Shown piece by piece: positions 1-64,000 of a DNA stretch of 64,000 bases. The stretch is from contig CAIQIR010000163.1 of assembly GCA_903871875.1 (NCBI GenBank), positions 1-64,000 of the forward strand, written 5' to 3'. The notes beneath the pieces are model-generated. The model searched no databases and was not told the origin of the DNA. It was given only the letters and a program-made list of their open reading frames with translations. This DNA is from an uncultured Schlesneria sp. (GTDB taxonomy: Bacteria; Planctomycetota; Planctomycetia; Planctomycetales; Planctomycetaceae). Position 1 is the stretch's first letter; every line of letters begins with the position of its first letter. The position numbers and the translations under genes were made by a program.

Positions 1-1
1 C

Positions 2-175
2 GGGGTCAACTTTCTGAATCGACGCGACGCCGGCGATCCTGTTCAGATAGCGGCTCAGTATGAAGAGGAAGGTGCGGACGAACTGGTGTTTCTGGAGATC
101 ACCGCCAGCCATGAACAGCGGGGAATTTTCCTGGATGTCGTCCGGCGGACGTCAGAGGTCTGCTTTATGCCCTGA
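2..175 (+). pseudogene. hisF: Broken hisF fragment (imidazole glycerol phosphate synthase cyclase subunit)
   Basis: The frame open from base 2 encodes a stretch matching the early part of HisF, the (beta/alpha)8 cyclase of histidine synthesis: [14 protein letters not shown], then [16 protein letters not shown] and LDVVRRTSE. It stops at MP followed by TGA at 173-175. HisF normally continues MPLTVGGGV here. In the next frame the bases after the stop read LTVG and then lose all resemblance, so one C seems to be missing from a C run at 170-172 and the rest of the barrel is absent. The 5' end lies outside the window. Recognition as HisF is firm. Whether it is a decayed gene, a partial duplication or an assembly join cannot be told here. 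Confidence 0.72.
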
Positions 176-302
176 CTGTCGGTGATAGTAGGCGAGGGGT
201 CGGGAGGGCCGTCTCGAGATTAAGTCGTGCAATTTACCGGCGGTTTTTGTTACGCTAATTTAATCTACCTGCCCAGGATTGTTTGCGAGCGAGACCAGGA
301 TC

Positions 303-794
303 ATGGGAGACTTTTTCTTTGGATGGCGACGAAAGTCGGGAATTGTCCTGCTGGTCTGCGCGTTGATGTTCATGGTCGGATGGGTTCGGAGTTCGTTCAA
401 GTTCGATTCGATGCTGATGAGAGGAAGTCAGTCGCTGAATCAAATCAGCTCCATCGATGGCAGTCTCTGGTATTTAAGAACAATCACGCAGCCTGATGGC
501 ATCCCATTGATTGGCTGGAATTCTGCCGAGATCTCAAAAGTTGACGGATTCCGATACGACGACAAGGGCCTGCGAGTCCGATTCGTCCCTTCGGATTACG
601 TCGATGTGAAATGGCGATGGGAATGGGAGGGATTCCATTTCGGCGCCGGAGAAAGCAAGTACACGCGCGGCGAGGAAACGGAATTCGGCGTCATTCCCTA
701 CTGGTCCGTGGTCCTGCCACTGACTCTGCTCTCGGCCTATCTGCTGCTCTCAAAACCGCAAATTGCGAAAGCCCATTCCGTCGGCATGAAATGA
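303..794 (+). CDS. Small single-pass membrane protein, unknown function
   Basis: This 163-aa protein is unrecognised. It has a short basic N-terminus (GWRRKSG), one hydrophobic segment at about residues 9-29 and a polar domain rich in Trp and charged residues, with WRWEWEGFHFG in the middle. A second hydrophobic stretch, VVLPLTLLSAYLLLS, lies near the C-terminus, so the protein may be bitopic with an exported central domain. The ATG at 303 was chosen over an in-frame TTG at 279 because it puts the positively charged segment directly before the first membrane helix. It stands alone, tail to tail with the FAD oxidase gene. Function is unknown. Confidence 0.6.
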   Translation: MGDFFFGWRRKSGIVLLVCALMFMVGWVRSSFKFDSMLMRGSQSLNQISSIDGSLWYLRTITQPDGIPLIGWNSAEISKVDGFRYDDKGLRVRFVPSDYVDVKWRWEWEGFHFGAGESKYTRGEETEFGVIPYWSVVLPLTLLSAYLLLSKPQIAKAHSVGMK

Positions 795-818
795 TCCCGT
801 CGAGCAAGATCCAATCTC

Positions 819-2333
819 TCAGGCCAAACCGCTGACGCCGCTGGTTTCGTTTTCAGCATGATCTCGGTGGGGCGATTGGGGAGGCCGTTGGTCGTGAACT
901 GACGACGGATCTCCTTTCCGTTGATCGGAACGCCCGAACAACACCTTGGCAACCCAATCATTTTGGAACTGGCCGCTTTCGTCGAAGTCGTGCGCAATGC
1001 GGCGGAACTCGGGTAAATGGGGGTACAAGGCATCCGCTTGTGCGGCGGTCAACGGGCAGACTTTGCCCCAGTGGGGACGACCGGCATCAAGGGCCACCAG
1101 GCAATCCGCCAGACACTTGGCAAAACAGAAGAAGCCGTCCCGTTCGTCCGTCCGAGCGAAGCTGATGAAACTCATCGCGTAATACGGTTCGTCGTCGCTG
1201 CTGGCCATCGAGATCAAGGTCTCGTCGGGTAAGACCTTGCGGACGCAGATGACGTAATGATAGGTGAATCGACCGCGCAGCGGTGCCAGTGATTCCCACA
1301 ATCCGTGCTGCAGCAATTGGTCACGCACCGTGTCAGAAAACGCGTGTTCATCGCCATCGGCGTATCGCAGCAACTGCTCCACAAATGTTAGTGAGGCTGA
1401 TAATCGTGAACGTTTGACGAAAACTTCGATTTCGATATGGCGAAAGAGTTCGTGCTTCATGGTGAGCATGCGGTACGACCGATCCACGACCTTCCAATTG
1501 CGGACAACCGCCAGCGGCAAGATCCGTCGAAAGAAAATGTGGATGCAGCGGCGACTTCTCAGAAACTGAGCCAGTGCGATCACCGAGAGATGCGTGCAAA
1601 TATCCAGATTCAGCAAACAATAGAGGCGATAAAGCCCTGCCAGCCTGCTGCGCGGCGACTGGACCTCGCGGCGATGCTGTACAAAAAAGTCCCACGACCA
1701 GGGAGTAAAATAGAATTGCTGCAACGGGTATTGATCTTCCGCGGCCAATACTTCTTCGATGGTTGTATACCGGGCGAAATGTTCTTCGACATTGTATTGG
1801 GGCCGGCACCAAAATCCGACGGAAAGAATGACGCCCAGACAACCGAGCGAGCATCTGGCCGCCTTGAGCTCGGGTCCGTCTTCGATCGTGCGAATCACCG
1901 CCTGGCCCGAGACCGGATCGAATGTCGCGATACGGATTTCGGCGATGTCATGCGAGAGGCTGTGTTTGCCTGATCCGTGCGTTCCCGTCGCAATCGCTCC
2001 CGCAATCGACTGTTCGGTGATCAGCCCCACCGAAGGCGTCGTGACCTTCGCCAGTTGCTCCAAATCCGCCAAAAGTTTCTTGATCTGGCAACCCGCCCCG
2101 ACTGAGGCCCACACGCGACCAGCCCGTCGTTCGATTTGGACGCTGTTCAAAAGTTGCAGATCGAGCAGCACTTCGTCGCTTCGCGCGGCCTCGCTCCAGG
2201 AATGCAATCGACCTGCGACCCGGATTCGTTTGTCGCGATGGTCTTCCAGAATCTGCAAGACTTCTGCTTCGGTACGAGGTGTCAGACAGAATTCCGGCGT
2301 GAATGAGACATTTCGGCCAAAATTGTGAATCAC
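819..2333 (-). CDS. FAD-linked oxidase, D-arabinono-1,4-lactone/L-gulonolactone oxidase-like
   Basis: This 504-aa flavoenzyme of the vanillyl-alcohol-oxidase fold is built like sugar-lactone or sugar-alcohol oxidases. The N-terminal FAD-binding domain shows the pyrophosphate loop RVAGRLHSWSE (about residues 38-48) and later GAIATGTHGSGKHSL, the usual FAD-contact segment. The C-terminal half has the ALO-type domain, ending HDFDESGQFQNDW, as family members do. It probably oxidises a sugar lactone or polyol with O2 or another acceptor; the substrate is not predictable. A GTG start at 2333 is preferred over the adjacent TTG because AGAGGT lies at a better distance. No signal peptide is seen. The C-terminal tail is about 25 residues longer than usual. 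Confidence 0.82.
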   Translation of the reverse strand: MIHNFGRNVSFTPEFCLTPRTEAEVLQILEDHRDKRIRVAGRLHSWSEAARSDEVLLDLQLLNSVQIERRAGRVWASVGAGCQIKKLLADLEQLAKVTTPSVGLITEQSIAGAIATGTHGSGKHSLSHDIAEIRIATFDPVSGQAVIRTIEDGPELKAARCSLGCLGVILSVGFWCRPQYNVEEHFARYTTIEEVLAAEDQYPLQQFYFTPWSWDFFVQHRREVQSPRSRLAGLYRLYCLLNLDICTHLSVIALAQFLRSRRCIHIFFRRILPLAVVRNWKVVDRSYRMLTMKHELFRHIEIEVFVKRSRLSASLTFVEQLLRYADGDEHAFSDTVRDQLLQHGLWESLAPLRGRFTYHYVICVRKVLPDETLISMASSDDEPYYAMSFISFARTDERDGFFCFAKCLADCLVALDAGRPHWGKVCPLTAAQADALYPHLPEFRRIAHDFDESGQFQNDWVAKVLFGRSDQRKGDPSSVHDQRPPQSPHRDHAENETSGVSGLA

Positions 2334-2385
2334 CAAGGCACCTCTTTGGAATGAATAGAACTCACCGAAGTCCGTTCTCGGATTA

Positions 2386-3984
2386 TCAGTTCGGCGATCG
2401 ATTCGCGGTCATGGCGCGGTAGTGGATTTTGATTTCTTCGTCCTCGAGTGCTCTGAGGTAGACTGCGAATTCGGTGATCGCTCCCGAGAGTTGCCTGTCG
2501 CAAAGCCCCTCATCCAGTCCACCGACAAGAAGCCGGTAAGGATCTTCGTCACAGGCGGAGGTTTCCGCAAAATGACGCACCAGCTTGCCGTTGAGGAATA
2601 GCTTGATCCGCCCGGGCGTCTTGATGGCCACAAGATGGTGCCAGAGGCCGGGCGAGCAATCGCCGTCTGAAAACAGATTGGTACCGCCACTGTTGCCCGG
2701 AGGATGGCGATAGAGAAAACGGAACGATCCTGGTGAGCAAACGAACGAGCTGTTGTAAGGTAATTCGATCAGCGTCATGTGGCGGTTGCGTGCCACGGCG
2801 TCCTCAATTTCCGCCGTCGGTTGGGGGACCACGGCAACGAGCGATGCCCAATGGAAATTGTCGAGGCTGGCCCAGAATTCCAGGGTAAACGATTCGTGGT
2901 TGAAACCGGGGATCGTGTCGTCCGGTTCGAGGCGATGTGGTTTTTCAGAAGGCGTAAACCGTGCCATCCCATCGTGGACGACAATGGCCGACGGATCGTC
3001 AGGGGCGGCATGGATTGTTCCCGACCAACGCGGGCTAATTTCATTCGGCACGCGCCCGTCGACGAGTTTTTCGAATCGCCAGTAGATGGCGGGACGCGAT
3101 GCTCGAATCGACCGGACATAGTCTTCATTCACGCGAAGAGGGGTCGCGATTTGGGCTTGTAGCCCAGGCAGCGTCACGCTGGGAGCGTCGATCCGTTCCA
3201 AGCCTGCTGGCTTCCGATTCACACGGACCGACATCCCCTCGGTGATCCGCAGGCTTTTTAACGTGTTTCCGTCGTTGCCGAGCAATGAGACGGCGACCTC
3301 GCCGTCCGCGACATGAACCTCACTTGTTCCTTGTTTGTCGACGAAAACGGCGAATTCCGTCCCCAAGTCGACAACGGCCGCATTGGGCGTATTGAGGACG
3401 AAACCGCGTGCCCCCGGCGGAATTCGGACAGCAACCTTGCCTGAGATCAACGTGGCTTTGTCGACCGACTGGATATGCAATTCTGCCGGTCCTTCGACAT
3501 TGATCTGAGCACCATTGAAGAATTCAAATTGGACCTGACCCGTGGCCACGTTCAGCAGACCCGGCCTGATTTTCATACCAATCTCGAGCGGACTCGCCGG
3601 GTTCTCCGCAACTTGATGTAACTGGGTGACAATGGCCACCGGCTTCAGTCGCGGCAGCAGGCTGGCGGCGGCATTCGGATTGGGCGCGCCGGACATCCAG
3701 AACAACCAACCGACGAAACCGAACAAAACCGTCGCACAGGCGGCGACCATCAGGAAGACTTCGATCGGCGATTTCTTCCGAGTGACGGTGGTGGAAAAAG
3801 TTCCGGGGAAGTTGAAGGCTTCGTACAAACCGGCTTCGATGTCGATCGCGCGAATGTACCGTTCGCGGAAACCGGGATCCGACAACAGACGTTGTTCCAC
3901 GGCCGAAAACTCGTCGGCAGACAGGCTGCCATCGACGAGCTGTCGGAACAGTTCGCGTTCACGAGCCTCATCAATTTTGCTCAA
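2386..3984 (-). CDS. FecR-domain / LamG-like transmembrane protein (anti-sigma-like partner)
   Basis: This 532-aa protein lies 83 bp downstream of an ECF sigma gene on the same strand. Residues 1-70 form a charged cytoplasmic part (ARERELFRQLVDGSLSADE), typical of planctomycete anti-sigma-like proteins. One membrane helix follows at about 75-100 (FLMVAACATVLFGFVGWLFW). A FecR-type domain sits at about 140-240, with LNTPNAAVVDLGTEFAVFVD. A concanavalin-like LamG domain covers about 290-520, with FTLEFWASLDNF and LFLNGKLVRHF. The family architecture implies an extracytoplasmic sensor domain coupled to sigma factor release. The ligand, possibly a carbohydrate, is inferred from the LamG fold only. 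Confidence 0.85.
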   Translation of the reverse strand: MSKIDEARERELFRQLVDGSLSADEFSAVEQRLLSDPGFRERYIRAIDIEAGLYEAFNFPGTFSTTVTRKKSPIEVFLMVAACATVLFGFVGWLFWMSGAPNPNAAASLLPRLKPVAIVTQLHQVAENPASPLEIGMKIRPGLLNVATGQVQFEFFNGAQINVEGPAELHIQSVDKATLISGKVAVRIPPGARGFVLNTPNAAVVDLGTEFAVFVDKQGTSEVHVADGEVAVSLLGNDGNTLKSLRITEGMSVRVNRKPAGLERIDAPSVTLPGLQAQIATPLRVNEDYVRSIRASRPAIYWRFEKLVDGRVPNEISPRWSGTIHAAPDDPSAIVVHDGMARFTPSEKPHRLEPDDTIPGFNHESFTLEFWASLDNFHWASLVAVVPQPTAEIEDAVARNRHMTLIELPYNSSFVCSPGSFRFLYRHPPGNSGGTNLFSDGDCSPGLWHHLVAIKTPGRIKLFLNGKLVRHFAETSACDEDPYRLLVGGLDEGLCDRQLSGAITEFAVYLRALEDEEIKIHYRAMTANRSPN

Positions 3985-4067
3985 GGCATTACCCCATTTT
4001 TTCCGTCATGAATTCCTGGAACGCGGTCATTGCGTGGTGATTTCCAAGAGGAGCGTTGATTCGAACA

Positions 4068-4616
4068 TCAGTCTGCGGCCGATGTCGGGCCGACGGAGCC
4101 CATTCGGCGTTCGATACAGTCGGCAATCAGGTCTCGAAGTCGATCCAGTCTGCGGTAAAACGATTTCGGACTTCGTCCTTTCTCCGCGGCCAGTGCCGCA
4201 ATCGTCTCGGCATCACAGTATCGACGTCTGAGCAATTCGGCGTCATCCGGTGTGATTTTTCCGAGGCATTCTCGTAAAGCGAGCTTTTGCGATTCAAGGA
4301 CCGGGTTCAGCGTTTCCCGGGTGTCGGCCAAGGCTTCGAGGACATCTTCTCGGAAGATCAGCCGGTTGCGAGCCGCTTCGGTCCTGAATTTCAGAACCTC
4401 AAAATACGCCACTCGCTGGGCCCACGGCAAGAAGGAGCGAGTGGGGTCGTATTCAGAAAACTTTTGCCAAAGCACAGTGGCCACGCGCTGCAGGATTTCC
4501 TCGGCATCGGCATGCCGGCCGACGAACGTCAGGATATACCGGAACACGGCGCGGTCGTACTGCACAAGCAAGCGTGCAAAGTTTTCACCCGCGTCGATGT
4601 TCGTCGAACCTGGCAT
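4068..4616 (-). CDS. ECF RNA polymerase sigma factor (planctomycete type)
   Basis: This 182-aa sigma-70 family protein contains only regions 2 and 4. Region 2 includes YDRAVFRYILTFVGRHADAE and FLPWAQRVAYFEVLKFR. Region 4 ends with a helix-turn-helix, AETIAALAAEKGRSPKSFYR. The shape fits the Rhodopirellula/Verrucomicrobium ECF group. A strong ribosome site (GGAGGAATC) precedes the ATG at 4616. It is followed on the same strand by the FecR/LamG membrane protein, the usual partner arrangement, so the two probably form a surface-signalling pair. Targets are unknown. Confidence 0.88.
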   Translation of the reverse strand: MPGSTNIDAGENFARLLVQYDRAVFRYILTFVGRHADAEEILQRVATVLWQKFSEYDPTRSFLPWAQRVAYFEVLKFRTEAARNRLIFREDVLEALADTRETLNPVLESQKLALRECLGKITPDDAELLRRRYCDAETIAALAAEKGRSPKSFYRRLDRLRDLIADCIERRMGSVGPTSAAD

Positions 4617-5011
4617 CTGATTCCTCCCCTGCGGATCGCGGACTGTCCCATTGCTTATCCCACCGCCGGGAGCGAATTCCCCTCGCTAAATTGTCGATGA
4701 CCTCACAGGTGGTGTGTATGTCATTTTGAAGACGGGACTTATGTCATCCTAATTTGTTTTTTAATTTTTCCCAACAAATTTGCGCATTTTCGAAGGGGAA
4801 TCCGCGTCTCAGCCGGTGATCTTCGTTTATCCACATCTGCATCGTAGCAACCTTGATGAATTTGTTTTCGCGTGAGAGCAGCGTTCAGGTTTTTCTGTCG
4901 CTCCCGGCGGGTCTTCTCAATTCGACGAATTGTGCACGTTTCTGGTGCGTCTACGTTTTAAAAGCCTGTTGGCTTTGGCTCTGTTGTTCACTTCTTTTGG
5001 AGTCGTTTACG
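4617..5011. other. Divergent intergenic region between ECF sigma gene and DUF1559 gene
   Basis: About 395 bp without a convincing gene. The open frame continuing upstream of the DUF1559 start would add a 53-residue Cys/Trp/Leu-rich segment that other family members lack. Because GGAG and the GFTLIE context sit at 5012, this part is treated as leader. The last 50 bp resemble the leader of the second DUF1559 gene near 9780-9826. An ATGTCAT direct repeat (about 4718-4746) may be regulatory, but this is weak. Confidence 0.5.
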
Positions 5012-6109
5012 ATGGCGAGACAGACTAGTTTGTTGCGAAAACGCGGATTTACGCTCATTGAATTGCTGGTGGTGATTGCGATCATCGCCGTGCTGATTGC
5101 ACTGCTGCTGCCTGCCGTTCAGCAGGCCCGCGAGGCTGCACGAAGGACGCAATGCAAAAACAATCTCAAGCAGATTGGGCTGGGGATGTTCAATTACGAA
5201 GGCACGTATTCGCGCTTTCCTCTGCCCGTATTTTCCTCTGTCATGAATGGTACGCCAAACACGGGAGGGGTGCTGACAACGACTGTCTGGTCGTTGGCGA
5301 TCCTGCCCTACATCGATCAAGCGAATACTTTCAATCTGTACAATTCCAACCTGTCCGCGTACGACACGATTAATGCGCCTGCTGTGAAGACCGTCGTGAA
5401 CGCTTATCTTTGTCCATCGACACCGCGGGCCAGCAATAAAATTACGTACTCGAACCCCTACTCGATTGGCTCAACGACCACGGCGGCGGTGGGTCTAACG
5501 GATGCAGGTGCAATCGACTACATCAGTACGACTGAGGTGCAGCCTGCCTTCATTGACACCTATGGCAGTGCTGCCAACGACAGTAACTGGCAGGGATGGG
5601 CATCAGGCGGCCTGACCTATGCGGGCTTTATTCCGGGGGCCATTTATAATCCCAATGGGGGGCGGATTGCCGATATCGTCGACGGCACGTCCAACACGGT
5701 GATGGTTGGGGAACTGGCTGGTCGCAATGCACTGTATGTCACTGGAAACAAGATTCAGGCGCCGACAACTCCGATACCCTCGTCTCCCGATACCGACGCA
5801 ACCTGGCAGTTCGTTGTTGGGGGTGGTGCCTGGGCAGACCCTTATAACGGGGTCTGGAGCCTTAACGGACGTAACCCAGATGGTTCGGGAGTGACAGGTC
5901 CGTGTGTGATCAATTGCTCGAACTCGCGTTCTGCTCTTGGTGGTGTCGATCCAGACCATTTTTCGGCGGGTCTGTACGGGTTCCACGCGGGTGGCGCCCA
6001 CGTATTGCTTTGTGATGGCACCGTGCGATTTCTCAGTGCGAATATCAGCAACGTGACCATGATTGGCCTTGTGACAAGACAGGGCGGCGAAGTCCTGGGC
6101 GAATTCTGA
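5012..6109 (+). CDS. DUF1559 pilin-like secreted protein, copy 1
   Basis: This 365-aa member of the large planctomycete DUF1559 family has a type III (prepilin) signal, [17 protein letters not shown]. Prepilin peptidase would cut after the Gly, with Glu at mature position 5, and a hydrophobic helix follows at about residues 11-35. The conserved family segment [20 protein letters not shown] comes next. The C-terminal signature is [13 protein letters not shown] and the end is [10 protein letters not shown]. Such proteins are exported and assembled or anchored like pseudopilins, but their role is unsettled. Start ATG 5012 follows GGAG. A lipoprotein gene follows 174 bp downstream, beyond a hairpin. 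The pair is duplicated at 9827-11523. Confidence 0.9.
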
Positions 6110-6134
6110 TTTTCGCGTCGGTCGTATTGCGGCG

Positions 6135-6166
6135 AACAGATGCGGGTCAGACGACTCGCATCTGTT
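6135..6166 (+). terminator. Hairpin terminator after DUF1559 copy 1
   Basis: A perfect 10-bp inverted repeat (AACAGATGCG / CGCATCTGTT) with a 12-nt loop starts 25 bp after the DUF1559 stop and is followed by ATTTCATT. The U tract is imperfect, so it may be a terminator or an attenuating hairpin that lowers expression of the downstream lipoprotein. Confidence 0.55.
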
Positions 6167-6283
6167 ATTTCATTCTCCAGATTTGTCAGGTGATTTCCGA
6201 ACGTCGCTGGATATTGCCTGTTCATATCGAGCGGCTGATCTGGTGATCACGGGCAATTCTGCAAAACCGTAGGAATTTGATTG

Positions 6284-6721
6284 ATGAAAAAGTACGTCAC
6301 TTTGGGGGTGTTTCTGGTGGGGGTGCTTGTGTTTTCCGGTTGTTCGTCCGGTGTTGCTGGAGGGACTCGTTTGAAAACCAGCCCCGTGTTCGGGGTTGTG
6401 CAAGTGGACGGCGAACCCGTGGCGGGGGTCACTGTGGAATGCTATCCCGAAGCGGGGGCGTCGGAAAAGAAATCGCCGATCATTACCGCTGCCGATGTTC
6501 ACGGAAAGTTTTCCTTCACCACGTATCAATTCGGCGACGGCTTGCCGGAAGGGGCATACCGTTTGGCATTCAAATGGAAGCCGATTACAGCCGGGGGGCA
6601 AGATAAGTTGAACGGTGCCTATGCCGAACCCGCGGAATCCAAATACAAAGTGACGGTTGTGGCTGGTCAGCCGAATGATCTGGGGACCATCGAATTGTCG
6701 ACCAAAGGTCCTGGAAGATAG
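6284..6721 (+). CDS. Small lipoprotein with transthyretin/carboxypeptidase-regulatory-like fold, copy 1
   Basis: This 145-aa protein has an N-terminal lipoprotein signal. The hydrophobic core is followed by the lipobox VFSGCSS, so Cys about 20 would be lipidated. The mature part resembles the beta-sandwich carboxypeptidase-regulatory-like proteins that accompany DUF1559 genes in planctomycetes: VQVDGEPVAGVTVECYP, then DVHGKFSFTTYQFGDGLPEG and YRLAFKW. The ATG at 6284 is chosen over the adjacent TTG because AGGA lies upstream. It lies downstream of a DUF1559 gene and has a paralogue at 11077. A structural or surface role is inferred from the fold. No enzymatic residues are evident. Confidence 0.82.
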   Translation: MKKYVTLGVFLVGVLVFSGCSSGVAGGTRLKTSPVFGVVQVDGEPVAGVTVECYPEAGASEKKSPIITAADVHGKFSFTTYQFGDGLPEGAYRLAFKWKPITAGGQDKLNGAYAEPAESKYKVTVVAGQPNDLGTIELSTKGPGR

Positions 6722-6873
6722 GCGACCCGGGCCATGCCGTGACGAACGATTGTCGTCGAGAGCCGATATATTGTTAGCCACGGCCTTCGGCCACCGTGTC
6801 AGTGGTCCGAGCCAAGCGAAGCAGCCTGACGACCGGTATTTCCCATCGACTGATACCTTTCAAGGGTGCCGAT

Positions 6874-8676
6874 ATGCAACGATTGTTTTTCGGTCTGGCA
6901 ATTCTCGGTCTGGCGTTTGGCGTCCAGGCATCGGATCGCACACCTGCCATTGGTGACACGATTGCTGGCCTGCAGTTCAAAGACATTCGCGGACTGCAAC
7001 GGTCAATCACCGATCTTGGTCCGAAGCGGGCGTACGTGTTTGTCTTTGTGACGACACAATGTCCGCTTGTCAAAAGATCGATACCCAAGCTGGTCGATCT
7101 GGACCATCGGTTCCGTTCGCGCGAAGTTCAGATCGTGGCGGTCAACGTGGGGCCTGAAGACACCCTTTGTGACATGGCTGCCCAGGCGATCGAGTTCGAC
7201 GCGGTATTTCCGTTCGTGAAGGATACCGATCTTTCGTGCCGGAAGGCGCTCGGAGTCGAACGGACACCCGAAGTGGTCGTGCTGAATGCCGAGCGAACCA
7301 TCGTCTATCGAGGCCGTATCGATGATCAACTGCGGCTGGGAGGATCGCGTCCCGAACCAACTCGACGAGATCTGGAAGAGGCATTGAAAGATCTGTTAGA
7401 GGGCCGAACGGTGTCAGTTGCTCAAACGCCGGTGGACGGTTGTTTGATCACAACTCCTGAACCGATCACGGTCGGTCAACCCTCGCCCACATTTTATCAA
7501 GATGTGGCACCCATCTTGAATCGGCGATGTGTTTCTTGCCATCGGGTCGATGCCGCAGCCCCCTTCTCGCTGACATCCTTTGCCGATGCTGCTGCGCATG
7601 CCGAGATGCTGGCCGAAGTCGTCGTCGACCAACGGATGCCACCGTGGTATGCAAATCCCAAGCATGGCCCGTATCAGAACGATCCGTCGTTGTCTCGGGC
7701 TGAACGTGACACGCTCGTTCGCTGGGTGAAGTCTGCTCGCGCGGAAGGTGATCCCAAGGATGCGCCCGCCGCACGCGAGTTTCCGAAATCCCAATGGCGG
7801 ATCGGAGAACCCGATCTCATCATTTCCATGTCGGAAGAGCACACGATTCCGGCGACGGGATTTATTCCCTACAAGAACGTTCTGTTGCCTTATCTTTTTC
7901 TTAAAGACACGTGGCTGGAGGCGGTCGAGATTCGACCCGACAATCCGGCCGTCGTGCATCACTGCAATATGGCTTACGTGACGGCAAAAGGGGCGGGTGA
8001 TCAGACCTTCATCACAGGCCATGTCCCCGGCGGTTTACCAATGGATCTCAGCAATTACGACAATGGTGTGGCCTACAAGGTTCCGCAATGGGCATCGCTC
8101 GGATTGCAGATTCACTATGTGACCACTGGCAAAGAGGAACGGTGTCGGATCTCTGTCGGATTCCGATATCCGCGAAAGGTGATTCAAAAGCAGTTGAAGC
8201 ACTTTGTGCTTGATCCTCAGGACTTTCAAATCGAGCCGGGAAACAGTGCGTATCCCATTCGTTCCAGCATGACATTGAACGAAAACGTGACGCTGCTCGG
8301 CCTTTTTTCGCACATGCACGTTCGAGGCAAGGACATGACGTTTTTCGCCCAGGCTCCCTCCCGGGCCCGCGAGACGTTGCTGCAGATTCCAAACTACAAT
8401 TTCGAATGGCAATTGGCCTACAAATTTGCTCCGGGGCAGAAGCAACTTCCCAAAGGAACTCGAATTGAAGCGATCGCTCATTACGACAACTCGGCCTTCA
8501 ATCCGTACAACCCCGATTCCAAACGAACCGTTCCTTATGGTGCTCAGACATATGACGAGATGTTCAATGGGTACGGATTCTACGTCGCCGACGATGAACA
8601 ACTGAACTTGACCGTCGATCCCAAAACGGGCGTTGCATCGGGACCGGATGTGACGTCGAAGAGCGATTCGCGTTAG
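6874..8676 (+). CDS. Redoxin / c-type cytochrome / copper monooxygenase-like fusion protein
   Basis: This 600-aa exported protein has a signal peptide at about residues 1-19. Residues 22-170 form a thioredoxin-fold redoxin domain with TQCPLVKR (Cys63) and a resolving-type Cys in DLSCRKALGV. A haem-c site, CVSCH (Cys219, Cys222, His223), lies in a planctomycete cytochrome segment that ends MPPWYANPKHG. The last 300 residues resemble type II ascorbate-dependent copper monooxygenases (PHM/DBH superfamily), with candidate copper ligands in VVHHCNMAYV, LGLQIHYVT and FSHMHVRGKDM. It may oxidise a small substrate using electrons passed through its own haem. Start ATG 6874 follows AAGGGTG. It sits between the two DUF1559 cassettes. 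Confidence 0.85.
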   Translation: MQRLFFGLAILGLAFGVQASDRTPAIGDTIAGLQFKDIRGLQRSITDLGPKRAYVFVFVTTQCPLVKRSIPKLVDLDHRFRSREVQIVAVNVGPEDTLCDMAAQAIEFDAVFPFVKDTDLSCRKALGVERTPEVVVLNAERTIVYRGRIDDQLRLGGSRPEPTRRDLEEALKDLLEGRTVSVAQTPVDGCLITTPEPITVGQPSPTFYQDVAPILNRRCVSCHRVDAAAPFSLTSFADAAAHAEMLAEVVVDQRMPPWYANPKHGPYQNDPSLSRAERDTLVRWVKSARAEGDPKDAPAAREFPKSQWRIGEPDLIISMSEEHTIPATGFIPYKNVLLPYLFLKDTWLEAVEIRPDNPAVVHHCNMAYVTAKGAGDQTFITGHVPGGLPMDLSNYDNGVAYKVPQWASLGLQIHYVTTGKEERCRISVGFRYPRKVIQKQLKHFVLDPQDFQIEPGNSAYPIRSSMTLNENVTLLGLFSHMHVRGKDMTFFAQAPSRARETLLQIPNYNFEWQLAYKFAPGQKQLPKGTRIEAIAHYDNSAFNPYNPDSKRTVPYGAQTYDEMFNGYGFYVADDEQLNLTVDPKTGVASGPDVTSKSDSR

Positions 8677-8855
8677 CCATCACTGCCATTGACTACTGGT
8701 GAATCAAAAAATGTGGCGTCACCAAACATGTTGTGGGTACCTGGAACGATCTCCTTCTTGCCCTCAGGCAAACCGGATGGCCATGGCTCTGCGGTGCGAA
8801 GTCGATCGTTGAATCGCAGACGGTCTGTTTCTCCATCACACACGAAGACCTTCTC

Positions 8856-9692
8856 ATGACGTCGAACCTAAGTTCCGAAAATCCGACTCATCTGCCGTCG
8901 CAGGCATCTTCGCCGGACGGCCGAAGAGTGTGGTTCGTGCTCTTGTCGTTGGTTTGGGGGACGCTGTTGGTCGGCTCGATGCTTGTCGGAAATCTGGCGG
9001 GCGGACACGGTTCCCCTGCGGCTGTGTCGATGCGGATGGGGTCATCGGTTGTGCTAGTGGTCACTGGTTGGCTGGCCTTTCTGTTGTGGCGGGGATCGGA
9101 TGCCGGTCCGTATGCCTGCTGGATTGCCGTGGGCATGACGCTTGGGACAATTGGCGATTTTTTTAATGCGGGCTTTCTGAATTGGATACCGCTTCCCGAT
9201 CCTGTGCTGGGGGGAATCGCCGCTTTTGGCCTGGGACACATGGCGTACATCACTGGTTGTCTGGTTTTGTCGAGACAAGCGGGTTTGACCAGTTGGCGGG
9301 CCTTCGTCATCGCGTTGACGGTCTGGCAATTGTTTGGGCTCGTCACCTGGTACTTCGTGGTTCTTGCCGGAACCGAGGCGCGTGGGCTGGTCTGGCCGTC
9401 GCTTCCTTATTCGGCGCTGTTGGCGGGAACCGCGGGGATCACCAGCGGTATGGCTTTGCAAGACTCGCGATTCCTTCGACTGGCATTGGGCGGAGCGCTG
9501 TTTTTAGCGAGTGACCTGATTCTGGCCTGCGGCATGTTTCGCGGCCATGTTCCTCATCAGACCGAATGGGTCTGGTGCACTTACGGTCCCGGACAAATGC
9601 TGATTGTTTTCTCCGTACTCAGTGCGACAATCGTATTACAGGACAGGCATGCGACTTATCGCAGACAATTCCATTTGGTGATAAAAAATTAG
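8856..9692 (+). CDS. Multi-pass membrane protein, YhhN/TMEM86 (lysoplasmalogenase)-like
   Basis: This 278-aa integral membrane protein has about eight predicted helices. It carries features of the YhhN/TMEM86 family: [12 protein letters not shown] in an early helix, [11 protein letters not shown] in the middle (conserved acidic and His positions) and [14 protein letters not shown] near the end. Family members include lysoplasmalogenases that cleave the vinyl-ether bond of lysoplasmalogens, but bacterial members are mostly untested. The ATG at 8856 was chosen because upstream sequence in frame adds 41 residues unlike the family. No good ribosome site is seen. No operon partner is evident. Confidence 0.62.
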
Positions 9693-9826
9693 AACATGCA
9701 ATCTGTGACGATGTCTTCTATTCTCCCTCGCTTCCACTAATCTTCACACACGATCGAGCATTGAGAGTCGACGGGATTTGGCTTTGTTTTTTATTCCACG
9801 ATTCCTTGTTGTTTGGAGTCGTCACG

Positions 9827-10915
9827 ATGATGGGGCCGGCCGGTTTGATGCGAAAACAAGGATTTACGCTCATCGAGTTGCTGGTGGTGATCGCGATCAT
9901 CGCAATGCTGATTGCGTTGCTGCTGCCTGCCGTTCAACAGGCTCGCGAGGCTGCGCGAAGGACGCAATGCAAAAACAACCTCAAGCAAATCGGCCTGGGG
10001 ATGTTCAATTACGAAAGCTCTTACGGACGTTTTCCTCTTCCCGTGTTTTCCTCTTGCTTGAATGGCGGCGCCACGGGCGGGATGCTGACCACGACCGTTT
10101 GGTCTTTGGCAATCCTGCCCGACATCGATCAAGCGAATACCTTCAATCAATACGATTCAAACCTTTCGGCCTTCGATCCGGCGAATGCGCTCCCCGTGCA
10201 GACCGTCGTGAATACCTACCTTTGCCCGTCAACCCCACGCGCCAGCAATACCGTCAGCTATGCGAACGCGGTCGCCGCCACCATGTTGCCGTTTGCGACG
10301 GCGACCTTGACTCTGAAGAACGCGGGCGCAATCGACTACATCAGTACCACCGAGGTTCAGCCCGATTTCATTGGCTACGTGAACGGCACCACCACTCCGG
10401 TTGGTGTCTGGCAGGGATGGGCAGTCGGGGGCTCGACGTCTGGTGGCGTCATTGTGAATCCCATTTACACTCCCAATGGCGGGCGGATTGTCGACATCAT
10501 CGACGGTACGTCCAACACGTTGATGATCGGCGAACTGGCCGGTCGCAACAGCCTGTATTATACCGGCAACAAGCTGCAAACCTCAGCCACGCCCTACGAC
10601 GACGCAGACTGGCAGTCGTACTTTGGCGGCGGTGCGTGGGCGGATCCCAGTAACGGGCAATGGAGTCTGACCGGGCGACTGTACGACGGTGCCGGAGCGA
10701 TCGGTCCGTGTACGATCAATTGCTCCAATGCGCGTTCCAATAACGGGAATTACGATCCAGAACATTGGTCCGCCGGCTTGTACTCCTTCCATTCGGGAGG
10801 GGCACAAGTCTTGCTTTGTGATGGCTCGGTTCATTTCATCAGTGAGAACATTAGCAATATTACGATGATCAGCCTGGTGACGAGGCAAGGCGGCGAAATC
10901 CTTGGCGAATTCTGA
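9827..10915 (+). CDS. DUF1559 pilin-like secreted protein, copy 2
   Basis: This 362-aa paralogue of the protein at 5012-6109 is closely similar along its whole length: [17 protein letters not shown] prepilin signal, [20 protein letters not shown], a shared [10 protein letters not shown] segment, and [14 protein letters not shown] near the end, finishing [10 protein letters not shown]. The start is set at ATG 9827 by the GGAGTCGT leader it shares with copy 1; the upstream in-frame extension reads through the preceding membrane-protein gene and is not credible. It is exported by the prepilin route and its function is unknown. The middle region (residues about 120-260) diverges most between the copies, which suggests specialisation of the exposed face. 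Confidence 0.9.
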
Positions 10916-11076
10916 TTTGTGCCTCTGTTTGACTGCGACGAAGGGGGGCAATCGATTTGTGACGATTTACCGAGGCCAACTTCGTCATGCTGCCCCTTCC
11001 AAGTATCGACGGATGTTCGTCGAGCAAGCGAGAGGTCAATCGGAATGATCACGGGCGAGTCTGAAAAAACGTAGGG

Positions 11077-11523
11077 ATGAGAATGATGACATTGCGAGTC
11101 GTGTTTGTGACGTTTCTGCTGATCTCGTTGGTAGTTGTTGGTTGCTCATCCAAGGTGGTCGGGGGACCTCGTCTCAAAACCACCCCCTTGTCGGCGACTG
11201 TGCATGTGGATGGCGAACCCGCGGCGGGCTTGATCGTGACGGCTCTTCCCGACGCTGGCTCGTCGTCCGCGAAACGCCCGGTGATCACGATCACCGACGC
11301 GAAAGGAAAGTTTTCCGCCGGTACCTATCAAGCAGGTGATGGCCTGCCGGAGGGGACCTATACGCTGGTATTCAGATGGCCGACGATTGGAGAGTCGCGG
11401 AAAGATAAGTTGAATGGATCTTATGCCGAACCCAAGGAATCGAAGCACAAAGTGACGATCGTCGATGGCAAGTCGAATGACCTTGGGGTCATCGATTTGT
11501 ACACCGAAGGTTCCGAGAAATAG
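11077..11523 (+). CDS. Small lipoprotein with transthyretin-like fold, copy 2
   Basis: This 148-aa paralogue of the lipoprotein at 6284-6721 has signal helix and lipobox VVVGCSS, then the same beta-sandwich core: VHVDGEPAAGLIVTA, GKFSAGTYQAGDGLPEG and YAEPKESKHKVTIVDG. The leader, TGATCACGGGC followed by CGTAGGGA, is also shared with copy 1, so the duplication included regulatory sequence. The start could be ATG 11077 or ATG 11083. It follows the second DUF1559 gene by 160 bp. The two proteins probably work as a pair at the cell surface; this is inferred from conserved adjacency. Confidence 0.82.
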   Translation: MRMMTLRVVFVTFLLISLVVVGCSSKVVGGPRLKTTPLSATVHVDGEPAAGLIVTALPDAGSSSAKRPVITITDAKGKFSAGTYQAGDGLPEGTYTLVFRWPTIGESRKDKLNGSYAEPKESKHKVTIVDGKSNDLGVIDLYTEGSEK

Positions 11524-11532
11524 TCCGATCGG

Positions 11533-11547
11533 TTGGCATGCTGCCAA
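11533..11547. terminator. Short hairpin between convergent genes
   Basis: TTGGCA-TGC-TGCCAA forms a 6-bp stem with a 3-nt loop, 10 bp after the lipoprotein stop and 56 bp before the end of the convergent cbiM gene. There is no T tract on either side, so termination is only a possibility. Confidence 0.3.
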
Positions 11548-11602
11548 TCTGGTCATTCATCCGAGGTTTCAATCGAGGATTTCAACAAGGCCATGCCGGT
11601 TT

Positions 11603-12559
11603 CTAAAGCCTTTTAACGTACCGATTCCCTCGAGACATCGTCAGCCACATGACACTCAATGAGAGAATCGTCACGGCGATGATGCCGATCATTCCGGCGG
11701 CGGGAGTCGATATGGCCAATGATTGCAGACCGGGTACTTGGTAGTCGGCGAAAGGTGCAGACCAAACGGCCGACAGTGAAGACATGTCGAAACCTAATCG
11801 CTCGATTGTTGCCTCGAGCCCATCCGGATTTGTCGACGCGACGGTGGACAGGCCTACGGAGGTGAAAAGCGCGATGGCGGCTCCGGCAATGACCAGACCG
11901 TCGATTCCCTTCGTGGCCATGAGAGTGTCTGCCGGTCGATCGAGCAGACTCGGGCGGACTTGCGAGATGCAGGCAACGGCCAGGCCCGTGATCAGCATTT
12001 CGCCCACTCCGATGATGCTGTGAAAGTACTCCATGTTGGTCAAAGTCGATTCGAGTCGGAACATTCCACTGCCCGCCAGTTCGATCGAACACAAAATGGC
12101 ACCGATTTGAACGGCGAACCATGACGCGAGAGCCGCGCCGGCGATGATTCCCATTCGCCCACCGATACGACGCTGAACCGCGGAATACAGCGAGTATCCG
12201 AGCAACGATCCGATGATGCCCATGTTCAAAATATTCGCGCCCAAGGCGGTGACGCCGCCGTCATGAAACAGCAGGCTCTGCACGAGGAGCACGATTGACA
12301 TCGTAATTAAGCCCACCCACGGGCCGAGCAATGCCGCTGCCAATACGCCTCCCAACAAATGACCCGAGGTTCCTCCGACAATCGGGAAGTTCACCATTTG
12401 TGCCGCAAACACACAGCTCGCGGTCATTCCGATCAAGGGAATCGCTCCAGACTGAAGTTCCGTGCGCACGCGATGCACGGCATATCCCACTGTGGCGGCC
12501 GAAACAATTCCTGTACAGACACAAGTGGTGGGGTCGAGAATACCGTCGGGCAGATGCAT
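11603..12559 (-). CDS. CbiM/NikM-type nickel or cobalt uptake protein with C-terminal PDGLE domain
   Basis: This 318-aa membrane protein is the substrate-binding S component of ECF-type Ni/Co transporters. The N-terminus MHLPDGIL supplies the metal-binding His2. NFPIVGGTSGHLLGG and FHDGGVTALGANILNMG are the conserved CbiM segments. The C-terminal part carries the PDGLE-type domain (NPDGLEATIERLGF, APFADYQVPGL), as in NikMN fusions. ATG 12559 follows GGAGG at ideal spacing; the ATG at 12571 is part of that ribosome site. It closes the hydrogenase operon, so nickel is the likely substrate. The ATPase and T-component partners are not in the window. Confidence 0.88.
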   Translation of the reverse strand: MHLPDGILDPTTCVCTGIVSAATVGYAVHRVRTELQSGAIPLIGMTASCVFAAQMVNFPIVGGTSGHLLGGVLAAALLGPWVGLITMSIVLLVQSLLFHDGGVTALGANILNMGIIGSLLGYSLYSAVQRRIGGRMGIIAGAALASWFAVQIGAILCSIELAGSGMFRLESTLTNMEYFHSIIGVGEMLITGLAVACISQVRPSLLDRPADTLMATKGIDGLVIAGAAIALFTSVGLSTVASTNPDGLEATIERLGFDMSSLSAVWSAPFADYQVPGLQSLAISTPAAGMIGIIAVTILSLSVMWLTMSRGNRYVKRL

Positions 12560-12628
12560 GATTACCTCCATTATTCTCCCGTGTTGTCGTTATTGCGGAT
12601 CAGGGTCGCATCGATCTCACCCTGAATC

Positions 12629-13318
12629 TTACGAGTTCGAACCAACCCGCTGCTCAGCCCGCTTTGATTCGAGAAACTGCAGCCATTGAGGCATTCCGAA
12701 GCCCGTCTTGGCCGAAACCTCCAGGATTTGCATGCCAGGTCGAACCGCCTGCACGCTCGCAAAGGCCGCCTCGCGATCAAACTCCACTGCCGCCGCCAAT
12801 TCGACTTTGGTGATCACGGCGACATCGGCCGTATTAAAAATGGTGGGGTACTTGCGGGGCTTGTCTTCTCCTTCTGTCACCGAAAACAGCACCAATCGCA
12901 GGTCCTCGCCCAAGTCGTAGGTTGCCGGGCAAACGAGGTTCCCGACATTTTCGATGAACAGAAAATCGAGATCCTCCAATCGCCAGTCGGCAATCGCGTC
13001 CTTCACCATTAACGCTTCCAGATGACAAACAGAACCGGTGATGATTTGTCTGATGGGAACTTCCGCTCGCGCCAATCGCTTGGCATCGTTTTCGGTTGCC
13101 AGGTCTCCGACCAATGCCGCGCAGCGATAGCGTGAGCGAAGCATTTTCAGCGTCTGTTCCAGGAACATGGTTTTCCCGGTACCGGGACTGGAGACAAGAC
13201 TGACGACATAGACTCCACTGTCATGGAATCGTTGTCGCAAGGCCCGTGCGTCATTGTCGTTGGCCTTCAGAACCTGGGTTCTCACTTGCACCATTCGGGT
13301 TGTCGCCTGGATGGTCAT
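12629..13318 (-). CDS. hypB: Hydrogenase nickel-insertion GTPase HypB
   Basis: This 229-aa SIMIBI-class GTPase acts with HypA to insert nickel into the hydrogenase large subunit. The P-loop is SSPGTGKT (residues 43-50). ENVGNLVCPATYDLGEDLR and VTEGEDKPRKYP are HypB signatures. It lacks the N-terminal CxxCGC metal site and the His-rich stretch of some HypBs, so nickel storage is unlikely. The guanine-specificity motif reads TKVE rather than the usual NKxD/TKxD, an unusual Asp-to-Glu change. The start overlaps the hypA stop by 4 bp (ATGA), which implies coupled translation. Confidence 0.93.
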   Translation of the reverse strand: MTIQATTRMVQVRTQVLKANDNDARALRQRFHDSGVYVVSLVSSPGTGKTMFLEQTLKMLRSRYRCAALVGDLATENDAKRLARAEVPIRQIITGSVCHLEALMVKDAIADWRLEDLDFLFIENVGNLVCPATYDLGEDLRLVLFSVTEGEDKPRKYPTIFNTADVAVITKVELAAAVEFDREAAFASVQAVRPGMQILEVSAKTGFGMPQWLQFLESKRAEQRVGSNS

Positions 13319-13662
13319 TCTTCAATCTCCATCGCCACGATTTCTAATTCGCGGCCACTGATGACATCACCACAAGGGGTGCCACATTCGGGACAGCAGA
13401 AGTCTTGAAGGCTTGGCAGGATTTTTTCGGTTTGACACACGTGACACATCACGACCAGTGGCACCTCTTCCACCATCAACTGCGAATCGGCAAACGGCGA
13501 ATCTTCGCGAGCCAGATCGAATGCCGAAACCAACGCTTGCTTGATGACGCCGGATAATGGTCCCATTTTCAAATAGATCGATTTGATGACGGCGCCCCCT
13601 CGACGATCCGCCTCTTCACCGGCAATATCGAGGATGCTCATTGCCAGCGATAATTCATGCAT
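13315..13662 (-). CDS. hypA: Hydrogenase nickel-delivery protein HypA
   Basis: This 115-aa metallochaperone delivers Ni to the hydrogenase large subunit with HypB. The N-terminus MHELSLA contains the nickel ligand His2. The zinc site is Cys73/Cys76 (CHVC) and Cys90/Cys93 (CPEC). The length is typical. It sits between the 44-aa membrane ORF and hypB, overlapping hypB by 4 bp. Confidence 0.94.
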   Translation of the reverse strand: MHELSLAMSILDIAGEEADRRGGAVIKSIYLKMGPLSGVIKQALVSAFDLAREDSPFADSQLMVEEVPLVVMCHVCQTEKILPSLQDFCCPECGTPCGDVISGRELEIVAMEIEE

Positions 13663-13677
13663 CCCGATCAGCCCCTT

Positions 13678-13812
13678 TCACATGCTTCTGATGCGCAGGT
13701 AACGCGGCAATCCTGGAAGCTCGGCAAACATGCACAACAGAACCCAGAGGAAGATGAAGATCCCCAAGATGATGGCAAACAGATATTCCCCGAATGCAAA
13801 AACGGCGTTCAT
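13678..13812 (-). CDS. 44-aa single-pass membrane protein in hydrogenase operon
   Basis: This ORF is too short for usual cutoffs. It encodes a 44-aa protein: a short N-terminus, one hydrophobic helix at about residues 11-30 (LFAIILGIFIFLWVLLCMF) and a basic tail ending in LPRYLRIRSM. Its ATG (13812-13810) overlaps the TGA of the maturation-protease gene in an ATGA joint, the same arrangement used throughout this operon, which strongly favours translation. Length and the RYLRIRxM-like end recall the DUF6893 small-protein family; I cannot confirm that without a search. A membrane tether or stabilising subunit for the hydrogenase is a reasonable inference. Confidence 0.72.
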   Translation of the reverse strand: MNAVFAFGEYLFAIILGIFIFLWVLLCMFAELPGLPRYLRIRSM

Positions 13813-14378
13813 GATTGAAGCTCCCCTCCGCTTGGCGTCACGGCTTCCTGCGTGAACGAGGTGTCGCCCGAAGACATCGTTGAGATGTCGTCCGTGTCCC
13901 GAGATAGTTCCTCGACTAATTCTTCAATTCGATGGCAGGCAATATCGATCGCTGTGCGGACCGGTTCGCTCAGTCCCATCTTCCCTTCGAGTTCATCACC
14001 CAGATCTTCCGGTTCGCATCCCACCAGCAGAATTCGTCCGGGATTTCCCCCCAATGTCCGTACCATTCGCAGCACATTCAACGGATGCATACTGTGGGCG
14101 TCGATCAATAGATTTGATTCACCTGCATCTTCCAGACTTAATTCCATCGTGTAGACAGTTCCTGGGGTGCTTCCTTGCGGTGTGGCATCCACCAGGATCG
14201 TGGTCTCAATACCCTCCGTCAGTACAAATGCCAAATCCATGCCGCGTATCCCGTAGTCTCTGACGCAGACGCCATCGGGCCATTTGCGGTGTGACAGTCG
14301 GTGAACCACTTCACAGCCGAATTCATCATCCCCGCGGAAGATGTTCCCGATCCCCGCGATTAAGATCCGAGGTAGCAT
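13809..14378 (-). CDS. Hydrogenase maturation endopeptidase (HyaD/HupD/HybD family)
   Basis: This 189-aa protease removes the C-terminal extension of the large subunit after nickel insertion. The family motif GIGNIFRGDDEFG lies at the N-terminus, with the metal-binding acidic residue in DDEFG. DYGIRGMDLAF and the later DAHSMHPLNVLRMV supply the other expected ligand regions. Start ATG 14378 overlaps the preceding stop by 1 bp (TGATG); the longer upstream frame has no family resemblance. A C-terminal tail of about 35 Ser/Asp/Glu-rich residues is extra. Its likely substrate is the HhyL precursor at 18080-19885. Confidence 0.9.
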   Translation of the reverse strand: MLPRILIAGIGNIFRGDDEFGCEVVHRLSHRKWPDGVCVRDYGIRGMDLAFVLTEGIETTILVDATPQGSTPGTVYTMELSLEDAGESNLLIDAHSMHPLNVLRMVRTLGGNPGRILLVGCEPEDLGDELEGKMGLSEPVRTAIDIACHRIEELVEELSRDTDDISTMSSGDTSFTQEAVTPSGGELQS

Positions 14379-14707
14379 CAAGGGGCCTCCTGTCGATTGT
14401 CGGCTAATGCCATCGGTTCCACTTCTTCGGTGGAAAAGAAAAAGCGGTGACCGGGTTGTCGCTGCAAACCCCACTCGCGACCGGGGTCGTCATCGAGGAC
14501 GACGGCCAGGTGAATCTGGCCTTCAAAATCCTGTTCAATGGCTTCGATCGTCGCCACCTTCTTTCGCAGTGCGAGATCCATGATGTCACCACGTTGCTTC
14601 GGCCACAGGCGGACCTTCTCACCCGCGCGTAAATCGACTCCGAACACGCGAACAGACTCCAGTGGCGTGTCTTCGTTCTGTTCTGGCCAGGAAAAGTCGT
14701 CCTTCAT
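14378..14707 (-). CDS. Conserved hydrogenase-operon protein, 109 aa, unknown function
   Basis: A small soluble protein with no named motif that I recognise. The core looks like a compact beta-barrel (FGVDLRAGEKVRLWP, then IEAIEQDFEGQIHLAVVLDD) and ends with PGHRFFFSTEEVEPM. It overlaps the upstream 363-aa gene by 4 bp (ATGA) and the downstream protease by 1 bp, so it belongs to the hydrogenase operon. Similar small proteins occur in group 1h clusters as far as I recall. A role in maturation or assembly is inferred from position only. Confidence 0.75.
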   Translation of the reverse strand: MKDDFSWPEQNEDTPLESVRVFGVDLRAGEKVRLWPKQRGDIMDLALRKKVATIEAIEQDFEGQIHLAVVLDDDPGREWGLQRQPGHRFFFSTEEVEPMALADNRQEAP

Positions 14708-15795
14708 TTCAATGTTACTCCCTTTTCTTCCGCAGCCATTTGCGATTCGTTGATCGATCCCATTCCTCGCATGGCACCGTGCAGTGTTTCCAGATAATCC
14801 TCTGGCAAGCTCTCCGTTCGTTCCAATAGCCGTCGTGCTTGTTCGTCGACCGACCGCATTTCTCGTTGTTCCTCAGGTGTCATCGTCATGATTCGCAGCA
14901 TCAGCATTTCGTCAATTTCTGTGGCGTCAAAAAAGTCCCCCGGACTTTCTTCGGCGATCTGCGGATAGTCGTAAAGAATGATGGGCGACGCGAGCATCGT
15001 TCCGCGGTCGTCGTTTTCGCCGACTAGCACGGGCCAACAGCCATGTTGCTGGCATTCGGCCGCCTCCTGGACCAATTCTGGCTCAGGATCCAACAACGAA
15101 GAAAACTGTCCTTCCGTGGCCGTCAATACGGCATGCGTCGAAGCAAAGGAGGATAAGAGCGCTTGCTCGCGAGTCAGCGAATCGGCATCGGGCAGCGGCG
15201 TTTCGTTACGAATGGTGACTCGCAGCCGATGAAGATCATCCGCTAGTCGTGTCGCCTTTACGGCCACCGTCCCCCAAAGTTCTTGCTGAGTTCGAACGAC
15301 CAGCCCCGCTTGTTTTTGATCGATACCGCAAATCGTTTCCGTTGTGGTACTGGGGCCGAATTTGAACAGGATTTCACGGGTGGCGCCGCAAAGATCCTGG
15401 ATTATCAAATCCAAGGAATCGACTTGGCGTTCAATGGCTTCTTGCCAGGTCTGATAACGCTGTTGATCCACCTCGAGGAAGTCGACCGGCCGTGTCGGCC
15501 GCCCCAGCATTGACGGGCTGAATGGGTTCGCGGCGACGAACTGTTCTACCTGCCGTTGAAGCAGATGCAGGAAGCGGGCTCGAATTCGCACGGAAGGCGC
15601 GGGCCCTCGCAAAAGACACTCGGTCTGCATGGTCCAAGATTCGTTACCCGAATGAGCTTCGCTATAGTCTCGCGGGACAATTGCGCCGAAATTGAACCGC
15701 TGGCGATTTTTTACCGCCGAGGCTCGATAGGGATACAACAAATAGCCCTCGTAGAGCACCGCCTGTGTAATTCGATCGACCAGTGGTTGTTTCAT
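14704..15795 (-). CDS. Conserved hydrogenase-operon protein, 363 aa, unknown function
   Basis: This protein carries no recognised domain. It starts MKQPLVDRITQAVLYEGYLL and contains YPYRASAVKNRQRFNFGAI near residues 20-40. The middle has mixed beta segments (GTVAVKATRLADDLHRLRV, then TVRNETPLP-like strands) and the C-terminus is helical, with MLRIMTMTPEEQREMRSV. It has no signal peptide, membrane helix or obvious Cys cluster. ATG 15795 overlaps the upstream stop by 4 bp. Context makes it part of the group 1h accessory set, possibly a scaffold or maturation factor. This is inference. Confidence 0.78.
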   Translation of the reverse strand: MKQPLVDRITQAVLYEGYLLYPYRASAVKNRQRFNFGAIVPRDYSEAHSGNESWTMQTECLLRGPAPSVRIRARFLHLLQRQVEQFVAANPFSPSMLGRPTRPVDFLEVDQQRYQTWQEAIERQVDSLDLIIQDLCGATREILFKFGPSTTTETICGIDQKQAGLVVRTQQELWGTVAVKATRLADDLHRLRVTIRNETPLPDADSLTREQALLSSFASTHAVLTATEGQFSSLLDPEPELVQEAAECQQHGCWPVLVGENDDRGTMLASPIILYDYPQIAEESPGDFFDATEIDEMLMLRIMTMTPEEQREMRSVDEQARRLLERTESLPEDYLETLHGAMRGMGSINESQMAAEEKGVTLK

Positions 15796-16439
15796 GACGG
15801 CACCTTTTGGGCTTTCAATGACAGCAAACGTTGAATCGTTTGATCCCAAGTGGGGATTCCCTCAAGACACTTGAATTGATAAAGCTGGGCGAACACGTCA
15901 TGTCGCAGGCAAAGCCAGGCCGAGTTCGGATAATAGAATTCCATCATCCGCTTCCAGACTGACACGGGCAGGCGATATCGCGCTTCCTTGGACCAAGGAA
16001 TCTGCGTCACTTGCAGTAACCCCGTTTCTTCGCGGTAAAAAATCGAACCGCTGAACAGCAGCAACAGCGGGATTTCTCCCTGTTCCAATCCATAAAAATA
16101 CTTCGTCGCCGCGACATTAAAGTCGTATGTGCAAGGTACCTGTAAATCGACGAGCGTCTCGCCCTCGAAAGGCGGGACTAGCGTCCCGACGCGAGTCCAA
16201 TGCATGCTGCGTAACGTTTCCCCCCAACGGTCCGGCGTGCCAAATAAATCAATTAGTTCCGCTTGTTCATCGGGCGTATATTGCCGCCGGACGGATTCGA
16301 TCTGAATCTGGCATTGCAGCAGCACATTTTGAATCGATCTTGCCTGTCCGCCGCGGACACGAAGTTTGAGAACAAGTGTCGGAACGGCGGCATGTTCCAG
16401 CGAATTCGCACCCTCGACGGAGAAATCAATGTCAGACAT
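15792..16439 (-). CDS. DUF6084-like hydrogenase accessory protein
   Basis: This 215-aa protein begins MSDIDFSVEGANSLEHAAVP. I recognise it as the DUF6084-type protein of group 1h hydrogenase loci: a long beta-rich domain (VPTLVLKLRV, IQIESVRRQY, VDLQVPCTYDFNVAATKYF), then GEIPLLLLFSGSIFY and a tail with YYPNSAWLCLRHDVF. No catalytic residues are evident. The start overlaps the end of the DUF5947 gene by 8 bp and the stop overlaps the next gene by 4 bp. The family assignment is from memory of motif and context. It probably aids assembly or electron transfer. Confidence 0.75.
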   Translation of the reverse strand: MSDIDFSVEGANSLEHAAVPTLVLKLRVRGGQARSIQNVLLQCQIQIESVRRQYTPDEQAELIDLFGTPDRWGETLRSMHWTRVGTLVPPFEGETLVDLQVPCTYDFNVAATKYFYGLEQGEIPLLLLFSGSIFYREETGLLQVTQIPWSKEARYRLPVSVWKRMMEFYYPNSAWLCLRHDVFAQLYQFKCLEGIPTWDQTIQRLLSLKAQKVPS

Positions 16440-17091
16440 GGGCATCCTCCGAATCCGATTTGGCCGTCCGCCGGATCCCGTCGAAGAACTCACGCACGCG
16501 TTTCCAAACCTCGGTGCCGCCTGACAGTCCGCGCCAGTGCATCCGCAGCAAGCCGACCAGCTTGTAACACTGATCGATGGGCGCCAGGAAATAGTCATCC
16601 GTCAAGAACCCGACGCGTGAGCCCATCCGGTTCACCAGCAAAGCTTCCACATCCGGTTGCATGGTGTTCAATGCTAAATGGCCGCGAATGATCTCGTGCC
16701 ACTTGTCCAGGTGCAGCAAGGATTCCACAGGGCCTGCGGGGCTAGGGTAGAAGGCGACCATTTTCTTGGCCGAACTATCGAAAAAGAAGAAGGCCATATT
16801 GATCGGGATCATCAGGCTGTCCCAATCGGAATCGGTCAATTGAAAGTCGTTCAACCGGCGAACGTCGCGGGGAACGCGACGGTACTTCAGCTCGGTGGAT
16901 CCCGAGAACAACAGTCCGCAGGCGATGCACGAACAGAGCAGCCGCCGACTCTGGGGTTCGACCAAATGATCGTGTTCGGGCGGTAATTCCAGCCCGCAAA
17001 GTTCGCAGCGTTCGACGGGAGGTTTCCGCTGTCCAGAGAACTTTCGCAGTGTGGCGAACGTCTTGAGCATCGAACTGCTTGAGCTGTTCAT
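16432..17091 (-). CDS. DUF5947-like Cys-containing hydrogenase accessory protein
   Basis: This 219-aa protein has an N-terminal metal-binding knuckle: CELCG (Cys29, Cys32), and CSCIACG (Cys53, Cys55, Cys58). A larger domain follows with SDWDSLMIPINMAFFFFDS and MVAFYPSPAGPVESLL, as in DUF5947 proteins of group 1h hydrogenase clusters. ATG 17091 overlaps the upstream NifU/Rieske stop by 4 bp, and frame continuity upstream is accidental. It may bind zinc or an iron-sulphur cluster. Its role with the hydrogenase is unknown. Confidence 0.78.
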   Translation of the reverse strand: MNSSSSSMLKTFATLRKFSGQRKPPVERCELCGLELPPEHDHLVEPQSRRLLCSCIACGLLFSGSTELKYRRVPRDVRRLNDFQLTDSDWDSLMIPINMAFFFFDSSAKKMVAFYPSPAGPVESLLHLDKWHEIIRGHLALNTMQPDVEALLVNRMGSRVGFLTDDYFLAPIDQCYKLVGLLRMHWRGLSGGTEVWKRVREFFDGIRRTAKSDSEDAHV

Positions 17092-17960
17092 GGTGACACC
17101 GCCAGTGCGACACGTGTCGTTCCGCCGGTTTGCAGCAACGGCAGCGGTTCCAGATGCAGTGACGGTGCGTCCAGACAACGACCGGCGCGCATCACATCAA
17201 ACTGAGCGCCACAATCCGGACACGAAAGGACACTTCCCGCCAGGCTTCCCGTTTCCAGCGGCTTTCCACATCGGGAACAATCATTCTGGTAGGCGTACAA
17301 TCCGGAATTCAAACGCAGAAACAAGACGCTTTGGTCGTGCAGGTCTCGCGTGTCGACTTCTCCATCCGCCAGATCTTGCAGACCACCGACTTCCTCCCAC
17401 TGGGAAGCCGAACTGTCCTCGGCCGCGCGTTCGAGTGTTTCCACCGGAATAAAGCCCTTCGGTGAGGGCGGTACAACGCCTTCCACTTCCAGCCCGGCAA
17501 TGTCCGGAGCCGTTTCGTAAATGGACTCTTCGATCGCCATCTTCAACGTCATGGCTGAGGATGGACAGCCGTGGCAACTTCCCTGCAGTCGCAATCGGAC
17601 AACGCCATCGTCGATTTCCACCAGCTCCACATTTCCGCCATGCGACTTGAGATACGGTCGTACTTTGTCCAGAGCTTTACCCACACGAGTGGGCAGATCG
17701 ACAGGATGCAATCCATGCAGCAGCAGTAATCCGGAAACCGATTGGTCTTCCGCCAGCCGCAGCAGCGCGCCGTCGCTGGTGGCGATTTGCTGGGTCACGA
17801 TCTTCAACAGACGTTCCAGACCTGTTCGGTGCAGTTCCATGACCAATTGCACCAACTCGGTCGCGGTGTCGCGAGTTTCCTCGTCAGCGACGTGCTCGAG
17901 CCGCTCAACCAGCGTGTCGATCATTTCCCATCGCGGTTGCAGCAAATCTTCGTCGATCAT
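17088..17960 (-). CDS. NifU-domain / Rieske-like fusion, probable Hhy electron-transfer protein
   Basis: This 290-aa protein has a helical N-terminal region (1-85), a NifU C-terminal-like domain (about 90-165) with CHGC (Cys129, Cys132), which can carry a [4Fe-4S] cluster, and a Rieske-like fold (about 187-290). In that fold the usual Cys/His pairs are replaced by four cysteines: CSRCG (Cys228, Cys231) and CPDCG (Cys247, Cys250). It would therefore hold a Cys4 centre rather than a true Rieske cluster. The gene lies directly after hhyL. By position it may match the HhyE protein proposed as electron acceptor of mycobacterial Hhy; that is inference. Start ATG 17960. Confidence 0.82.
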   Translation of the reverse strand: MIDEDLLQPRWEMIDTLVERLEHVADEETRDTATELVQLVMELHRTGLERLLKIVTQQIATSDGALLRLAEDQSVSGLLLLHGLHPVDLPTRVGKALDKVRPYLKSHGGNVELVEIDDGVVRLRLQGSCHGCPSSAMTLKMAIEESIYETAPDIAGLEVEGVVPPSPKGFIPVETLERAAEDSSASQWEEVGGLQDLADGEVDTRDLHDQSVLFLRLNSGLYAYQNDCSRCGKPLETGSLAGSVLSCPDCGAQFDVMRAGRCLDAPSLHLEPLPLLQTGGTTRVALAVSP

Positions 17961-18079
17961 GGAAATCTGCCGATCTGTGAAAGTGAAATGAAATCTGTCT
18001 GCGAACCACGGCGAGTGACGCGCCGATTGGCCAGGATGAACCTGGACTCACTCGGCGCGTCCTCCGGCACCAAGTCTGG

Positions 18080-19885
18080 TTACGTTTGCTGGAAGTGCTG
18101 ACCGAACATGGGCGAATGATGCATGTCCAGATGTTTTCCATTCCCCAGGTACATGTGGACTCCACAAGGAAGGCAAGGATCGAAGCTGCGAACGGCACGC
18201 ATGATGTCGATGCCTTTGAAGTTCTCGGGTCCGTTCTCTTCGAAAATGGGCGTGTTTTGGACCGCGTCTTCGTAAGGCCCCAAGGTTCCATAGATGTCGC
18301 GCGGATTCGCGTTCCAGGGTGTCGGCGGATAAGGATGATAGTTCGCGATCTTCCCGCCACGGATGACGACGTGGTGCGACAACACACCACGTACCGCTTC
18401 ATGGAAGCCGCAACCGATGGCTTCGTCGGGAACGGCAAATTCCGACCAAGTCTTCGTCCGCCCCGCGTGCAATTCCTTCATCGCCCGTTCGGCGAAATAG
18501 AGTGCGCATCCCGCGGCATAGGCCTGGAAATAGGTCCGGGCTCGATCACGTTCGATCGCGTTGCTCCACTGCGGAATCTGCCATTCAAACTCGACTTCGG
18601 GTTTTGTCGCCGTCTGGGGCAGATAAATCTTGACACTCTGGCCCGTCGCTTTCACATAGCCGATGTCCACTTTGCCGGCCAGCGCTGTAGCCCAGAAGCG
18701 GGCGATCGGTCCGCCACCCGTATCGAGTGCCAGGTAATCGCCGGTCCGTTTGTCGAACCAGCGCGGACACATGACCCAGGTATAGTTTCCATTGAAATCC
18801 CGTTTTTGCGGCTTCGGAATCGTCGTCTGGTTCCAGGGGTGTCGCTGATCAACGGGATTCCCTAATGGATCGTTCTTCACGAACGTTTCTTTATCTTCCC
18901 AATCTTCGTAGTAAGAACTGCCCAGCAGGATCCGGATCCCAAGATTGATATCCACCAGATTCGTGGTGACCAGTTTTCCATCGACCACGATCCCTGGGGT
19001 GACGAACATCTTGTTACCCCATTCATTCATCCGCTGGTAGGTGTAGTCGCAGTCGTCCGGATCCTGAAACGATCCCCAGCATCCCAGCAGAATTCGCCGT
19101 CGGCCCACTTCCTCATATCCGGGCAAGGCCTCGTACCAGAAGTCGAACAGATCGTCGTGCAGCGGCAGACACTTTTTCATGAATTCGACATACCGCATCA
19201 GGCGTACGATGTAGTCGGTAAACAGCTGAACGGTCGGAACCGTACCGACACCTCCGGGATACAAGGTCGAAGGATGGACATGGCGTCCTTCCATCAGACA
19301 GAACATCTCCCGCGTGTAGCGACTGACCAACAGCGTTTCGCGATAGAACTCGCCGGTGAACGGGTTCAATGCTCGCATGATGTCGGCGATGGTCTTGTAG
19401 CCATGGTCGGCGGCGTGGGGGGCGGGCGTCTTTTCGGCCAGCGCGAGCACCCCGGGATTGGTTTCGCGAACCATCTGCTCGCAGAAATCGACACCGACGA
19501 GATTATCCTGAAAGATGTTATGGTCGAACATATATTCGGCCGCTTCTCCCAGGTTGACAATCCATTCACCGAGTGCCGGTGGCCGCACTCCAAATGCCAT
19601 ATTTTGAGCGTAGTTCGCACAGCAGGCGTGGTTGTCGCCGCAGATCCCACAGATGCGGCTGGTGATAAAATGGGCGTCGCGAGGGTCCTTCCCTTTCATG
19701 AAGACGCTGTAGCCGCGGAAGATCGATGACGTGCTGAAGCACTCGGCCACTTTCCGATTGGCAAAATCGATCTTGGTGTAGATGCCGAGGCTACCCACGA
19801 TGCGAGTGATCGGATCCCAGTTCATCTCAACGAGATTACTACCTTCCGCGCGATTTCGTTTTTTGGGTTGGACTGTCGTGGCCAT
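18080..19885 (-). CDS. hhyL: Group 1h [NiFe]-hydrogenase large subunit
   Basis: This 601-aa catalytic subunit oxidises H2 at a NiFe(CN)2CO centre. The L1 motif is RICGICGDNHACC (Cys79, Cys82) and the L2 motif is FDPCLPCGVH (Cys571, Cys574). This form, with PCLPCGVH, is typical of group 1h (group 5) enzymes that scavenge trace H2 in air. A 24-residue tail follows His577 and would be the substrate of the maturation protease if processed canonically. ATG 19885 has AGGAG at proper spacing; the upstream extension is unlike the family. The gene is 175 bp downstream of hhyS. No signal peptide is present. Activity with atmospheric H2 is inferred from the family. Confidence 0.95.
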   Translation of the reverse strand: MATTVQPKKRNRAEGSNLVEMNWDPITRIVGSLGIYTKIDFANRKVAECFSTSSIFRGYSVFMKGKDPRDAHFITSRICGICGDNHACCANYAQNMAFGVRPPALGEWIVNLGEAAEYMFDHNIFQDNLVGVDFCEQMVRETNPGVLALAEKTPAPHAADHGYKTIADIMRALNPFTGEFYRETLLVSRYTREMFCLMEGRHVHPSTLYPGGVGTVPTVQLFTDYIVRLMRYVEFMKKCLPLHDDLFDFWYEALPGYEEVGRRRILLGCWGSFQDPDDCDYTYQRMNEWGNKMFVTPGIVVDGKLVTTNLVDINLGIRILLGSSYYEDWEDKETFVKNDPLGNPVDQRHPWNQTTIPKPQKRDFNGNYTWVMCPRWFDKRTGDYLALDTGGGPIARFWATALAGKVDIGYVKATGQSVKIYLPQTATKPEVEFEWQIPQWSNAIERDRARTYFQAYAAGCALYFAERAMKELHAGRTKTWSEFAVPDEAIGCGFHEAVRGVLSHHVVIRGGKIANYHPYPPTPWNANPRDIYGTLGPYEDAVQNTPIFEENGPENFKGIDIMRAVRSFDPCLPCGVHMYLGNGKHLDMHHSPMFGQHFQQT

Positions 19886-20060
19886 GAACGGACTCCTGGT
19901 GAGCAATCGATGCTCGGATGGGAATTTGATTCTGACACGAGGCTTCCAGGCCGCTTTCGCAGCCAGACACGATTCACCCGCCGCGAATGCGGCTGGACAA
20001 TGTTTTTCATTCGGGACGTTCATCAACACCGTCGAAGACCGCACTACGGTCGACTGTCTG

Positions 20061-21122
20061 TTACTTGGATCTGACGTATTTGCTCTGATATCCGGTCGTC
20101 AGCTGAGGCTGGTTATGTCGCCACCGCGGTTCTTGATTCAATTTCCTCTGCGTCATCCGGCGCAGTGGAGTGATAATTTTGCCGTAAAACTTCGACGCCA
20201 ACGTGGAGACGCGCGCACCGGGCGGCTCGTCCATAAACGGCATAAATTTGTCGGGGAACCCGGGCATTGTGCAGCCGATACAGATTCCGCCCACGTTCGG
20301 ACAGCCGCCAATACCGGCCATCCAACCGCGTTTGGGAACGTTGCAGTTGACGACCGGACCCCAACAGCCCAGTTTGACCAGGCACTTGGGTGATCCGTAT
20401 TCCGATGCGAAGTCAGATTGCTCGTAGTAACCCGCCCGATCACAACCTTCATGCACCGTATGTTCGAACAGCCATTTGGGACGCAGGGCTTCGTCCAGCG
20501 GGATCATGGGAGCCAATCCGGCGACCTGATACAGCAGATAGAGCAACGTCTCCATGAAGTTATCGGGTTGAACGGGACAACCGGGCACATTGACGATCGG
20601 CAGCCCGGCTTTCGATTTCCAGTTCCAACCCAAATAGTCCGCGACGCCCATCGCGCCTGTCGGATTCCCAGCCATCGCATGAATTCCGCCATATGTCGCG
20701 CATGTTCCAGCGCAGACCACTGCGATCGCCTTAGGGGCTAGCCGATCGATCCACTCGTTAGTGGTAATCGGTTGCCCCGTTTTTGAGTCTGTTCCAAGGG
20801 CGGCCCAGTAACCTTCGGACTTAATCTTCTCGTTCGGAATCGACCCTTCCAGAACAAGGACGAACGGATCGAGTTCACCGCGTGCCGCTTTGTGCCAATA
20901 CTGCATGAAGTCATCGCCGACCTCATACGCCAGCACCGGATTATGCACATGAACCTTCGGCAAACCGGGAATGGCCCCCATGATCACATCTTCGATACTG
21001 GGCTGACTTGCCGCCGTAATCGAGACCGAATCACCGTCGCATCCTAAGCCCGTTGTCATCCAGACAATATGAATCTCGGCCACGTCCGGTTTTCGTTTTG
21101 CTTGTATGGCAGGTGAGGGCAT
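20061..21122 (-). CDS. hhyS: Group 1h [NiFe]-hydrogenase small subunit
   Basis: This 353-aa electron-transfer subunit carries iron-sulphur clusters. At the proximal-cluster site it reads GLGCDGDSVS: Cys28 is followed by Asp31 where most hydrogenases have Cys, the 3Cys-1Asp ligation known for group 1h enzymes. Other conserved cysteines appear in CAGTCATYGG, PGCPVQPDNF, LGCWGPVVNCNVP and GGCPNVGGICIGCTMPGFP. There is no Tat signal or C-terminal membrane helix, so it is cytoplasmic or held at the membrane by partners. ATG 21122 follows AAGGAG. A sigma-54-like site lies just upstream. Confidence 0.95.
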   Translation of the reverse strand: MPSPAIQAKRKPDVAEIHIVWMTTGLGCDGDSVSITAASQPSIEDVIMGAIPGLPKVHVHNPVLAYEVGDDFMQYWHKAARGELDPFVLVLEGSIPNEKIKSEGYWAALGTDSKTGQPITTNEWIDRLAPKAIAVVCAGTCATYGGIHAMAGNPTGAMGVADYLGWNWKSKAGLPIVNVPGCPVQPDNFMETLLYLLYQVAGLAPMIPLDEALRPKWLFEHTVHEGCDRAGYYEQSDFASEYGSPKCLVKLGCWGPVVNCNVPKRGWMAGIGGCPNVGGICIGCTMPGFPDKFMPFMDEPPGARVSTLASKFYGKIITPLRRMTQRKLNQEPRWRHNQPQLTTGYQSKYVRSK

Positions 21123-21150
21123 TTTGACTTCTCCTTGCGAGGGATCCTGA

Positions 21151-21166
21151 AGCGTTTTGTGTGCCT
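21151..21166 (-). promoter_or_regulatory. Possible sigma-54 promoter before hhyS
   Basis: On the minus strand the sequence AGGCACACAAAACGCT keeps GG and GC at the -24/-12 spacing of TGGCAC-N5-TTGC, with two mismatches in the -12 box. It would place a start near 21140, 18 nt before the hhyS ATG. Tight but possible. Confidence 0.35.
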
Positions 21167-21200
21167 AAACACGAAAAAAGGCCTTAGATTGAGATGTTTT

Positions 21201-21684
21201 TCAGAATGCGAAAATCATTCGTCGTTCGGGGGGCGCAACGGCAATCTGCCACAGTCGCAATATTGTCGCGATCGACGCCTGCCCATTCAGAATGGGCAAC
21301 ACGGCTCGACTCGTCTGCTCGGTGAACAGTTCTGATCGACCAATGACGACCAGGACGAAGCCAAAGGAATACATGATCGCGACCAGAATCTCTCTGACTC
21401 CGAAGGGCCGCTCGTTGAAATTCAAGGCGTGGATGCGAGCCATCAGCAGGAGACTGAAACCGAGTTCCAATCCCACGGAAGAGCTCGAAAAAAAACAGCC
21501 GGCTATTGGTAATGTCCAGAGTGTGGCGGGCTTCTTTCCGCTCGTGACGCATGATTTGGGCCGATGGTTTTTGGGGTTCCTGTTCGACAGCATCAGGCAC
21601 CGCTCCACTGACAGTCTCCTCGGATTCGGCCATCACCGCAGTGTTGGTCGTCCGAATGGGCATCGGTTTGAGCAGAGGTGACAT
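21201..21684 (-). pseudogene. Frameshifted, truncated formate/nitrite transporter (FNT, YfdC-like) remnant
   Basis: The first half in one frame reads QEPQKPSAQIMRHERKEA and then TNSRLFF. After a run of eight A/T pairs (21488-21495) the other frame continues SSSSVGLELGFSLLL, then AIMYSFGFVLVVIGRSELFT and ATILRLWQIAVA, a good match to the first helices of FNT channels of the YfdC type. Removing one T from the run restores a single frame. The C-terminal 40 percent or so of the protein is missing. The start ATG (21684) overlaps the hypE stop as TGATG, so it was once a translated member of the operon. Confidence 0.75.
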
Positions 21685-22769
21685 CAGCAAATCCTTGGTA
21701 ACTGTTCTCCTGCTAGCATGGTCACAACACGTTCCCCGCCGATGACCGATTTCAGAACCACCATGTCGGGGTGATCAGCGACGACGGTGCCAATCTCGGC
21801 GGCATCTTTGCCGTACGGATGGCGGCGCATTGCGTCCAGGACTTTGTCGGTGGCTTCGGCGGGCACGACCGCGATTAGTTTTCCTTCATTGGCCACATAC
21901 AGTGGGTCGAGTCCCAACATTTCGCAGGCTCCGCGGACTTCGCGGCGTATTGGCAGGCGCGATTCCTGCAATTTGATGCCGACCTTCGATGCGGTCGCGA
22001 GCTCGTTCAGACTGCTGGAGACCCCGCCGCGGGTTGGGTCGCGCATGCACCGAATTTGCGGACAGGCCTCAAGCATCGCTTCGGTGAGGCCATTCAGCGG
22101 GGCGCAATCGCTTTTCAGCACGGTTTCGAATTCAATCCCCTCGCGCTGGGACATGATGGTGACGCCGTGGTCGCCGATCGTCCCGGAAATCAGGATGCGA
22201 TCACCGGGGCGGGCATGATGGATCGACAGTGTCCGTCCTGCGGGAACCCAGCCAATTCCAGAAGTGGTAATGAAGATCTGATCTCCTTTACCGCGATTGA
22301 CCACTTTCGTGTCCCCTGTGACCAACATGATTCCGGCGTCTGCACACGCCGCCCGCATTGAGGCCACGATGCGACGCAAATCATCGATCAACAATCCCTC
22401 TTCTAAGATAAATGCGGCCGAAAGGAATTGGGGGATCGCCCCGCCCACCGCCAAATCATTGACCGTGCCGTGGACGGCGAGTTTGCCAATATCACCCCCA
22501 GGGAAAAACAGCGGCTGTACCACGAAGGAATCGGTGGTGAAGGCCAGTCGAGGGGTCTGATTTCCGTTTTGCCGGACCCAACTCGACAAATCCAGAGTGG
22601 CCTGATCCTCAAGTGCTGAGAGCACCGGATTGTCCCACGCGGGCAGGAACGTGTTCTGGATGAGTTCTGCTGACATCTTGCCGCCGCTGCCATGTCCCAG
22701 CAGGACACGATCACGCTCGCCGAGTGGCAGCGGACAGCTCATTCGACCAAAGTCGATGACGTTGGACAT
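21684..22769 (-). CDS. hypE: Hydrogenase maturation protein HypE
   Basis: This 361-aa protein belongs to the PurM-like ATP-dependent family. It dehydrates the carbamoyl group on its C-terminal Cys to a thiocyanate that becomes the cyanide ligand of the NiFe site. The sequence shows LLGHGSGGKMSAELI at the N-terminus, TGDTKVV and MRDPTRGG in the core, and ends in PRIC, so the essential terminal Cys361 is present. It follows hypD by 52 bp and its stop overlaps the start of the FNT remnant. Confidence 0.95.
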   Translation of the reverse strand: MSNVIDFGRMSCPLPLGERDRVLLGHGSGGKMSAELIQNTFLPAWDNPVLSALEDQATLDLSSWVRQNGNQTPRLAFTTDSFVVQPLFFPGGDIGKLAVHGTVNDLAVGGAIPQFLSAAFILEEGLLIDDLRRIVASMRAACADAGIMLVTGDTKVVNRGKGDQIFITTSGIGWVPAGRTLSIHHARPGDRILISGTIGDHGVTIMSQREGIEFETVLKSDCAPLNGLTEAMLEACPQIRCMRDPTRGGVSSSLNELATASKVGIKLQESRLPIRREVRGACEMLGLDPLYVANEGKLIAVVPAEATDKVLDAMRRHPYGKDAAEIGTVVADHPDMVVLKSVIGGERVVTMLAGEQLPRIC

Positions 22770-22821
22770 TGTGTTCCCATCGAAGAGACAACACCGCGTT
22801 CAAGCTGAGGAACGGTTTCAA

Positions 22822-23982
22822 TCAATCCAAAGTGACATTTCCAATCCGATCACGTCTATGAATCTGATAAGTTTCCGAACCGACGGCCATGGGGTGCCGC
22901 AATCGACCGTAGTTGTAGTAAGCGGCGCACGCTCCTTCGGACGAGACCATGGTGGCGCCCAACGGGTGCTCGGGCGTGCAGGTTTTGCAAAACGCCTGGC
23001 ATTGATGCGGTTTCTTAATTCCTTGCAGGATCTGCCCGCTAATACAAAGTTCCGATTCCTGGACGGCGAACTGTGCAACGTCAAATCGCTGTTCGGCATC
23101 AAACTGTTCATAAGCGGGGGCCAACCGGTAACCACTATTCGGGATCGTACCGATCCCGCGCCATTTGCGATCGCCTACCTCGAACACGTCGTGAATCAGT
23201 TGAATTGCCAGTGGACTTCCTTCGCGGCGAACGGCGCGCGAGTACTGATTGCCGACGCCGATTCGATTTTGTTCCAGCATGCAGATGCACTCGTAGATAC
23301 CTTCCAGCAGGTCAAGCGGCTCAAATCCGGTCACCACAATCGGAATTTGAAACTCTTCTGCAATCGGAATGTACTCTTCATAGCCCATCACCGCGCAGAC
23401 ATGTCCGGCACCCAGAAATCCCTGAACTCGATTGTTCGGTGACGACAGGATGGCGGTCATCGCGGGGGGGACAATGACGTGTGAGACCAGCACGGCGAAG
23501 TTATTCAGATTCCGTTTTTTCGCCTGCGCGACCGCCATCGCATTGGCCGGGGCGGTCGTCTCGAATCCCACGGCAAAAAAGACGACCACGCGATGGGGAT
23601 TCTGTTCGGCGATCTTCAGGCAGTCGAGCGGTGAGTAGACGACCCTGATGTCTCCGCCCGAGGCCTTGGTCGAAAAGAGATCACTTTGGCTGCCCGGCAC
23701 TCGCAGCATGTCGCCAAAGGAACAAAAAATGACTTCCGGACGACCAGCAATCGCAATGGCTTTGTCAATCAGCTCTAACGGCGTTACACACACCGGACAG
23801 CCTGGGCCATGAACCAACTCGACTTGCGGCGGCAGCAATTCATCGATCCCATATTTCACAATCGTGTGAGTCTGCCCGCCGCACACTTCCATAATTGTCC
23901 AGGGCCGAGTCGCGACTCGGGCGATCGCCGTCTGCAATTTGGCTGCCGCCACCGGATCGCGATATTCGTCTTGAAATCTCAT
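22822..23982 (-). CDS. hypD: Hydrogenase maturation protein HypD
   Basis: This 386-aa [4Fe-4S] protein works with HypC to assemble the Fe(CN)2CO unit. Signature segments are [28 protein letters not shown] and SRVMGYEEY-like [13 protein letters not shown]-terminal cluster cysteines lie in [23 protein letters not shown] and [14 protein letters not shown]. The start overlaps the hypC stop by 4 bp (ATGA). Confidence 0.95.
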
Positions 23983-24284
23983 GTTTCCCCCTCACGAGAT
24001 TCGCAGGTGACTGCCGCAAAATGGCCCGGAAGGGCAATTTCGCCTGCGTGAAGTTCCTGCAAGTCATCCATCTGCCTTAAGAATCGAAAAACTTGTTCCG
24101 CTTCGATGGCATCAATGACCTGTAAAGAAAAACCGACATGCACGATCACAAAATCCCCGACCTTGGCGTCGGGGGTATGCTGCAGGCAAACTCGTTTGTA
24201 GACACCTCCGAAATCGACTTTCGCCATCGACATGTCATGTTCGGTATAGGTCTCGATCACTTCGCCAGGAATGCCTAGGCACAT
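23979..24284 (-). CDS. hypC: Hydrogenase assembly chaperone HypC
   Basis: A 101-aa chaperone of the HypC/HupF family. The N-terminus MCLGIPGEV contains Cys2, which binds the Fe precursor and the large subunit. [19 protein letters not shown] and [14 protein letters not shown] are typical. The ATG at 24284 is chosen because Cys2 must follow the start Met; the upstream frame is not homologous. The tail is about 20 residues longer than average. Confidence 0.94.
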
Positions 24285-24300
24285 GAAGAAGATCCTTTTG

Positions 24301-26670
24301 CTAACGAACCTGATCCTGGGCGGCAGCAATGGCTAATTGGCCGAAGCTGATTCCGCCATCGTTACATGGAATGCGATGTTGCAGGTAAACCCGAAATCGA
24401 TCGGCCGTCAATTCCTGCAACGCTTCTTGTGAGAGCAAGGAATTCATGAAAACCCCGCCACTGAAGACAACTTCCTCAATTCCGAAATCACGCCGTAATT
24501 TCTGGCAAACGACTTTCATCATTTGAACAACGGTGGAATGAAATCGTCTGGCGATCAATTTCGGTTCCACGGCAGCGGAAATGTCGTCTATGATCGCTCG
24601 AATCAGGGGGCGAGTATCAATTTGGAGACAGGATCGCCCATCCAGATCGCGAGATTCATCGAGTTCGAATGGATAAGAAAGATCGTGCGGAGTACCGATT
24701 GCCAGCAATTCTAGTTCCACTGCCGCTTGGCCTTCGTAACTGATATGCGTACGAACACCAATCAGTGCCGCGACGGCATCGAACATTCGGCCCATGCTCG
24801 ACGTCAACGGGGTGTTAAACTGTCGATCGATCATCTGCTGAATTGTCTTGAAGGCCTCAGAACCGACTTGCTCTGCAAGCGATGCAGAATGGCATTGGGC
24901 ATCGATCAAATGAGCGACGGCGCTGCGCCAGGGTTCGCGAATCGCCGCGTCACCACCGGGAAGGCCCACGTAGCGAAGATGTGCAACTCGCTGGAAACTA
25001 CGATAACCGGCAATGAAAAATTCGCCACCCCAAATTTTTCCATCGGTTCCCAATCCTGTGCCATCAAAGGCCACACCGATCACCGGACCTGATAACCGAT
25101 GTTCGGCCATCCCGCTGGCGATGTGAGCATGATGATGCTGTACCGCGAGCAATTGCAGAGACGATTCGCGGCCACGATCACGCGCGTAAGTCGTGCTGGC
25201 GTACCCAGGATGCAGGTCATGAATCAACCGCAACGGACGAGTATCAAATAGGTTTTCATAAAGCTTGATATCTCGTTCGAACGCCTGAAACGCGGCGAAG
25301 TGGTCCAGGTCGCCAAGATGATGGCTGACGAAGGCCAAATTCTCCCGACCCAAGGCAAACGTCGACTTCAGTTGGGCTCCCACCGCCAGCGTCGGCATGG
25401 CGAGTTGCATTGGAAGCGATAACGGCTCGGGCGCATAACCGCGCGAACGACGTAGAAGCGTCTCTTGCCCGGCGGAAACTCGAGCGACCGAATCATCGCA
25501 GCGAACATGGATGGGACGATCGTGCGTCAGCACCAGATCAACGATCCCCACCAGACGTTCCAGGGCGTCGGCATCGTCATAGGCGATTGGTTCGTCTGCT
25601 CGATTCCCGCTGGTCATCACCAGCAGTTTAGACTCGACTGCGTTCATCAAGAGATGATGCAGCGGAGTGTAAGGCAGCATCAGGCCGAGGTAATGACTGG
25701 CCGGTGAAACCGAGTGTGCGACTGTTGTCGCGGATTCATCCTGACGGATCTGCAGCAGCACAATAGGCCGCCGTTGTGATCGCAGCAATGTGACTTCCGC
25801 TGCATTGATGCGGCAATAACGTCGTGCTTCATCGACCTGACTGACCATCAGCGCGAACGGCTTCTGATCCCGCTGCTTGCGGTGCCGCAGCTCAGCAACG
25901 GCCGACTCGTTGCCGGCATCACAAACGAGGTGGTAACCGCCCAGTCCCTTGAGTGCTCCAATCTGTCCACGCAGAATCGCCGCCGCGAAGTCACTCACCG
26001 GGTCGCTCGTTTCGATGGTCTGACCGGTCGGCGTCAATAACCGCAACCGTGGTCCGCATGCCGCGCAACACGTGGGCTCTGCATGAAATCGGCGATTGGC
26101 GGGATCGTCATATTCGCGTTGACAGTCGGTACACATCGCGAAGGCGGTCATCGTCGTTCGCTGCCGGTCGTAGGGAGCTTCGCGAATGATCGTCAGTCGT
26201 GGTCCGCAGTTCGTGCAATTGAGGAACGGATAGCGGTATCTGCGGTCCTGGGGATCGAGCAGTTCCCTCAAACAATCCGCGCAGGTGGCGACATCAGGAG
26301 AAATGAATACCGCCGATGAGGTTCGGTATGCGACGCTGGCGACGATCCGAAACGAGACGTCGTTTGTGACCGGTAGCAGCCGCCATTCCACTGATTCGAT
26401 CCGAGCCAATGGAGGAGCCTCATCGGCCAGCCGCGTCGAAAAGCAGACCAACTGTTCCTGCGGTCCTTCCACCTCAAGATATACTAACCCCGATTCATTT
26501 CTCACGAAGCCAGCGAGACCCAAGTCCAGTGCCAGTCGATGAACAAATGGTCTAAACCCAACCCCCTGCACCAGACCCCGCACGACGAATGCCCGGCGCT
26601 GCAAAGAGCGGTCATTCAGACTCGTCACGCCGACATTCTGCTCGCATGACGCTTGGTCATTCTGCTTCAT
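24301..26670 (-). CDS. hypF: Carbamoyltransferase HypF
   Basis: This 789-aa multidomain enzyme makes the carbamoyl group for the cyanide ligands from carbamoyl phosphate and ATP. In order: acylphosphatase domain (VVRGLVQGVGFRPFVHRLA), two zinc-finger segments (CADC, CTNCGP, CTDC, CAACGP), a YrdC/Sua5-like domain (LKGLGGYHLVCDA, MLPYTPLHHLLM), and a Kae1-like domain with the metal motif QHHHAHIASGMAEH and FSGGVFMN. ATG 26670 is preferred over the TTG at 26721 because the acylphosphatase domain then has a normal N-terminal length. The stop is 16 bp before hypC. Confidence 0.94.
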   Translation of the reverse strand: MKQNDQASCEQNVGVTSLNDRSLQRRAFVVRGLVQGVGFRPFVHRLALDLGLAGFVRNESGLVYLEVEGPQEQLVCFSTRLADEAPPLARIESVEWRLLPVTNDVSFRIVASVAYRTSSAVFISPDVATCADCLRELLDPQDRRYRYPFLNCTNCGPRLTIIREAPYDRQRTTMTAFAMCTDCQREYDDPANRRFHAEPTCCAACGPRLRLLTPTGQTIETSDPVSDFAAAILRGQIGALKGLGGYHLVCDAGNESAVAELRHRKQRDQKPFALMVSQVDEARRYCRINAAEVTLLRSQRRPIVLLQIRQDESATTVAHSVSPASHYLGLMLPYTPLHHLLMNAVESKLLVMTSGNRADEPIAYDDADALERLVGIVDLVLTHDRPIHVRCDDSVARVSAGQETLLRRSRGYAPEPLSLPMQLAMPTLAVGAQLKSTFALGRENLAFVSHHLGDLDHFAAFQAFERDIKLYENLFDTRPLRLIHDLHPGYASTTYARDRGRESSLQLLAVQHHHAHIASGMAEHRLSGPVIGVAFDGTGLGTDGKIWGGEFFIAGYRSFQRVAHLRYVGLPGGDAAIREPWRSAVAHLIDAQCHSASLAEQVGSEAFKTIQQMIDRQFNTPLTSSMGRMFDAVAALIGVRTHISYEGQAAVELELLAIGTPHDLSYPFELDESRDLDGRSCLQIDTRPLIRAIIDDISAAVEPKLIARRFHSTVVQMMKVVCQKLRRDFGIEEVVFSGGVFMNSLLSQEALQELTADRFRVYLQHRIPCNDGGISFGQLAIAAAQDQVR

Positions 26671-26736
26671 GCCTACCCCGCAGCGTTCTTGTCCCTCGTG
26701 AACTGAAGGGACAGAACGCAAATTCCGCCAGAAAGG

Positions 26737-26931
26737 TCAGATGTTCTGAAGCTCCTGGCCACAACACTGGAAATGGACCTCTTCCGATTTATCGCACCGA
26801 CAATCGGAGGTGACTTCGATCGACATGCCACACTTTGAACACTGATAACGGTCGCCTCTCTTCGGTGCGAAGATGTGATTGGTGGTTCGCGGTTGAGTCT
26901 TGCTGGCTTTGTTTGGTGTATTCGTAGTCAT
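26737..26931 (-). CDS. 64-aa Cys-rich metal-binding protein (desulforedoxin/zinc-ribbon-like)
   Basis: A small protein with a basic, Thr/Asn-rich N-terminal half and a metal knuckle: YQCSKCGMSIEV, then DCRCD and FQCCGQEL. The CxxCG and CCGQ pairing resembles the N-terminal desulforedoxin-like domain of superoxide reductases, which binds Fe(Cys)4. AAGGA lies at good spacing before ATG 26931. It is the first gene of the hydrogenase run, 66 bp before hypF, with a sigma-54-like site upstream. A rubredoxin-like redox or metal role is inferred. Confidence 0.72.
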   Translation of the reverse strand: MTTNTPNKASKTQPRTTNHIFAPKRGDRYQCSKCGMSIEVTSDCRCDKSEEVHFQCCGQELQNI

Positions 26932-26983
26932 TCTCAATCCTTTCTGGAAGCGAAATCCGATTCCCGACGAAATGTCCGTCGGC

Positions 26984-27009
26984 ATGCAACGATCACATGC
27001 AACGTGCAT
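26984..27009. repeat. 13-bp tandem direct repeat inside an inverted repeat
   Basis: ATGCAACG recurs 13 bp apart (26984 and 26997), nested within the inverted repeat GGCATGCA / TGCATGCC (26981-26988 and 27005-27012, 16-bp spacer). The distal arm overlaps the -24 element of the sigma-54-like site, so the element could be an operator. No binding protein is assigned. Confidence 0.45.
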
Positions 27010-27014
27010 GCCGG
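26995..27014 (-). promoter_or_regulatory. Probable sigma-54 promoter at the head of the hydrogenase cluster
   Basis: On the minus strand CGGCATGCACGTTGCAT matches TGGCAYG-N4-TTGCW except for the first base. The GG at 27012-27011 and the GC at 27000-26999 have the right spacing. A start near 26987 would give a leader of about 56 nt to the Cys-rich protein gene that begins the hydrogenase run. Experimental support is absent. Confidence 0.5.
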
Positions 27015-27188
27015 GATTTCACCGAAAAGGGCTGGCGTGGTCGCGTCGTTGCTCAATTCGGAGTTCATTGGGCAATTGTCGCCGTAGCGGACATGACGGT
27101 GCATGGTGAAAGACCGTCTATCAAGCGTTTGAACTCGTGATGCCTGGGCCCGGACACGGGCAGAAGCGACGGAAAATCGGCAGGAGAA

Positions 27189-29405
27189 TTAGGCGGGAAT
27201 CACGCGGACCGCGCAGCTCTTATAGGATGGCTGTTTGGAATACGGGTCAAAAACCGGATCGGTCAGTCGATTCGTGCCTTCGTAGTGCATGGGAATGAAA
27301 ACGACGCCGGGGGCCACAGCAGGAGTTAAAAACGCCATCGCACGCATTTCGCCTCGCTGTGATTCGACCCTGACCCAGGCATTTGGCGTGATACCAAGTG
27401 CTCGCGCGTCGGCCGGATTGATTTCGATGAATGGCTGTTCCGGGTAGAGCTTTCTGAGGACGGCCGATTTCGACGTTCGAGTTTGAGTGTGCCATTGCGA
27501 AGCCGAGCCACGGCCGGTCAACAACTGGAACGGAAATTGTGCACTCGGACGTTCCGTCACCGGGCGAGGTTCTTCGGCGAGAAATTTGGCTTTTCCGTTC
27601 GCATGAAAGAATCGACCGTCCTCGAACAGTCTGCGTTCTTGTCGATCGTCGCCCTGATCGGCGGCGAACGGCCATTGAACTCCACCATGTTCCTCCAGAA
27701 ACGAGTAATCGGTGATTCCGGAAATGTCGCAGGGACGTCCTTGGGACAGTTCTTTCAGGATCTCGAATACGGTTGCGGGGTCTGACCAGCGCTGGAACAT
27801 CTCGCCGCAGCCCCAGTAATGCGCAATCAACTGAAAGATCTGGAAATCGGCCAGAGCTTGTCCTGGGGCTTTGCGAACCTTTTTCAAGACTCCGATTCGT
27901 CGTTCAGAATTGATGAACGTTCCTTCTTTCTCGCCCCAGCCAGCCGCAGGGAGAATCAAATGCGCGCGCTGAGCCGTTTCCGTCGTGTGGTACATGTCCT
28001 GTACGACGAGAAAATCGAGGCGGTCGAGAATATCGCGCGCCTGATTCTGATTGATCCATGAATGAGCGGGATTCGTGCAGATCACCCAGAGACCTTTGAT
28101 TTTTCCTCGAAGAATCCCCTCCATGATTTCGTTGTAGGCCCAGCTGTTTTCGGACGGAATTCGCACGGGGTCGATGCCCAGTACCTTGGCAACTTTCTCA
28201 CGATGCGATGGATTCGTGAATTCGTGACCGCCGAGTAGTCCCGTGGTGTTGCTGAACAATCGCGAGCCCATCGCATTACATTGTCCGGTAATCGAGTTGG
28301 CCCCCGTACCAGGTCGACCAATGTTTCCCGTCATGAGTGCCAGATTGATGATGGCCTGTGCCGTTCGAACCCCTTGATGACTTTGATTGACTCCCATCGT
28401 CCACCAGAACGATGTCCGATCGCGTTCATGAATCGATTCTGCAAATCGGCGAAGTTGCTCGGGACGAAGATGCGTCTCGGCGGCGACACGACTGATCTCG
28501 AACGGCTCGACAAACTTTGCGAATTTCTCGAAATCTTCTGTCGATTGCTCGATGAAGGTGTGGTTGATCCAGCCTTGTTCGATCAAGATTCTGGCGATGC
28601 CATAGAATAATGTCTGATCGGATTTGGGGGCGATGGCCAAATGCTGGGTGGCATACATAGCCGTTTCGGTCATCCGGGGATCGATGACAATGATCTCGGG
28701 CGAACGGCGATTGCGCATCACCCGCTCCCACATAATGGGATGAGCCAGACACGGGTTGGCGCCGGTAAACACCAGCACGTCCGATTCTTCAAAGTCGGCG
28801 TAAGTATACGGCGGCGCGTCGAAGCCGAAGGCCTGCTTGTAGGCGACGACGGCCGTGGCCATACACTGTCGAGTGTTGCCGTCTCCATGCAGCATGCCCA
28901 TGCCGAACTTGGCCAACGCGCCGAGAAACGCCATTTCTTCGGTGGGAATCTGTCCCGTGCTGAGGAAGGCAATCGACTGCGGCCCGTGAGTTTGCTGAAT
29001 CGCCTTCATGCGGCTGACGAATTCGTTCATCGCCCTGTTCCAATCGACAGGGACAAGTTGACCATCCGCATTTCGTAGCAGCGGCGTCGTGGCACGGTCG
29101 GGGGCATCCAGAACGGTCAGCGCCTCCCAACCTTTGGGACAAGCCATGCCGAGATTGACTGGGTAGTTCGTTTCGGGAGAAAGATTCACCACCTCGTGAT
29201 CGCGAAGATGAATTTTCAATCCGCAACCGGTTGAGCAGTAACCACAAACCATGGTCGTCGTGGCGTCGGGCAGTTGACGGGAAGGAACTTGACCCAATCC
29301 GTTTCCTGCCGGCTCGAGCAATAACTCTCGTGTCAATTTGCCGTCTCGTTGATGAATCAACGAGACGGGTGACAGTTCCGAAAGGCGTTTCAATAGGGAA
29401 TTCAT
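27189..29405 (-). CDS. nasA: Assimilatory nitrate reductase catalytic subunit (NasA type)
   Basis: This 738-aa bis-MGD molybdoenzyme reduces nitrate to nitrite in the cytoplasm. The N-terminal [4Fe-4S] ligands are Cys54, Cys57 and Cys61 (CGYCSTGCG), and Cys89 (ACPKG). The Mo ligand is Cys181 in [32 protein letters not shown] and a C-terminal dinucleotide-binding domain ([17 protein letters not shown]) fit NasA/NapA enzymes. There is no Tat signal and no C-terminal [2Fe-2S] domain. It is the last gene of the operon; its ATG overlaps the stop of the iron-sulphur/membrane fusion by 4 bp, so that protein is its likely electron donor. Confidence 0.92.
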
Positions 29406-31168
29406 GGCCGGACTCCACCAGGCATGCGCGGGCTCGAGACCGCCGCGAAAAACAAATAACGCTCAAACAGTTCACCGCCCAGACAGCCGAGCCAGGCCAG
29501 GCAGATCGTCGTGGCGATGATGGGGTTCGCGTCGATGTTGGAAATATCATTCAATTGGCCGAGCAGCATGGCTGGCATGGCGATCCCGCCGAGAATACCG
29601 AGCCCCAGGCGAGCGAACGCCTCTGTCGACAATGCACCACTGACGAGAAGTGCCGACCGTTTCAGCGAGGTCATTCGGCGGCTGGCCAAATGTCGAAGTA
29701 ACGCGCCGTCGAACAAAAGTTTTGTGATGCCAAGGACCAGCAAGGCGCCTGTTAAAGGCTGGCCAACGCCGACGATCAGACGACCCGCCGCTTCGGGGTC
29801 GACCAGCCACTTGAGCAGTAAGAACGACAGTAACGTCGTTGTCGTACCCAACAAGGCCGCCGTCAGCCCGAACCGGACTAACGTCTGCCCGAAGCTCCAC
29901 AGATCACGCTGAGTGAAAACGTAGATCATCACCGAACAGAATAGTCCGATCAGCCCGGCGACCGCGACGGCACCTCCGGCCAGATGCAGGTGGGGAGTCA
30001 CAAACTCAGCCCATGCCAGGCCGAGGGGAGCCGCCGACGATCCGGTCCAGCAGGCCACGGCGTATTGCACCGCGAGCGCCGCGAACAGGCCGAAGAAGGC
30101 GATCTCGCGGCTGAGCCACGAATGCCTCCAGCCCAATACGCCACGAAATGCATAGAGGGGGCGGCCCAAGTGGCAAGTACTGGCGGCAAGTGCGAGCAGC
30201 CCGAGCAGCAAGGCGTTTGTCGCATGCAGCGGGCGAAAGACCGCCCCCAATCCGGATGCAAGCGTGGCGTCCAACAGAACGCCGATTGTGAAGGCTCCCA
30301 CCGACAATTGTGTTAAAACAAGCATCACAATCAATGGCCAATGGGGGTGCTCGGGACTCACAGAATAGTAGTCCGCTGGCAGCATGTTCCGCGGAAAGAC
30401 ACGCTTCGTTTTATAGGTGGTCGTGGGAAGCGTCAGAGACGGTTCGGGAGCGGCCGGAAGGAAGTGATCGGCTTCCGAATCTTCGATCACTTTTTGAATG
30501 GTCACGGTCCGGATGGCAATTGCTTCATGAGGGCAAGCCTGTACGCACGCGGGAGCTTCTCCTTTCGCTAACCTGCTTGAGCACATGTCACATTTGCGAA
30601 CGATCCCCTTCGATTTGTGATATTTCGGAACGTTGTACGGGCAAGCGAGCGTGCAGTACTGACAGCCAAAGCATTGATCGTCGAGGTGTTTCACAATGCC
30701 GGTCAACGGGCTTTTCTCGTAGGCATTGACGGGACAGGCGATCATGCACGCTGGTTCGACGCAATGATGGCAGGCGGCTGTGACGTGCTGCATGACAGGG
30801 GCCGTTTCGGTGCCACCGACCAGCATTCCCACGTCCCGCCACGTTTCGCCTTCGTCCAGCCCATTCAACGAATGGCAGGCAGTTACGCAGGCTTTGCAGC
30901 CCGAACACCGATCGAGATCAACTTCAAATGCATATTGCTGGCCGGGCCCGGGCGGTGTCGCCGGCAATAACTTTTCGTAGTAGCGAGCTTGATCTGGAAC
31001 ACGATTCAGAACGTGATCTCGAGAAAATTCCTCAACCGCCGTCAGCTGTTGTTGCTGTTGTAGCAGCCGTGCGATCAGTGATGCCGCGTCAGAACCCTGT
31101 GCAGCAACATCCGACGAGCCCCTTTGGAAGTCTTCGAGTGTCAGCGGACGTGTCTGAGATGACGTCAT
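29402..31168 (-). CDS. DmsB-like ferredoxin fused to DmsC-like membrane anchor
   Basis: This 588-aa fusion starts with a polar 80-residue segment ([17 protein letters not shown]). A four-cluster ferredoxin domain follows ([39 protein letters not shown] and [20 protein letters not shown]). From about residue 280 there are eight or so membrane helices of the DmsC/NrfD class ([35 protein letters not shown]). It probably takes electrons from quinol or another donor to NasA. It is coupled to its neighbours by overlaps at both ends (TGATG with nirBD, ATGA with nasA). DmsC-type anchors are usual in respiratory enzymes, so its pairing with an assimilatory reductase is notable. Confidence 0.85.
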
Positions 31169-34100
31169 CAGGCGGTCACCAGTTCGTGTCGATCGGCACA
31201 CGATGTTGCCAATGCACAACCGATTTCGGTGGCGTGTCGTTGATCCAAAACCTCAACCGACGGGAGTTCGAGAAATACGTCACGACCGTCGATTTTCACC
31301 GGAAACGTCGCGATTTGATATTCCGGGTCGGAAAGCGACTGGCCCGTTTGCAACGAGAAGGTCTTTTTATGGAGCGGACAGGCAACCTTGGGAACATCCT
31401 GGGCATCGCCGACCAGTCCCCGCGAGAGTACGAAGGCCTTTTTATGCGGACACATGTTCTGGGTCGCGTACCATTCGCCGCGAGTCACACAGTTGAAGAC
31501 CGCGATTTGCGTCTTGCCGTACTTGATTGTCGCTCCGCCGTCCTCGGGAAAATCGCTCACGGTACCCACCTTGACCCAGCGGACGTCTTCCTGGTCAAGT
31601 CGACCGAATTGTTGATCAACCGTTGATTGGAACTGTTCCAACGAGATGATTTCGCTGGGCCAATCCGCCGGGTGTTGTTGACCGCGTTCCGAAACGAATT
31701 CGATACAGGGTTCTGTCTCGTCCGTGTTGACGAATTGTCGGAATCGTTGTCGTTTGATGGGGTCATCGACCACCGCTTTCCATTCGCATTGGTAAGTATC
31801 GACCAAATGTTGCAGCATCGCTTCGAGTTCTGCTGCGATGCCCAGTTTGTCGTCCACGATGACTTCGCGTAGATGATCGATTCCGCCTTCCAGCTTGTCG
31901 CACCAGACGGAGGTGCGGGTCAGTTTGTCGGCTGTTGTGATGTAGTACATCAGGAACCGGTCGATGTAGCGGATCGCGGTCGCTTCATCAATTGCAGCGG
32001 CCAGTAGTTCGGCGTGACGAGGTTTGGTTCCCCCGTTGCCACAGACATAGAGGTTATATCCCCCTTCGACGGCGATCAGGCCGACATCTTTTGATTGCGC
32101 TTCCGCGCATTCACGAGTGCAACCCGAGACTGCCATTTTGATCTTGTGCGGTGACCGAATTCCTTTGTAGCGATTCTCGACCTCGATGGCGAAGCCGACC
32201 GAGTCGCGCACACCATACCGACACCAGGTCGTGCCGACGCAACTTTTCACCGTTCGCAAAGATTTGCCATACGCGTGTCCGCTTTCGAATCCGGCATTGA
32301 CCAGCTTTTCCCAGATGTCGGGAAGGTCTTGAACTTGCGCCCCGAAAAGATCAATTCGCTGTCCTCCGGTGATCTTCGTGTAAAGTTGATAATCTTTGGC
32401 CACTTCACCCAGAACAATCAGCTTTTCAGGCGTGATTTCGCCGCCTGGCACGCGGGGAACCACCGAGTACAACCCGCCTCGCTGCATGTTTGCCAGGAAC
32501 CGATCGTTGGTATCCTGCAGCGTTTCCAGCTTGGGATCCAGGACATTTTCATTCCACAAGGAAGCCAGAATCGACGCGATCGGCGGCTTACACAATTCGC
32601 AACCCGTCCCGCTGCCAAATTGCTGCAGAACGTCCTGAAACGTTGTGATCTGTTTGGTCTTGATGAGCGCGAATAACTCCGTTCGCGAATAGGCGAAATG
32701 TTCGCACAAATGGTTCGTGACCTGCTTGCCGAGCAATTTCATCTGATCTTTGAACAGGTCAGTGACCAGTGGGAAGCAGCCGCCGCATCCGGCACCGGCT
32801 TTGGTGCAGGCCTTCACCGCAGCCGGAGAGTCCAGGTTCTGATCGCGAATGGCACTGCAAATCGTCCCCTTCGTTACGTTATTGCACGAACAGATCTGGG
32901 CTGAATCGGGCATGCTGCCAACCCCCCCCAGCGAGGAAGCTGCCGAAGTGCCGCCCACGATCAGTTCATGTGGCAGGCACGGAAGCGGTGACTGGGATTT
33001 CACCAACATCGACAAGGCGGCATATTCGGACGCGTCGCCGACCAGGATTCCACCAAGCAGCAATTTCCCATTGGGCGAAAACAACAGCTTTTTGTACTTG
33101 CCGCCAAACGGGTCTTCAAAAAACAAGGGAACCGCTTTTTCTGGCGGCGCTTCGTAGTCACCGAAACTTGCCACATCAACGCCCATCAACTTGAGCTTTG
33201 TCGACAATTCGGCTCCCTGGAAGGTTTTTTCACCGCCCGTCAGGATCGAAGCCAGTGTGTCGGCCATCTCGTAACCGGGAGCCACTAATCCATACACCAT
33301 TCCTTTGTGCAAAGCACATTCACCGATGGCGTGAATCTTCGGGTCGGACGTTCTTAGCCGGTCATCGACGCTCACTCCACCGCGTGGTCCGATTTCCAGG
33401 CCACATTTCATGGCCAGTTCATCCCGGGGGCGAATCCCGGTGGAAACAACGATCATGTCCACATCGAGTCGGTTGCCGTCTTGAAATTCGATCGCTTCAA
33501 CGTGTCCGTTGCCATGAATTTCTTTTGTGCCGCAATTCAAATGAACATGCACACCCAGGGCCGTAATCTTGTTCACAAGGACGCGAGAGCCCGCATCGTC
33601 GATCTGTCGGGGCATCAGCCGCCCGTTGTACTCGATGACATGTGGCTCGAGCCCCAGATCGTAAACGGCTTTGGCCGCTTCCAGGCCTAACAGGCCGCCG
33701 CCGATCACGGCGCAACGCTTCGCATGGGCTGCGAAGGCGATCATGCGTTCTAAATCCTCAATCGTCCGGTAAACGAAGACGCCGCTCTTGGTGATGCCCG
33801 GAACAGGAGGCACAAAGGGATACGAGCCCGTCGCCAGCACGAGTGTGTCGTACTGAATGACCACTCCTTTTTGCGAAGTCACCTGTTGTATTTGGCGGTC
33901 GATCGTATCGGCGCGATCGCCCACGTGCAGTTCCACTCCGTGCGACGTGTACCAATCCCGCTTGGCGAGCATTAACTTTTCGGCATCGCGGTGCGCGAAA
34001 AACGATGTGAGGCCGACGCGATCGTAAGCCGCTCGCGGTTCTTCGCAGAACGTGACGATCCGGTAGTGGTGATCCTTGTCGTACTCGACCAGTTTTTCGC

Positions 34101-34188
34101 AGAACCTCAGCCCCACCATCCCGTTACCGATGACAACGACGGTTTTCTTTTCGCCCGTCGAACTACGACTCGAGTTTGGCATCATCAT
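31168..34188 (-). CDS. nirB: Assimilatory nitrite reductase, NirB-NirD fusion
   Basis: This 1006-aa enzyme reduces nitrite to ammonium. In order: FAD/NAD(P)-binding domains (VVVIGNGMVGLRFCEKLV, then AVIGGGLLGLEAAKAVYDLG); two BFD-like [2Fe-2S] segments (QICSCNNVTKGTIC, GCELCKPPI); a sirohaem/[4Fe-4S] core (GTTWCRYG, SGCTRECAEAQSKDVG, LYVCGNGG); and a C-terminal NirD-type Rieske domain (NMCPHKKAF, VACPLHKKTFSLQ). NirD is more often a separate gene. ATG 34188 is the first of three consecutive ATGs, with GGGA upstream. It follows the nitrate transporter gene by 65 bp. Confidence 0.93.
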   Translation of the reverse strand: MMMPNSSRSSTGEKKTVVVIGNGMVGLRFCEKLVEYDKDHHYRIVTFCEEPRAAYDRVGLTSFFAHRDAEKLMLAKRDWYTSHGVELHVGDRADTIDRQIQQVTSQKGVVIQYDTLVLATGSYPFVPPVPGITKSGVFVYRTIEDLERMIAFAAHAKRCAVIGGGLLGLEAAKAVYDLGLEPHVIEYNGRLMPRQIDDAGSRVLVNKITALGVHVHLNCGTKEIHGNGHVEAIEFQDGNRLDVDMIVVSTGIRPRDELAMKCGLEIGPRGGVSVDDRLRTSDPKIHAIGECALHKGMVYGLVAPGYEMADTLASILTGGEKTFQGAELSTKLKLMGVDVASFGDYEAPPEKAVPLFFEDPFGGKYKKLLFSPNGKLLLGGILVGDASEYAALSMLVKSQSPLPCLPHELIVGGTSAASSLGGVGSMPDSAQICSCNNVTKGTICSAIRDQNLDSPAAVKACTKAGAGCGGCFPLVTDLFKDQMKLLGKQVTNHLCEHFAYSRTELFALIKTKQITTFQDVLQQFGSGTGCELCKPPIASILASLWNENVLDPKLETLQDTNDRFLANMQRGGLYSVVPRVPGGEITPEKLIVLGEVAKDYQLYTKITGGQRIDLFGAQVQDLPDIWEKLVNAGFESGHAYGKSLRTVKSCVGTTWCRYGVRDSVGFAIEVENRYKGIRSPHKIKMAVSGCTRECAEAQSKDVGLIAVEGGYNLYVCGNGGTKPRHAELLAAAIDEATAIRYIDRFLMYYITTADKLTRTSVWCDKLEGGIDHLREVIVDDKLGIAAELEAMLQHLVDTYQCEWKAVVDDPIKRQRFRQFVNTDETEPCIEFVSERGQQHPADWPSEIISLEQFQSTVDQQFGRLDQEDVRWVKVGTVSDFPEDGGATIKYGKTQIAVFNCVTRGEWYATQNMCPHKKAFVLSRGLVGDAQDVPKVACPLHKKTFSLQTGQSLSDPEYQIATFPVKIDGRDVFLELPSVEVLDQRHATEIGCALATSCADRHELVTA

Positions 34189-34253
34189 GATCAAAATCCC
34201 TGAAAACCGAGGAACTGAGCCGCGGATAAGACTGTCTGGCACACAGCACGTGT

Positions 34254-35630
34254 TCAGACGGCGGGCTGGGGAGTCGCCAACTCCAGACCCATCGGCTCAC
34301 CGATCAGGTTTTTCTCTGACAAGGACTCGGTCCAAGGCTCTTCCGCGAATTTCACCGTGAGAATCACGAACGATGCGCAGGTGACACAGATGCCAAGAAT
34401 GAATAACGCCGTCGGCCAGGTGACCGCAGTGCTTTTGAAGAGGAAGCCCGCGGCGACGGCGCCCGCATTCCCACCCGCTCCCACGATTCCGGTCACACTG
34501 CCTAACGATTTCCGATTCACGAAGGGAGCGACCGAATAGGTGGCTCCATTGGACATTTTGACGAACAATCCCAGAAACATCAGCAAGGGAATCCCGGCCA
34601 TCAAGGTTCGTGCTTGCGAAAAGAGCAGCAGTGCGAGCCCCTCGCAAAACAACGCGATGAATAGCCATTTCACGCGTCCATTCAGGCCCCAGCGAGCACC
34701 AAATCGATCGCCAACAATTCCGCCCAACGCTCGCGCGAAAAGATTCATGCCTCCGAACAGGCCGGCAATCAGACCCGCCGTGTTGAGTGCCTGGACTTTG
34801 TCCATATTTTTCAGCTCGCTGAAGTAATCAATAAAGTACAGGGCCGCCACGTTATCGAGCGTCAATTCCAGGCCGAAGCAACACGCGTAGGCAAGAAACA
34901 ATGTCCAGACGCGATAGTCGCTGCAGGCTTTCCAGAACGAACCCCGAATCGCATTTTTCTGCGGTAGCGATCCTGCTGATCGCAGTTGAGCGAAGTTGCC
35001 TGCTGGCGTGTCTTGGGTCAGAAAGTAGTAAGCGACGCCCATGACGGCACAGACGGTTCCTGCGATGAACAAACTCGCCCGCCACGCCGTGGCCGTACTG
35101 AAGCCGAGTACGCTGATGAGCGCCGCGAAAACCAGTGGCATGACCATCTGCGTGACCCCGCCGCCCAGGTTTCCCCACCCCGCGGCAGTGGCATTGGCCG
35201 TGCCTACGCAATTGGGGGCGAACATGATCGACGTGTGGTATTGCGTGATGACAAACGAAGCGCCGATGATGCCAATCGCGATTCGAAACAAGAGAAATGT
35301 CGTGTAGTCATGCGCGAGGCCGATCGTCATCACCGGGATGGAACCAATGATGAGCAGTCCAGAATAAGCGAGACGCGGACCAATCCGATCGCACAACCAG
35401 CCGACGAATAGACGCGCGAAGATGGTGATCGCGACCGATCCGATAATGCACCAGCCGACTTGATCTTTTGTCAGCTTCAATTCGTCGCGGACAATCGCCA
35501 TGAGAGGTGCGATCCCGAACCACGCGAAAAAACAGCAGAAAAAAGCGAGCCACGTCATATGAAACGCGCGCATCTGTGGTGAGTGCAGATCCAGCAGTCG
35601 AATTCGCGTCGCTTTGCCCGGGACATCCAT
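34254..35630 (-). CDS. Nitrate/nitrite MFS transporter (NarK/NasA family)
   Basis: This 458-aa protein has twelve predicted helices. The nitrate-porter signatures are in place: FFCCFFAWFGIAPLMAIVRD at the N-terminus, ATAAGWGNLGGGVTQMVMP in the fifth-helix region and FVNRKSLGSVTGIVGAGGNAG in the eleventh. Conserved Arg residues for substrate binding are expected in RLFVGWLCDRIGPR and in the matching C-terminal half. It imports nitrate, probably with nitrite export capacity. It is the first gene of the nitrate assimilation operon, downstream of a sigma-54-like site. Confidence 0.9.
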   Translation of the reverse strand: MDVPGKATRIRLLDLHSPQMRAFHMTWLAFFCCFFAWFGIAPLMAIVRDELKLTKDQVGWCIIGSVAITIFARLFVGWLCDRIGPRLAYSGLLIIGSIPVMTIGLAHDYTTFLLFRIAIGIIGASFVITQYHTSIMFAPNCVGTANATAAGWGNLGGGVTQMVMPLVFAALISVLGFSTATAWRASLFIAGTVCAVMGVAYYFLTQDTPAGNFAQLRSAGSLPQKNAIRGSFWKACSDYRVWTLFLAYACCFGLELTLDNVAALYFIDYFSELKNMDKVQALNTAGLIAGLFGGMNLFARALGGIVGDRFGARWGLNGRVKWLFIALFCEGLALLLFSQARTLMAGIPLLMFLGLFVKMSNGATYSVAPFVNRKSLGSVTGIVGAGGNAGAVAAGFLFKSTAVTWPTALFILGICVTCASFVILTVKFAEEPWTESLSEKNLIGEPMGLELATPQPAV

Positions 35631-36492
35631 CGAAATGTTTCCTTCAAGAAAAATCGGATTAGCGCTGTCTGTGAAAATCTGCGGCGACGAACGGCTGAAG
35701 TGCTGCCGCCACTGGTCTCGCTGAGGACAATCAGGGGCTGTCGTACAGTCGTCGCTGATGCAAAATCCGACGATCGCAAAACTCAGATTTCCCCAATCGC
35801 CCCCTCACTGCGAAAGCCAGAGGACGACGACAACAGTCAGCACTCCAATCGCGATGGTTGGCAAACAATGTGCCCCCAGGGACCCTGCGAACGGCGTTTG
35901 TCAAGCCGACTTCGGGGGGCCGAACGGTCGAGTGTGGAAGGTCACAGCTACGTCGCGGATCCCGAAAATCGGATTTTCATCGACCTTCGTTCCGGCCACC
36001 GCGGACCTCTGTCGAGACTTTTTGTGTCTCGTAAGTGATAGTCGTTAAATAGGTTGCGTTCGTTGCGTGGAGTCGATCGTTGAGTGGCTGCGGGGCTGGA
36101 CGAACCGACTTTGCCCGACGAACCTTGTCGATTCAGACGACGTCCAGGGAATTGAGTGGAATGCGTTCTGCGCATTAGTTCGGCAACTGCATGCTGTGTT
36201 TGCTGGCAGACTTCGTTCAACTGCGGCCGGAAATCAAAGGTCAATCATCCGAATCAATCAGTTCGGTGCGAAGGATTAGGCGATGAACCCAGCTTTGAAG
36301 GGGGCTGCTTGATAATATCATTCGTCGAAGGAACGCGTTTTGCGGCTTGGTCATAACGCAATCAAAACAATCCTTTCTCTTGAGCGATCCCGCTTCACGA
36401 CACTTGAGCAGGGTTGAATCGATCTCGACGAGTGGCTGTCCGTGCTCTGGGTGGTGATTGTTTTTATCATGAATCAAAATCGGTGATCCTGA
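35631..36492. other. Long divergent intergenic region between nitrate operon and sensor kinase
   Basis: About 860 bp hold no convincing gene in either strand; the open frames lack ribosome sites, low-complexity bias and family resemblance. A sigma-54-like site lies at 35861-35876 for the nitrate operon, leaving a leader of about 220 nt before the transporter. No similar site was seen for the plus-strand kinase gene. I looked for a hairpin leader and found none that was convincing. Confidence 0.55.
35861..35876 (-). promoter_or_regulatory. Probable sigma-54 promoter of the nitrate assimilation operon
   Basis: On the minus strand GGGCACATTGTTTGC matches TGGCAC-N5-TTGC with only the first base different. 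Spacing of the GG and GC pairs is exact. It would start transcription near 35849, about 220 nt upstream of the transporter ATG. Sigma-54 control is common for nitrogen-assimilation genes. Confidence 0.5.
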
Positions 36493-38400
36493 ATGGAGCG
36501 AGAGAATCCCGCCCGGCGACTCGATAAGCGACTCTGGTACTCGTTGGGACTCTCCGCGGGATTAATCATCCTGCATCAATTCCTGATCCAACCTTCTCTG
36601 ATTCGATTAACGTCTGACGCTCCGGTGATCAATATTGCGGGCCGACAGCGAATGCTGTCCCAGAAGCTGGCGAAGGAAGCGTTGGCCTTAATGATCGCCG
36701 GGGATTCCGCCGCGCGCGACGCCCATCGATCAGAACTCGCGGCCACGTTGCAGACCTGGCGGGCGGCACACGCCAGTCTGCGGGATGGTAATTCCGCGAC
36801 CTTTCCCGGCGGTTTCGCTAACGCGGTCGTTCAGCGGGCCTACCATGAGATTGAGCCTCACTTTCAAGTGTTGGCGAATGCCGCCGAGGTTCTGTTGGGG
36901 GAATCGGCCGAGGCAACCCGTCGCAACGCTCTGGACTCGCTGCTGAAAAATGAGCCCGAGTTTCTTGCGAAGATGCACGCGATCGTGGGGCTTTACGAAG
37001 ACCAGGCACGGGGGCACGTGCGTCAACTTCAACTCTTGGGATTGACGATCATGATTGTCATCCTGGGATCTCTCTTGGCGGTACAATTTGGAGTGATGCG
37101 ACCGCAGCTGAACATCGTCGATCGCGAGTGGGAGCAAATTGAAGCGGACTACGAGCTTCTCGTCGAATCGATGACCGATGGCCTGGTCGTTTTCGACAAA
37201 CAGGGGCGAGTCGAATTCGCCAACCGCCGTTTTCACGACATGCTGGGACAAGGCGCGAATCAGCTGATTGGAAAACCGGCGTCGACCTTCATCTCCGATA
37301 TCGATCGGCGACAGTTTGAAAAGTTGATGTTAGAGACGGTCGACGTTTCCGGGCCGGTCGATCTCAAGCTAAAAAGTGAGAGTGGACGCGACGTTGATAC
37401 CATGATTTCTCCCCGGCGCATGACCGACATCAACGGTCACTTCCAGGGATTACTGCTGGTGGTGACGGATGTGACGGCTCGCAAAGCGATTGAGCATCGT
37501 AGCCGGGAATTGCAATCACAGCTGGTCCATGCTGATCGGCTGAAGTCCATGGGAACGATGGCTGCGGCACTCGCGCACGAAATCAATCAGCCCTTAGGCG
37601 CGATTTCGAATTATGCCGAAGGGTGTTTGACGCGATTGGCGGGGCCTGGCATCGATCCAGAAGAACTGGTGTCACCTCTTCAGGCCATTCTGCGAGCGTC
37701 GCATCGCGGCGCGGAAATCGTACGCCGAACGAGGACATTCGCTCGCCGTCGTCCCTTTCAACTGGCCCCAGAATCCATCAATGATTTGGTGCACGAAGTG
37801 GAAGAGTTATGCCGTCCGGAAGCACGCCGGCGCTGTGTTTCGATTGAATCCGATTTGGCGAACGATCTTCCTTCCATCCCGGTTGACGGGATTCAGATCC
37901 AGCAAGTACTGACCAACTTGATCGAGAATGCCTTTACCGCTCTCGAACGCGTCGATGCCTTCCGACGAAGGATCAAGCTGACGACAAGACGCTTGGGCGA
38001 GGAGGCGTTGGAAGTCTCCGTCGTCGATTCGGGGCCAGGTCTTCCCGCGGAAAACGGACGGTCCCTGTTTGAACCGTTCGTGACGACGGAAGAAAATGGG
38101 ACCGGTTTGGGTTTGGCGATCGCCCGCGCGATCGTGGAATCGCATGGAGGTCGGATTTGGAATGAAGATGACCGCGACGGCGGGGCGGTCTTCCGATTTA
38201 CTCTGCCGTTGGTTCCTCCGCCGGAATTACAGGCCGAACACGTCGGGCCGCCAACGGAAGTTGAGCTTGGTCGAATTCGAAACGAAGACTTTGCCTTCGT
38301 TCGAGCGCACTGGGAAAGTGAGTCGCGGAACGTCGTCGACGTGCAATCGTTGGACACAAGATTACCGGAAATGTCTCATACATCACCGCGAGGAGTGTAA
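36493..38400 (+). CDS. Sensor histidine kinase with PilJ/NarX-like periplasmic domain and PAS
   Basis: This 635-aa kinase has two membrane helices (about residues 14-34 and 175-195) that flank a PilJ/NarX-like periplasmic domain with INIAGRQRMLSQKLAKEALA. This sequence resembles the P-box of nitrate sensors. A PAS domain (about 215-330, DGLVVFDKQGRVEFANRRF), a FixL-type HisKA box with phospho-acceptor His in LAHEINQPLGAISNYAEG, and a HATPase domain (NLIENAFTAL, GTGLGLAIARAIVESHGG) follow. The stop overlaps the start of the response-regulator gene (TAATG). The ligand could be nitrate or nitrite, judged by motif and by the neighbouring operon. Confidence 0.87.
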   Translation: MERENPARRLDKRLWYSLGLSAGLIILHQFLIQPSLIRLTSDAPVINIAGRQRMLSQKLAKEALALMIAGDSAARDAHRSELAATLQTWRAAHASLRDGNSATFPGGFANAVVQRAYHEIEPHFQVLANAAEVLLGESAEATRRNALDSLLKNEPEFLAKMHAIVGLYEDQARGHVRQLQLLGLTIMIVILGSLLAVQFGVMRPQLNIVDREWEQIEADYELLVESMTDGLVVFDKQGRVEFANRRFHDMLGQGANQLIGKPASTFISDIDRRQFEKLMLETVDVSGPVDLKLKSESGRDVDTMISPRRMTDINGHFQGLLLVVTDVTARKAIEHRSRELQSQLVHADRLKSMGTMAAALAHEINQPLGAISNYAEGCLTRLAGPGIDPEELVSPLQAILRASHRGAEIVRRTRTFARRRPFQLAPESINDLVHEVEELCRPEARRRCVSIESDLANDLPSIPVDGIQIQQVLTNLIENAFTALERVDAFRRRIKLTTRRLGEEALEVSVVDSGPGLPAENGRSLFEPFVTTEENGTGLGLAIARAIVESHGGRIWNEDDRDGGAVFRFTLPLVPPPELQAEHVGPPTEVELGRIRNEDFAFVRAHWESESRNVVDVQSLDTRLPEMSHTSPRGV

Positions 38401-39050
38401 TGTCGGCTGAAGCTCAGGCAACCGCATTCATTATCGACGACGACCTCGACATGCGAGGATCGTTGCAATTTCTGATTGAGTCGGTCGGGATCGCGGTCGT
38501 CGCGTATGCGTCCGCTGCGGAATTCCTGGCGGACTTTCAGCCGTCGCGGTCTGGTTGTCTGGTGTGTGATGTGCGCATGCCCGGAATGAGCGGCCTTGAT
38601 TTGATTGAACACCTGGAACGGCTGGGAAGTCATCTTCCCGTCATCATGATGACCGCCTTTGCCGACGTTCCCATGGCAATCCGGGCCTTGAAATCGGGGG
38701 CTGTCGAATTCATTGAAAAACCGTTCAGTGCTCAAGTGATGCTGGAGGCCATCCAGCGAGCGCTGGCCGATGATCGTGGACGACGTGCGTCCCTTCAAGC
38801 CTGGGACGATTTCGCGCGGCGAATGAAAGAACTTACGGACAAAGAGCGTCAAACACTTGCCATGCTGCTCTCTGGGGCGCCGAACAAAATGATTGCGGCG
38901 CGATTGGAGATTACCGAGCGGGCAATTGAAGGGCGTCGGGCGTCGATCATGAAGAAACTGGACGTGGGTTCGTTTGCGGAATTGGTTCGTCACGTCACAC
39001 GTTACGAATTGCTCTTTCCCGGTGAGAAACCCGTCTTCTCAATTACCTGA
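38400..39050 (+). CDS. FixJ/NarL-type response regulator
   Basis: This 216-aa regulator has a receiver domain with phosphorylation site Asp57 (CLVCDVRMPG), an acidic pocket in IIDDDLD and conserved FIEKPF. A LuxR-type helix-turn-helix follows (ELTDKERQTLAML, then NKMIAARLEITERAIEGRR). No sigma-54 activation domain is present, so it works as a sigma-70-type regulator. It overlaps the kinase gene by 1 bp and is very probably its partner. Candidate binding sites include the inverted repeat at 39200-39215 before the porin gene; that is untested. Confidence 0.92.
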   Translation: MSAEAQATAFIIDDDLDMRGSLQFLIESVGIAVVAYASAAEFLADFQPSRSGCLVCDVRMPGMSGLDLIEHLERLGSHLPVIMMTAFADVPMAIRALKSGAVEFIEKPFSAQVMLEAIQRALADDRGRRASLQAWDDFARRMKELTDKERQTLAMLLSGAPNKMIAARLEITERAIEGRRASIMKKLDVGSFAELVRHVTRYELLFPGEKPVFSIT

Positions 39051-39199
39051 TCCGCATCATCGTCACGTTCGTAATGACAGTCACTCCAAAAGCCGAATTC
39101 TGCGGTGACGGCATCTTTTGGCGTTCTCCTCTATGTGGGACGAATGACGAATTTGAAAGCTAAGGATGACGGCTGACATGGTCTTCATCCTGGTGCCTG

Positions 39200-39215
39200 C
39201 CGTGCACTCGCACGG
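39200..39215. promoter_or_regulatory. Inverted repeat upstream of porin gene
   Basis: CCGTGC-ACTC-GCACGG is a perfect 6-bp-arm inverted repeat 66 bp before the porin ATG. It overlaps a weak -24/-12-like sequence, TGGTGCCTGCCGTGCA (39191-39206). It may be an operator for the adjacent response regulator. The assignment is speculative. Confidence 0.35.
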
Positions 39216-39281
39216 TCACGAATTCTCACTCTCGGATTTGGAATTGACCGCCACGGGCGGTTCTTGCGAAGGAGCGCTTCA

Positions 39282-40979
39282 ATGCGGCTCAGCCGGCGTT
39301 TGTACTGTTGTTCGGCGATCGGGTTGCTATTGCTGATTCAAGTCGGCCGGGCGCAAGATTCACCGCTGTTGCCAAAGTCCGATTTGGACCTGCCTCCCGC
39401 CCCCGTTGCACAAGACGTGCTGGGTGATGACGCGGGACTGCCCCCGTTGATTGCCATGCAGCCTGGTGGATACGGAACATCGTCAACTCCGGCCGTGGAG
39501 GCACCGAAACCGACACCGGCAAAATCTACTGGTAAGCCGAAGCCACCGCCACAACCGTTTAAGAATTGCTTCTTCGACAACGACTTCAGCTATAAAAAAG
39601 ATCCCAAACACATCCCGATTTTTGGTGAGAATTGGAAAGACGTCAGTTCCGATCGTCTCTTGCCGTTTGACACCTTTGAAGATTTGACGATTTCGGTCGG
39701 TGGCGAACTACGATACCGATACATGGACGAATCGAATCGCCTGCGAGCCCCCTTCGCGAAACCCGGCAGTGCCACCTACGATCTGGTTCGCTGGCGAAAC
39801 TACCTCGATATCAAGTATTCGGATTGGATCCGCGGATACATCGAAATGATCGATGCGTCCAGTAATTTCAGTGACCTGCCAGTCACAGGAATTGATGTCA
39901 ATCATTGGGACATCCAAAACGCATTCATCGATCTGAAAGTTCTCGAACGAAACGACAAGCCGGTCTGGCTTCGACCGGGTCGTCAAGAATTGAGTTTCGG
40001 CTCGCAGCGACTGGTCTCGCCGTTGGACTGGGCCAACACCCGCCGCAATTTTGAAGGACTGCGATTGACGAGTCCGGGGACGGATTGGGATTTGGATGCG
40101 TGGATCACCCACCCCGTCAACACCGCAACCGCGGGCGATGGTGGCGGATTTGGTCCGAATCTGGGGGTGAATAATTTTGCCAATAAACTCGATACGGCCA
40201 ATCGCGGCATCACCTTCGGCGGTGGATGGGCGACGTACAAGGGGCTGAAAGACAACACGATCCACACCTTTCTGTTATACGACCACCACGACGCCTTTAC
40301 GGGCGGCATCGGCTTCCCGGTAGGCGACCGCGTGACCTACGGAAATAACTGGGTGGGAACGTTCAACGTGAGCGGTGGCGCCCGCCAGTGGTTGACCGAC
40401 GTGGAGGGCGGCTATCAGTTCGGTACCGATCATGGCCAGTTGGCGGCGCTCGGTGCCACTGGGACACAGACCGTCAGCGCCGGGTACTTCACGGGCGGAC
40501 TGGGACATTGCTGGAAGTCATTACCCTGGGAGCCGACCATCTGGGGCTTTTACGACTATGCGTCCGGCAGCAACAATCCCAAGGGGGGAACCGACAGTAC
40601 GTTCTTCCAATACTACGGACTGACGCACGCCTATTTGGGTTTGATCGATAACATTGCCCGTCAAAATATCACCGATGCGAATTACCGAGTGACGCTCAAG
40701 CCGACCCAAAAGCTCCAGCTGACGATGGCGCAGCACTTCTTTCAACTGGCCACCGCCCATGACACGTTATACACGGTGACCGGACAGCCCTTCGGGACAA
40801 CGGGTCACGGGAAAGACGTGGGCAACGAAATCGACTTCATCGGGACCTACACCTACAACCAAAATCTCAGCCTGGAACTCGGATACTTCTTCTTTCAGTA
40901 CGGTTCCTACGTCGAAGCCGCCACGCCCGGCCGCGGCAACGCTGGCGAGTTCTACGTTCAGACGACATTCAAGTATTGA
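39282..40979 (+). CDS. Outer-membrane beta-barrel porin (alginate-export/AlgE-like domain)
   Basis: This 565-aa exported protein has a signal peptide (about residues 1-26), then a Pro-rich linker (PPAPVAQ, PKPTPAKSTGKPKPPP) before the barrel. FEDLTISVGGELRYRYMDES, KVLERNDKPVWLRPGRQELSFGSQR and alternating aromatic strands fit the alginate-export type porins. The chain ends FYVQTTFKY, an aromatic C-terminus typical of outer-membrane barrels. ATG 39282 follows AAGGAG. It lies after the sensor kinase/regulator pair. A transported substrate cannot be named; nitrate or sugar acids are possible. Confidence 0.78.
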   Translation: MRLSRRLYCCSAIGLLLLIQVGRAQDSPLLPKSDLDLPPAPVAQDVLGDDAGLPPLIAMQPGGYGTSSTPAVEAPKPTPAKSTGKPKPPPQPFKNCFFDNDFSYKKDPKHIPIFGENWKDVSSDRLLPFDTFEDLTISVGGELRYRYMDESNRLRAPFAKPGSATYDLVRWRNYLDIKYSDWIRGYIEMIDASSNFSDLPVTGIDVNHWDIQNAFIDLKVLERNDKPVWLRPGRQELSFGSQRLVSPLDWANTRRNFEGLRLTSPGTDWDLDAWITHPVNTATAGDGGGFGPNLGVNNFANKLDTANRGITFGGGWATYKGLKDNTIHTFLLYDHHDAFTGGIGFPVGDRVTYGNNWVGTFNVSGGARQWLTDVEGGYQFGTDHGQLAALGATGTQTVSAGYFTGGLGHCWKSLPWEPTIWGFYDYASGSNNPKGGTDSTFFQYYGLTHAYLGLIDNIARQNITDANYRVTLKPTQKLQLTMAQHFFQLATAHDTLYTVTGQPFGTTGHGKDVGNEIDFIGTYTYNQNLSLELGYFFFQYGSYVEAATPGRGNAGEFYVQTTFKY

Positions 40980-41336
40980 CCGTCCGAATGTCTCTCGACA
41001 ATGGGCTTCACCGGCAAGTTCAGCCGTCAGTGGCGTTTCACCGCATGCCCGGTTCGGTGGTCCTTCCGGTGGCTCTACCCCGACCGCAATCATGACTTTG
41101 CCGAGACCCGCGCGGATGGCGGGATGGCACCCCCGTTCAGGTTCTTCGGCTCGCCGTTCTTGAGAGTAATTTTGTGGCGTAAAGCGTGTGTGAGCAATTG
41201 CTTGTGGTCCTGTCGTGTCGTGGGTTGATCGTTCGTGGAACTGATTTTTTACACCACTTCAATTTCCATGCTAGGTTTCCCTCAAACCGTGCTCGGTTTT
41301 CGTCAGTGAGCTTCTTGTGATTTCATCGAGAACGAC
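40980..41336. other. Intergenic region, no gene seen
   Basis: About 357 bp between porin and GGDEF genes. The small open frames lack a ribosome site and family resemblance. No clear terminator or repeat is visible. Confidence 0.4.
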
Positions 41337-42254
41337 ATGACCGCGACCACCGCCAATCAATTGAATCTGGCCGAAAATCTGAAATGGTGTCAGCCCCTGC
41401 TGAGGTCGTCGACCTCGTTTACATCGGAGGTCACCCTCTGTCTGTGTGCGCTCGTCTTTGCGCTGCTCACCTCCATGCATCTGCTCAATTGGGACTCGAC
41501 CTGGCAGTCGGAAAATGCCTTGATGGTCTTTTGTGTCACATTGGTCGCGGCCACCGCCTGCCCGCAAACACCCATCCTGGCCCTGATGTTGATTTCCAGC
41601 ATTGTCTGGTGCGAATCGGATCTGCGAAACGAAACCTCGTGGACCAATTATCTGCTGGCCTATGCTGTCCGCTGTGCCTCCACCGTGATGCTGGTGTTCT
41701 GGACCTCGCGAGCTCAAAGTGAACTGAAGCACGCCCACCAGGCGGCTCGAGTCGATGATCTGACGGGAATTCTTAACCGGATGGCAATTCGCGAACGGCT
41801 GGAAGCCGAGGTTTGTCGCGCCCGTCGATTCGGACGTCCGTTGTCGATCGCCATGCTTGATTGTGACGGATTCAAGCAAATCAACGATAGCCGCGGACAT
41901 CGAGTGGGTGATGAGTGCCTGAAGAAAGTGGCTCGAACGCTGAGTGACCATGCTCGTGTTTGTGATCATGTCGGGCGTTTGGGCGGCGATGAATTCGTGA
42001 TGATCTTTCCCGAGGCGGGCGAACAAGCGGCCCTCGCGATTATCGCGCGACTGCGGACGCTTCTTCACAAGGAGGTCACTCCGGATTATCCGTCGCTGAC
42101 GTTCAGCATTGGTGTTTCCACGATCGATCCTCCTTTGGATCGAGCACATCGTTCAGTCGACTGGTTCGAAGGCTTGCGACAAGCCGACGAAGCCATGTAT
42201 GTGGCCAAACATTCGGGCGGTAATCAGACGCATTTTAAAGCCATGCTTGTTTGA
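41337..42254 (+). CDS. Membrane diguanylate cyclase (GGDEF)
   Basis: This 305-aa protein has hydrophobic segments in the first 125 residues (LCLCALVFALLTSMHLL, LMVFCVTLVAATACP, LLAYAVRCASTVMLVFW), followed by a complete GGDEF domain. DDLTGILNRMAIRERLE, LSIAMLDCDGFKQIND and RLGGDEFVMIF are intact, so it probably makes cyclic di-GMP. No RxxD inhibitory site was evident. The N-terminal membrane sensor is of an unrecognised type. It is not co-transcribed with neighbours. Confidence 0.9.
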   Translation: MTATTANQLNLAENLKWCQPLLRSSTSFTSEVTLCLCALVFALLTSMHLLNWDSTWQSENALMVFCVTLVAATACPQTPILALMLISSIVWCESDLRNETSWTNYLLAYAVRCASTVMLVFWTSRAQSELKHAHQAARVDDLTGILNRMAIRERLEAEVCRARRFGRPLSIAMLDCDGFKQINDSRGHRVGDECLKKVARTLSDHARVCDHVGRLGGDEFVMIFPEAGEQAALAIIARLRTLLHKEVTPDYPSLTFSIGVSTIDPPLDRAHRSVDWFEGLRQADEAMYVAKHSGGNQTHFKAMLV

Positions 42255-42593
42255 AGCGACGACCACCGCCGCATCGCACTCCGGCGTGGATCGCGGGCAA
42301 AACGCTTGAAGATCCGGGCGACCTCCCCTGCCAGTCCTGCGCAGTGACGGCATTCACCTTTGCTTGTTGGCTACCCGATGATCATTGCCACCATTCTGGC
42401 CTGCATGTTTCTCCCCCTTGTCCGAACGATCAACCGGCCCTTGGCGAACGATCCGGAAACGCGTCCATAAGATCGAATTTCCCAGGTGAATTCGCTATGG
42501 TCGTCGCGAGAAGCGTTCGATTGCGCTGTTGATCGAACTGCCGCGAGAAGAGTGTGGAAGATCGTCACGCACGAAACGAGTGGGGCTCGCATC
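42255..42593. other. Intergenic region, no gene seen
   Basis: About 339 bp. The in-frame extension upstream of the 189-aa gene (from 42486) lacks a ribosome site and has no membrane-protein character, so it was not used. Nothing else is visible. Confidence 0.4.
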
Positions 42594-43163
42594 ATGTCGT
42601 CGGAAAATCGCCTGTTCCGCTGGAGCGGCCTGGTCGGGGGCGCGATCGTCAGCGGCCTGCTCTTGTGGATGGTCAACGATCTGCGAATCCATGTCCGCAA
42701 ATCGGTCGACCGCGTGAATGACGACTTGCCCCGAATTCTCGACAAAACTCGCGACACGGCCGACACCATGGCCACCCTGTCGCAAGATGTCCAGCAATTG
42801 CGGGCGCTGGTCATTGGCGAGGGCACCTCGCGCGATGAAAATATCATCGCGTATGAGACCGATGTGTTGCGATTGATCGAGAATTCCGCCGGAAAAATCG
42901 GCGTCAAGAAAATGCTGGGCACGGGTCTGGCCGACCCCGTACCGGCGAAAGAATGGGTCACCCGCGAACGCAAAGCCGCCCTGTGGGATCTGGCTCGTTC
43001 CCGTTCCAAAGCCGATCTTCTGAATCGCATTGGCCATAGTGCGGTCACCAAACGCACCTGGTATATCGACACCGGCGACAAAGAGTTCTCGACCCTGGTG
43101 GATTGGATCAAAGCCAACCATCCTGCCAGCCAGGAACTCGAGGCTTCGGACGAGAAAAAATAG
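42594..43163 (+). CDS. Single-pass membrane protein with coiled-coil-like segment, unknown
   Basis: This 189-aa protein has an N-terminal membrane helix (LVGGAIVSGLLLWMV, about residues 12-28) and a helical segment with heptad-like spacing (VRKSVDRVNDDLPRILDKTR, then DTADTMATLSQDVQQLRAL). A C-terminal globular part follows with KEWVTRERKAALWDLAR. It may be a methyl-accepting or scaffolding-like protein, but no family is recognised. The start ATG 42594 has GGGG upstream at 10 nt. It stands between the GGDEF and DUF1398 genes. Confidence 0.6.
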   Translation: MSSENRLFRWSGLVGGAIVSGLLLWMVNDLRIHVRKSVDRVNDDLPRILDKTRDTADTMATLSQDVQQLRALVIGEGTSRDENIIAYETDVLRLIENSAGKIGVKKMLGTGLADPVPAKEWVTRERKAALWDLARSRSKADLLNRIGHSAVTKRTWYIDTGDKEFSTLVDWIKANHPASQELEASDEKK

Positions 43164-43301
43164 GCCTGCAAATTCTTTGGTCAGCTTGATCCCCAGCAGT
43201 CGTTTCAACTGTACCTGCTGTTGGGAGGCCCGGTGGATCGCCACAAATGGAAAGAATTGCCGACAAGCGGAATGACATCTCAATTAATTCAAGGATCGCT
43301 T

Positions 43302-43736
43302 ATGCACGCAGAGCAACAGCAGGCCATACAGGCCTGTGCACAGGGCACGCTGGCCGGACAACTGACATTTCTCGAAATCGTTGGTCGCCTGGCGGCGATT
43401 GGTGTCGAGCGATATCACGCCGACTACAGCCGTCACGAGATCACTTACTACCTGCCTGATGGTGATTCGTACGTGGTTCCCTTACCTCATCCGCCCCGTT
43501 CCACGGCGACGGCGTTTTCGTCCAACGCGGTGAAGGAGGCGGTTTACCAAAGCCAGCAGAACCAGCACACCTACCTGGACTTCATCCGTAAGACCCAGGA
43601 CGCCGGATGTGTGGGATACTTTGTCCAGATCACGGGCCGCCGCGCAATCTATTTCGGCCGTAACGGAGAAACCCATTTCGAGTTTTTCCCGCCGGCCCCC
43701 GTTTCCGTGACGGGCCAATCAGGAACCCAAAGCTAA
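43302..43736 (+). CDS. DUF1398 family protein
   Basis: This 144-aa soluble protein resembles DUF1398 proteins: it begins MHAEQQQAIQACAQGTLAG, then LTFLEIVGRLAAIGVERYH and the conserved end QDAGCVGYFVQITGRRAIYF with GETHFEFFPPAP. AAGGA lies 6 nt before ATG 43302. The function of this family is not established. It sits downstream of the membrane protein gene with no overlap. Confidence 0.8.
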   Translation: MHAEQQQAIQACAQGTLAGQLTFLEIVGRLAAIGVERYHADYSRHEITYYLPDGDSYVVPLPHPPRSTATAFSSNAVKEAVYQSQQNQHTYLDFIRKTQDAGCVGYFVQITGRRAIYFGRNGETHFEFFPPAPVSVTGQSGTQS

Positions 43737-43767
43737 GGTCGGGAGGTGACATTCGTTCCAGGACGGC

Positions 43768-44289
43768 TCATCCTCGTGAGATCTCACGTTGCATCACGAT
43801 TTCCCCCTGCTCAATCGGGCCGAGGTCACTCAGTTCAGCGGAAACGACCTGAAACTGAAGGCGCTCCAACAGCTTCTTCGATCGAAAATTCTCCTCTCGC
43901 AGAACGGCCGAAAAAGTATGGATGCCATATTGTTCGACCAATTCTCGAAGAATGGCTTCCACCGCCTCGAAGCCAAAACCCTGGCCCCAAGACGCGCTGG
44001 CCAATACGTAAGCCAGAGACGCTTGATTGTCAGGGGAGATCGTCGCCTGGACGTACCCAATCAACCCGCTCGATGAATGTCGTATGACCCAGTTCAACCA
44101 TTGCTGCTGGCCATCGGGCGACCTCCGCGATTCCAGTCTGACGAATCGAGATTGCAGCCAAGCGAGCGAGGGCGGCGGTTCATTTTCATATTCGTAGATC
44201 GCCGGGTCGCTCAGGACGACAAACATCTCTTGCGCATGCGCCGCCTGTTGCGGCTCCAGCGTCAGGCGATTCGTGACGATCGCACGCAT
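43768..44289 (-). CDS. GNAT family N-acetyltransferase (RimJ/RimL type)
   Basis: This 173-aa acetyltransferase fits the RimJ-like GNAT fold. TNRLTLEPQQAAHAQEMF forms the first strand and helix. The acetyl-CoA binding region is LASASWGQGFGFEAVEAILRE (Gln-Gly-x-Gly type pyrophosphate loop). The late strands VLREENFRSKKLLERLQFQ are typical. The substrate is unknown. It is convergent with the DUF1398 gene. Confidence 0.85.
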   Translation of the reverse strand: MRAIVTNRLTLEPQQAAHAQEMFVVLSDPAIYEYENEPPPSLAWLQSRFVRLESRRSPDGQQQWLNWVIRHSSSGLIGYVQATISPDNQASLAYVLASASWGQGFGFEAVEAILRELVEQYGIHTFSAVLREENFRSKKLLERLQFQVVSAELSDLGPIEQGEIVMQREISRG

Positions 44290-44561
44290 GTTGATTCCGG
44301 GACATCAAAGCCGGTAACGATGCTCGTCGAGTGTGGGACTGAACGCTCAATAAGCAGAAGCCGTCTGCGAGCATAGCGAACCATCGAGTGCCGGGCGATT
44401 GATCGTGCCCTGATGTCGATCATCCGCCGGCTGTCAGGCCGCTGCTGCGAAGGCGGCTTCTCCGCCCTGCTCTGTTGATCATGCGGCCCCGCCGACTTCA
44501 GAGAACGGCGCGGACGGCCGCTTGCCCGTTACTTGATCCATAGCCGCCCCGTTTCGGCCGA

Positions 44562-44891
44562 CTATCGAGGCGGGCAATTCCCCGTATTGATCACCCGCAG
44601 CTGAGGAGCTGTCGACATGTGGTCGTAGCCATCGCCGACCCAGCGGCCGGTGGAATCGTAAAACCGTTGCGGTTGATTTCCCGTTGCCCAAGGGTTGCTA
44701 CCGGGATTGGCCGAGCTGTAGGGACCTGTATAGCCGCTGCAGACGGCGCCCAAGATGCCCCGCCGCCCTGCGAATCCGCCACGCGGATAGCAGCCTTGTT
44801 GGGCCCAGGCACCGTCCGAGGCCCCTGCCAGCAGCATCGCTGCCGCGAAAAGTCTCACCCGCGCTCGCATTTGTTTCTGGCGCATGTTCAT
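44562..44891 (-). CDS. Small secreted Gly/Asn-rich protein, unknown
   Basis: This 109-aa protein has a signal peptide (about residues 1-30, RLFAAAMLLAGASDGAWAQ) and a mature part rich in Gly, Pro and aromatic residues (GCYPRGGFAGRRG, then YTGPYSSANPGSNPW) with three cysteines. No family is recognised. The start could be ATG 44891 or 44885; the ribosome site is weak. Confidence 0.5.
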   Translation of the reverse strand: MNMRQKQMRARVRLFAAAMLLAGASDGAWAQQGCYPRGGFAGRRGILGAVCSGYTGPYSSANPGSNPWATGNQPQRFYDSTGRWVGDGYDHMSTAPQLRVINTGNCPPR

Positions 44892-45068
44892 TCTCGTCTT
44901 GGATCAGCCAAATCTTTGTTCCCAACGGAAGTCGATTGTTAACAAAATCGGCAGGCCGAGACCGGAATGAGTTCAGAAAGTGAAGCCCCCGATTCAAAAT
45001 CGGCAAATCTTGCCGAATGAAATGGTTTTGCCGGCAACGTTGCCACAGGGCGCTTACCCGGCGAGCGA

Positions 45069-46385
45069 TCAACCCTCTTCCGTCACCGCCAGAATCGGCT
45101 CGCTGGCGTCGACCGACGCTTCCGCCGCCGCGGCCAGACTGATTTTCTGTGCCTTGACAGGGGCTTGTTCGAACCTTTGTACTCGTCCTGCCAGCCACAG
45201 AGTGGCCAAGGTCGAAAGGGCCGCGATCCAGCCCACGGTACCGAAATGTTCGATGCGACCGTCCGCGGATTCCGTGATAATCACGCCGCCCAGGTATGAA
45301 CCGACTCCGCACGCAATATGTTGCACGGACGAATTGGCGCTCATAAATCCACCGCGTCGGTGCGGTTCCACGCTGCCGGTAATCATGGCCATGGCGGCAA
45401 TCATGCGTCCGACATTGCTGACCATTAATGCTCCGAACACGATCACCGCGACGGCCACCGGCACTCGGGGCAAGTGCGTAATCGTCAGTAACAGCACGGC
45501 CGAAACGGGGGCGATGATCCGATAGATGGTCAGCTTGCCGAATTGATCGGTGATGCGGCCGACGATCGGCGCGGCAAACAGCGTCAAGATCCCCCCGACA
45601 ACGTAGATCACGGGCAACTGCTGCTCGGTCATGCCGACGTTGGCCACAAAAAAGGTGCTGACGTAGGGGAAGACGGTGAAGCTGCCAATCATCAAGGCGA
45701 TCATCAGGACGAAGGCGTTCAAGTGGTTGGGAAAAGAAAACGTCTCGACCAGTGATCGCAGCGGATGCGCATGCACCTGATGGATATGGCTGTTGAGCGG
45801 CGGCATGGCGAACGGAGTCAAAATTAAGACCGGAATCCCGCCCAGTACCAAAGCATAAAACGGGACATGCCAGCCGAAGTTCGTGCCCAGGAACAGGCCC
45901 AGAGGCACTCCGGCGACCGAAGCGAGTGCGAATCCTGACATCAGCGAACCGGTGGCCCGCCCTCGCCGTTCTTCGGGAAAAACGTCGCCAATAATGGTCA
46001 TCGCCATCCCACCCAGGATGCCGCCGAATCCCCCGGTAGCAATGCGAGCCGCAACCAGCGTGTGATAGGTGGGCGCGACGGCACACAACAATGTGCCGAT
46101 CAAGAAGCCCGCATAGAGAATCAGAAACGTGGTCCGCCGCGCAAAACGGTCGACAATCGCCGACGCGACCAAGCCAGAGGCCCCCGCAGCAAACGTATAA
46201 GAAGAAACAATCAATCCGAACTCCGCTGGTCCGATGTCCAGTGTCCGCATCAGTTGAGGACCCAGCGGCATGACGATCATGAAATCGACGATGGTGGTGA
46301 ATTGAACCGCAGACAGGATGAACAGCACCAACCGTTCATGCTTCTGCTGACTCTTGGCGTGTTCATCATCAATCCCTTGCGTCAT
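45069..46385 (-). CDS. MFS transporter, drug/sugar efflux (DHA1-like)
   Basis: This 438-aa protein has twelve predicted helices. The N-half carries MVMPLGPQLMRTLDIGP and the motif-A-like loop VDRFARRTTFLILY. The central loop SLMSGFALASVAGVPLGLFLG follows. It resembles DHA1-type exporters of drugs or sugars. The C-terminus has a short acidic tail. The substrate is unknown. It is not in an operon with neighbouring genes. Confidence 0.85.
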   Translation of the reverse strand: MTQGIDDEHAKSQQKHERLVLFILSAVQFTTIVDFMIVMPLGPQLMRTLDIGPAEFGLIVSSYTFAAGASGLVASAIVDRFARRTTFLILYAGFLIGTLLCAVAPTYHTLVAARIATGGFGGILGGMAMTIIGDVFPEERRGRATGSLMSGFALASVAGVPLGLFLGTNFGWHVPFYALVLGGIPVLILTPFAMPPLNSHIHQVHAHPLRSLVETFSFPNHLNAFVLMIALMIGSFTVFPYVSTFFVANVGMTEQQLPVIYVVGGILTLFAAPIVGRITDQFGKLTIYRIIAPVSAVLLLTITHLPRVPVAVAVIVFGALMVSNVGRMIAAMAMITGSVEPHRRGGFMSANSSVQHIACGVGSYLGGVIITESADGRIEHFGTVGWIAALSTLATLWLAGRVQRFEQAPVKAQKISLAAAAEASVDASEPILAVTEEG

Positions 46386-46790
46386 CTCAATTTCCGTTCG
46401 CTTGTTGGTTCCACCAAATCACACGCATCATTATTACCCACGAGGCAAATCAGGGACGGCGAATTCGTCACTTCGGTTCGCCAGAATGCTGATGCGGCCT
46501 GCTCATTTCCTGGAATGGCCATCAGCCACCGGAATTTTAAGAGCTTCCCGCAAACACCTCTACAGGAACTTGAACGGGCAGCGAGGTGACTCGATTTCAT
46601 GGGGCCGTCAAGAACTGCTGCGTGAACGCGGACAGAATCGTCCCCTCGTCACGCGCCAAGGAGCAGGCTTTTCTTCACCAACCCCAGCAAGTCAAAACGA
46701 AAAGGCGTCGCTCATTTCGACGAGGACTATTTGGTGAGGAAGCCATTCCGACGAGGACGTGTGTTTCGAGAGACAAGGGGGTGAAAGATC
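46386..46790. other. Intergenic region, no gene seen
   Basis: About 405 bp between the divergently oriented MFS gene and the end of the LRR gene. Short plus-strand open frames run through but lack a ribosome site and family resemblance. Confidence 0.4.
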
Positions 46791-48305
46791 TCATGGGCTC
46801 GGTTCAATTTGACAGTACGGAAATGTCTTTTGAAGTACGGCTCGGCCTTCGCGAGTGGTCTGTGTCTCATGGAGAGAAAGTTTTTCGAGTACGGGCATCT
46901 CTTGAAGAAACGTTAATCCCGCGTCGGTGACGCGCGTATTGTCGAGGTTCAACTTGTTCAGATAAGTCGATTTGAGTTGTTCAAGAGCGGCGTCACCGAT
47001 TTCGGTTGAACTGAGATCGAGCTGCTTTAAGCCGATCATCGTCTTCAGGTACACCATCCCCGAATTCGTGACGTGCGTATTGCTCAGACCTAACGCGAGG
47101 AGATTTGGCCGCTCGCCCAACTGCTGGATCCCCGCATCCGAGACCTGCGTGCTATTCAGGTTGAGTGAGCGAAGATTCGTCATTTCTTTCAGGTACTTCA
47201 AACCCGTGTCATCGACTTGCGTTCCGCCAAGGTCAAGCAGTTCCATGCCCGTCAGCCGGTTGAGATACTCGAGGCCGAAGCCCGTCACGTTCGTTTGATT
47301 CTGCCGCAGCTGTTTAAGCCGGACAAGGCCTTGCAGATGCCTTAGCCCCGTATCGGAAATTTGCAGCCGTCGCAGATCGATCCACTGCAGCGACGTCAAT
47401 TCTTTCAAATGTTCCAGTCCCGCATCGGTAACGCTCGTGCCGCTCAGATCCAGTCCCGAGAGTCGTCGCAACCCCCGAATATTGATGAGTCCCTCGTCTG
47501 TAATTGGCGTGTTGCCGAGCGAAATCGCTTCCAGGTTTACTAACGTCTGCAGTTCTGCGAACCCGGCGTCGGTGACTCGCGTACCGTTCAGGAAAATCGC
47601 TTTGAGATTGGTCAAGTGTGTCAAATAGGAAATGCCGACATCGGTGACATGCGTGTCACACAGGAACAGATTCTCCAGATTCGACAGACCCTGTAATGAC
47701 TCCAGGCCACCGTCTGTGACCTGCGTTCGGTCAATGTTGAGTCTCTTGAGTTTGATCAACTCCTTCAGATGAGAGACTCCGTCGCTGGTGATTTGAGTAT
47801 CCGATAGGCCCAGTTCTTCCAGGTTCGTCAAGCGATGGAATTCCTGCAAGCCGAGATCAGTGATCGTCGTTTGTTCCAGGTCGAGCCTTTTGAGCCGTGT
47901 CAACCTGGTGACATTCTGCAATTCGGCATCGCCCATTTTTGTACCGCAACAGTCGAGAACTTCGAGACATTCAATCGAGCCCAAGGTGGCAATCAAATCC
48001 AACGGCGCTTCAGTGTTCGTCATGAAGTCGGAGATATTGATCACGATTATCCGGTGAAGAAACGACAACCGGTCTCGGATCGATGGCGGAATCCCCTCTG
48101 GACCGCGATAGTCGATGAAAACACTGCCGCCGATCGCTTCAATCCTCTGGGCAATTCGATGCTCACGTTGAGCGGTCGCCACAAGGTTCATCACGCGCAT
48201 GGCACCATAAACCATCGCCACTAGAATGACGCCAATCACGACTCGGCCGAGATATGATCGAAGCACCTTCCAGAGTGTCAGGCGTTCTGGTTCTGTCTCA
48301 TCCAT
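46791..48305 (-). CDS. Membrane-anchored leucine-rich-repeat protein
   Basis: This 504-aa protein has a cytoplasmic N-terminus with DETEPERLTLWKVLRSYLG and a membrane helix at about residues 22-42 (VVIGVILVAMVYGAMRVM). About seventeen leucine-rich repeats of 24 residues follow from residue 90 to the end, with the consensus L..L..L.L..T.ITD.GL..L. This repeat type is common in planctomycetes (internalin-like). The repeats are regular, with no obvious enzymatic domain. It probably mediates protein binding outside the cytoplasm. ATG 48305 follows AAGAG. Confidence 0.85.
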   Translation of the reverse strand: MDETEPERLTLWKVLRSYLGRVVIGVILVAMVYGAMRVMNLVATAQREHRIAQRIEAIGGSVFIDYRGPEGIPPSIRDRLSFLHRIIVINISDFMTNTEAPLDLIATLGSIECLEVLDCCGTKMGDAELQNVTRLTRLKRLDLEQTTITDLGLQEFHRLTNLEELGLSDTQITSDGVSHLKELIKLKRLNIDRTQVTDGGLESLQGLSNLENLFLCDTHVTDVGISYLTHLTNLKAIFLNGTRVTDAGFAELQTLVNLEAISLGNTPITDEGLINIRGLRRLSGLDLSGTSVTDAGLEHLKELTSLQWIDLRRLQISDTGLRHLQGLVRLKQLRQNQTNVTGFGLEYLNRLTGMELLDLGGTQVDDTGLKYLKEMTNLRSLNLNSTQVSDAGIQQLGERPNLLALGLSNTHVTNSGMVYLKTMIGLKQLDLSSTEIGDAALEQLKSTYLNKLNLDNTRVTDAGLTFLQEMPVLEKLSLHETQTTREGRAVLQKTFPYCQIEPSP

Positions 48306-48980
48306 GAAGTTGCTCTTTTGCCCGAAGCGCGTTGAACCAACTGGAAGGCGGCCGCTCATCTAAACGGCCCTCAATGTGTCATCGTGACAATTCCGGGTCA
48401 ATCGATTTCCGAAAATCGACGAACGAAAAGAGGTCGAGTCGTCATGACGAGTGCTCGAAGGGATCGTTCGAGATCGCCCGGTTTGTGCGGTGGGAGGTGG
48501 TTCCCTGGCACCAGCACACCTCGAATCGCATTTGGCCGAAACATTCGAGAAAGGCCAGAACGCATTGGACCGTGATCTCATCCATGGTCGTTCATCCACA
48601 TCCGATGAAGCGGTGCTGCCGTCGATTCTTCCTGGGCGGAATCGTGCGGATTTCGCTGAATCGAGCATTAAAGAAGTCCGCTTGGTCGCGACAACGCTGC
48701 TCGGATCGAAACGGATTAAACCCAACCAAAGTTTTTTGTTCGTTGATTCACCGCCGAAGATTGACAGGGACGTTTCGACACTGCCCCGAAATGGGTTGAG
48801 AATCAACGACCTTGTCGCAACGTATTGCATGACGAGATTCTTGGAAAATTTCCGCAGGTGAGAAATCCGGCGTGCCGAATCGCCCGCGCGGGCGCTTTTA
48901 TCACGTATCGCGACATCGACAACCGGCCGGGCCGGATCTCACTGCAGGACAATCCGCCGTCGGGAACTCATCGTGTAAGG
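48306..48980. other. Intergenic region with no supported gene
   Basis: About 675 bp. A plus-strand frame (48451-48861) and a minus-strand frame (48360-48830) overlap here, but neither has a ribosome site, membrane signal or recognised motif. I treat both as spurious, with low certainty. Confidence 0.4.
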
Positions 48981-51302
48981 TCAAGGCGTCGGCGTCTTGC
49001 CGCCAGCCGCTGACTTCTTCTTGGCTCGGGTTTTCAAACCACCGTTCAAACCACCGTTCATGCCGCTACCCATGCCGCCACCCATGCCCGGCATCCCGGG
49101 GGGCATGGCACCGCTGCCCATCAAGTCTGTGCCATCGAGCATCGGCATGTCAGGCGTCAGCGTCATGACCTCGGGCGGGATCACCACAAACGGACGCATC
49201 ATTTCGTGATCCTCATGTTCAAGGATATGGCAATGATACATGTACCGGCCGGTAAACCCGTCGAAGCGTCCGGCGAAGGTGAGCATCTCGCCCGGATTCA
49301 CTCGCATCGTGTCTTTCCAACCGCGTTCGTTCAGGTCAGGCAGATAGGGTGACTCCAATTTAACCGTCGGAGTCGGTGGAGGTGGATGATCGAGCGGCGT
49401 CCAGGTGAATCCGGTTTTCGCGATGGGTTGACGCTGCAGCATCCGGAATTGCGAGAGGTGGACATGGAAGGGGTGGGTGTCCACCGTCAGGTTCAAGACC
49501 TGCCACACTTCCCACGCACCGTAGCTCGGGAAGAACGCGACCCGATCTTCGAATCGAGTCGCGATCGGGACGTAAGTCGTCGTCTTGTCGTCGGTATCGG
49601 TGAGCTTGATTTTCACTCCCGGTAGCAGCGGATTGAATGCTTTTTTGATTTCGGGGGTCGATTTCGCCATTTCGAACATCATCAGCATGCCACCCGGATC
49701 TTCCACCAGGATCACCAGTCGCGGCTTCGGCCCCTTCGCTCCGACGTACAGGTTGGCCAGCTTCAACGGCTCGAAGAGTTTCTCATTGTAAAATGGCCGA
49801 GGTTTTGTCGGATTGATCAGATCCGTCGCGGGGTCCACTTTGCGGGTTGAGGTTAAGTCAAATCGCATCACCTGCGGAAATGGCAAACGCAGTTCATTCA
49901 ATGCATCGCCCGGCTGGCCAGCCGTGACCGGTGAGCCATCCGGCATCGTCTCGTCATTCGGATGATCGATCGTGTTGCGGTGAAAGGGAGCGAACGCTGT
50001 GTTCACCAGCACGATCTGCTGGATGTCCGCAGGAACCAGTCCGAAATCGACGTACAGGTCTGCTCGCTCAGCCGGTGCGAGGAACAATCCGTCGGTCCGG
50101 GGCGGGACATGTTTGGGGAGCGGCGAGTGGGGATCGACCGGTTCGTAAGGCGAGTTATCAGGGACCTTGGCCGGCGCCGCCAGCAACCCTCCGTCCGATC
50201 CGATCTGCCGGACAAAATCATTCAGCGGCAACAATGTCGAACCGCCATCCGCTTTGATGCCGACCGCCTTCAGGCAATAGGTACGAGCATTCGAGCCATT
50301 CAAAACACGCAGGCGATAGCGAGCCCGCGCCACCTGCTTCTTGGGCCAGATCACCCCATTAACCAGGGTGAACGGTGCAAAATATTCCGCAGTACCGTCC
50401 GAGGTCTTGTGCAGAAACCGGCCGGTCAATTTGCCTTTCGAGTTGGTTTCCAGATTCCGGTCCTGAATGACCAGCGGTATTTCCCGATCTTTCGCCGGTA
50501 AGACGATCCCCTTCTTTTTCAGCTGACGGATCTCTTCCTCGTCCGTGATCAAGTACGCCCCCACCAGTCCCGAGACCACGTTCAGCCGGGTGATCCCCAT
50601 GCCATGGTCGTGATACCAAAGCATCGTCGCACGCTGGTTGTTCTCGTAGATCGAGGTCTGATTTTGACCCGGAAGTACGGGCGATTTCTTCCCCTGCTCC
50701 GTGCGCGGCGGCAACATGGCATTCTCGGTCCAGCCGTCATACATGGCGGCCGTGCGGCCGCCATGCAGGTGCGTGACCGTCCAGGCATAAAGAGCGTCAC
50801 TGCCAGGAACCGCGGCAATCGTCGCCGTGGTTCCTGGCGGAACAATTGCATCGCCCGGTGCATTGGCGGTCAGCGGATCGATCGTCGCTTGGTTGGGATC
50901 ACTATTGAGTTTGGTTTGCAGCACCGACAGCGGCAACGTTCCGTGAATCTCGTTGACATACGTCACATCAATCCGTTGTCCTTTACTGACGACGATCGTC
51001 GGACCGAAATAATAGTTTTCGGTAAGCCAAGTCTTAGTATTGTCGTCGTAAATATCATACGACCAGACCGGCGTCGTTTTCTTCAGCGCAGGGTGAATCT
51101 GGATCAACTTGTTCCGGAGAACAATCTTCAGCCGGACACCGTCAGCGCCTGGTTCCTTCTTCAATTTCCTCACGTCATATACGGGGCAAATCGGCAGATC
51201 ATCAATGAAGGGGACGATCGCACTCGAATCAACCGCCGCCGCCGTCGGCGCGAGGTCCAGAGAAACAGGCAACGATACCACTTTCGCGTCCTTCAGCGAC
51301 AT
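48981..51302 (-). CDS. Multicopper oxidase (CotA/bilirubin-oxidase-like)
   Basis: This 773-aa oxidase has three cupredoxin domains. The copper ligands are in THLHGGRTAAMYDGW, LWYHDHGMGITR, VDTHPFHVHLSQFRM and MYHCHILEHEDHEMM. It couples oxidation of phenols, bilirubin-like compounds or metals to reduction of O2 to water. No signal peptide is seen. The C-terminus is a Gly/Met-rich tail (MPGMGGGMGSGMNGGLNGG) and ends in a basic segment, KTRAKKKSAAGGKTPTP, that echoes the Lys/Ala-rich N-terminus of the protein at 51998. ATG 51302 follows AAGGG. A 45-aa ORF lies 72 bp upstream on the same strand. Confidence 0.9.
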   Translation of the reverse strand: MSLKDAKVVSLPVSLDLAPTAAAVDSSAIVPFIDDLPICPVYDVRKLKKEPGADGVRLKIVLRNKLIQIHPALKKTTPVWSYDIYDDNTKTWLTENYYFGPTIVVSKGQRIDVTYVNEIHGTLPLSVLQTKLNSDPNQATIDPLTANAPGDAIVPPGTTATIAAVPGSDALYAWTVTHLHGGRTAAMYDGWTENAMLPPRTEQGKKSPVLPGQNQTSIYENNQRATMLWYHDHGMGITRLNVVSGLVGAYLITDEEEIRQLKKKGIVLPAKDREIPLVIQDRNLETNSKGKLTGRFLHKTSDGTAEYFAPFTLVNGVIWPKKQVARARYRLRVLNGSNARTYCLKAVGIKADGGSTLLPLNDFVRQIGSDGGLLAAPAKVPDNSPYEPVDPHSPLPKHVPPRTDGLFLAPAERADLYVDFGLVPADIQQIVLVNTAFAPFHRNTIDHPNDETMPDGSPVTAGQPGDALNELRLPFPQVMRFDLTSTRKVDPATDLINPTKPRPFYNEKLFEPLKLANLYVGAKGPKPRLVILVEDPGGMLMMFEMAKSTPEIKKAFNPLLPGVKIKLTDTDDKTTTYVPIATRFEDRVAFFPSYGAWEVWQVLNLTVDTHPFHVHLSQFRMLQRQPIAKTGFTWTPLDHPPPPTPTVKLESPYLPDLNERGWKDTMRVNPGEMLTFAGRFDGFTGRYMYHCHILEHEDHEMMRPFVVIPPEVMTLTPDMPMLDGTDLMGSGAMPPGMPGMGGGMGSGMNGGLNGGLKTRAKKKSAAGGKTPTP

Positions 51303-51374
51303 GAGACACCCTTTTCATAGAAAATGACGAGAGATCAAGATTAGGCCTGTGCCGTGTTTCCGGTCGGTCGGCCC

Positions 51375-51512
51375 CTATGCAAGCTTGTTGTCGGCATCTT
51401 CATTAACGAGAACCGTCTTACGCTGCGAAGATTGATTCACAACGTTGTCGGAGTCGTGCATGTGTAACTGTTTAAGCTCGTCCTGTACCAAACGACAATT
51501 CGATCCCGCCAT
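51375..51512 (-). CDS. Putative 45-aa small protein upstream of the multicopper oxidase
   Basis: An ORF below usual length limits encodes a 45-aa protein that starts MAGSNCRLVQDELKQLHM and ends in NEDADNKLA. It is hydrophilic with one Cys. GAAGGA lies at ideal distance before ATG 51512, and it is colinear with the multicopper oxidase 72 bp downstream. It has no recognised family. It could be a coupled leader or a metal-related protein. Support is the ribosome site and position only. Confidence 0.42.
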   Translation of the reverse strand: MAGSNCRLVQDELKQLHMHDSDNVVNQSSQRKTVLVNEDADNKLA

Positions 51513-51997
51513 GATGATTCCTTCAGCTAAGTAAGATCTCTCCGAAGTTGGCGTCGAGCTAATTGATAGGGATGTGTGAAATCCTGCGGCGAAAAGCGAT
51601 GGTTGTCAATGCCACAGATAACAATGATGACATCAATTTGCCCGCGATTGACGACATTTCGAAATCGGAGCAACAGAATGAGCAGGCGGCCAGGGAGGGC
51701 CTAGTAGCCTATTTGTAGAAGTGATACGGCCACATTAATAAACTAAGCTCGCACAATTGTGCGAGCTTGATAGAAGTGGTAGCGTGAAAGCAAGTGTATA
51801 GGAAAGCGAGTGAGTCCAGTTGTGGAATGCTCAAGCGGTGCTCGTTGTTGTGGAGGGGGGGCGAGCCCTCAAAGGGTGCGGGTCGCGTTCGCCATCAGAA
51901 TGGACCCCGCGCGATCCAAGTCGTTCCTTGTGTATCCCTGTCGGAGTGAATCTCCGTTTGTTGAACCATCGATGACATACTTGCAGGAGTTCGAGTC
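51513..51997. other. Divergent intergenic region before the Lys-rich protein
   Basis: About 485 bp with no supported gene. It holds a 24-bp perfect palindrome (51745-51768) and AGGAG at 8 nt before the ATG at 51998. The open frame starting at 51810 lacks a good ribosome site. Confidence 0.45.
51745..51768. repeat. 24-bp perfect palindrome
   Basis: A 12-bp arm, AAGCTCGCACAA, is followed at once by its exact reverse complement with no spacer. It lies 230 bp before the Lys-rich protein gene and about 230 bp before the minus-strand 45-aa ORF. It may be an operator for a dimeric regulator, or a cruciform/attenuator; on the minus strand it is followed by TAGTTTATT. The function is unknown. Confidence 0.6.
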
Positions 51998-52345
51998 ATG
52001 GCCAAGAAAAAGTCGGCACTGAAAAAGGCCTCCGCGAAAAAGCAAGCACCCAAAAAAGCGGCCGTCAAGAAAGTGACCGCTAAGAAGGCGGCGGCCTCAA
52101 AAAAGGCGGCACCTAAGAAAGCGACGCTAAAGAAAGCTGCGGCAGTTGCTCCTCAAGCGATGGGAGCCGCGGTTGCGATTCAGGGATGTTGCGTGTTTGT
52201 CGGAGATGATGGCACGAAGTATTGCATCGACGATTGGACAGACACTGAATGCACAAACTTCGGAAACAGCTTGCCAACCCACAACGTCGTCTTTTACCCA
52301 GGAGGGTGCAATATTCCGTGTCAGCACGTTTTCGTCCCCAAGTAG
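51998..52345 (+). CDS. Lys/Ala-rich (histone H1-like) N-terminus fused to small Cys-rich domain
   Basis: This 115-aa protein starts with about 48 residues of AKKKSALKKASAKKQAP-like repeats, as in bacterial H1-like DNA-binding tails. A short spacer follows (VAPQAMGAAVAIQ), and then a compact domain with six cysteines: GCCVFVGDDGTKYCIDDW, TECTNFGN and GGCNIPCQHVF. No export signal is seen. AGGAG precedes ATG 51998. The tail suggests binding to DNA, RNA or acidic polymers. The Cys domain may be disulphide-linked or metal-binding. Function is unknown. Confidence 0.75.
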   Translation: MAKKKSALKKASAKKQAPKKAAVKKVTAKKAAASKKAAPKKATLKKAAAVAPQAMGAAVAIQGCCVFVGDDGTKYCIDDWTDTECTNFGNSLPTHNVVFYPGGCNIPCQHVFVPK

Positions 52346-52361
52346 GCTGAAAACGTGTTTT

Positions 52362-55300
52362 CTACTGACCAGGTTTCGCGGTCGAAGCTGCGGGCGACTT
52401 GATCCATTGGATGGCCAGGTTGTTGGTGGTGGTTTTGTTGATGATTGGTGGCAGGCTGGCATCGGCCGCGGATCGGAAGACCAGAATTGTCGTCGACGAG
52501 AGGGCGAACGGCGGACTCGTGTCTTCAGGACCAAAGTAGGAATCAAACGCGGAATAGATCTCTTGCGTCAACTGCGGTAATGGAACGTTGTACCCTTGCC
52601 GGCTCGCGTCGTATGTTGCGCTGACCTTGATTGGTGAGCCTTTATCCAGGGCATATTTCTTATCGAATTTCAGGGTGATATCCACAGTGTTGTATTTCGC
52701 GGGGTCGACATCGCCCGGCTGGATCAGGATCGTGGTGGGCTTGTAGACCGGTGCTGGCGGAGTGGACGTTCCGGCGGGAGCAGGAACGATGCCGGTGGCG
52801 CCGTACGTAAATCCCAACGTCAACACTGCGGGATTCCAGGCGATACCCTGTGGAGAAATGCTGTTCGGATCTGCCGGTTTGGGAGGTGCCACCGCCGGGA
52901 TCAACAGGTGTTGTGTGACGCCGTAAGGCGTGGCGAGTTGGACATCCACAAACTGCGCTCCGGCATCGCCCACCAGCAGGGGGTTTTGCGGAATCGTGAT
53001 CTGCAAGACTTGGCGGCTAAGCATTTGCTGGTTGGTAATGGGCTGTCCGCCAGCAATGACGCTGGTCTGGTGAACACTGAAGTGATCGCCGACGAGGAAC
53101 AGCGTCGTGGGCGCGCCAGGGTTGATGGAAGCTGTGCCATACCAACCGTCCAATTCGGGGGCCAGTTCGGTCACGCCCGCGTTAAACATGGCGAATCCCC
53201 CCAACGTGTTTTCGTAGGGAATCTGCACCTGCGTATCTTGTAACGGCAGACGGGCTTCGAGTTGGTGAGCTTTTTCCATCAGTCGGATCAGATCGCCATC
53301 GCGGTAACAAGCTCCGTCAACGACGCACTGCGAGCTTGTCTCCAGGGCCTTGACGCGCTCGCTCAAGTTCATCGCGTCGGTCGAATCGAGTTGCTTATTG
53401 CGAGGATTCGTCAGGTCGAACCAGCTGGTGCTGACATTCAAGCTGGCGTAGGGAACGAACGACGGCATGATCACCACCGCATAACATTCGCGGATGCCAG
53501 GCTCCATGCGGCGTTGCTTAAGCAGATCATTCTTGTTCGGTCCGCCGAGTAACAGATCGCGAAAGACGACCTTGCCGTTGCATTCGATATCGGGCGTTTG
53601 AAACCGTGGATAAAATCTCCAGCCAAACGTTTCCTCGCCGTGCGAAAAACCGATGGCCGTCCCGTTCAGGTCGATTGTCGCGTAATCAAATTCCAGGCGA
53701 CGGGCGTATTGCAGCATATTGCTGGCGCTGACCCGACCGTTGACGAAGGCCAGCGACAGGGCCAATTGCATTTCGCGTCGCGAGCTGAAGGTGGATTGCA
53801 GGTTCTGTTCCTGGGCCGTCGGATCGAGGGCGAAGACATGGATCGGCCAGCGAACTTGAACATACTGATTGAACATCTGTCGCGCTTCCGGCGACGGATC
53901 CGGGCCATAGAAGTTGGTGCAAGATGGATCCATGTCGACACCGTTCTTTAGGTTCGCCGATTCTTTCACATCTTCTTTCAGCTTTTCATTCAGCAGGGCC
54001 GATTCGACCAGGATCGCCCACGATAACGTTTTGGGGATCCAGCTTCCGTCCGTCGGAAACGATCGATAGTAGGCGACACGCTGACGGTAAACCTCCGCCT
54101 GATCGTCGTTTCGAATCGCCGCCGAGAGTCCATTTTGCGGCAAACAAACCAGATCCCACTGCGGGAGGTGAAAGTCTTGTTTGAGTAATTCGTAGGCGGC
54201 GGCAAGCTTTTCTCGCAGATATCCCTGCACATCCGGCAGGTGAATATAAACTTGAACTTGATCGACTGCGGGACGGGTAAAGCGTTCCTTCGAAAGATTG
54301 TCGTAGGCTTCTTTGGCGAGCAGATAAAATGATTCGAGACCATAGATGGAGGTCATTTGGTTTGGTGGAAAGGGCATTTGCGCCCGGCGCGATTTGGATT
54401 GACTGACGACGGTCAATGTCGCTCGATTCCTATCGATTCCATCGAGCTTAACACTTGCCAAAACTTGGTCTGCGTGGGTGAGCCTTTCTGTCTCGCGCGT
54501 CGTCAGCATTTTCTCCGACTGTTTCCCCGTTAGATCTCCGTCGTGAGATGCTGGTGATGGAACGATTTCGTGTTCTTCATTCCCTTCGGACGTTTCGTTT
54601 TCCTGCCATTGTGTCAGGCATCGATCGACCCACTCCCATTCCGGGCGGGCGAACAGTTGCTCAAGCGAGGGCTTAAGACGCATATCTCTCAGTTGCGTGA
54701 CGAATAACTGTGCCAGTACCAAGCGTCCGCGGTCTGAGTTTCCTGAATAGGCATCCAGCGTGTCGAGTAATCGGAAGAGTTGGCGGACATCCTCCGCTGC
54801 GTGCGGATCGAGGTAGACTTCATTTTGTGGATCATTGATAAACTGTGTGACCGGGAAGGCGATTTGATCGACGAGATCGTTCAAAACCAGATTGCGGAAC
54901 GTCGTGGGCAACAGTTCATCGCTCAGATAGGGACGCATCGTCATCGTGACTTCCGCACCGTATCCCATGTCTGTTTTTTGGCCTGGTAAGACCGAGACCG
55001 GAAACCGGACCAGGTTCAAGGCGTAACCGGGTGAATCGGCCGTGTCGTCACCTTCGCTGATCCGACGCAATTCGTGCAAATGATTCAGATACTGCGACTT
55101 CTGGTCGAGGATCTGCGTCGGTTCCAGGCTGATTCCGTTTTTCGCGCCGGCAAACGTGAGTGGCTGCGGCATGTTGACGCCGGTGCGGGACACGTTGTTG
55201 AAGGCTCCAAACGTTCCAATGCCGTTGGGGTCTGGTAAGACAAGCGGGCTGATCACGGTGGGACTTGCTCCGCCGGCCGCAGGTGTCGTTTGAGTCTGTG

Positions 55301-55763
55301 TAAACGTCGATGGCGTGACCAGGTTACCTGGAAGGATCGAGATGGCGTTCGTCGTTGTGCTGGTGGAACTTCCACCCCTTGCAGGCCTTTGCACAGTGGC
55401 TTGTGAACCGCTGGCTGCGGCACTCAAGGCGGCCGCGTCGGCCAGATAAGCTTGATCCGAACCTGCCACCGACCCTTGAAGAGTCACGGCGAAATTGGGC
55501 AGTTCCGCTGCCATTTGCTGTTCGTATTCATTGCGATACAGGGTCAGGCGGGCTTGCCCCCAGACGTCCGGCTGTTTGACGACAACGCTACCGTGTCGTT
55601 CGATCAACCGCTCCAGCCGATCGACATCCCGCGCCAGGCAACGAATGCTCCTCAGATCAAAGGCCCCTGATTGGCCGGTGAAACTGGCCGATCGGCAAGA
55701 GGCCATGAGGATCGTCACGACGAGTGAGACGGCAACCCATTTGTTCGGTGTTCGCCAGTTCAT
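52362..55763 (-). CDS. Very large planctomycete-type lipoprotein, unknown function
   Basis: This 1133-aa protein has an N-terminal lipoprotein signal with lipobox ILMASCRS, so it is probably anchored at the membrane. The mature chain has a Ser/Thr/Ala/Gly-rich region near residues 100-180 (SAAASGSQATVQRPARGGSST). It continues with long helical and beta segments that I do not recognise (YLNHLHELRRISEGDDTADS, VTMTMRPYLSDELLP). A later half contains Ig-like strands (LFLVGDHFSVHQTSVIAGGQ). The C-terminus is PAASTAKPGQ. The start lacks a strong ribosome site (AAAGATCG). No neighbours suggest a role. Confidence 0.75.
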   Translation of the reverse strand: MNWRTPNKWVAVSLVVTILMASCRSASFTGQSGAFDLRSIRCLARDVDRLERLIERHGSVVVKQPDVWGQARLTLYRNEYEQQMAAELPNFAVTLQGSVAGSDQAYLADAAALSAAASGSQATVQRPARGGSSTSTTTNAISILPGNLVTPSTFTQTQTTPAAGGASPTVISPLVLPDPNGIGTFGAFNNVSRTGVNMPQPLTFAGAKNGISLEPTQILDQKSQYLNHLHELRRISEGDDTADSPGYALNLVRFPVSVLPGQKTDMGYGAEVTMTMRPYLSDELLPTTFRNLVLNDLVDQIAFPVTQFINDPQNEVYLDPHAAEDVRQLFRLLDTLDAYSGNSDRGRLVLAQLFVTQLRDMRLKPSLEQLFARPEWEWVDRCLTQWQENETSEGNEEHEIVPSPASHDGDLTGKQSEKMLTTRETERLTHADQVLASVKLDGIDRNRATLTVVSQSKSRRAQMPFPPNQMTSIYGLESFYLLAKEAYDNLSKERFTRPAVDQVQVYIHLPDVQGYLREKLAAAYELLKQDFHLPQWDLVCLPQNGLSAAIRNDDQAEVYRQRVAYYRSFPTDGSWIPKTLSWAILVESALLNEKLKEDVKESANLKNGVDMDPSCTNFYGPDPSPEARQMFNQYVQVRWPIHVFALDPTAQEQNLQSTFSSRREMQLALSLAFVNGRVSASNMLQYARRLEFDYATIDLNGTAIGFSHGEETFGWRFYPRFQTPDIECNGKVVFRDLLLGGPNKNDLLKQRRMEPGIRECYAVVIMPSFVPYASLNVSTSWFDLTNPRNKQLDSTDAMNLSERVKALETSSQCVVDGACYRDGDLIRLMEKAHQLEARLPLQDTQVQIPYENTLGGFAMFNAGVTELAPELDGWYGTASINPGAPTTLFLVGDHFSVHQTSVIAGGQPITNQQMLSRQVLQITIPQNPLLVGDAGAQFVDVQLATPYGVTQHLLIPAVAPPKPADPNSISPQGIAWNPAVLTLGFTYGATGIVPAPAGTSTPPAPVYKPTTILIQPGDVDPAKYNTVDITLKFDKKYALDKGSPIKVSATYDASRQGYNVPLPQLTQEIYSAFDSYFGPEDTSPPFALSSTTILVFRSAADASLPPIINKTTTNNLAIQWIKSPAASTAKPGQ

Positions 55764-56086
55764 AACATCGATCTTTCACAGCGTTTAGGCCATTCGAACA
55801 GCGGTCGAGACGGTGTGTTGGGACACATTTGTACCGCGGTGTGTGATAATTGATCGACTATTCCGAAAAGGATTCTATTGACAATTAAAACGCGTATGAC
55901 AGAATTGTTGATTCTTTCTAAATTACCCAATGTATCGATTGTGCGGCCGGGACGGATGTTCACATTTGATGGCAATCGCTCGCCACTTTGGGGAAAAGTT
56001 CACCTGAGTTTTGGGAGCCACAGCGGGGAACCACTCAATTTCCCTGAATAAAGAGTGCTTTTTCACCACAGCGCAAGGATAGTCTG
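55764..56086. other. Divergent intergenic region
   Basis: About 323 bp between divergent genes. It contains TTGACA (about 55878-55883) without a good -10 partner, and AAGGA before the ATG at 56087. Nothing else is supported. Confidence 0.4.
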
Positions 56087-57250
56087 ATGCGAACCGCTTC
56101 AAATTTGGGACTTGTATTGGGTTTGTTGGTCCTGCCAATTTCTGCTGCAGCGCAAACGCCCGCTCCCGCTCCCGCTCCCGCCGTCGCACCAGCTGCGGTG
56201 CCAGTCGATACCGTCAACAAAAAACCGGTCAACGACACCGTTTCGGCCCTCAGCAAACGCGCCGGGCAAAAAACAGACGAAGTCAATGGGCCGGGAATTT
56301 TCACCCGCGTCGGAGCAATTGATGAGATTGGGCGAATTGGTAAGGGCTCTGACAATGCGGCGGATCGCCTGAACAAACTTCTGAAAGATCTGTTGGATGA
56401 TCGGCTGGCTGAGGTCGCCGCCAAGAAGGCTGCGGCCGGTGCGAAATTAGCCGATGACGCCGCTCAGGAAGCGGAAGAGCTGGCGACAGAACAGCAAGAG
56501 CTGGCAGACGAGGCGTCGAGCGCCGCGAACGCGGCAACGATGGCGAAGACGGCGGCGGATGCGGCGCAGGCAGCTGCGGATCAGGCGAAAACGGCTGCGG
56601 AAGGAGCTAAGAGTGACGCCGACCTGGCGAAAAGCGCAGCGGATGATGCCTTAGCAGCAACGGACACGACCGATGTGGCGGCGATGGCGAAGGCCACGGC
56701 AAAAGTGACGTCAACGGCAGATGCCGTGGCTGACGCCGAAGCCGCCATGGTGTCGGCAACGGCAGCAGCTGCTGCGGCGGACGCGGCGAAGACTGCTGCC
56801 GATGAATTGGAAACCGCGGCGGAATCGTTGAAGACAACGACGACTGATGCTGCGGATGCCGCGAAGGTGGCTTCCGATGCCGCGAAGGCCGCCGCAACTG
56901 CGGCGAATGCGGCGTCTGTCCAGGCGGCATCGCAAGTTCGATCGACAGGCAAAGAACGGCTCCTGCTGGTAACCCATGTCGTGCAGGCGCTGGGTAGTCT
57001 TGGGAAAATGTCGCAGGTCGCAATTTCGACGATTAACGATGCCCGTGACCTCGGACCAGGGTTGGCACGAGACATCAATACGGCTCTGAAAGACATTCAG
57101 AATGATGCGAAGGCTAAGCCCTCCGCCACGGTGACACCACCGACCACCGTTCCGAATCCCACATCAACATCCACGACGACAATTAACATCAACGCGCCAA
57201 TCAACGCCCCGGTAACGGCTCCCGCCCCTACCCCCAATCCGGGTCACTAA
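56087..57250 (+). CDS. Secreted Ala-rich helical protein, unknown
   Basis: This 387-aa protein has a signal peptide (about 1-22, LVLGLLVLPISAAAQ) and then a PAPAPAPA linker. From about residue 100 to 290 it is a long Ala/Asp/Lys-rich stretch built of AADAAKTAA-like repeats, predicted as an extended helix or coiled coil. A less repetitive part follows, then a Thr/Pro-rich tail (SATVTPPTTVPNPTSTST). Low-complexity helical proteins of this kind may be structural spacers. AAGGATAGTCTG precedes ATG 56087. No family is recognised. Confidence 0.7.
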   Translation: MRTASNLGLVLGLLVLPISAAAQTPAPAPAPAVAPAAVPVDTVNKKPVNDTVSALSKRAGQKTDEVNGPGIFTRVGAIDEIGRIGKGSDNAADRLNKLLKDLLDDRLAEVAAKKAAAGAKLADDAAQEAEELATEQQELADEASSAANAATMAKTAADAAQAAADQAKTAAEGAKSDADLAKSAADDALAATDTTDVAAMAKATAKVTSTADAVADAEAAMVSATAAAAAADAAKTAADELETAAESLKTTTTDAADAAKVASDAAKAAATAANAASVQAASQVRSTGKERLLLVTHVVQALGSLGKMSQVAISTINDARDLGPGLARDINTALKDIQNDAKAKPSATVTPPTTVPNPTSTSTTTININAPINAPVTAPAPTPNPGH

Positions 57251-59324
57251 GTGATCGCGGATTGCCGTTCCTTCCCGCCTTCAGCACCGCGCGCAATGGA
57301 ACCGGCATTGAAAGACCTCGACCGGTTCGGAGAATCGGGTGGCGTGTCGCTTGCGGGTTGCCCCGGGACCAGAGTGAAATTGTGATTGCCGCCGAGCATG
57401 CGGCCTTGAATGGCGCCCCAGGCTCTCATATCGACTGAACGGTCGTGGAGAGTGTTCGGGGATGCAAGAGGCCGAGAGTTGATCCACAGGTTTCTGTTCA
57501 AAATCCTCTTGGCACCGCGTGCGGTGTTGGAGTGGATGTTCTTGGGTAATCGGCGCGCTACGACCACCCAACTGCGACAGACTCCGAACCTTTGCAAAAT
57601 TACCGTTCGCCCGCATGCTCTGGACGTTCTGACTGTTCTGTCGCGAAAAAAGTCGCCCCCGACATCGGGATTCTTTGTGGTCCGGAATCGGATCTTCCAA
57701 ACGTTTGGAAACAACAGCCAAATTGGCGCTGCGGAAACGTTTTTTTTCACTATCCTGAGTTCATTCCTCGCGGCACGGGTCTTCGCCGCGAATTGTTTTG
57801 TGTGAGAAGGTCGGGATGATGAATGACAATGGTATTGCTTGCAATCATGGATCGATGGGGTTGGTGAGGATGGTGCCAATTCGCCAGCAGAATTCGCAGG
57901 TTGACTTGGAAGCGACGGCGATTCGCGATCATTCTCTGAGGAGTTACACACCGGGCGCGAGAGTGTGTCGCGACTGCTCAGTACCATCGCACGCGAAACC
58001 GCGGCGGATTGGCCCACCGTTTGTTCGGACCGCCTGTTGGTGCGTCTGCCTGAGCGGCCTGTTGGGACTGGGGCTTTGGCTGGGTCTCGCAGGCAAGGTC
58101 GATGATGCGCAAGGTGCAGCGGAAATCGCACGATGCGAGCTCGTGGGCCGGGATTCCTTCACTTGGCAGGGCGGTGTGCCGTTCCCCATTGCCGCGCGGT
58201 CTGTTGCGCCCTCGCACTCCCCAAATCCTGGAGTTGGCGCATCGAGTGATTCTCAAACACAACAAAACAGGGAACTTGGCCAACTTTGCCAAACGCAAAA
58301 GTGGCTCAAACGCTACAGAATAGGGATGTTTGCCAACTTGGCCATGTTGGCCAACACATTTTCACAAATTCGGCCTGATGCGGTCGCGAAGCTGGCGGAA
58401 GTTTGGGGACGGAATTCCAAGGACCGAACCATGCGTTGCGGTGGTACCTGCGAAAGTGGCTTGTTCCTGAATGCGTAATTGCGATTCTGCGCGTCTCTTG
58501 CTGAGGGTAACTTTCTCGCCCGTTTGTTCGGCGGAACGAGAAACGGGCTGAATGCACGCCGTACCCTGAGGCCGCATCAGGCCTCCGGATGCCGTTTTGC
58601 CTTGCAGGCTGTTGATGTCGCGGTCTGTTGATCGACGCCGAGGCATCCCCTTTGGCAATGCGTGACGGCTTGTTTCAGTCATCGAAGTTCAGTAAGTGCC
58701 TCAACCGCGCGGCTGATATTCATTGATGCTCGGTCGAGAGGATCTTTCACAATTCGGCGGAAATCGCGAAGGCCGCTCACTGCCGACTCGAGTTGAGGTC
58801 CGGCAGGACCTCTGGACTGATTGAGTGTGCCGATCCGCTGGCAGGGTTGCTGCCGGCCCGTCTGTGGCTTTGAGACGTCAAACGCCATCGGTTTCGGCCG
58901 TGTTCACCGCAGTCGGTGTGCGACGACAAAAAATGCGACACCCACCCCGGCAAAGGCTCAATTTGTGTGCGATTTGGGGCTTTCCCGCAAAATCGAAGCC
59001 CGATTGGGCAAATCGAACCAGAAATTTTTGCCGCTGTTCCAGAATTTCTGGAAATATGAGCTAGGTTCCTAAAAGCAGGATTTCCCCAGTCCTCAGAGCG
59101 TTTTGTACCGCGTTCGAATTCGTTTCACCCCTCCCTCGGAGAAACGAACGCCTCGAACCCACGACCGTCGTTCGCTGTTGCCAATTATGGCCTTACAGAA
59201 AGCGAGCGGAAGGGCGTGGATTTGGAATGAAGTGGATGACCGTTGACCGCCCACGTCACCGGCCACTGCGAGTTCCATTGTCACTGCGAACATCTCCTCT
59301 TCGAGTTTCTGGGATCCCTGAATC
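57251..59324. other. 2-kb region without a supported gene
   Basis: No convincing coding region is seen in about 2 kb. Frames at 57247-58131 (minus) and 57798-58478 (plus, with a possible membrane helix WCVCLSGLLGLGLWLGLAG) lack ribosome sites and family resemblance. The region contains a cluster of 9-bp units (58276-58355) and no recognised mobile element. It may be degraded coding sequence or long regulatory DNA. Confidence 0.4.
58276..58355. repeat. 9-bp repeat units, two clusters
   Basis: Five 9-bp units of the TTGGCCAAC/TTTGCCAAA type: two in tandem at 58276-58293 and three in tandem at 58329-58355, 35 bp apart. Several are near-palindromic (TTGGCCAA). A protein-binding array or slipped-strand duplication is possible. 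Confidence 0.5.
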
Positions 59325-62300
59325 ATGGTTGCACGTCTTGTCACCCTCTTGACGCAATGGGCTCGTATCTGGTCGCAAAGCTTGGGTCAATCGTCGGCCC
59401 GCCGCCGTATCGGTCGCATTCATGCGGACGACGCCTGGCGAACTGCCGCACAGATTGAACTGCTCGAACCGCGGTCTCTGTTATCGGCGGCCAATGTCCT
59501 GACCAGTCTGCATGCGAATACGACGTACGAAGTCGTCAACGCTGCGACGCCGGCCTCCTCTGTCAGTTACTCACCCAGTCAGATTCAAGCGGCCTATGGG
59601 TTCAACAAAATCAGCAATAACGGCAGCGGGCAAACGATTGCCATTGTCGATGCCTACAACGATCCCACCATTTAATATGACCTGACGCAATTTGATTCGG
59701 CGTTCGGGTTGGCCAGTCCACCCAGTCTGAAAGTGATGTCACAAACCGGCAGTACGACGGCCCTGCCCGGCACCGATTCGACCAAGGGTTGGGAAGTCGA
59801 AGAATCGCTCGACGTCGAATGGGCTCACGCGTTGGCGCCCGGCGCGAACATCGTGCTGGTCGAAGCCAACAGTGCCAGCGACGCGGACCTGTTCGCCGCG
59901 GTGACAACGGCCGCGAATCTGCCAGGTGTGTCCGTGGTCTCGATGAGCTTTGGCGGCGGCGAGTTCTCGTCGGAATCAGCCTATGATTCCGTCTTCACGA
60001 CACCGGCCGGACACCAGGGTGTGACCTTCGTGGCGTCGACGGGCGATAACGGAGCTCCCGGTGGATTTCCCGCTTATTCGGCGAACGTGCTGGCCGTGGG
60101 GGGAACAACGCTGAACGCCGATTCGTCCGGCAACTACGTTTCCGAAACCGCCTGGTCGGGCAGCGGCGGTGGAGTCAGTCTGTACGAGTCACAGCCTTCG
60201 TACCAACACGGCGTGGTGACGCAATCGACGACCAATCGCGCCATTCCCGATGTCTCGTTCGATGCTGATCCGAATTCGGGCGTCATGGTTTACGATTCGT
60301 TCAGTTACGGAACGAGTACCCCCTGGGTGACTCTCGGTGGAACCAGCTTCTCGGCCCCGGCCTGGGGAGCCATTATTGCTCTCGCGGATCAGGGACGTGT
60401 GCAAAACGGCTTGGGCACGCTGGATGGATCGACTCAAACCTTGCCTATGATTTATCAATTGTCACAAACCGATCCGTCGGCCTTTCATGATATCACCTCG
60501 GGCAGCAACGGCCATTCGGCAACCACCGGTTATGACCTGGTCACTGGACTGGGCAGCCCGGTCGTGAACGTCTTGGCTCCCGCGTTGAGTGGTGGCACGT
60601 CGCCGTCTGCGCCCAGTTCCGCGAAGCTCGTCATCCAGCATTCGCCCACGTCGGGAATCGCGGGCGCGACCTTGGCCGCACTGACGGTTGCAGTCGAAAA
60701 CTCCAACAGTCAGGTGATCACCAGCGACAATTCGACGGTCACTTTGACGCTCAGCAGTGGAACATTCAGCAGCGGTTCGTCGACCGTCACTGCGACAGCC
60801 GTGAACGGCATTGCGACTTTCAGCAACCTGTCCATCAACACGGCCGGAACCTATACGATCACGGCCAGCGAGAGTGGCTCGACCGCCCCGGCGACGTCAG
60901 GCAATCTGGTGATTACCCCGGGCGCGATCAGCAGTTTGTCCGTTCAACAGAACCCCACCACGGGAACAGCAGGTGTCGCTCTGGCACCGGTCGTCAAAGT
61001 GGCGGCTGTTGACCAGTACGGCAACCTGGTCTCCACCAGTACCACGGTGACGCTGACACTCTCGAGCGGCACCTTCTCGAACCGAACTTCAACGGTCACG
61101 GCCAGCACCAGTGGTGGCATTGCGACCTTCAGCAATCTGATTATCAATGTCTCGGGAAGTTACACGCTGACGGCCAGCGCTGGTTCACTGACCGGCTCCG
61201 CGTTCCACGTTGCCGTGAGTCCTGCCGCCGGCAGCAAGCTGGTCTGGCAAACGGCACCCGCTGCCACGGCGGTCGCGGGAACGACGCTGGGGACGGTGGT
61301 CGTCATTGTCGAAGATGCGTTTGGAAACGTCGTGACCGGCGACAACTCGACAGTCACGTTGACGCTCAACAGTAAAACCTTCAGTACGGGCTCGTCGACG
61401 GCGACGGCGAATGTGTCCAACGGTGTGGCCAGCTTTAGCGGCCTCGCCATCAACACAATCGGCAGTTACAAGATCACGGCCAGCGACAGTGCTTCGTCGG
61501 CATCGCTGGCCTCGGGCACCGTGGCGATTACTCCTGCCGCACTCAGCAGCCTGTCCATTCAACAGAATCCCACGACGGGCATCGCGGGCGTGGCATTAGC
61601 CCCGGCCGTCAAGGTGGCGGCCCTTGATCAGTACGGAAACCTGTTGACGACCAGTACCACCGTGACGCTGACTTTGACCGGTGGCAGCTTTGCCGGCGGC
61701 GGTACGACAGTCACGGAGAGTACCAGCGGTGGCGTGGCGACCTTCAGTGGTCTGATCATCAACACCGCGGGAAATGACACTCTGAAGGCCAGCGTCGGTT
61801 CATTGTCCAGCGCTTCGTTCAGTCTGGCCGTGAATCCCGCCGCCGCCAAACAACCGGTTTGGCAAACGGCTCCGGCTTCAACCGGCGTTGCGGGAACGAC
61901 ACTCAACACTGTGCTGGTTCAGGTTCAAGATGCTTTTGGGAATCAGGTGACGGCGGGTGCCACGGTGACGTTGAAACTGACGGGTGGCAAGTTCGCGAAC
62001 GGCAGTACGACAGTGACGGCGGCCGCCAGCGGAGGCATTGCCACGTTCAGCAGCCTGATCATCAACGTCGCCGGTAGCTACACGCTGTCGGCCAGTGTCG
62101 GTTCGCTGTCGACTTCTGCGTCGAATGTGACCATCAGTCCTGCGGCCGCCAGTAAGCTGGTCTGGCAAACGGCTCCGGTGAACACGGCCGTTGCGGGAAC
62201 AACGCTCAATCCGGTTTTGGTCACGGTGGAAGACACTTATGGTAACGTCGTCACCAGCAACCACTCGACGGTTACGTTGACGCTCAGCACGGGAACCTTC

Positions 62301-64000
62301 GGCACGAATGCGGCGACCGCCACGGCGACGGCTGTCAGTGGCGTGGGCACATTCAGCAGTCTGGCGATCAAAACAACCGGAACCTATCAACTCACCGCGA
62401 GTGATAGTGCATCGCTGACGACCGTCACTTCGGGCAATGTGGTGATTACTCCTGCCGCACTCAGCAGCCTGGCGATTGAGCAGAACCCGACGACGGGCAC
62501 AGCGGGCGTTGCGCTCTCCCCTGCCGTGAAGGTGGAGGCACTCGACCAGTACGGAAATCTGTTGACGGCGAGTACCACAGTGACGCTGACGTTGAGCGGT
62601 GGAACATTCTCCAGTGGCAATACGACGGTGACAGCGGTCGCCAGCCATGGGATTGCCACGTTCAGCAGCCTGATCATTAATGTCTCGGGAAATTACACGT
62701 TAACGGCCAGCGTCGATTCTCTGTCGGGCCCTTCCTTCACCGTGGCGATTAGTCCTGCTGCCGTGAGACAACCCGTCTGGCATACGGCACCCGCTTCAAC
62801 GGGAGTCGCGGGAACGGCACTCAGTTCGATCGTCGTTGCGGCTGAGGATGCCTTCGGAAATCTGGTGGTGAATCCCGCGACGGTGACGTTAAGGCTGACC
62901 GGTGGCAAGTTCTCTGACGGCACCACGTCGGTCACGGCGACGACCACTAACGGCCTGGCCACGTTCAGTGGTCTGACCATCAACACCTCGGGCAATTACT
63001 CGTTGGCGGCCAGTGCCGGTTCGATGACCACAGCCTCGTCGAGTGTCGTCGTCAGTTCCGCCGCAGCCAGTCAACTCGTCTGGAAAACGGCGCCAGTGGC
63101 CTCGGCGGTTGCCGGAACGACACTGCGTCAAGTGACTGTTGCAGTGGAAGATGTCTTCGGCAATGTGGTCACGAGTGACAGCTCGACAATCACGTTGACG
63201 CTCAGCAGTGGATCATTCAATACAGGCTCGGCGACGGCTTCGGCGACCGCGGTCAACGGCATTGCCAGCTTTGGTAACCTGGCCGTCAACACGACCGGAA
63301 CCTACACGATCACCGCGAGTGACGGTGGGATACTGACCATTGATGCCCGACCGGCCAATATCAGTTCGTCGATCACCTCCGTGACATCGGGCAATGTCGT
63401 GATTACGCCGGCCTCGCTTAGCAGCCTGGCTCTGCAGCAGAATCCGACGACGGGGACTGCCGGTGTGGCGCTCGCTCCCGCCGTGAAGGTCGAGGCGCTT
63501 GATCAGTATGGAAACCTGGTGACCGCGGGAACCACCGTGACGCTGACACTGACGGGGGGAACCTTTGCCAATCGAAGCACGACGGTGACTGCCGGCACCA
63601 GCGGTGGCATTGCCACATTCAGCAGCCTGATCATCAACGCGGTGGGAAATTACACGCTGACGGCCAGCACCAGTTCCGTATCGGGGCCTTCATTCCATGT
63701 GGCGATCAGTCCCGCTGCCGCCAGTAAGCTGGTCTGGCAGACGGCACCGGTCGCTACGGCTGTGGCAGGAACGACGCTCAGCCCCGTTGTCGTCACGGTG
63801 GAAGATGCTTTTGGCAACGTGGTCACAAACGACAACTCGACAGTGACTTTGACGCTCAGCAGTAAAACATTCGGCAACGGTTCGTCGACGGTTACGGCGA
63901 CCGCGTCCGATGGCGTGGCCACGTTTAGTAGTCTGGCCATCAACGCCACGGGATCCTTCCGGATTACGGCCAGTGACAGTGCGTCGCTGACTACCGTTAC
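59325..64000 (+). pseudogene. Sedolisin (S53) protease fused to Ig-like repeat array, with in-frame stop; 3' end beyond window
   Basis: The first 116 codons include the planctomycete LEPR-xLL signature (IELLEPRSLLSA) and reach YNDPTI, where a TAA (59673-59675) stops the frame. Reading past it in the same frame gives a complete S53 protease core: Glu159 and Asp163 in EESLDVEW, the oxyanion Asp in STGDNG, and the nucleophile Ser (about residue 340) in GGTSFSAPAW. Calcium-site segments HDITSGSNGH and GYDLVTGLGSP follow. From about 60.6 kb it is an Ig-like repeat array to the window end. With the stop, only a 116-aa N-terminus would be made unless it is read through. ATG 59325. Confidence 0.78.
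60621..64000 (+). repeat. Tandem Ig-like repeats in A-B-C higher-order order
   Basis: Eleven units of about 100 residues each, with internal core GVALAPAVKVEALDQYGNL or GTTLSPVVVTVEDAFGNVV and STVTLTLSS-type strands. After unit 1 (about 60621) a B unit (SSLxxQQNPTTG) starts at 60930. A units (SKLVWQTAP-type) start at 61233, 62151, 63069 and 63723. C units (xQPVWxTAP) occur in the first two super-repeats. A-to-A spacing is exactly 918 bp twice, then 654 bp, so one C unit is missing. The array runs on past the window end. Confidence 0.85.

Follow-up and report, generated by a model that had tools for sequence, protein, structure and literature searches.

A complete group 1h [NiFe]-hydrogenase cluster in a Schlesneria genome, and the unequal conservation of metal ligands in its accessory proteins

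The uptake of atmospheric H2 by soil has been tied to the group 1h class of [NiFe]-hydrogenases, and two acidobacteria with enzymes of this class are reported to draw on atmospheric H2 when carbon is limiting (PMC8027828). Membership of the class does not prove atmospheric uptake, because the group 1h enzyme of R. eutropha is described as cytoplasmic and of low affinity, with a Km of 3.6 uM (PMC7174314); H2 affinity varies within the class (PMC7174314, PMC8027828). The genes of the R. eutropha H16 actinobacterial-type hydrogenase (hofKG, PHG064-070, pHG1) run in the order small subunit, large subunit, NifU-like protein, DUF5947 protein, DUF6084 protein, unnamed protein and protease, and the same cassette is found for mycobacterial Hhy, in M. 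smegmatis (PMC6883350) and, with the genes in the same order, in a plasmid locus of M. intracellulare (L103). One question left open in PMC6883350 and PMC7174314 is how group 1h enzymes hand over their electrons. In M. smegmatis the NifU-like protein, HhyE, is required for Hhy activity and has cautiously been proposed as an electron acceptor, on a motif analysis that excluded truncated HhyE; the same paper also allows for a role in maturation or as a scaffold (PMC6883350). PHG067, which by gene order (with PMC4377017) is the DUF5947 homologue of R. eutropha, is cited as an electron acceptor proposed by Schafer et al. 2013 (PMC6883350). The M. smegmatis counterpart, from gene order and the published description, is MSMEG_2717. 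Methylacidiphilum SolV oxidises sub-atmospheric H2 and, according to the authors of PMC7174314, is without homologues of the Pyrinomonas operon proteins. Group 1h enzymes have already been reported in Planctomycetes, including the cultured Singulisphaera acidiphila, where they grouped with acidobacterial HhyL (PMC8027828); a literature search returned no paper on both Schlesneria and hydrogenase.

The stretch of DNA analysed here (the window, 64,000 nt) belongs to contig C163 of a 7.61-Mb genome that is 99.99% complete. A first-pass annotation had described a complete cluster with hhyS, hhyL, hypABCDEF, a protease and at least five accessory genes on one strand, a description that is borne out: all the named genes were found by domain matches on the minus strand between 26931 and 11603, with family E-values far from chance (Table 1, in gene order), and the accessory genes are those for HhyE, DUF5947, DUF6084 and two proteins that belong to no family in Pfam or NCBIfam. 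These two are called U381 and U109 here, after the lengths of their open reading frames. With the likeliest starts, seven of the 15 junctions overlap (by 4, 4, 14, 4, 4, 1 and 4 nt) and the other eight are gaps of 16-561 nt, the widest, of 561 nt, separating hypE from hhyS, so that "mostly" joined by overlaps, as first stated, is too strong. At 26931 the boundary coincides with the start codon of a 64-aa ORF that is rich in cysteine and was not found in G001, a separate assembly of the same genus in which hypF to hypB are syntenic with the window. Homologues of this ORF at 43-44% identity occur in two other genomes of the genus, neither with a full HhyL. The window was also scanned for Rfam families at gathering score and for tRNAs, with none found.

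Table 1. Features of the hydrogenase cluster and its margins, with window coordinates
Feature	Position	Strand	Evidence and remarks
64-aa cysteine-rich ORF, upstream of hypF	26740..26931	-	probably outside the unit
hypF, carbamoyltransferase	24301..26670	-	TIGR00143 6e-236; likeliest start
hypC, chaperone	23979..24284	-	PF01455 1e-22; likeliest start
hypD	22822..23982	-	PF01924 3e-152
hypE	21684..22769	-	TIGR02124 9e-139
hhyS, small subunit	20061..21122	-	HofK (5AA5) 652 bits; GLGCDGDSV common to HofK; PF14720 (NiFe_hyd_SSU_C) 1e-23
hhyL, large subunit	18080..19885	-	HofG (5AA5) 1180 bits; tree; NiFeSe_Hases 5e-58; likely ATG 19885, open frame from 20044
hhyE	17088..17960	-	PF01106 5e-25 (NifU-like, CHGC); PF00355 7.5e-8 (C-terminal, two CxxC; Rieske/zinc-ribbon-like)
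DUF5947 protein	16432..17091	-	PF19372 5e-66; conserved C29 C32 H40 H42 C53 C55 C58
DUF6084 protein	15792..16445	-	PF19562 6e-87; C105 in 76/76 sequences
U381, accessory protein (363 aa from likely start)	14704..15795	-	no Pfam/NCBIfam family; in other phyla its homologue makes up the N-terminal part of a fusion protein
U109, accessory protein	14378..14707	-	no Pfam/NCBIfam family; predicted SH3-like barrel; elsewhere fused to U381 or protease
Hydrogenase maturation endopeptidase	13809..14378	-	TIGR00072 5e-33, PF01750; likeliest start
hypA	13315..13662	-	PF01155 9e-27
hypB	12629..13318	-	TIGR00073 2e-78
cbiM with PDGLE domain, orphan ECF substrate component	11603..12559	-	PF01891 3e-57, PF13190 1e-12; not conserved with the cluster

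The enzyme had been assigned to group 1h, with a phylogeny of the large subunit proposed as the check. Compared with solved sequences, HhyL matches HofG (PDB 5AA5) with 1180 bits, the next best of 61 matched sequences reaching 148 bits, and HhyS matches HofK with 652 bits. The tree was built from 56 large subunits, among them representatives of groups 1d, 2b and 3d (R. eutropha) and an enzyme of the same genome read as 3b; the window's HhyL falls inside the group 1h clade, which takes in 48 of the 56 rows (100/98), including HofG and actinobacterial HhyL. Four distant actinobacterial relatives branch adjacent to it, and groups 1d, 2b, 3b and 3d lie outside on very long branches. Many forks within the 48-row clade are poorly supported; the window's HhyL pairs with that of G001 (100/100), to which it is 94% identical. 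Read in the protein, HhyL has the motifs SRICGICGDNH and SFDPCLPCGVH, which we take to be the two CxxC nickel-site motifs, followed by a cleavable tail, and in alignment the solved HofG chain stops at the same CGVH histidine. HhyS shares the motif GLGCDGDSV with HofK, its CDGD presumably being the Cys/Asp motif of the proximal cluster, and its N-terminus, read by eye, has no Tat signal. The accessory cassette HhyE-DUF5947-DUF6084-U381/U109-protease is likewise present. With its complete gene set, the locus is an ordinary representative of a known class, a new member and no surprise.

The cassette was followed through a genome scan of which the best 80 of 586 confirmed relatives were kept, so that the counts favour loci whose HhyL shares 74-85% identity with that of the window. 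The full set of eight genes (structural, accessory and protease) is present in 66 of these 80 loci, and 62 of the 66 have the window's gene order, the other four being verrucomicrobial with a different one. Taken singly in the same best 80 of 586, hhyS and hhyE each accompany hhyL in 78 loci (hhyE in 79 at a looser limit), DUF5947 in 73, DUF6084 and U381 each in 72, U109 in 70 and the protease in 68; several of the 14 loci with an incomplete cassette are short contigs. The cassette is standard for group 1h. Among the described systems, R. eutropha differs from the window in that its HhyE has 192 aa and no CxxC, U381 and U109 are a single protein, and hypF, C, D and E lie downstream, whereas in the window they lie upstream of hhyS; that enzyme is reported to be low-affinity and cytoplasmic (PMC7174314). 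Mycobacterial HhyE is full-length like that of the window, with the NifU CxxC and two C-terminal CxxC (PMC6883350), although the HhyL is 78% identical and the hyp genes are otherwise arranged. Three planctomycete loci, of Singulisphaera GP187, Isosphaeraceae and Gemmataceae (L047, L058 and L049), share this cassette and carry hypF-C-D-E immediately ahead of hhyS-hhyL, and their HhyE keeps the NifU CxxC like the window's but has 181-193 aa and no C-terminal domain.

Group 1h is rare in planctomycetes: HhyL was found in one of 392 evenly drawn genomes (E <= 1e-50), the window's own, and in full length in two of 15 genomes of the genus, six further genomes having short weak matches only. The six planctomycete HhyL rows form no single clade in the best tree, where the window and G001 stand apart from the others, L047, L058 and L049 among them. 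A separate gain of the enzyme within the phylum was considered and not upheld, as a forced planctomycete clade was not rejected with six rows (p-AU 0.143) or five (0.121). The same genome has a second hydrogenase cluster on contig C10 (L098:7611-14611), group 3b-like by eye, with a diaphorase-like subunit, small and large subunits, a protease, hypA, hypB, hypD and probably hypE.

If HhyE were the iron-sulfur relay of the class, its ligands would be expected to be conserved in oxidisers of atmospheric H2, and this is not what was found. In an alignment of 82 HhyE (the window and 81 others, the 64-aa fragment L029 left out), the NifU CxxC is kept in 28 and missing in 54, and a C-terminal domain with at least three of its four cysteines is present in 14. 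The motif region of the 54 proteins without CxxC has no cysteine in 27 cases, one in 21, CxC in five (streptomycete loci) and three cysteines in one, and 18 of the 82 proteins have no cysteine at all. The rows are not independent, many coming from Paraburkholderia; mapped on the 48 rows of the HhyL tree, the CxxC changes state at least seven times and the C-terminal domain at least eight. Edaphobacter aggregans and KBS 83 consumed H2 below the atmospheric level, with Km(app) of 95 and 173 nM, and both have a second hhyS-like gene (PMC8027828). The HhyE of Edaphobacter aggregans (L034) has 197 aa and is cysteine-free, and a search of its genome revealed no second HhyE-like place; that of KBS 83 (L039) has one cysteine, and other matches in its genome are short and weak. 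Because these two consumers of sub-atmospheric H2 have HhyE with one cysteine or none, an Fe-S relay through HhyE can hardly be the general mechanism of group 1h. The window's own HhyE keeps all its metal ligands.

The DUF5947 protein behaves differently, as the conserved ligands stand against the eroding ones of HhyE. In a first set of the window and 75 other sequences, one 117-aa fragment being left out, residues C29, C32, H40, H42, C53, C55, C58 and C175 are invariant in 76 of 76, the first seven forming the motif CxxC-HxH-CxCxxC. Among 40 loci from whole-genome searches, the seven ligands are kept in 39, the frame of the remaining one (L152) starting inside the motif, and C175 is kept in 35, with alanine in five; six of the 40 repeat sequences of the first set, and the new ones give 33 of 34 for the seven ligands and 29 of 34 for C175. 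The family (PF19372) occurs in 13 of 247 acidobacterial genomes, and HhyL at E <= 1e-100 is found in exactly these 13. At that limit 37 of 296 actinobacterial genomes have HhyL, 26 at 65% identity or more and 11 at only 37-44%; DUF5947 is found in 26 of the 296, of which 24 lie within the 26 canonical-HhyL genomes and none within the 11 distant ones, and hhyL and the DUF5947 gene are within 4 kb on the same contig in 22 of the 24. In planctomycetes DUF5947 occurs in one of 392 genomes, the window's own. DUF5947 thus tracks canonical HhyL, in 13 of 13 acidobacterial and 24 of 26 actinobacterial genomes. Of the exceptions, G696 (L161:9300-10825) has a canonical hhyL and hhyE, then low-complexity RDRD/GDGD sequence where DUF5947 is missing, then DUF6084, which may reflect genuine loss or faulty assembly; in G838 a cut hhyL runs into hypE, which looks like an assembly fault; and G843 and G924 have DUF5947 with HhyL absent at E <= 1e-100.

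The predicted DUF5947 model (pLDDT 88.0, pTM 0.82) matched no fold among solved structures at E <= 0.001 and gave no whole-fold match. Weak short matches at ranks 37, 41 and 42 (E 1.6-1.7, prob 0.38-0.41) are ribosomal and Munc13/RIM entries, which we take to be zinc fingers. The protein may be either an electron exit or a zinc-bearing assembly factor. The distant actinobacterial large subunits (L157, L158, L159 and L160) are 40-42% identical to the window's HhyL and are accompanied by hhyS, and in the stretches fetched none of DUF5947, DUF6084, U381 and U109 was found. HhyE-like proteins are encoded in three of these four loci, all three with the NifU CxxC intact, and DUF5947 in none, a pattern that would fit a hand-over of function from HhyE to DUF5947, in three cases only. 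We tentatively propose, as a reading that could well prove wrong, that canonical group 1h enzymes have their general metal-dependent partner in DUF5947 and not in HhyE, as electron exit or as essential metal-delivery factor, that HhyE serves as a scaffold whose clusters were lost several times over after DUF5947 had become established, and that U381, U109 and the endopeptidase work together as a single maturation module. DUF5947 as an acceptor is already in print; the contrast between its conserved ligands and the eroding ones of HhyE was not found in the literature searched, nor was any paper combining two or more of DUF5947, DUF6084 and hydrogenase.

The grouping of U381 and U109 with the protease stems from gene fusions. 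Within the best 80 of 586, a single open frame encodes both U381 and U109 in 38 of 72 loci, which include Proteobacteria, Actinobacteria and Verrucomicrobia. U109 and the protease are joined in this way in 15 of 70 loci, 13 of them acidobacterial, and L079 alone is counted for both types. At the five remaining cassette junctions that were tested, none of 75-82 loci has a fusion. These fusions suggest a common task of U381 and U109 with the maturation protease, of a kind that fusion leaves unspecified; most likely the two proteins act with the endopeptidase in assembly. In a model of the fused protein L042 (mean pLDDT 76.5, the U381 part uneven), the portion that corresponds to U109 is similar to PetP (7r0w_V, 64 residues, TM-score by target 0.78, E 0.014), with nitrile hydratase beta as a less clear match; we assume both to be SH3-like barrels. 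The best fold matches of U381 (DrmAB, secretins, nitrile hydratase beta) were set aside for their low TM-scores, which leaves the short PetP match of U109 as the one that looks usable.

Beside what is observed in gene content, family membership, conserved ligands, co-occurrence and fusions, the locus is very probably a complete standard group 1h operon that, with its own maturation genes, would serve the oxidation of trace to moderate H2. HypA-F would assemble the NiFe(CN)2CO site and the endopeptidase would cut the HhyL tail after ...DPCLPCGVH, probably assisted in assembly by U381 and U109. With no twin-arginine signal, HhySL would be cytoplasmic and probably docked to the membrane, where it would oxidise trace to moderate H2 when carbon is short, electrons passing from the small subunit to a small metalloprotein partner, the quinone pool and an oxidase. 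Both candidate partners, HhyE and DUF5947, are encoded here with all their metal ligands. A soluble low-affinity uptake enzyme of the same class, living like the R. eutropha enzyme on locally produced H2 instead of H2 from the air, is an unlikely reading that still deserves weight, in that the window's HhyL is 82% identical to HofG, whose enzyme is reported to be cytoplasmic with a Km of 3.6 uM (PMC7174314); against it, two acidobacterial strains with HhyL 81-83% identical used sub-atmospheric H2 and were judged mid- to high-affinity by their authors (PMC8027828). HhyE is no help in deciding affinity, because R. eutropha and both acidobacterial strains alike have a short form that lacks CxxC.

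Origin and surroundings raise two further alternatives, both far less probable than low affinity. Upstream on the same strand lies a nas module (27189-35630) with NarK, a NirB-NirD fusion, a 4Fe-4S/DmsC-like single-chain anchor fusion and NasA, which suggests a quinol-fed assimilatory nitrate reductase. It is very improbable that the two form one unit in which electrons from H2 drive nitrate reduction through quinol and the anchor, even though all genes from 11603 to 35630 share a strand and the Fe-S/DmsC fusion could use quinol, since the cluster of G001 has no adjacent nas genes, G010 and G014 have the module beside the same two-component pair and no hydrogenase, the Fe-S/DmsC protein occurs in nine of 15 genus genomes against two of 15 for full HhyL, and the 80 HhyL loci (best 80 of 586; up to 10 kb each side, often less) hold no convincing nas cluster, only one nasA-like match of 23% and two nirB-like of 25-27%. 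H2-driven nitrate assimilation was rejected, the adjacency being conserved in neither direction; with the G001 cluster lacking nas and nas lacking hydrogenase in G010 and G014, the adjacency most likely reflects local history rather than a functional unit. That the cluster is assembly or binning contamination from an acidobacterium is scarcely credible: the identity of HhyL to acidobacterial loci reaches 85% (best 80 of 586), but the contig also carries two genes of the DUF1559 family, which we take to be typical of planctomycetes, and, upstream, the genus-conserved nas module and regulators, and G001 has the same cluster. The planctomycete-like genome first described is supported by the two DUF1559 proteins and by HypD and HypE, whose nearest counterparts among the loci fetched come from named Planctomycetota (66-71% identity).

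On the plus strand, 36493-40979 encodes a PilJ-PAS sensor kinase, a LuxR-type response regulator and an alginate-export porin; the two-component pair adjoins the nas module in G010 and G014, and the porin does so in G010. At the other end, a nickel-uptake component had been named: CbiM with its PDGLE domain is present, but a role as the cluster's dedicated nickel importer is not supported, with no CbiQ or CbiO beside it and no cbiM in the neighbourhood of the G001 cluster. Another contig of the genome has CbiQ with adjoining ORFs that are CbiM-like and ABC-ATPase-like by eye.

The contrast between a cysteine-free HhyE in a consumer of sub-atmospheric H2 and seven near-invariant ligands in DUF5947 makes the electron question of group 1h testable. 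The planctomycete locus, in which both ligand sets are kept, is one more case in a phylum where the enzyme is rare.
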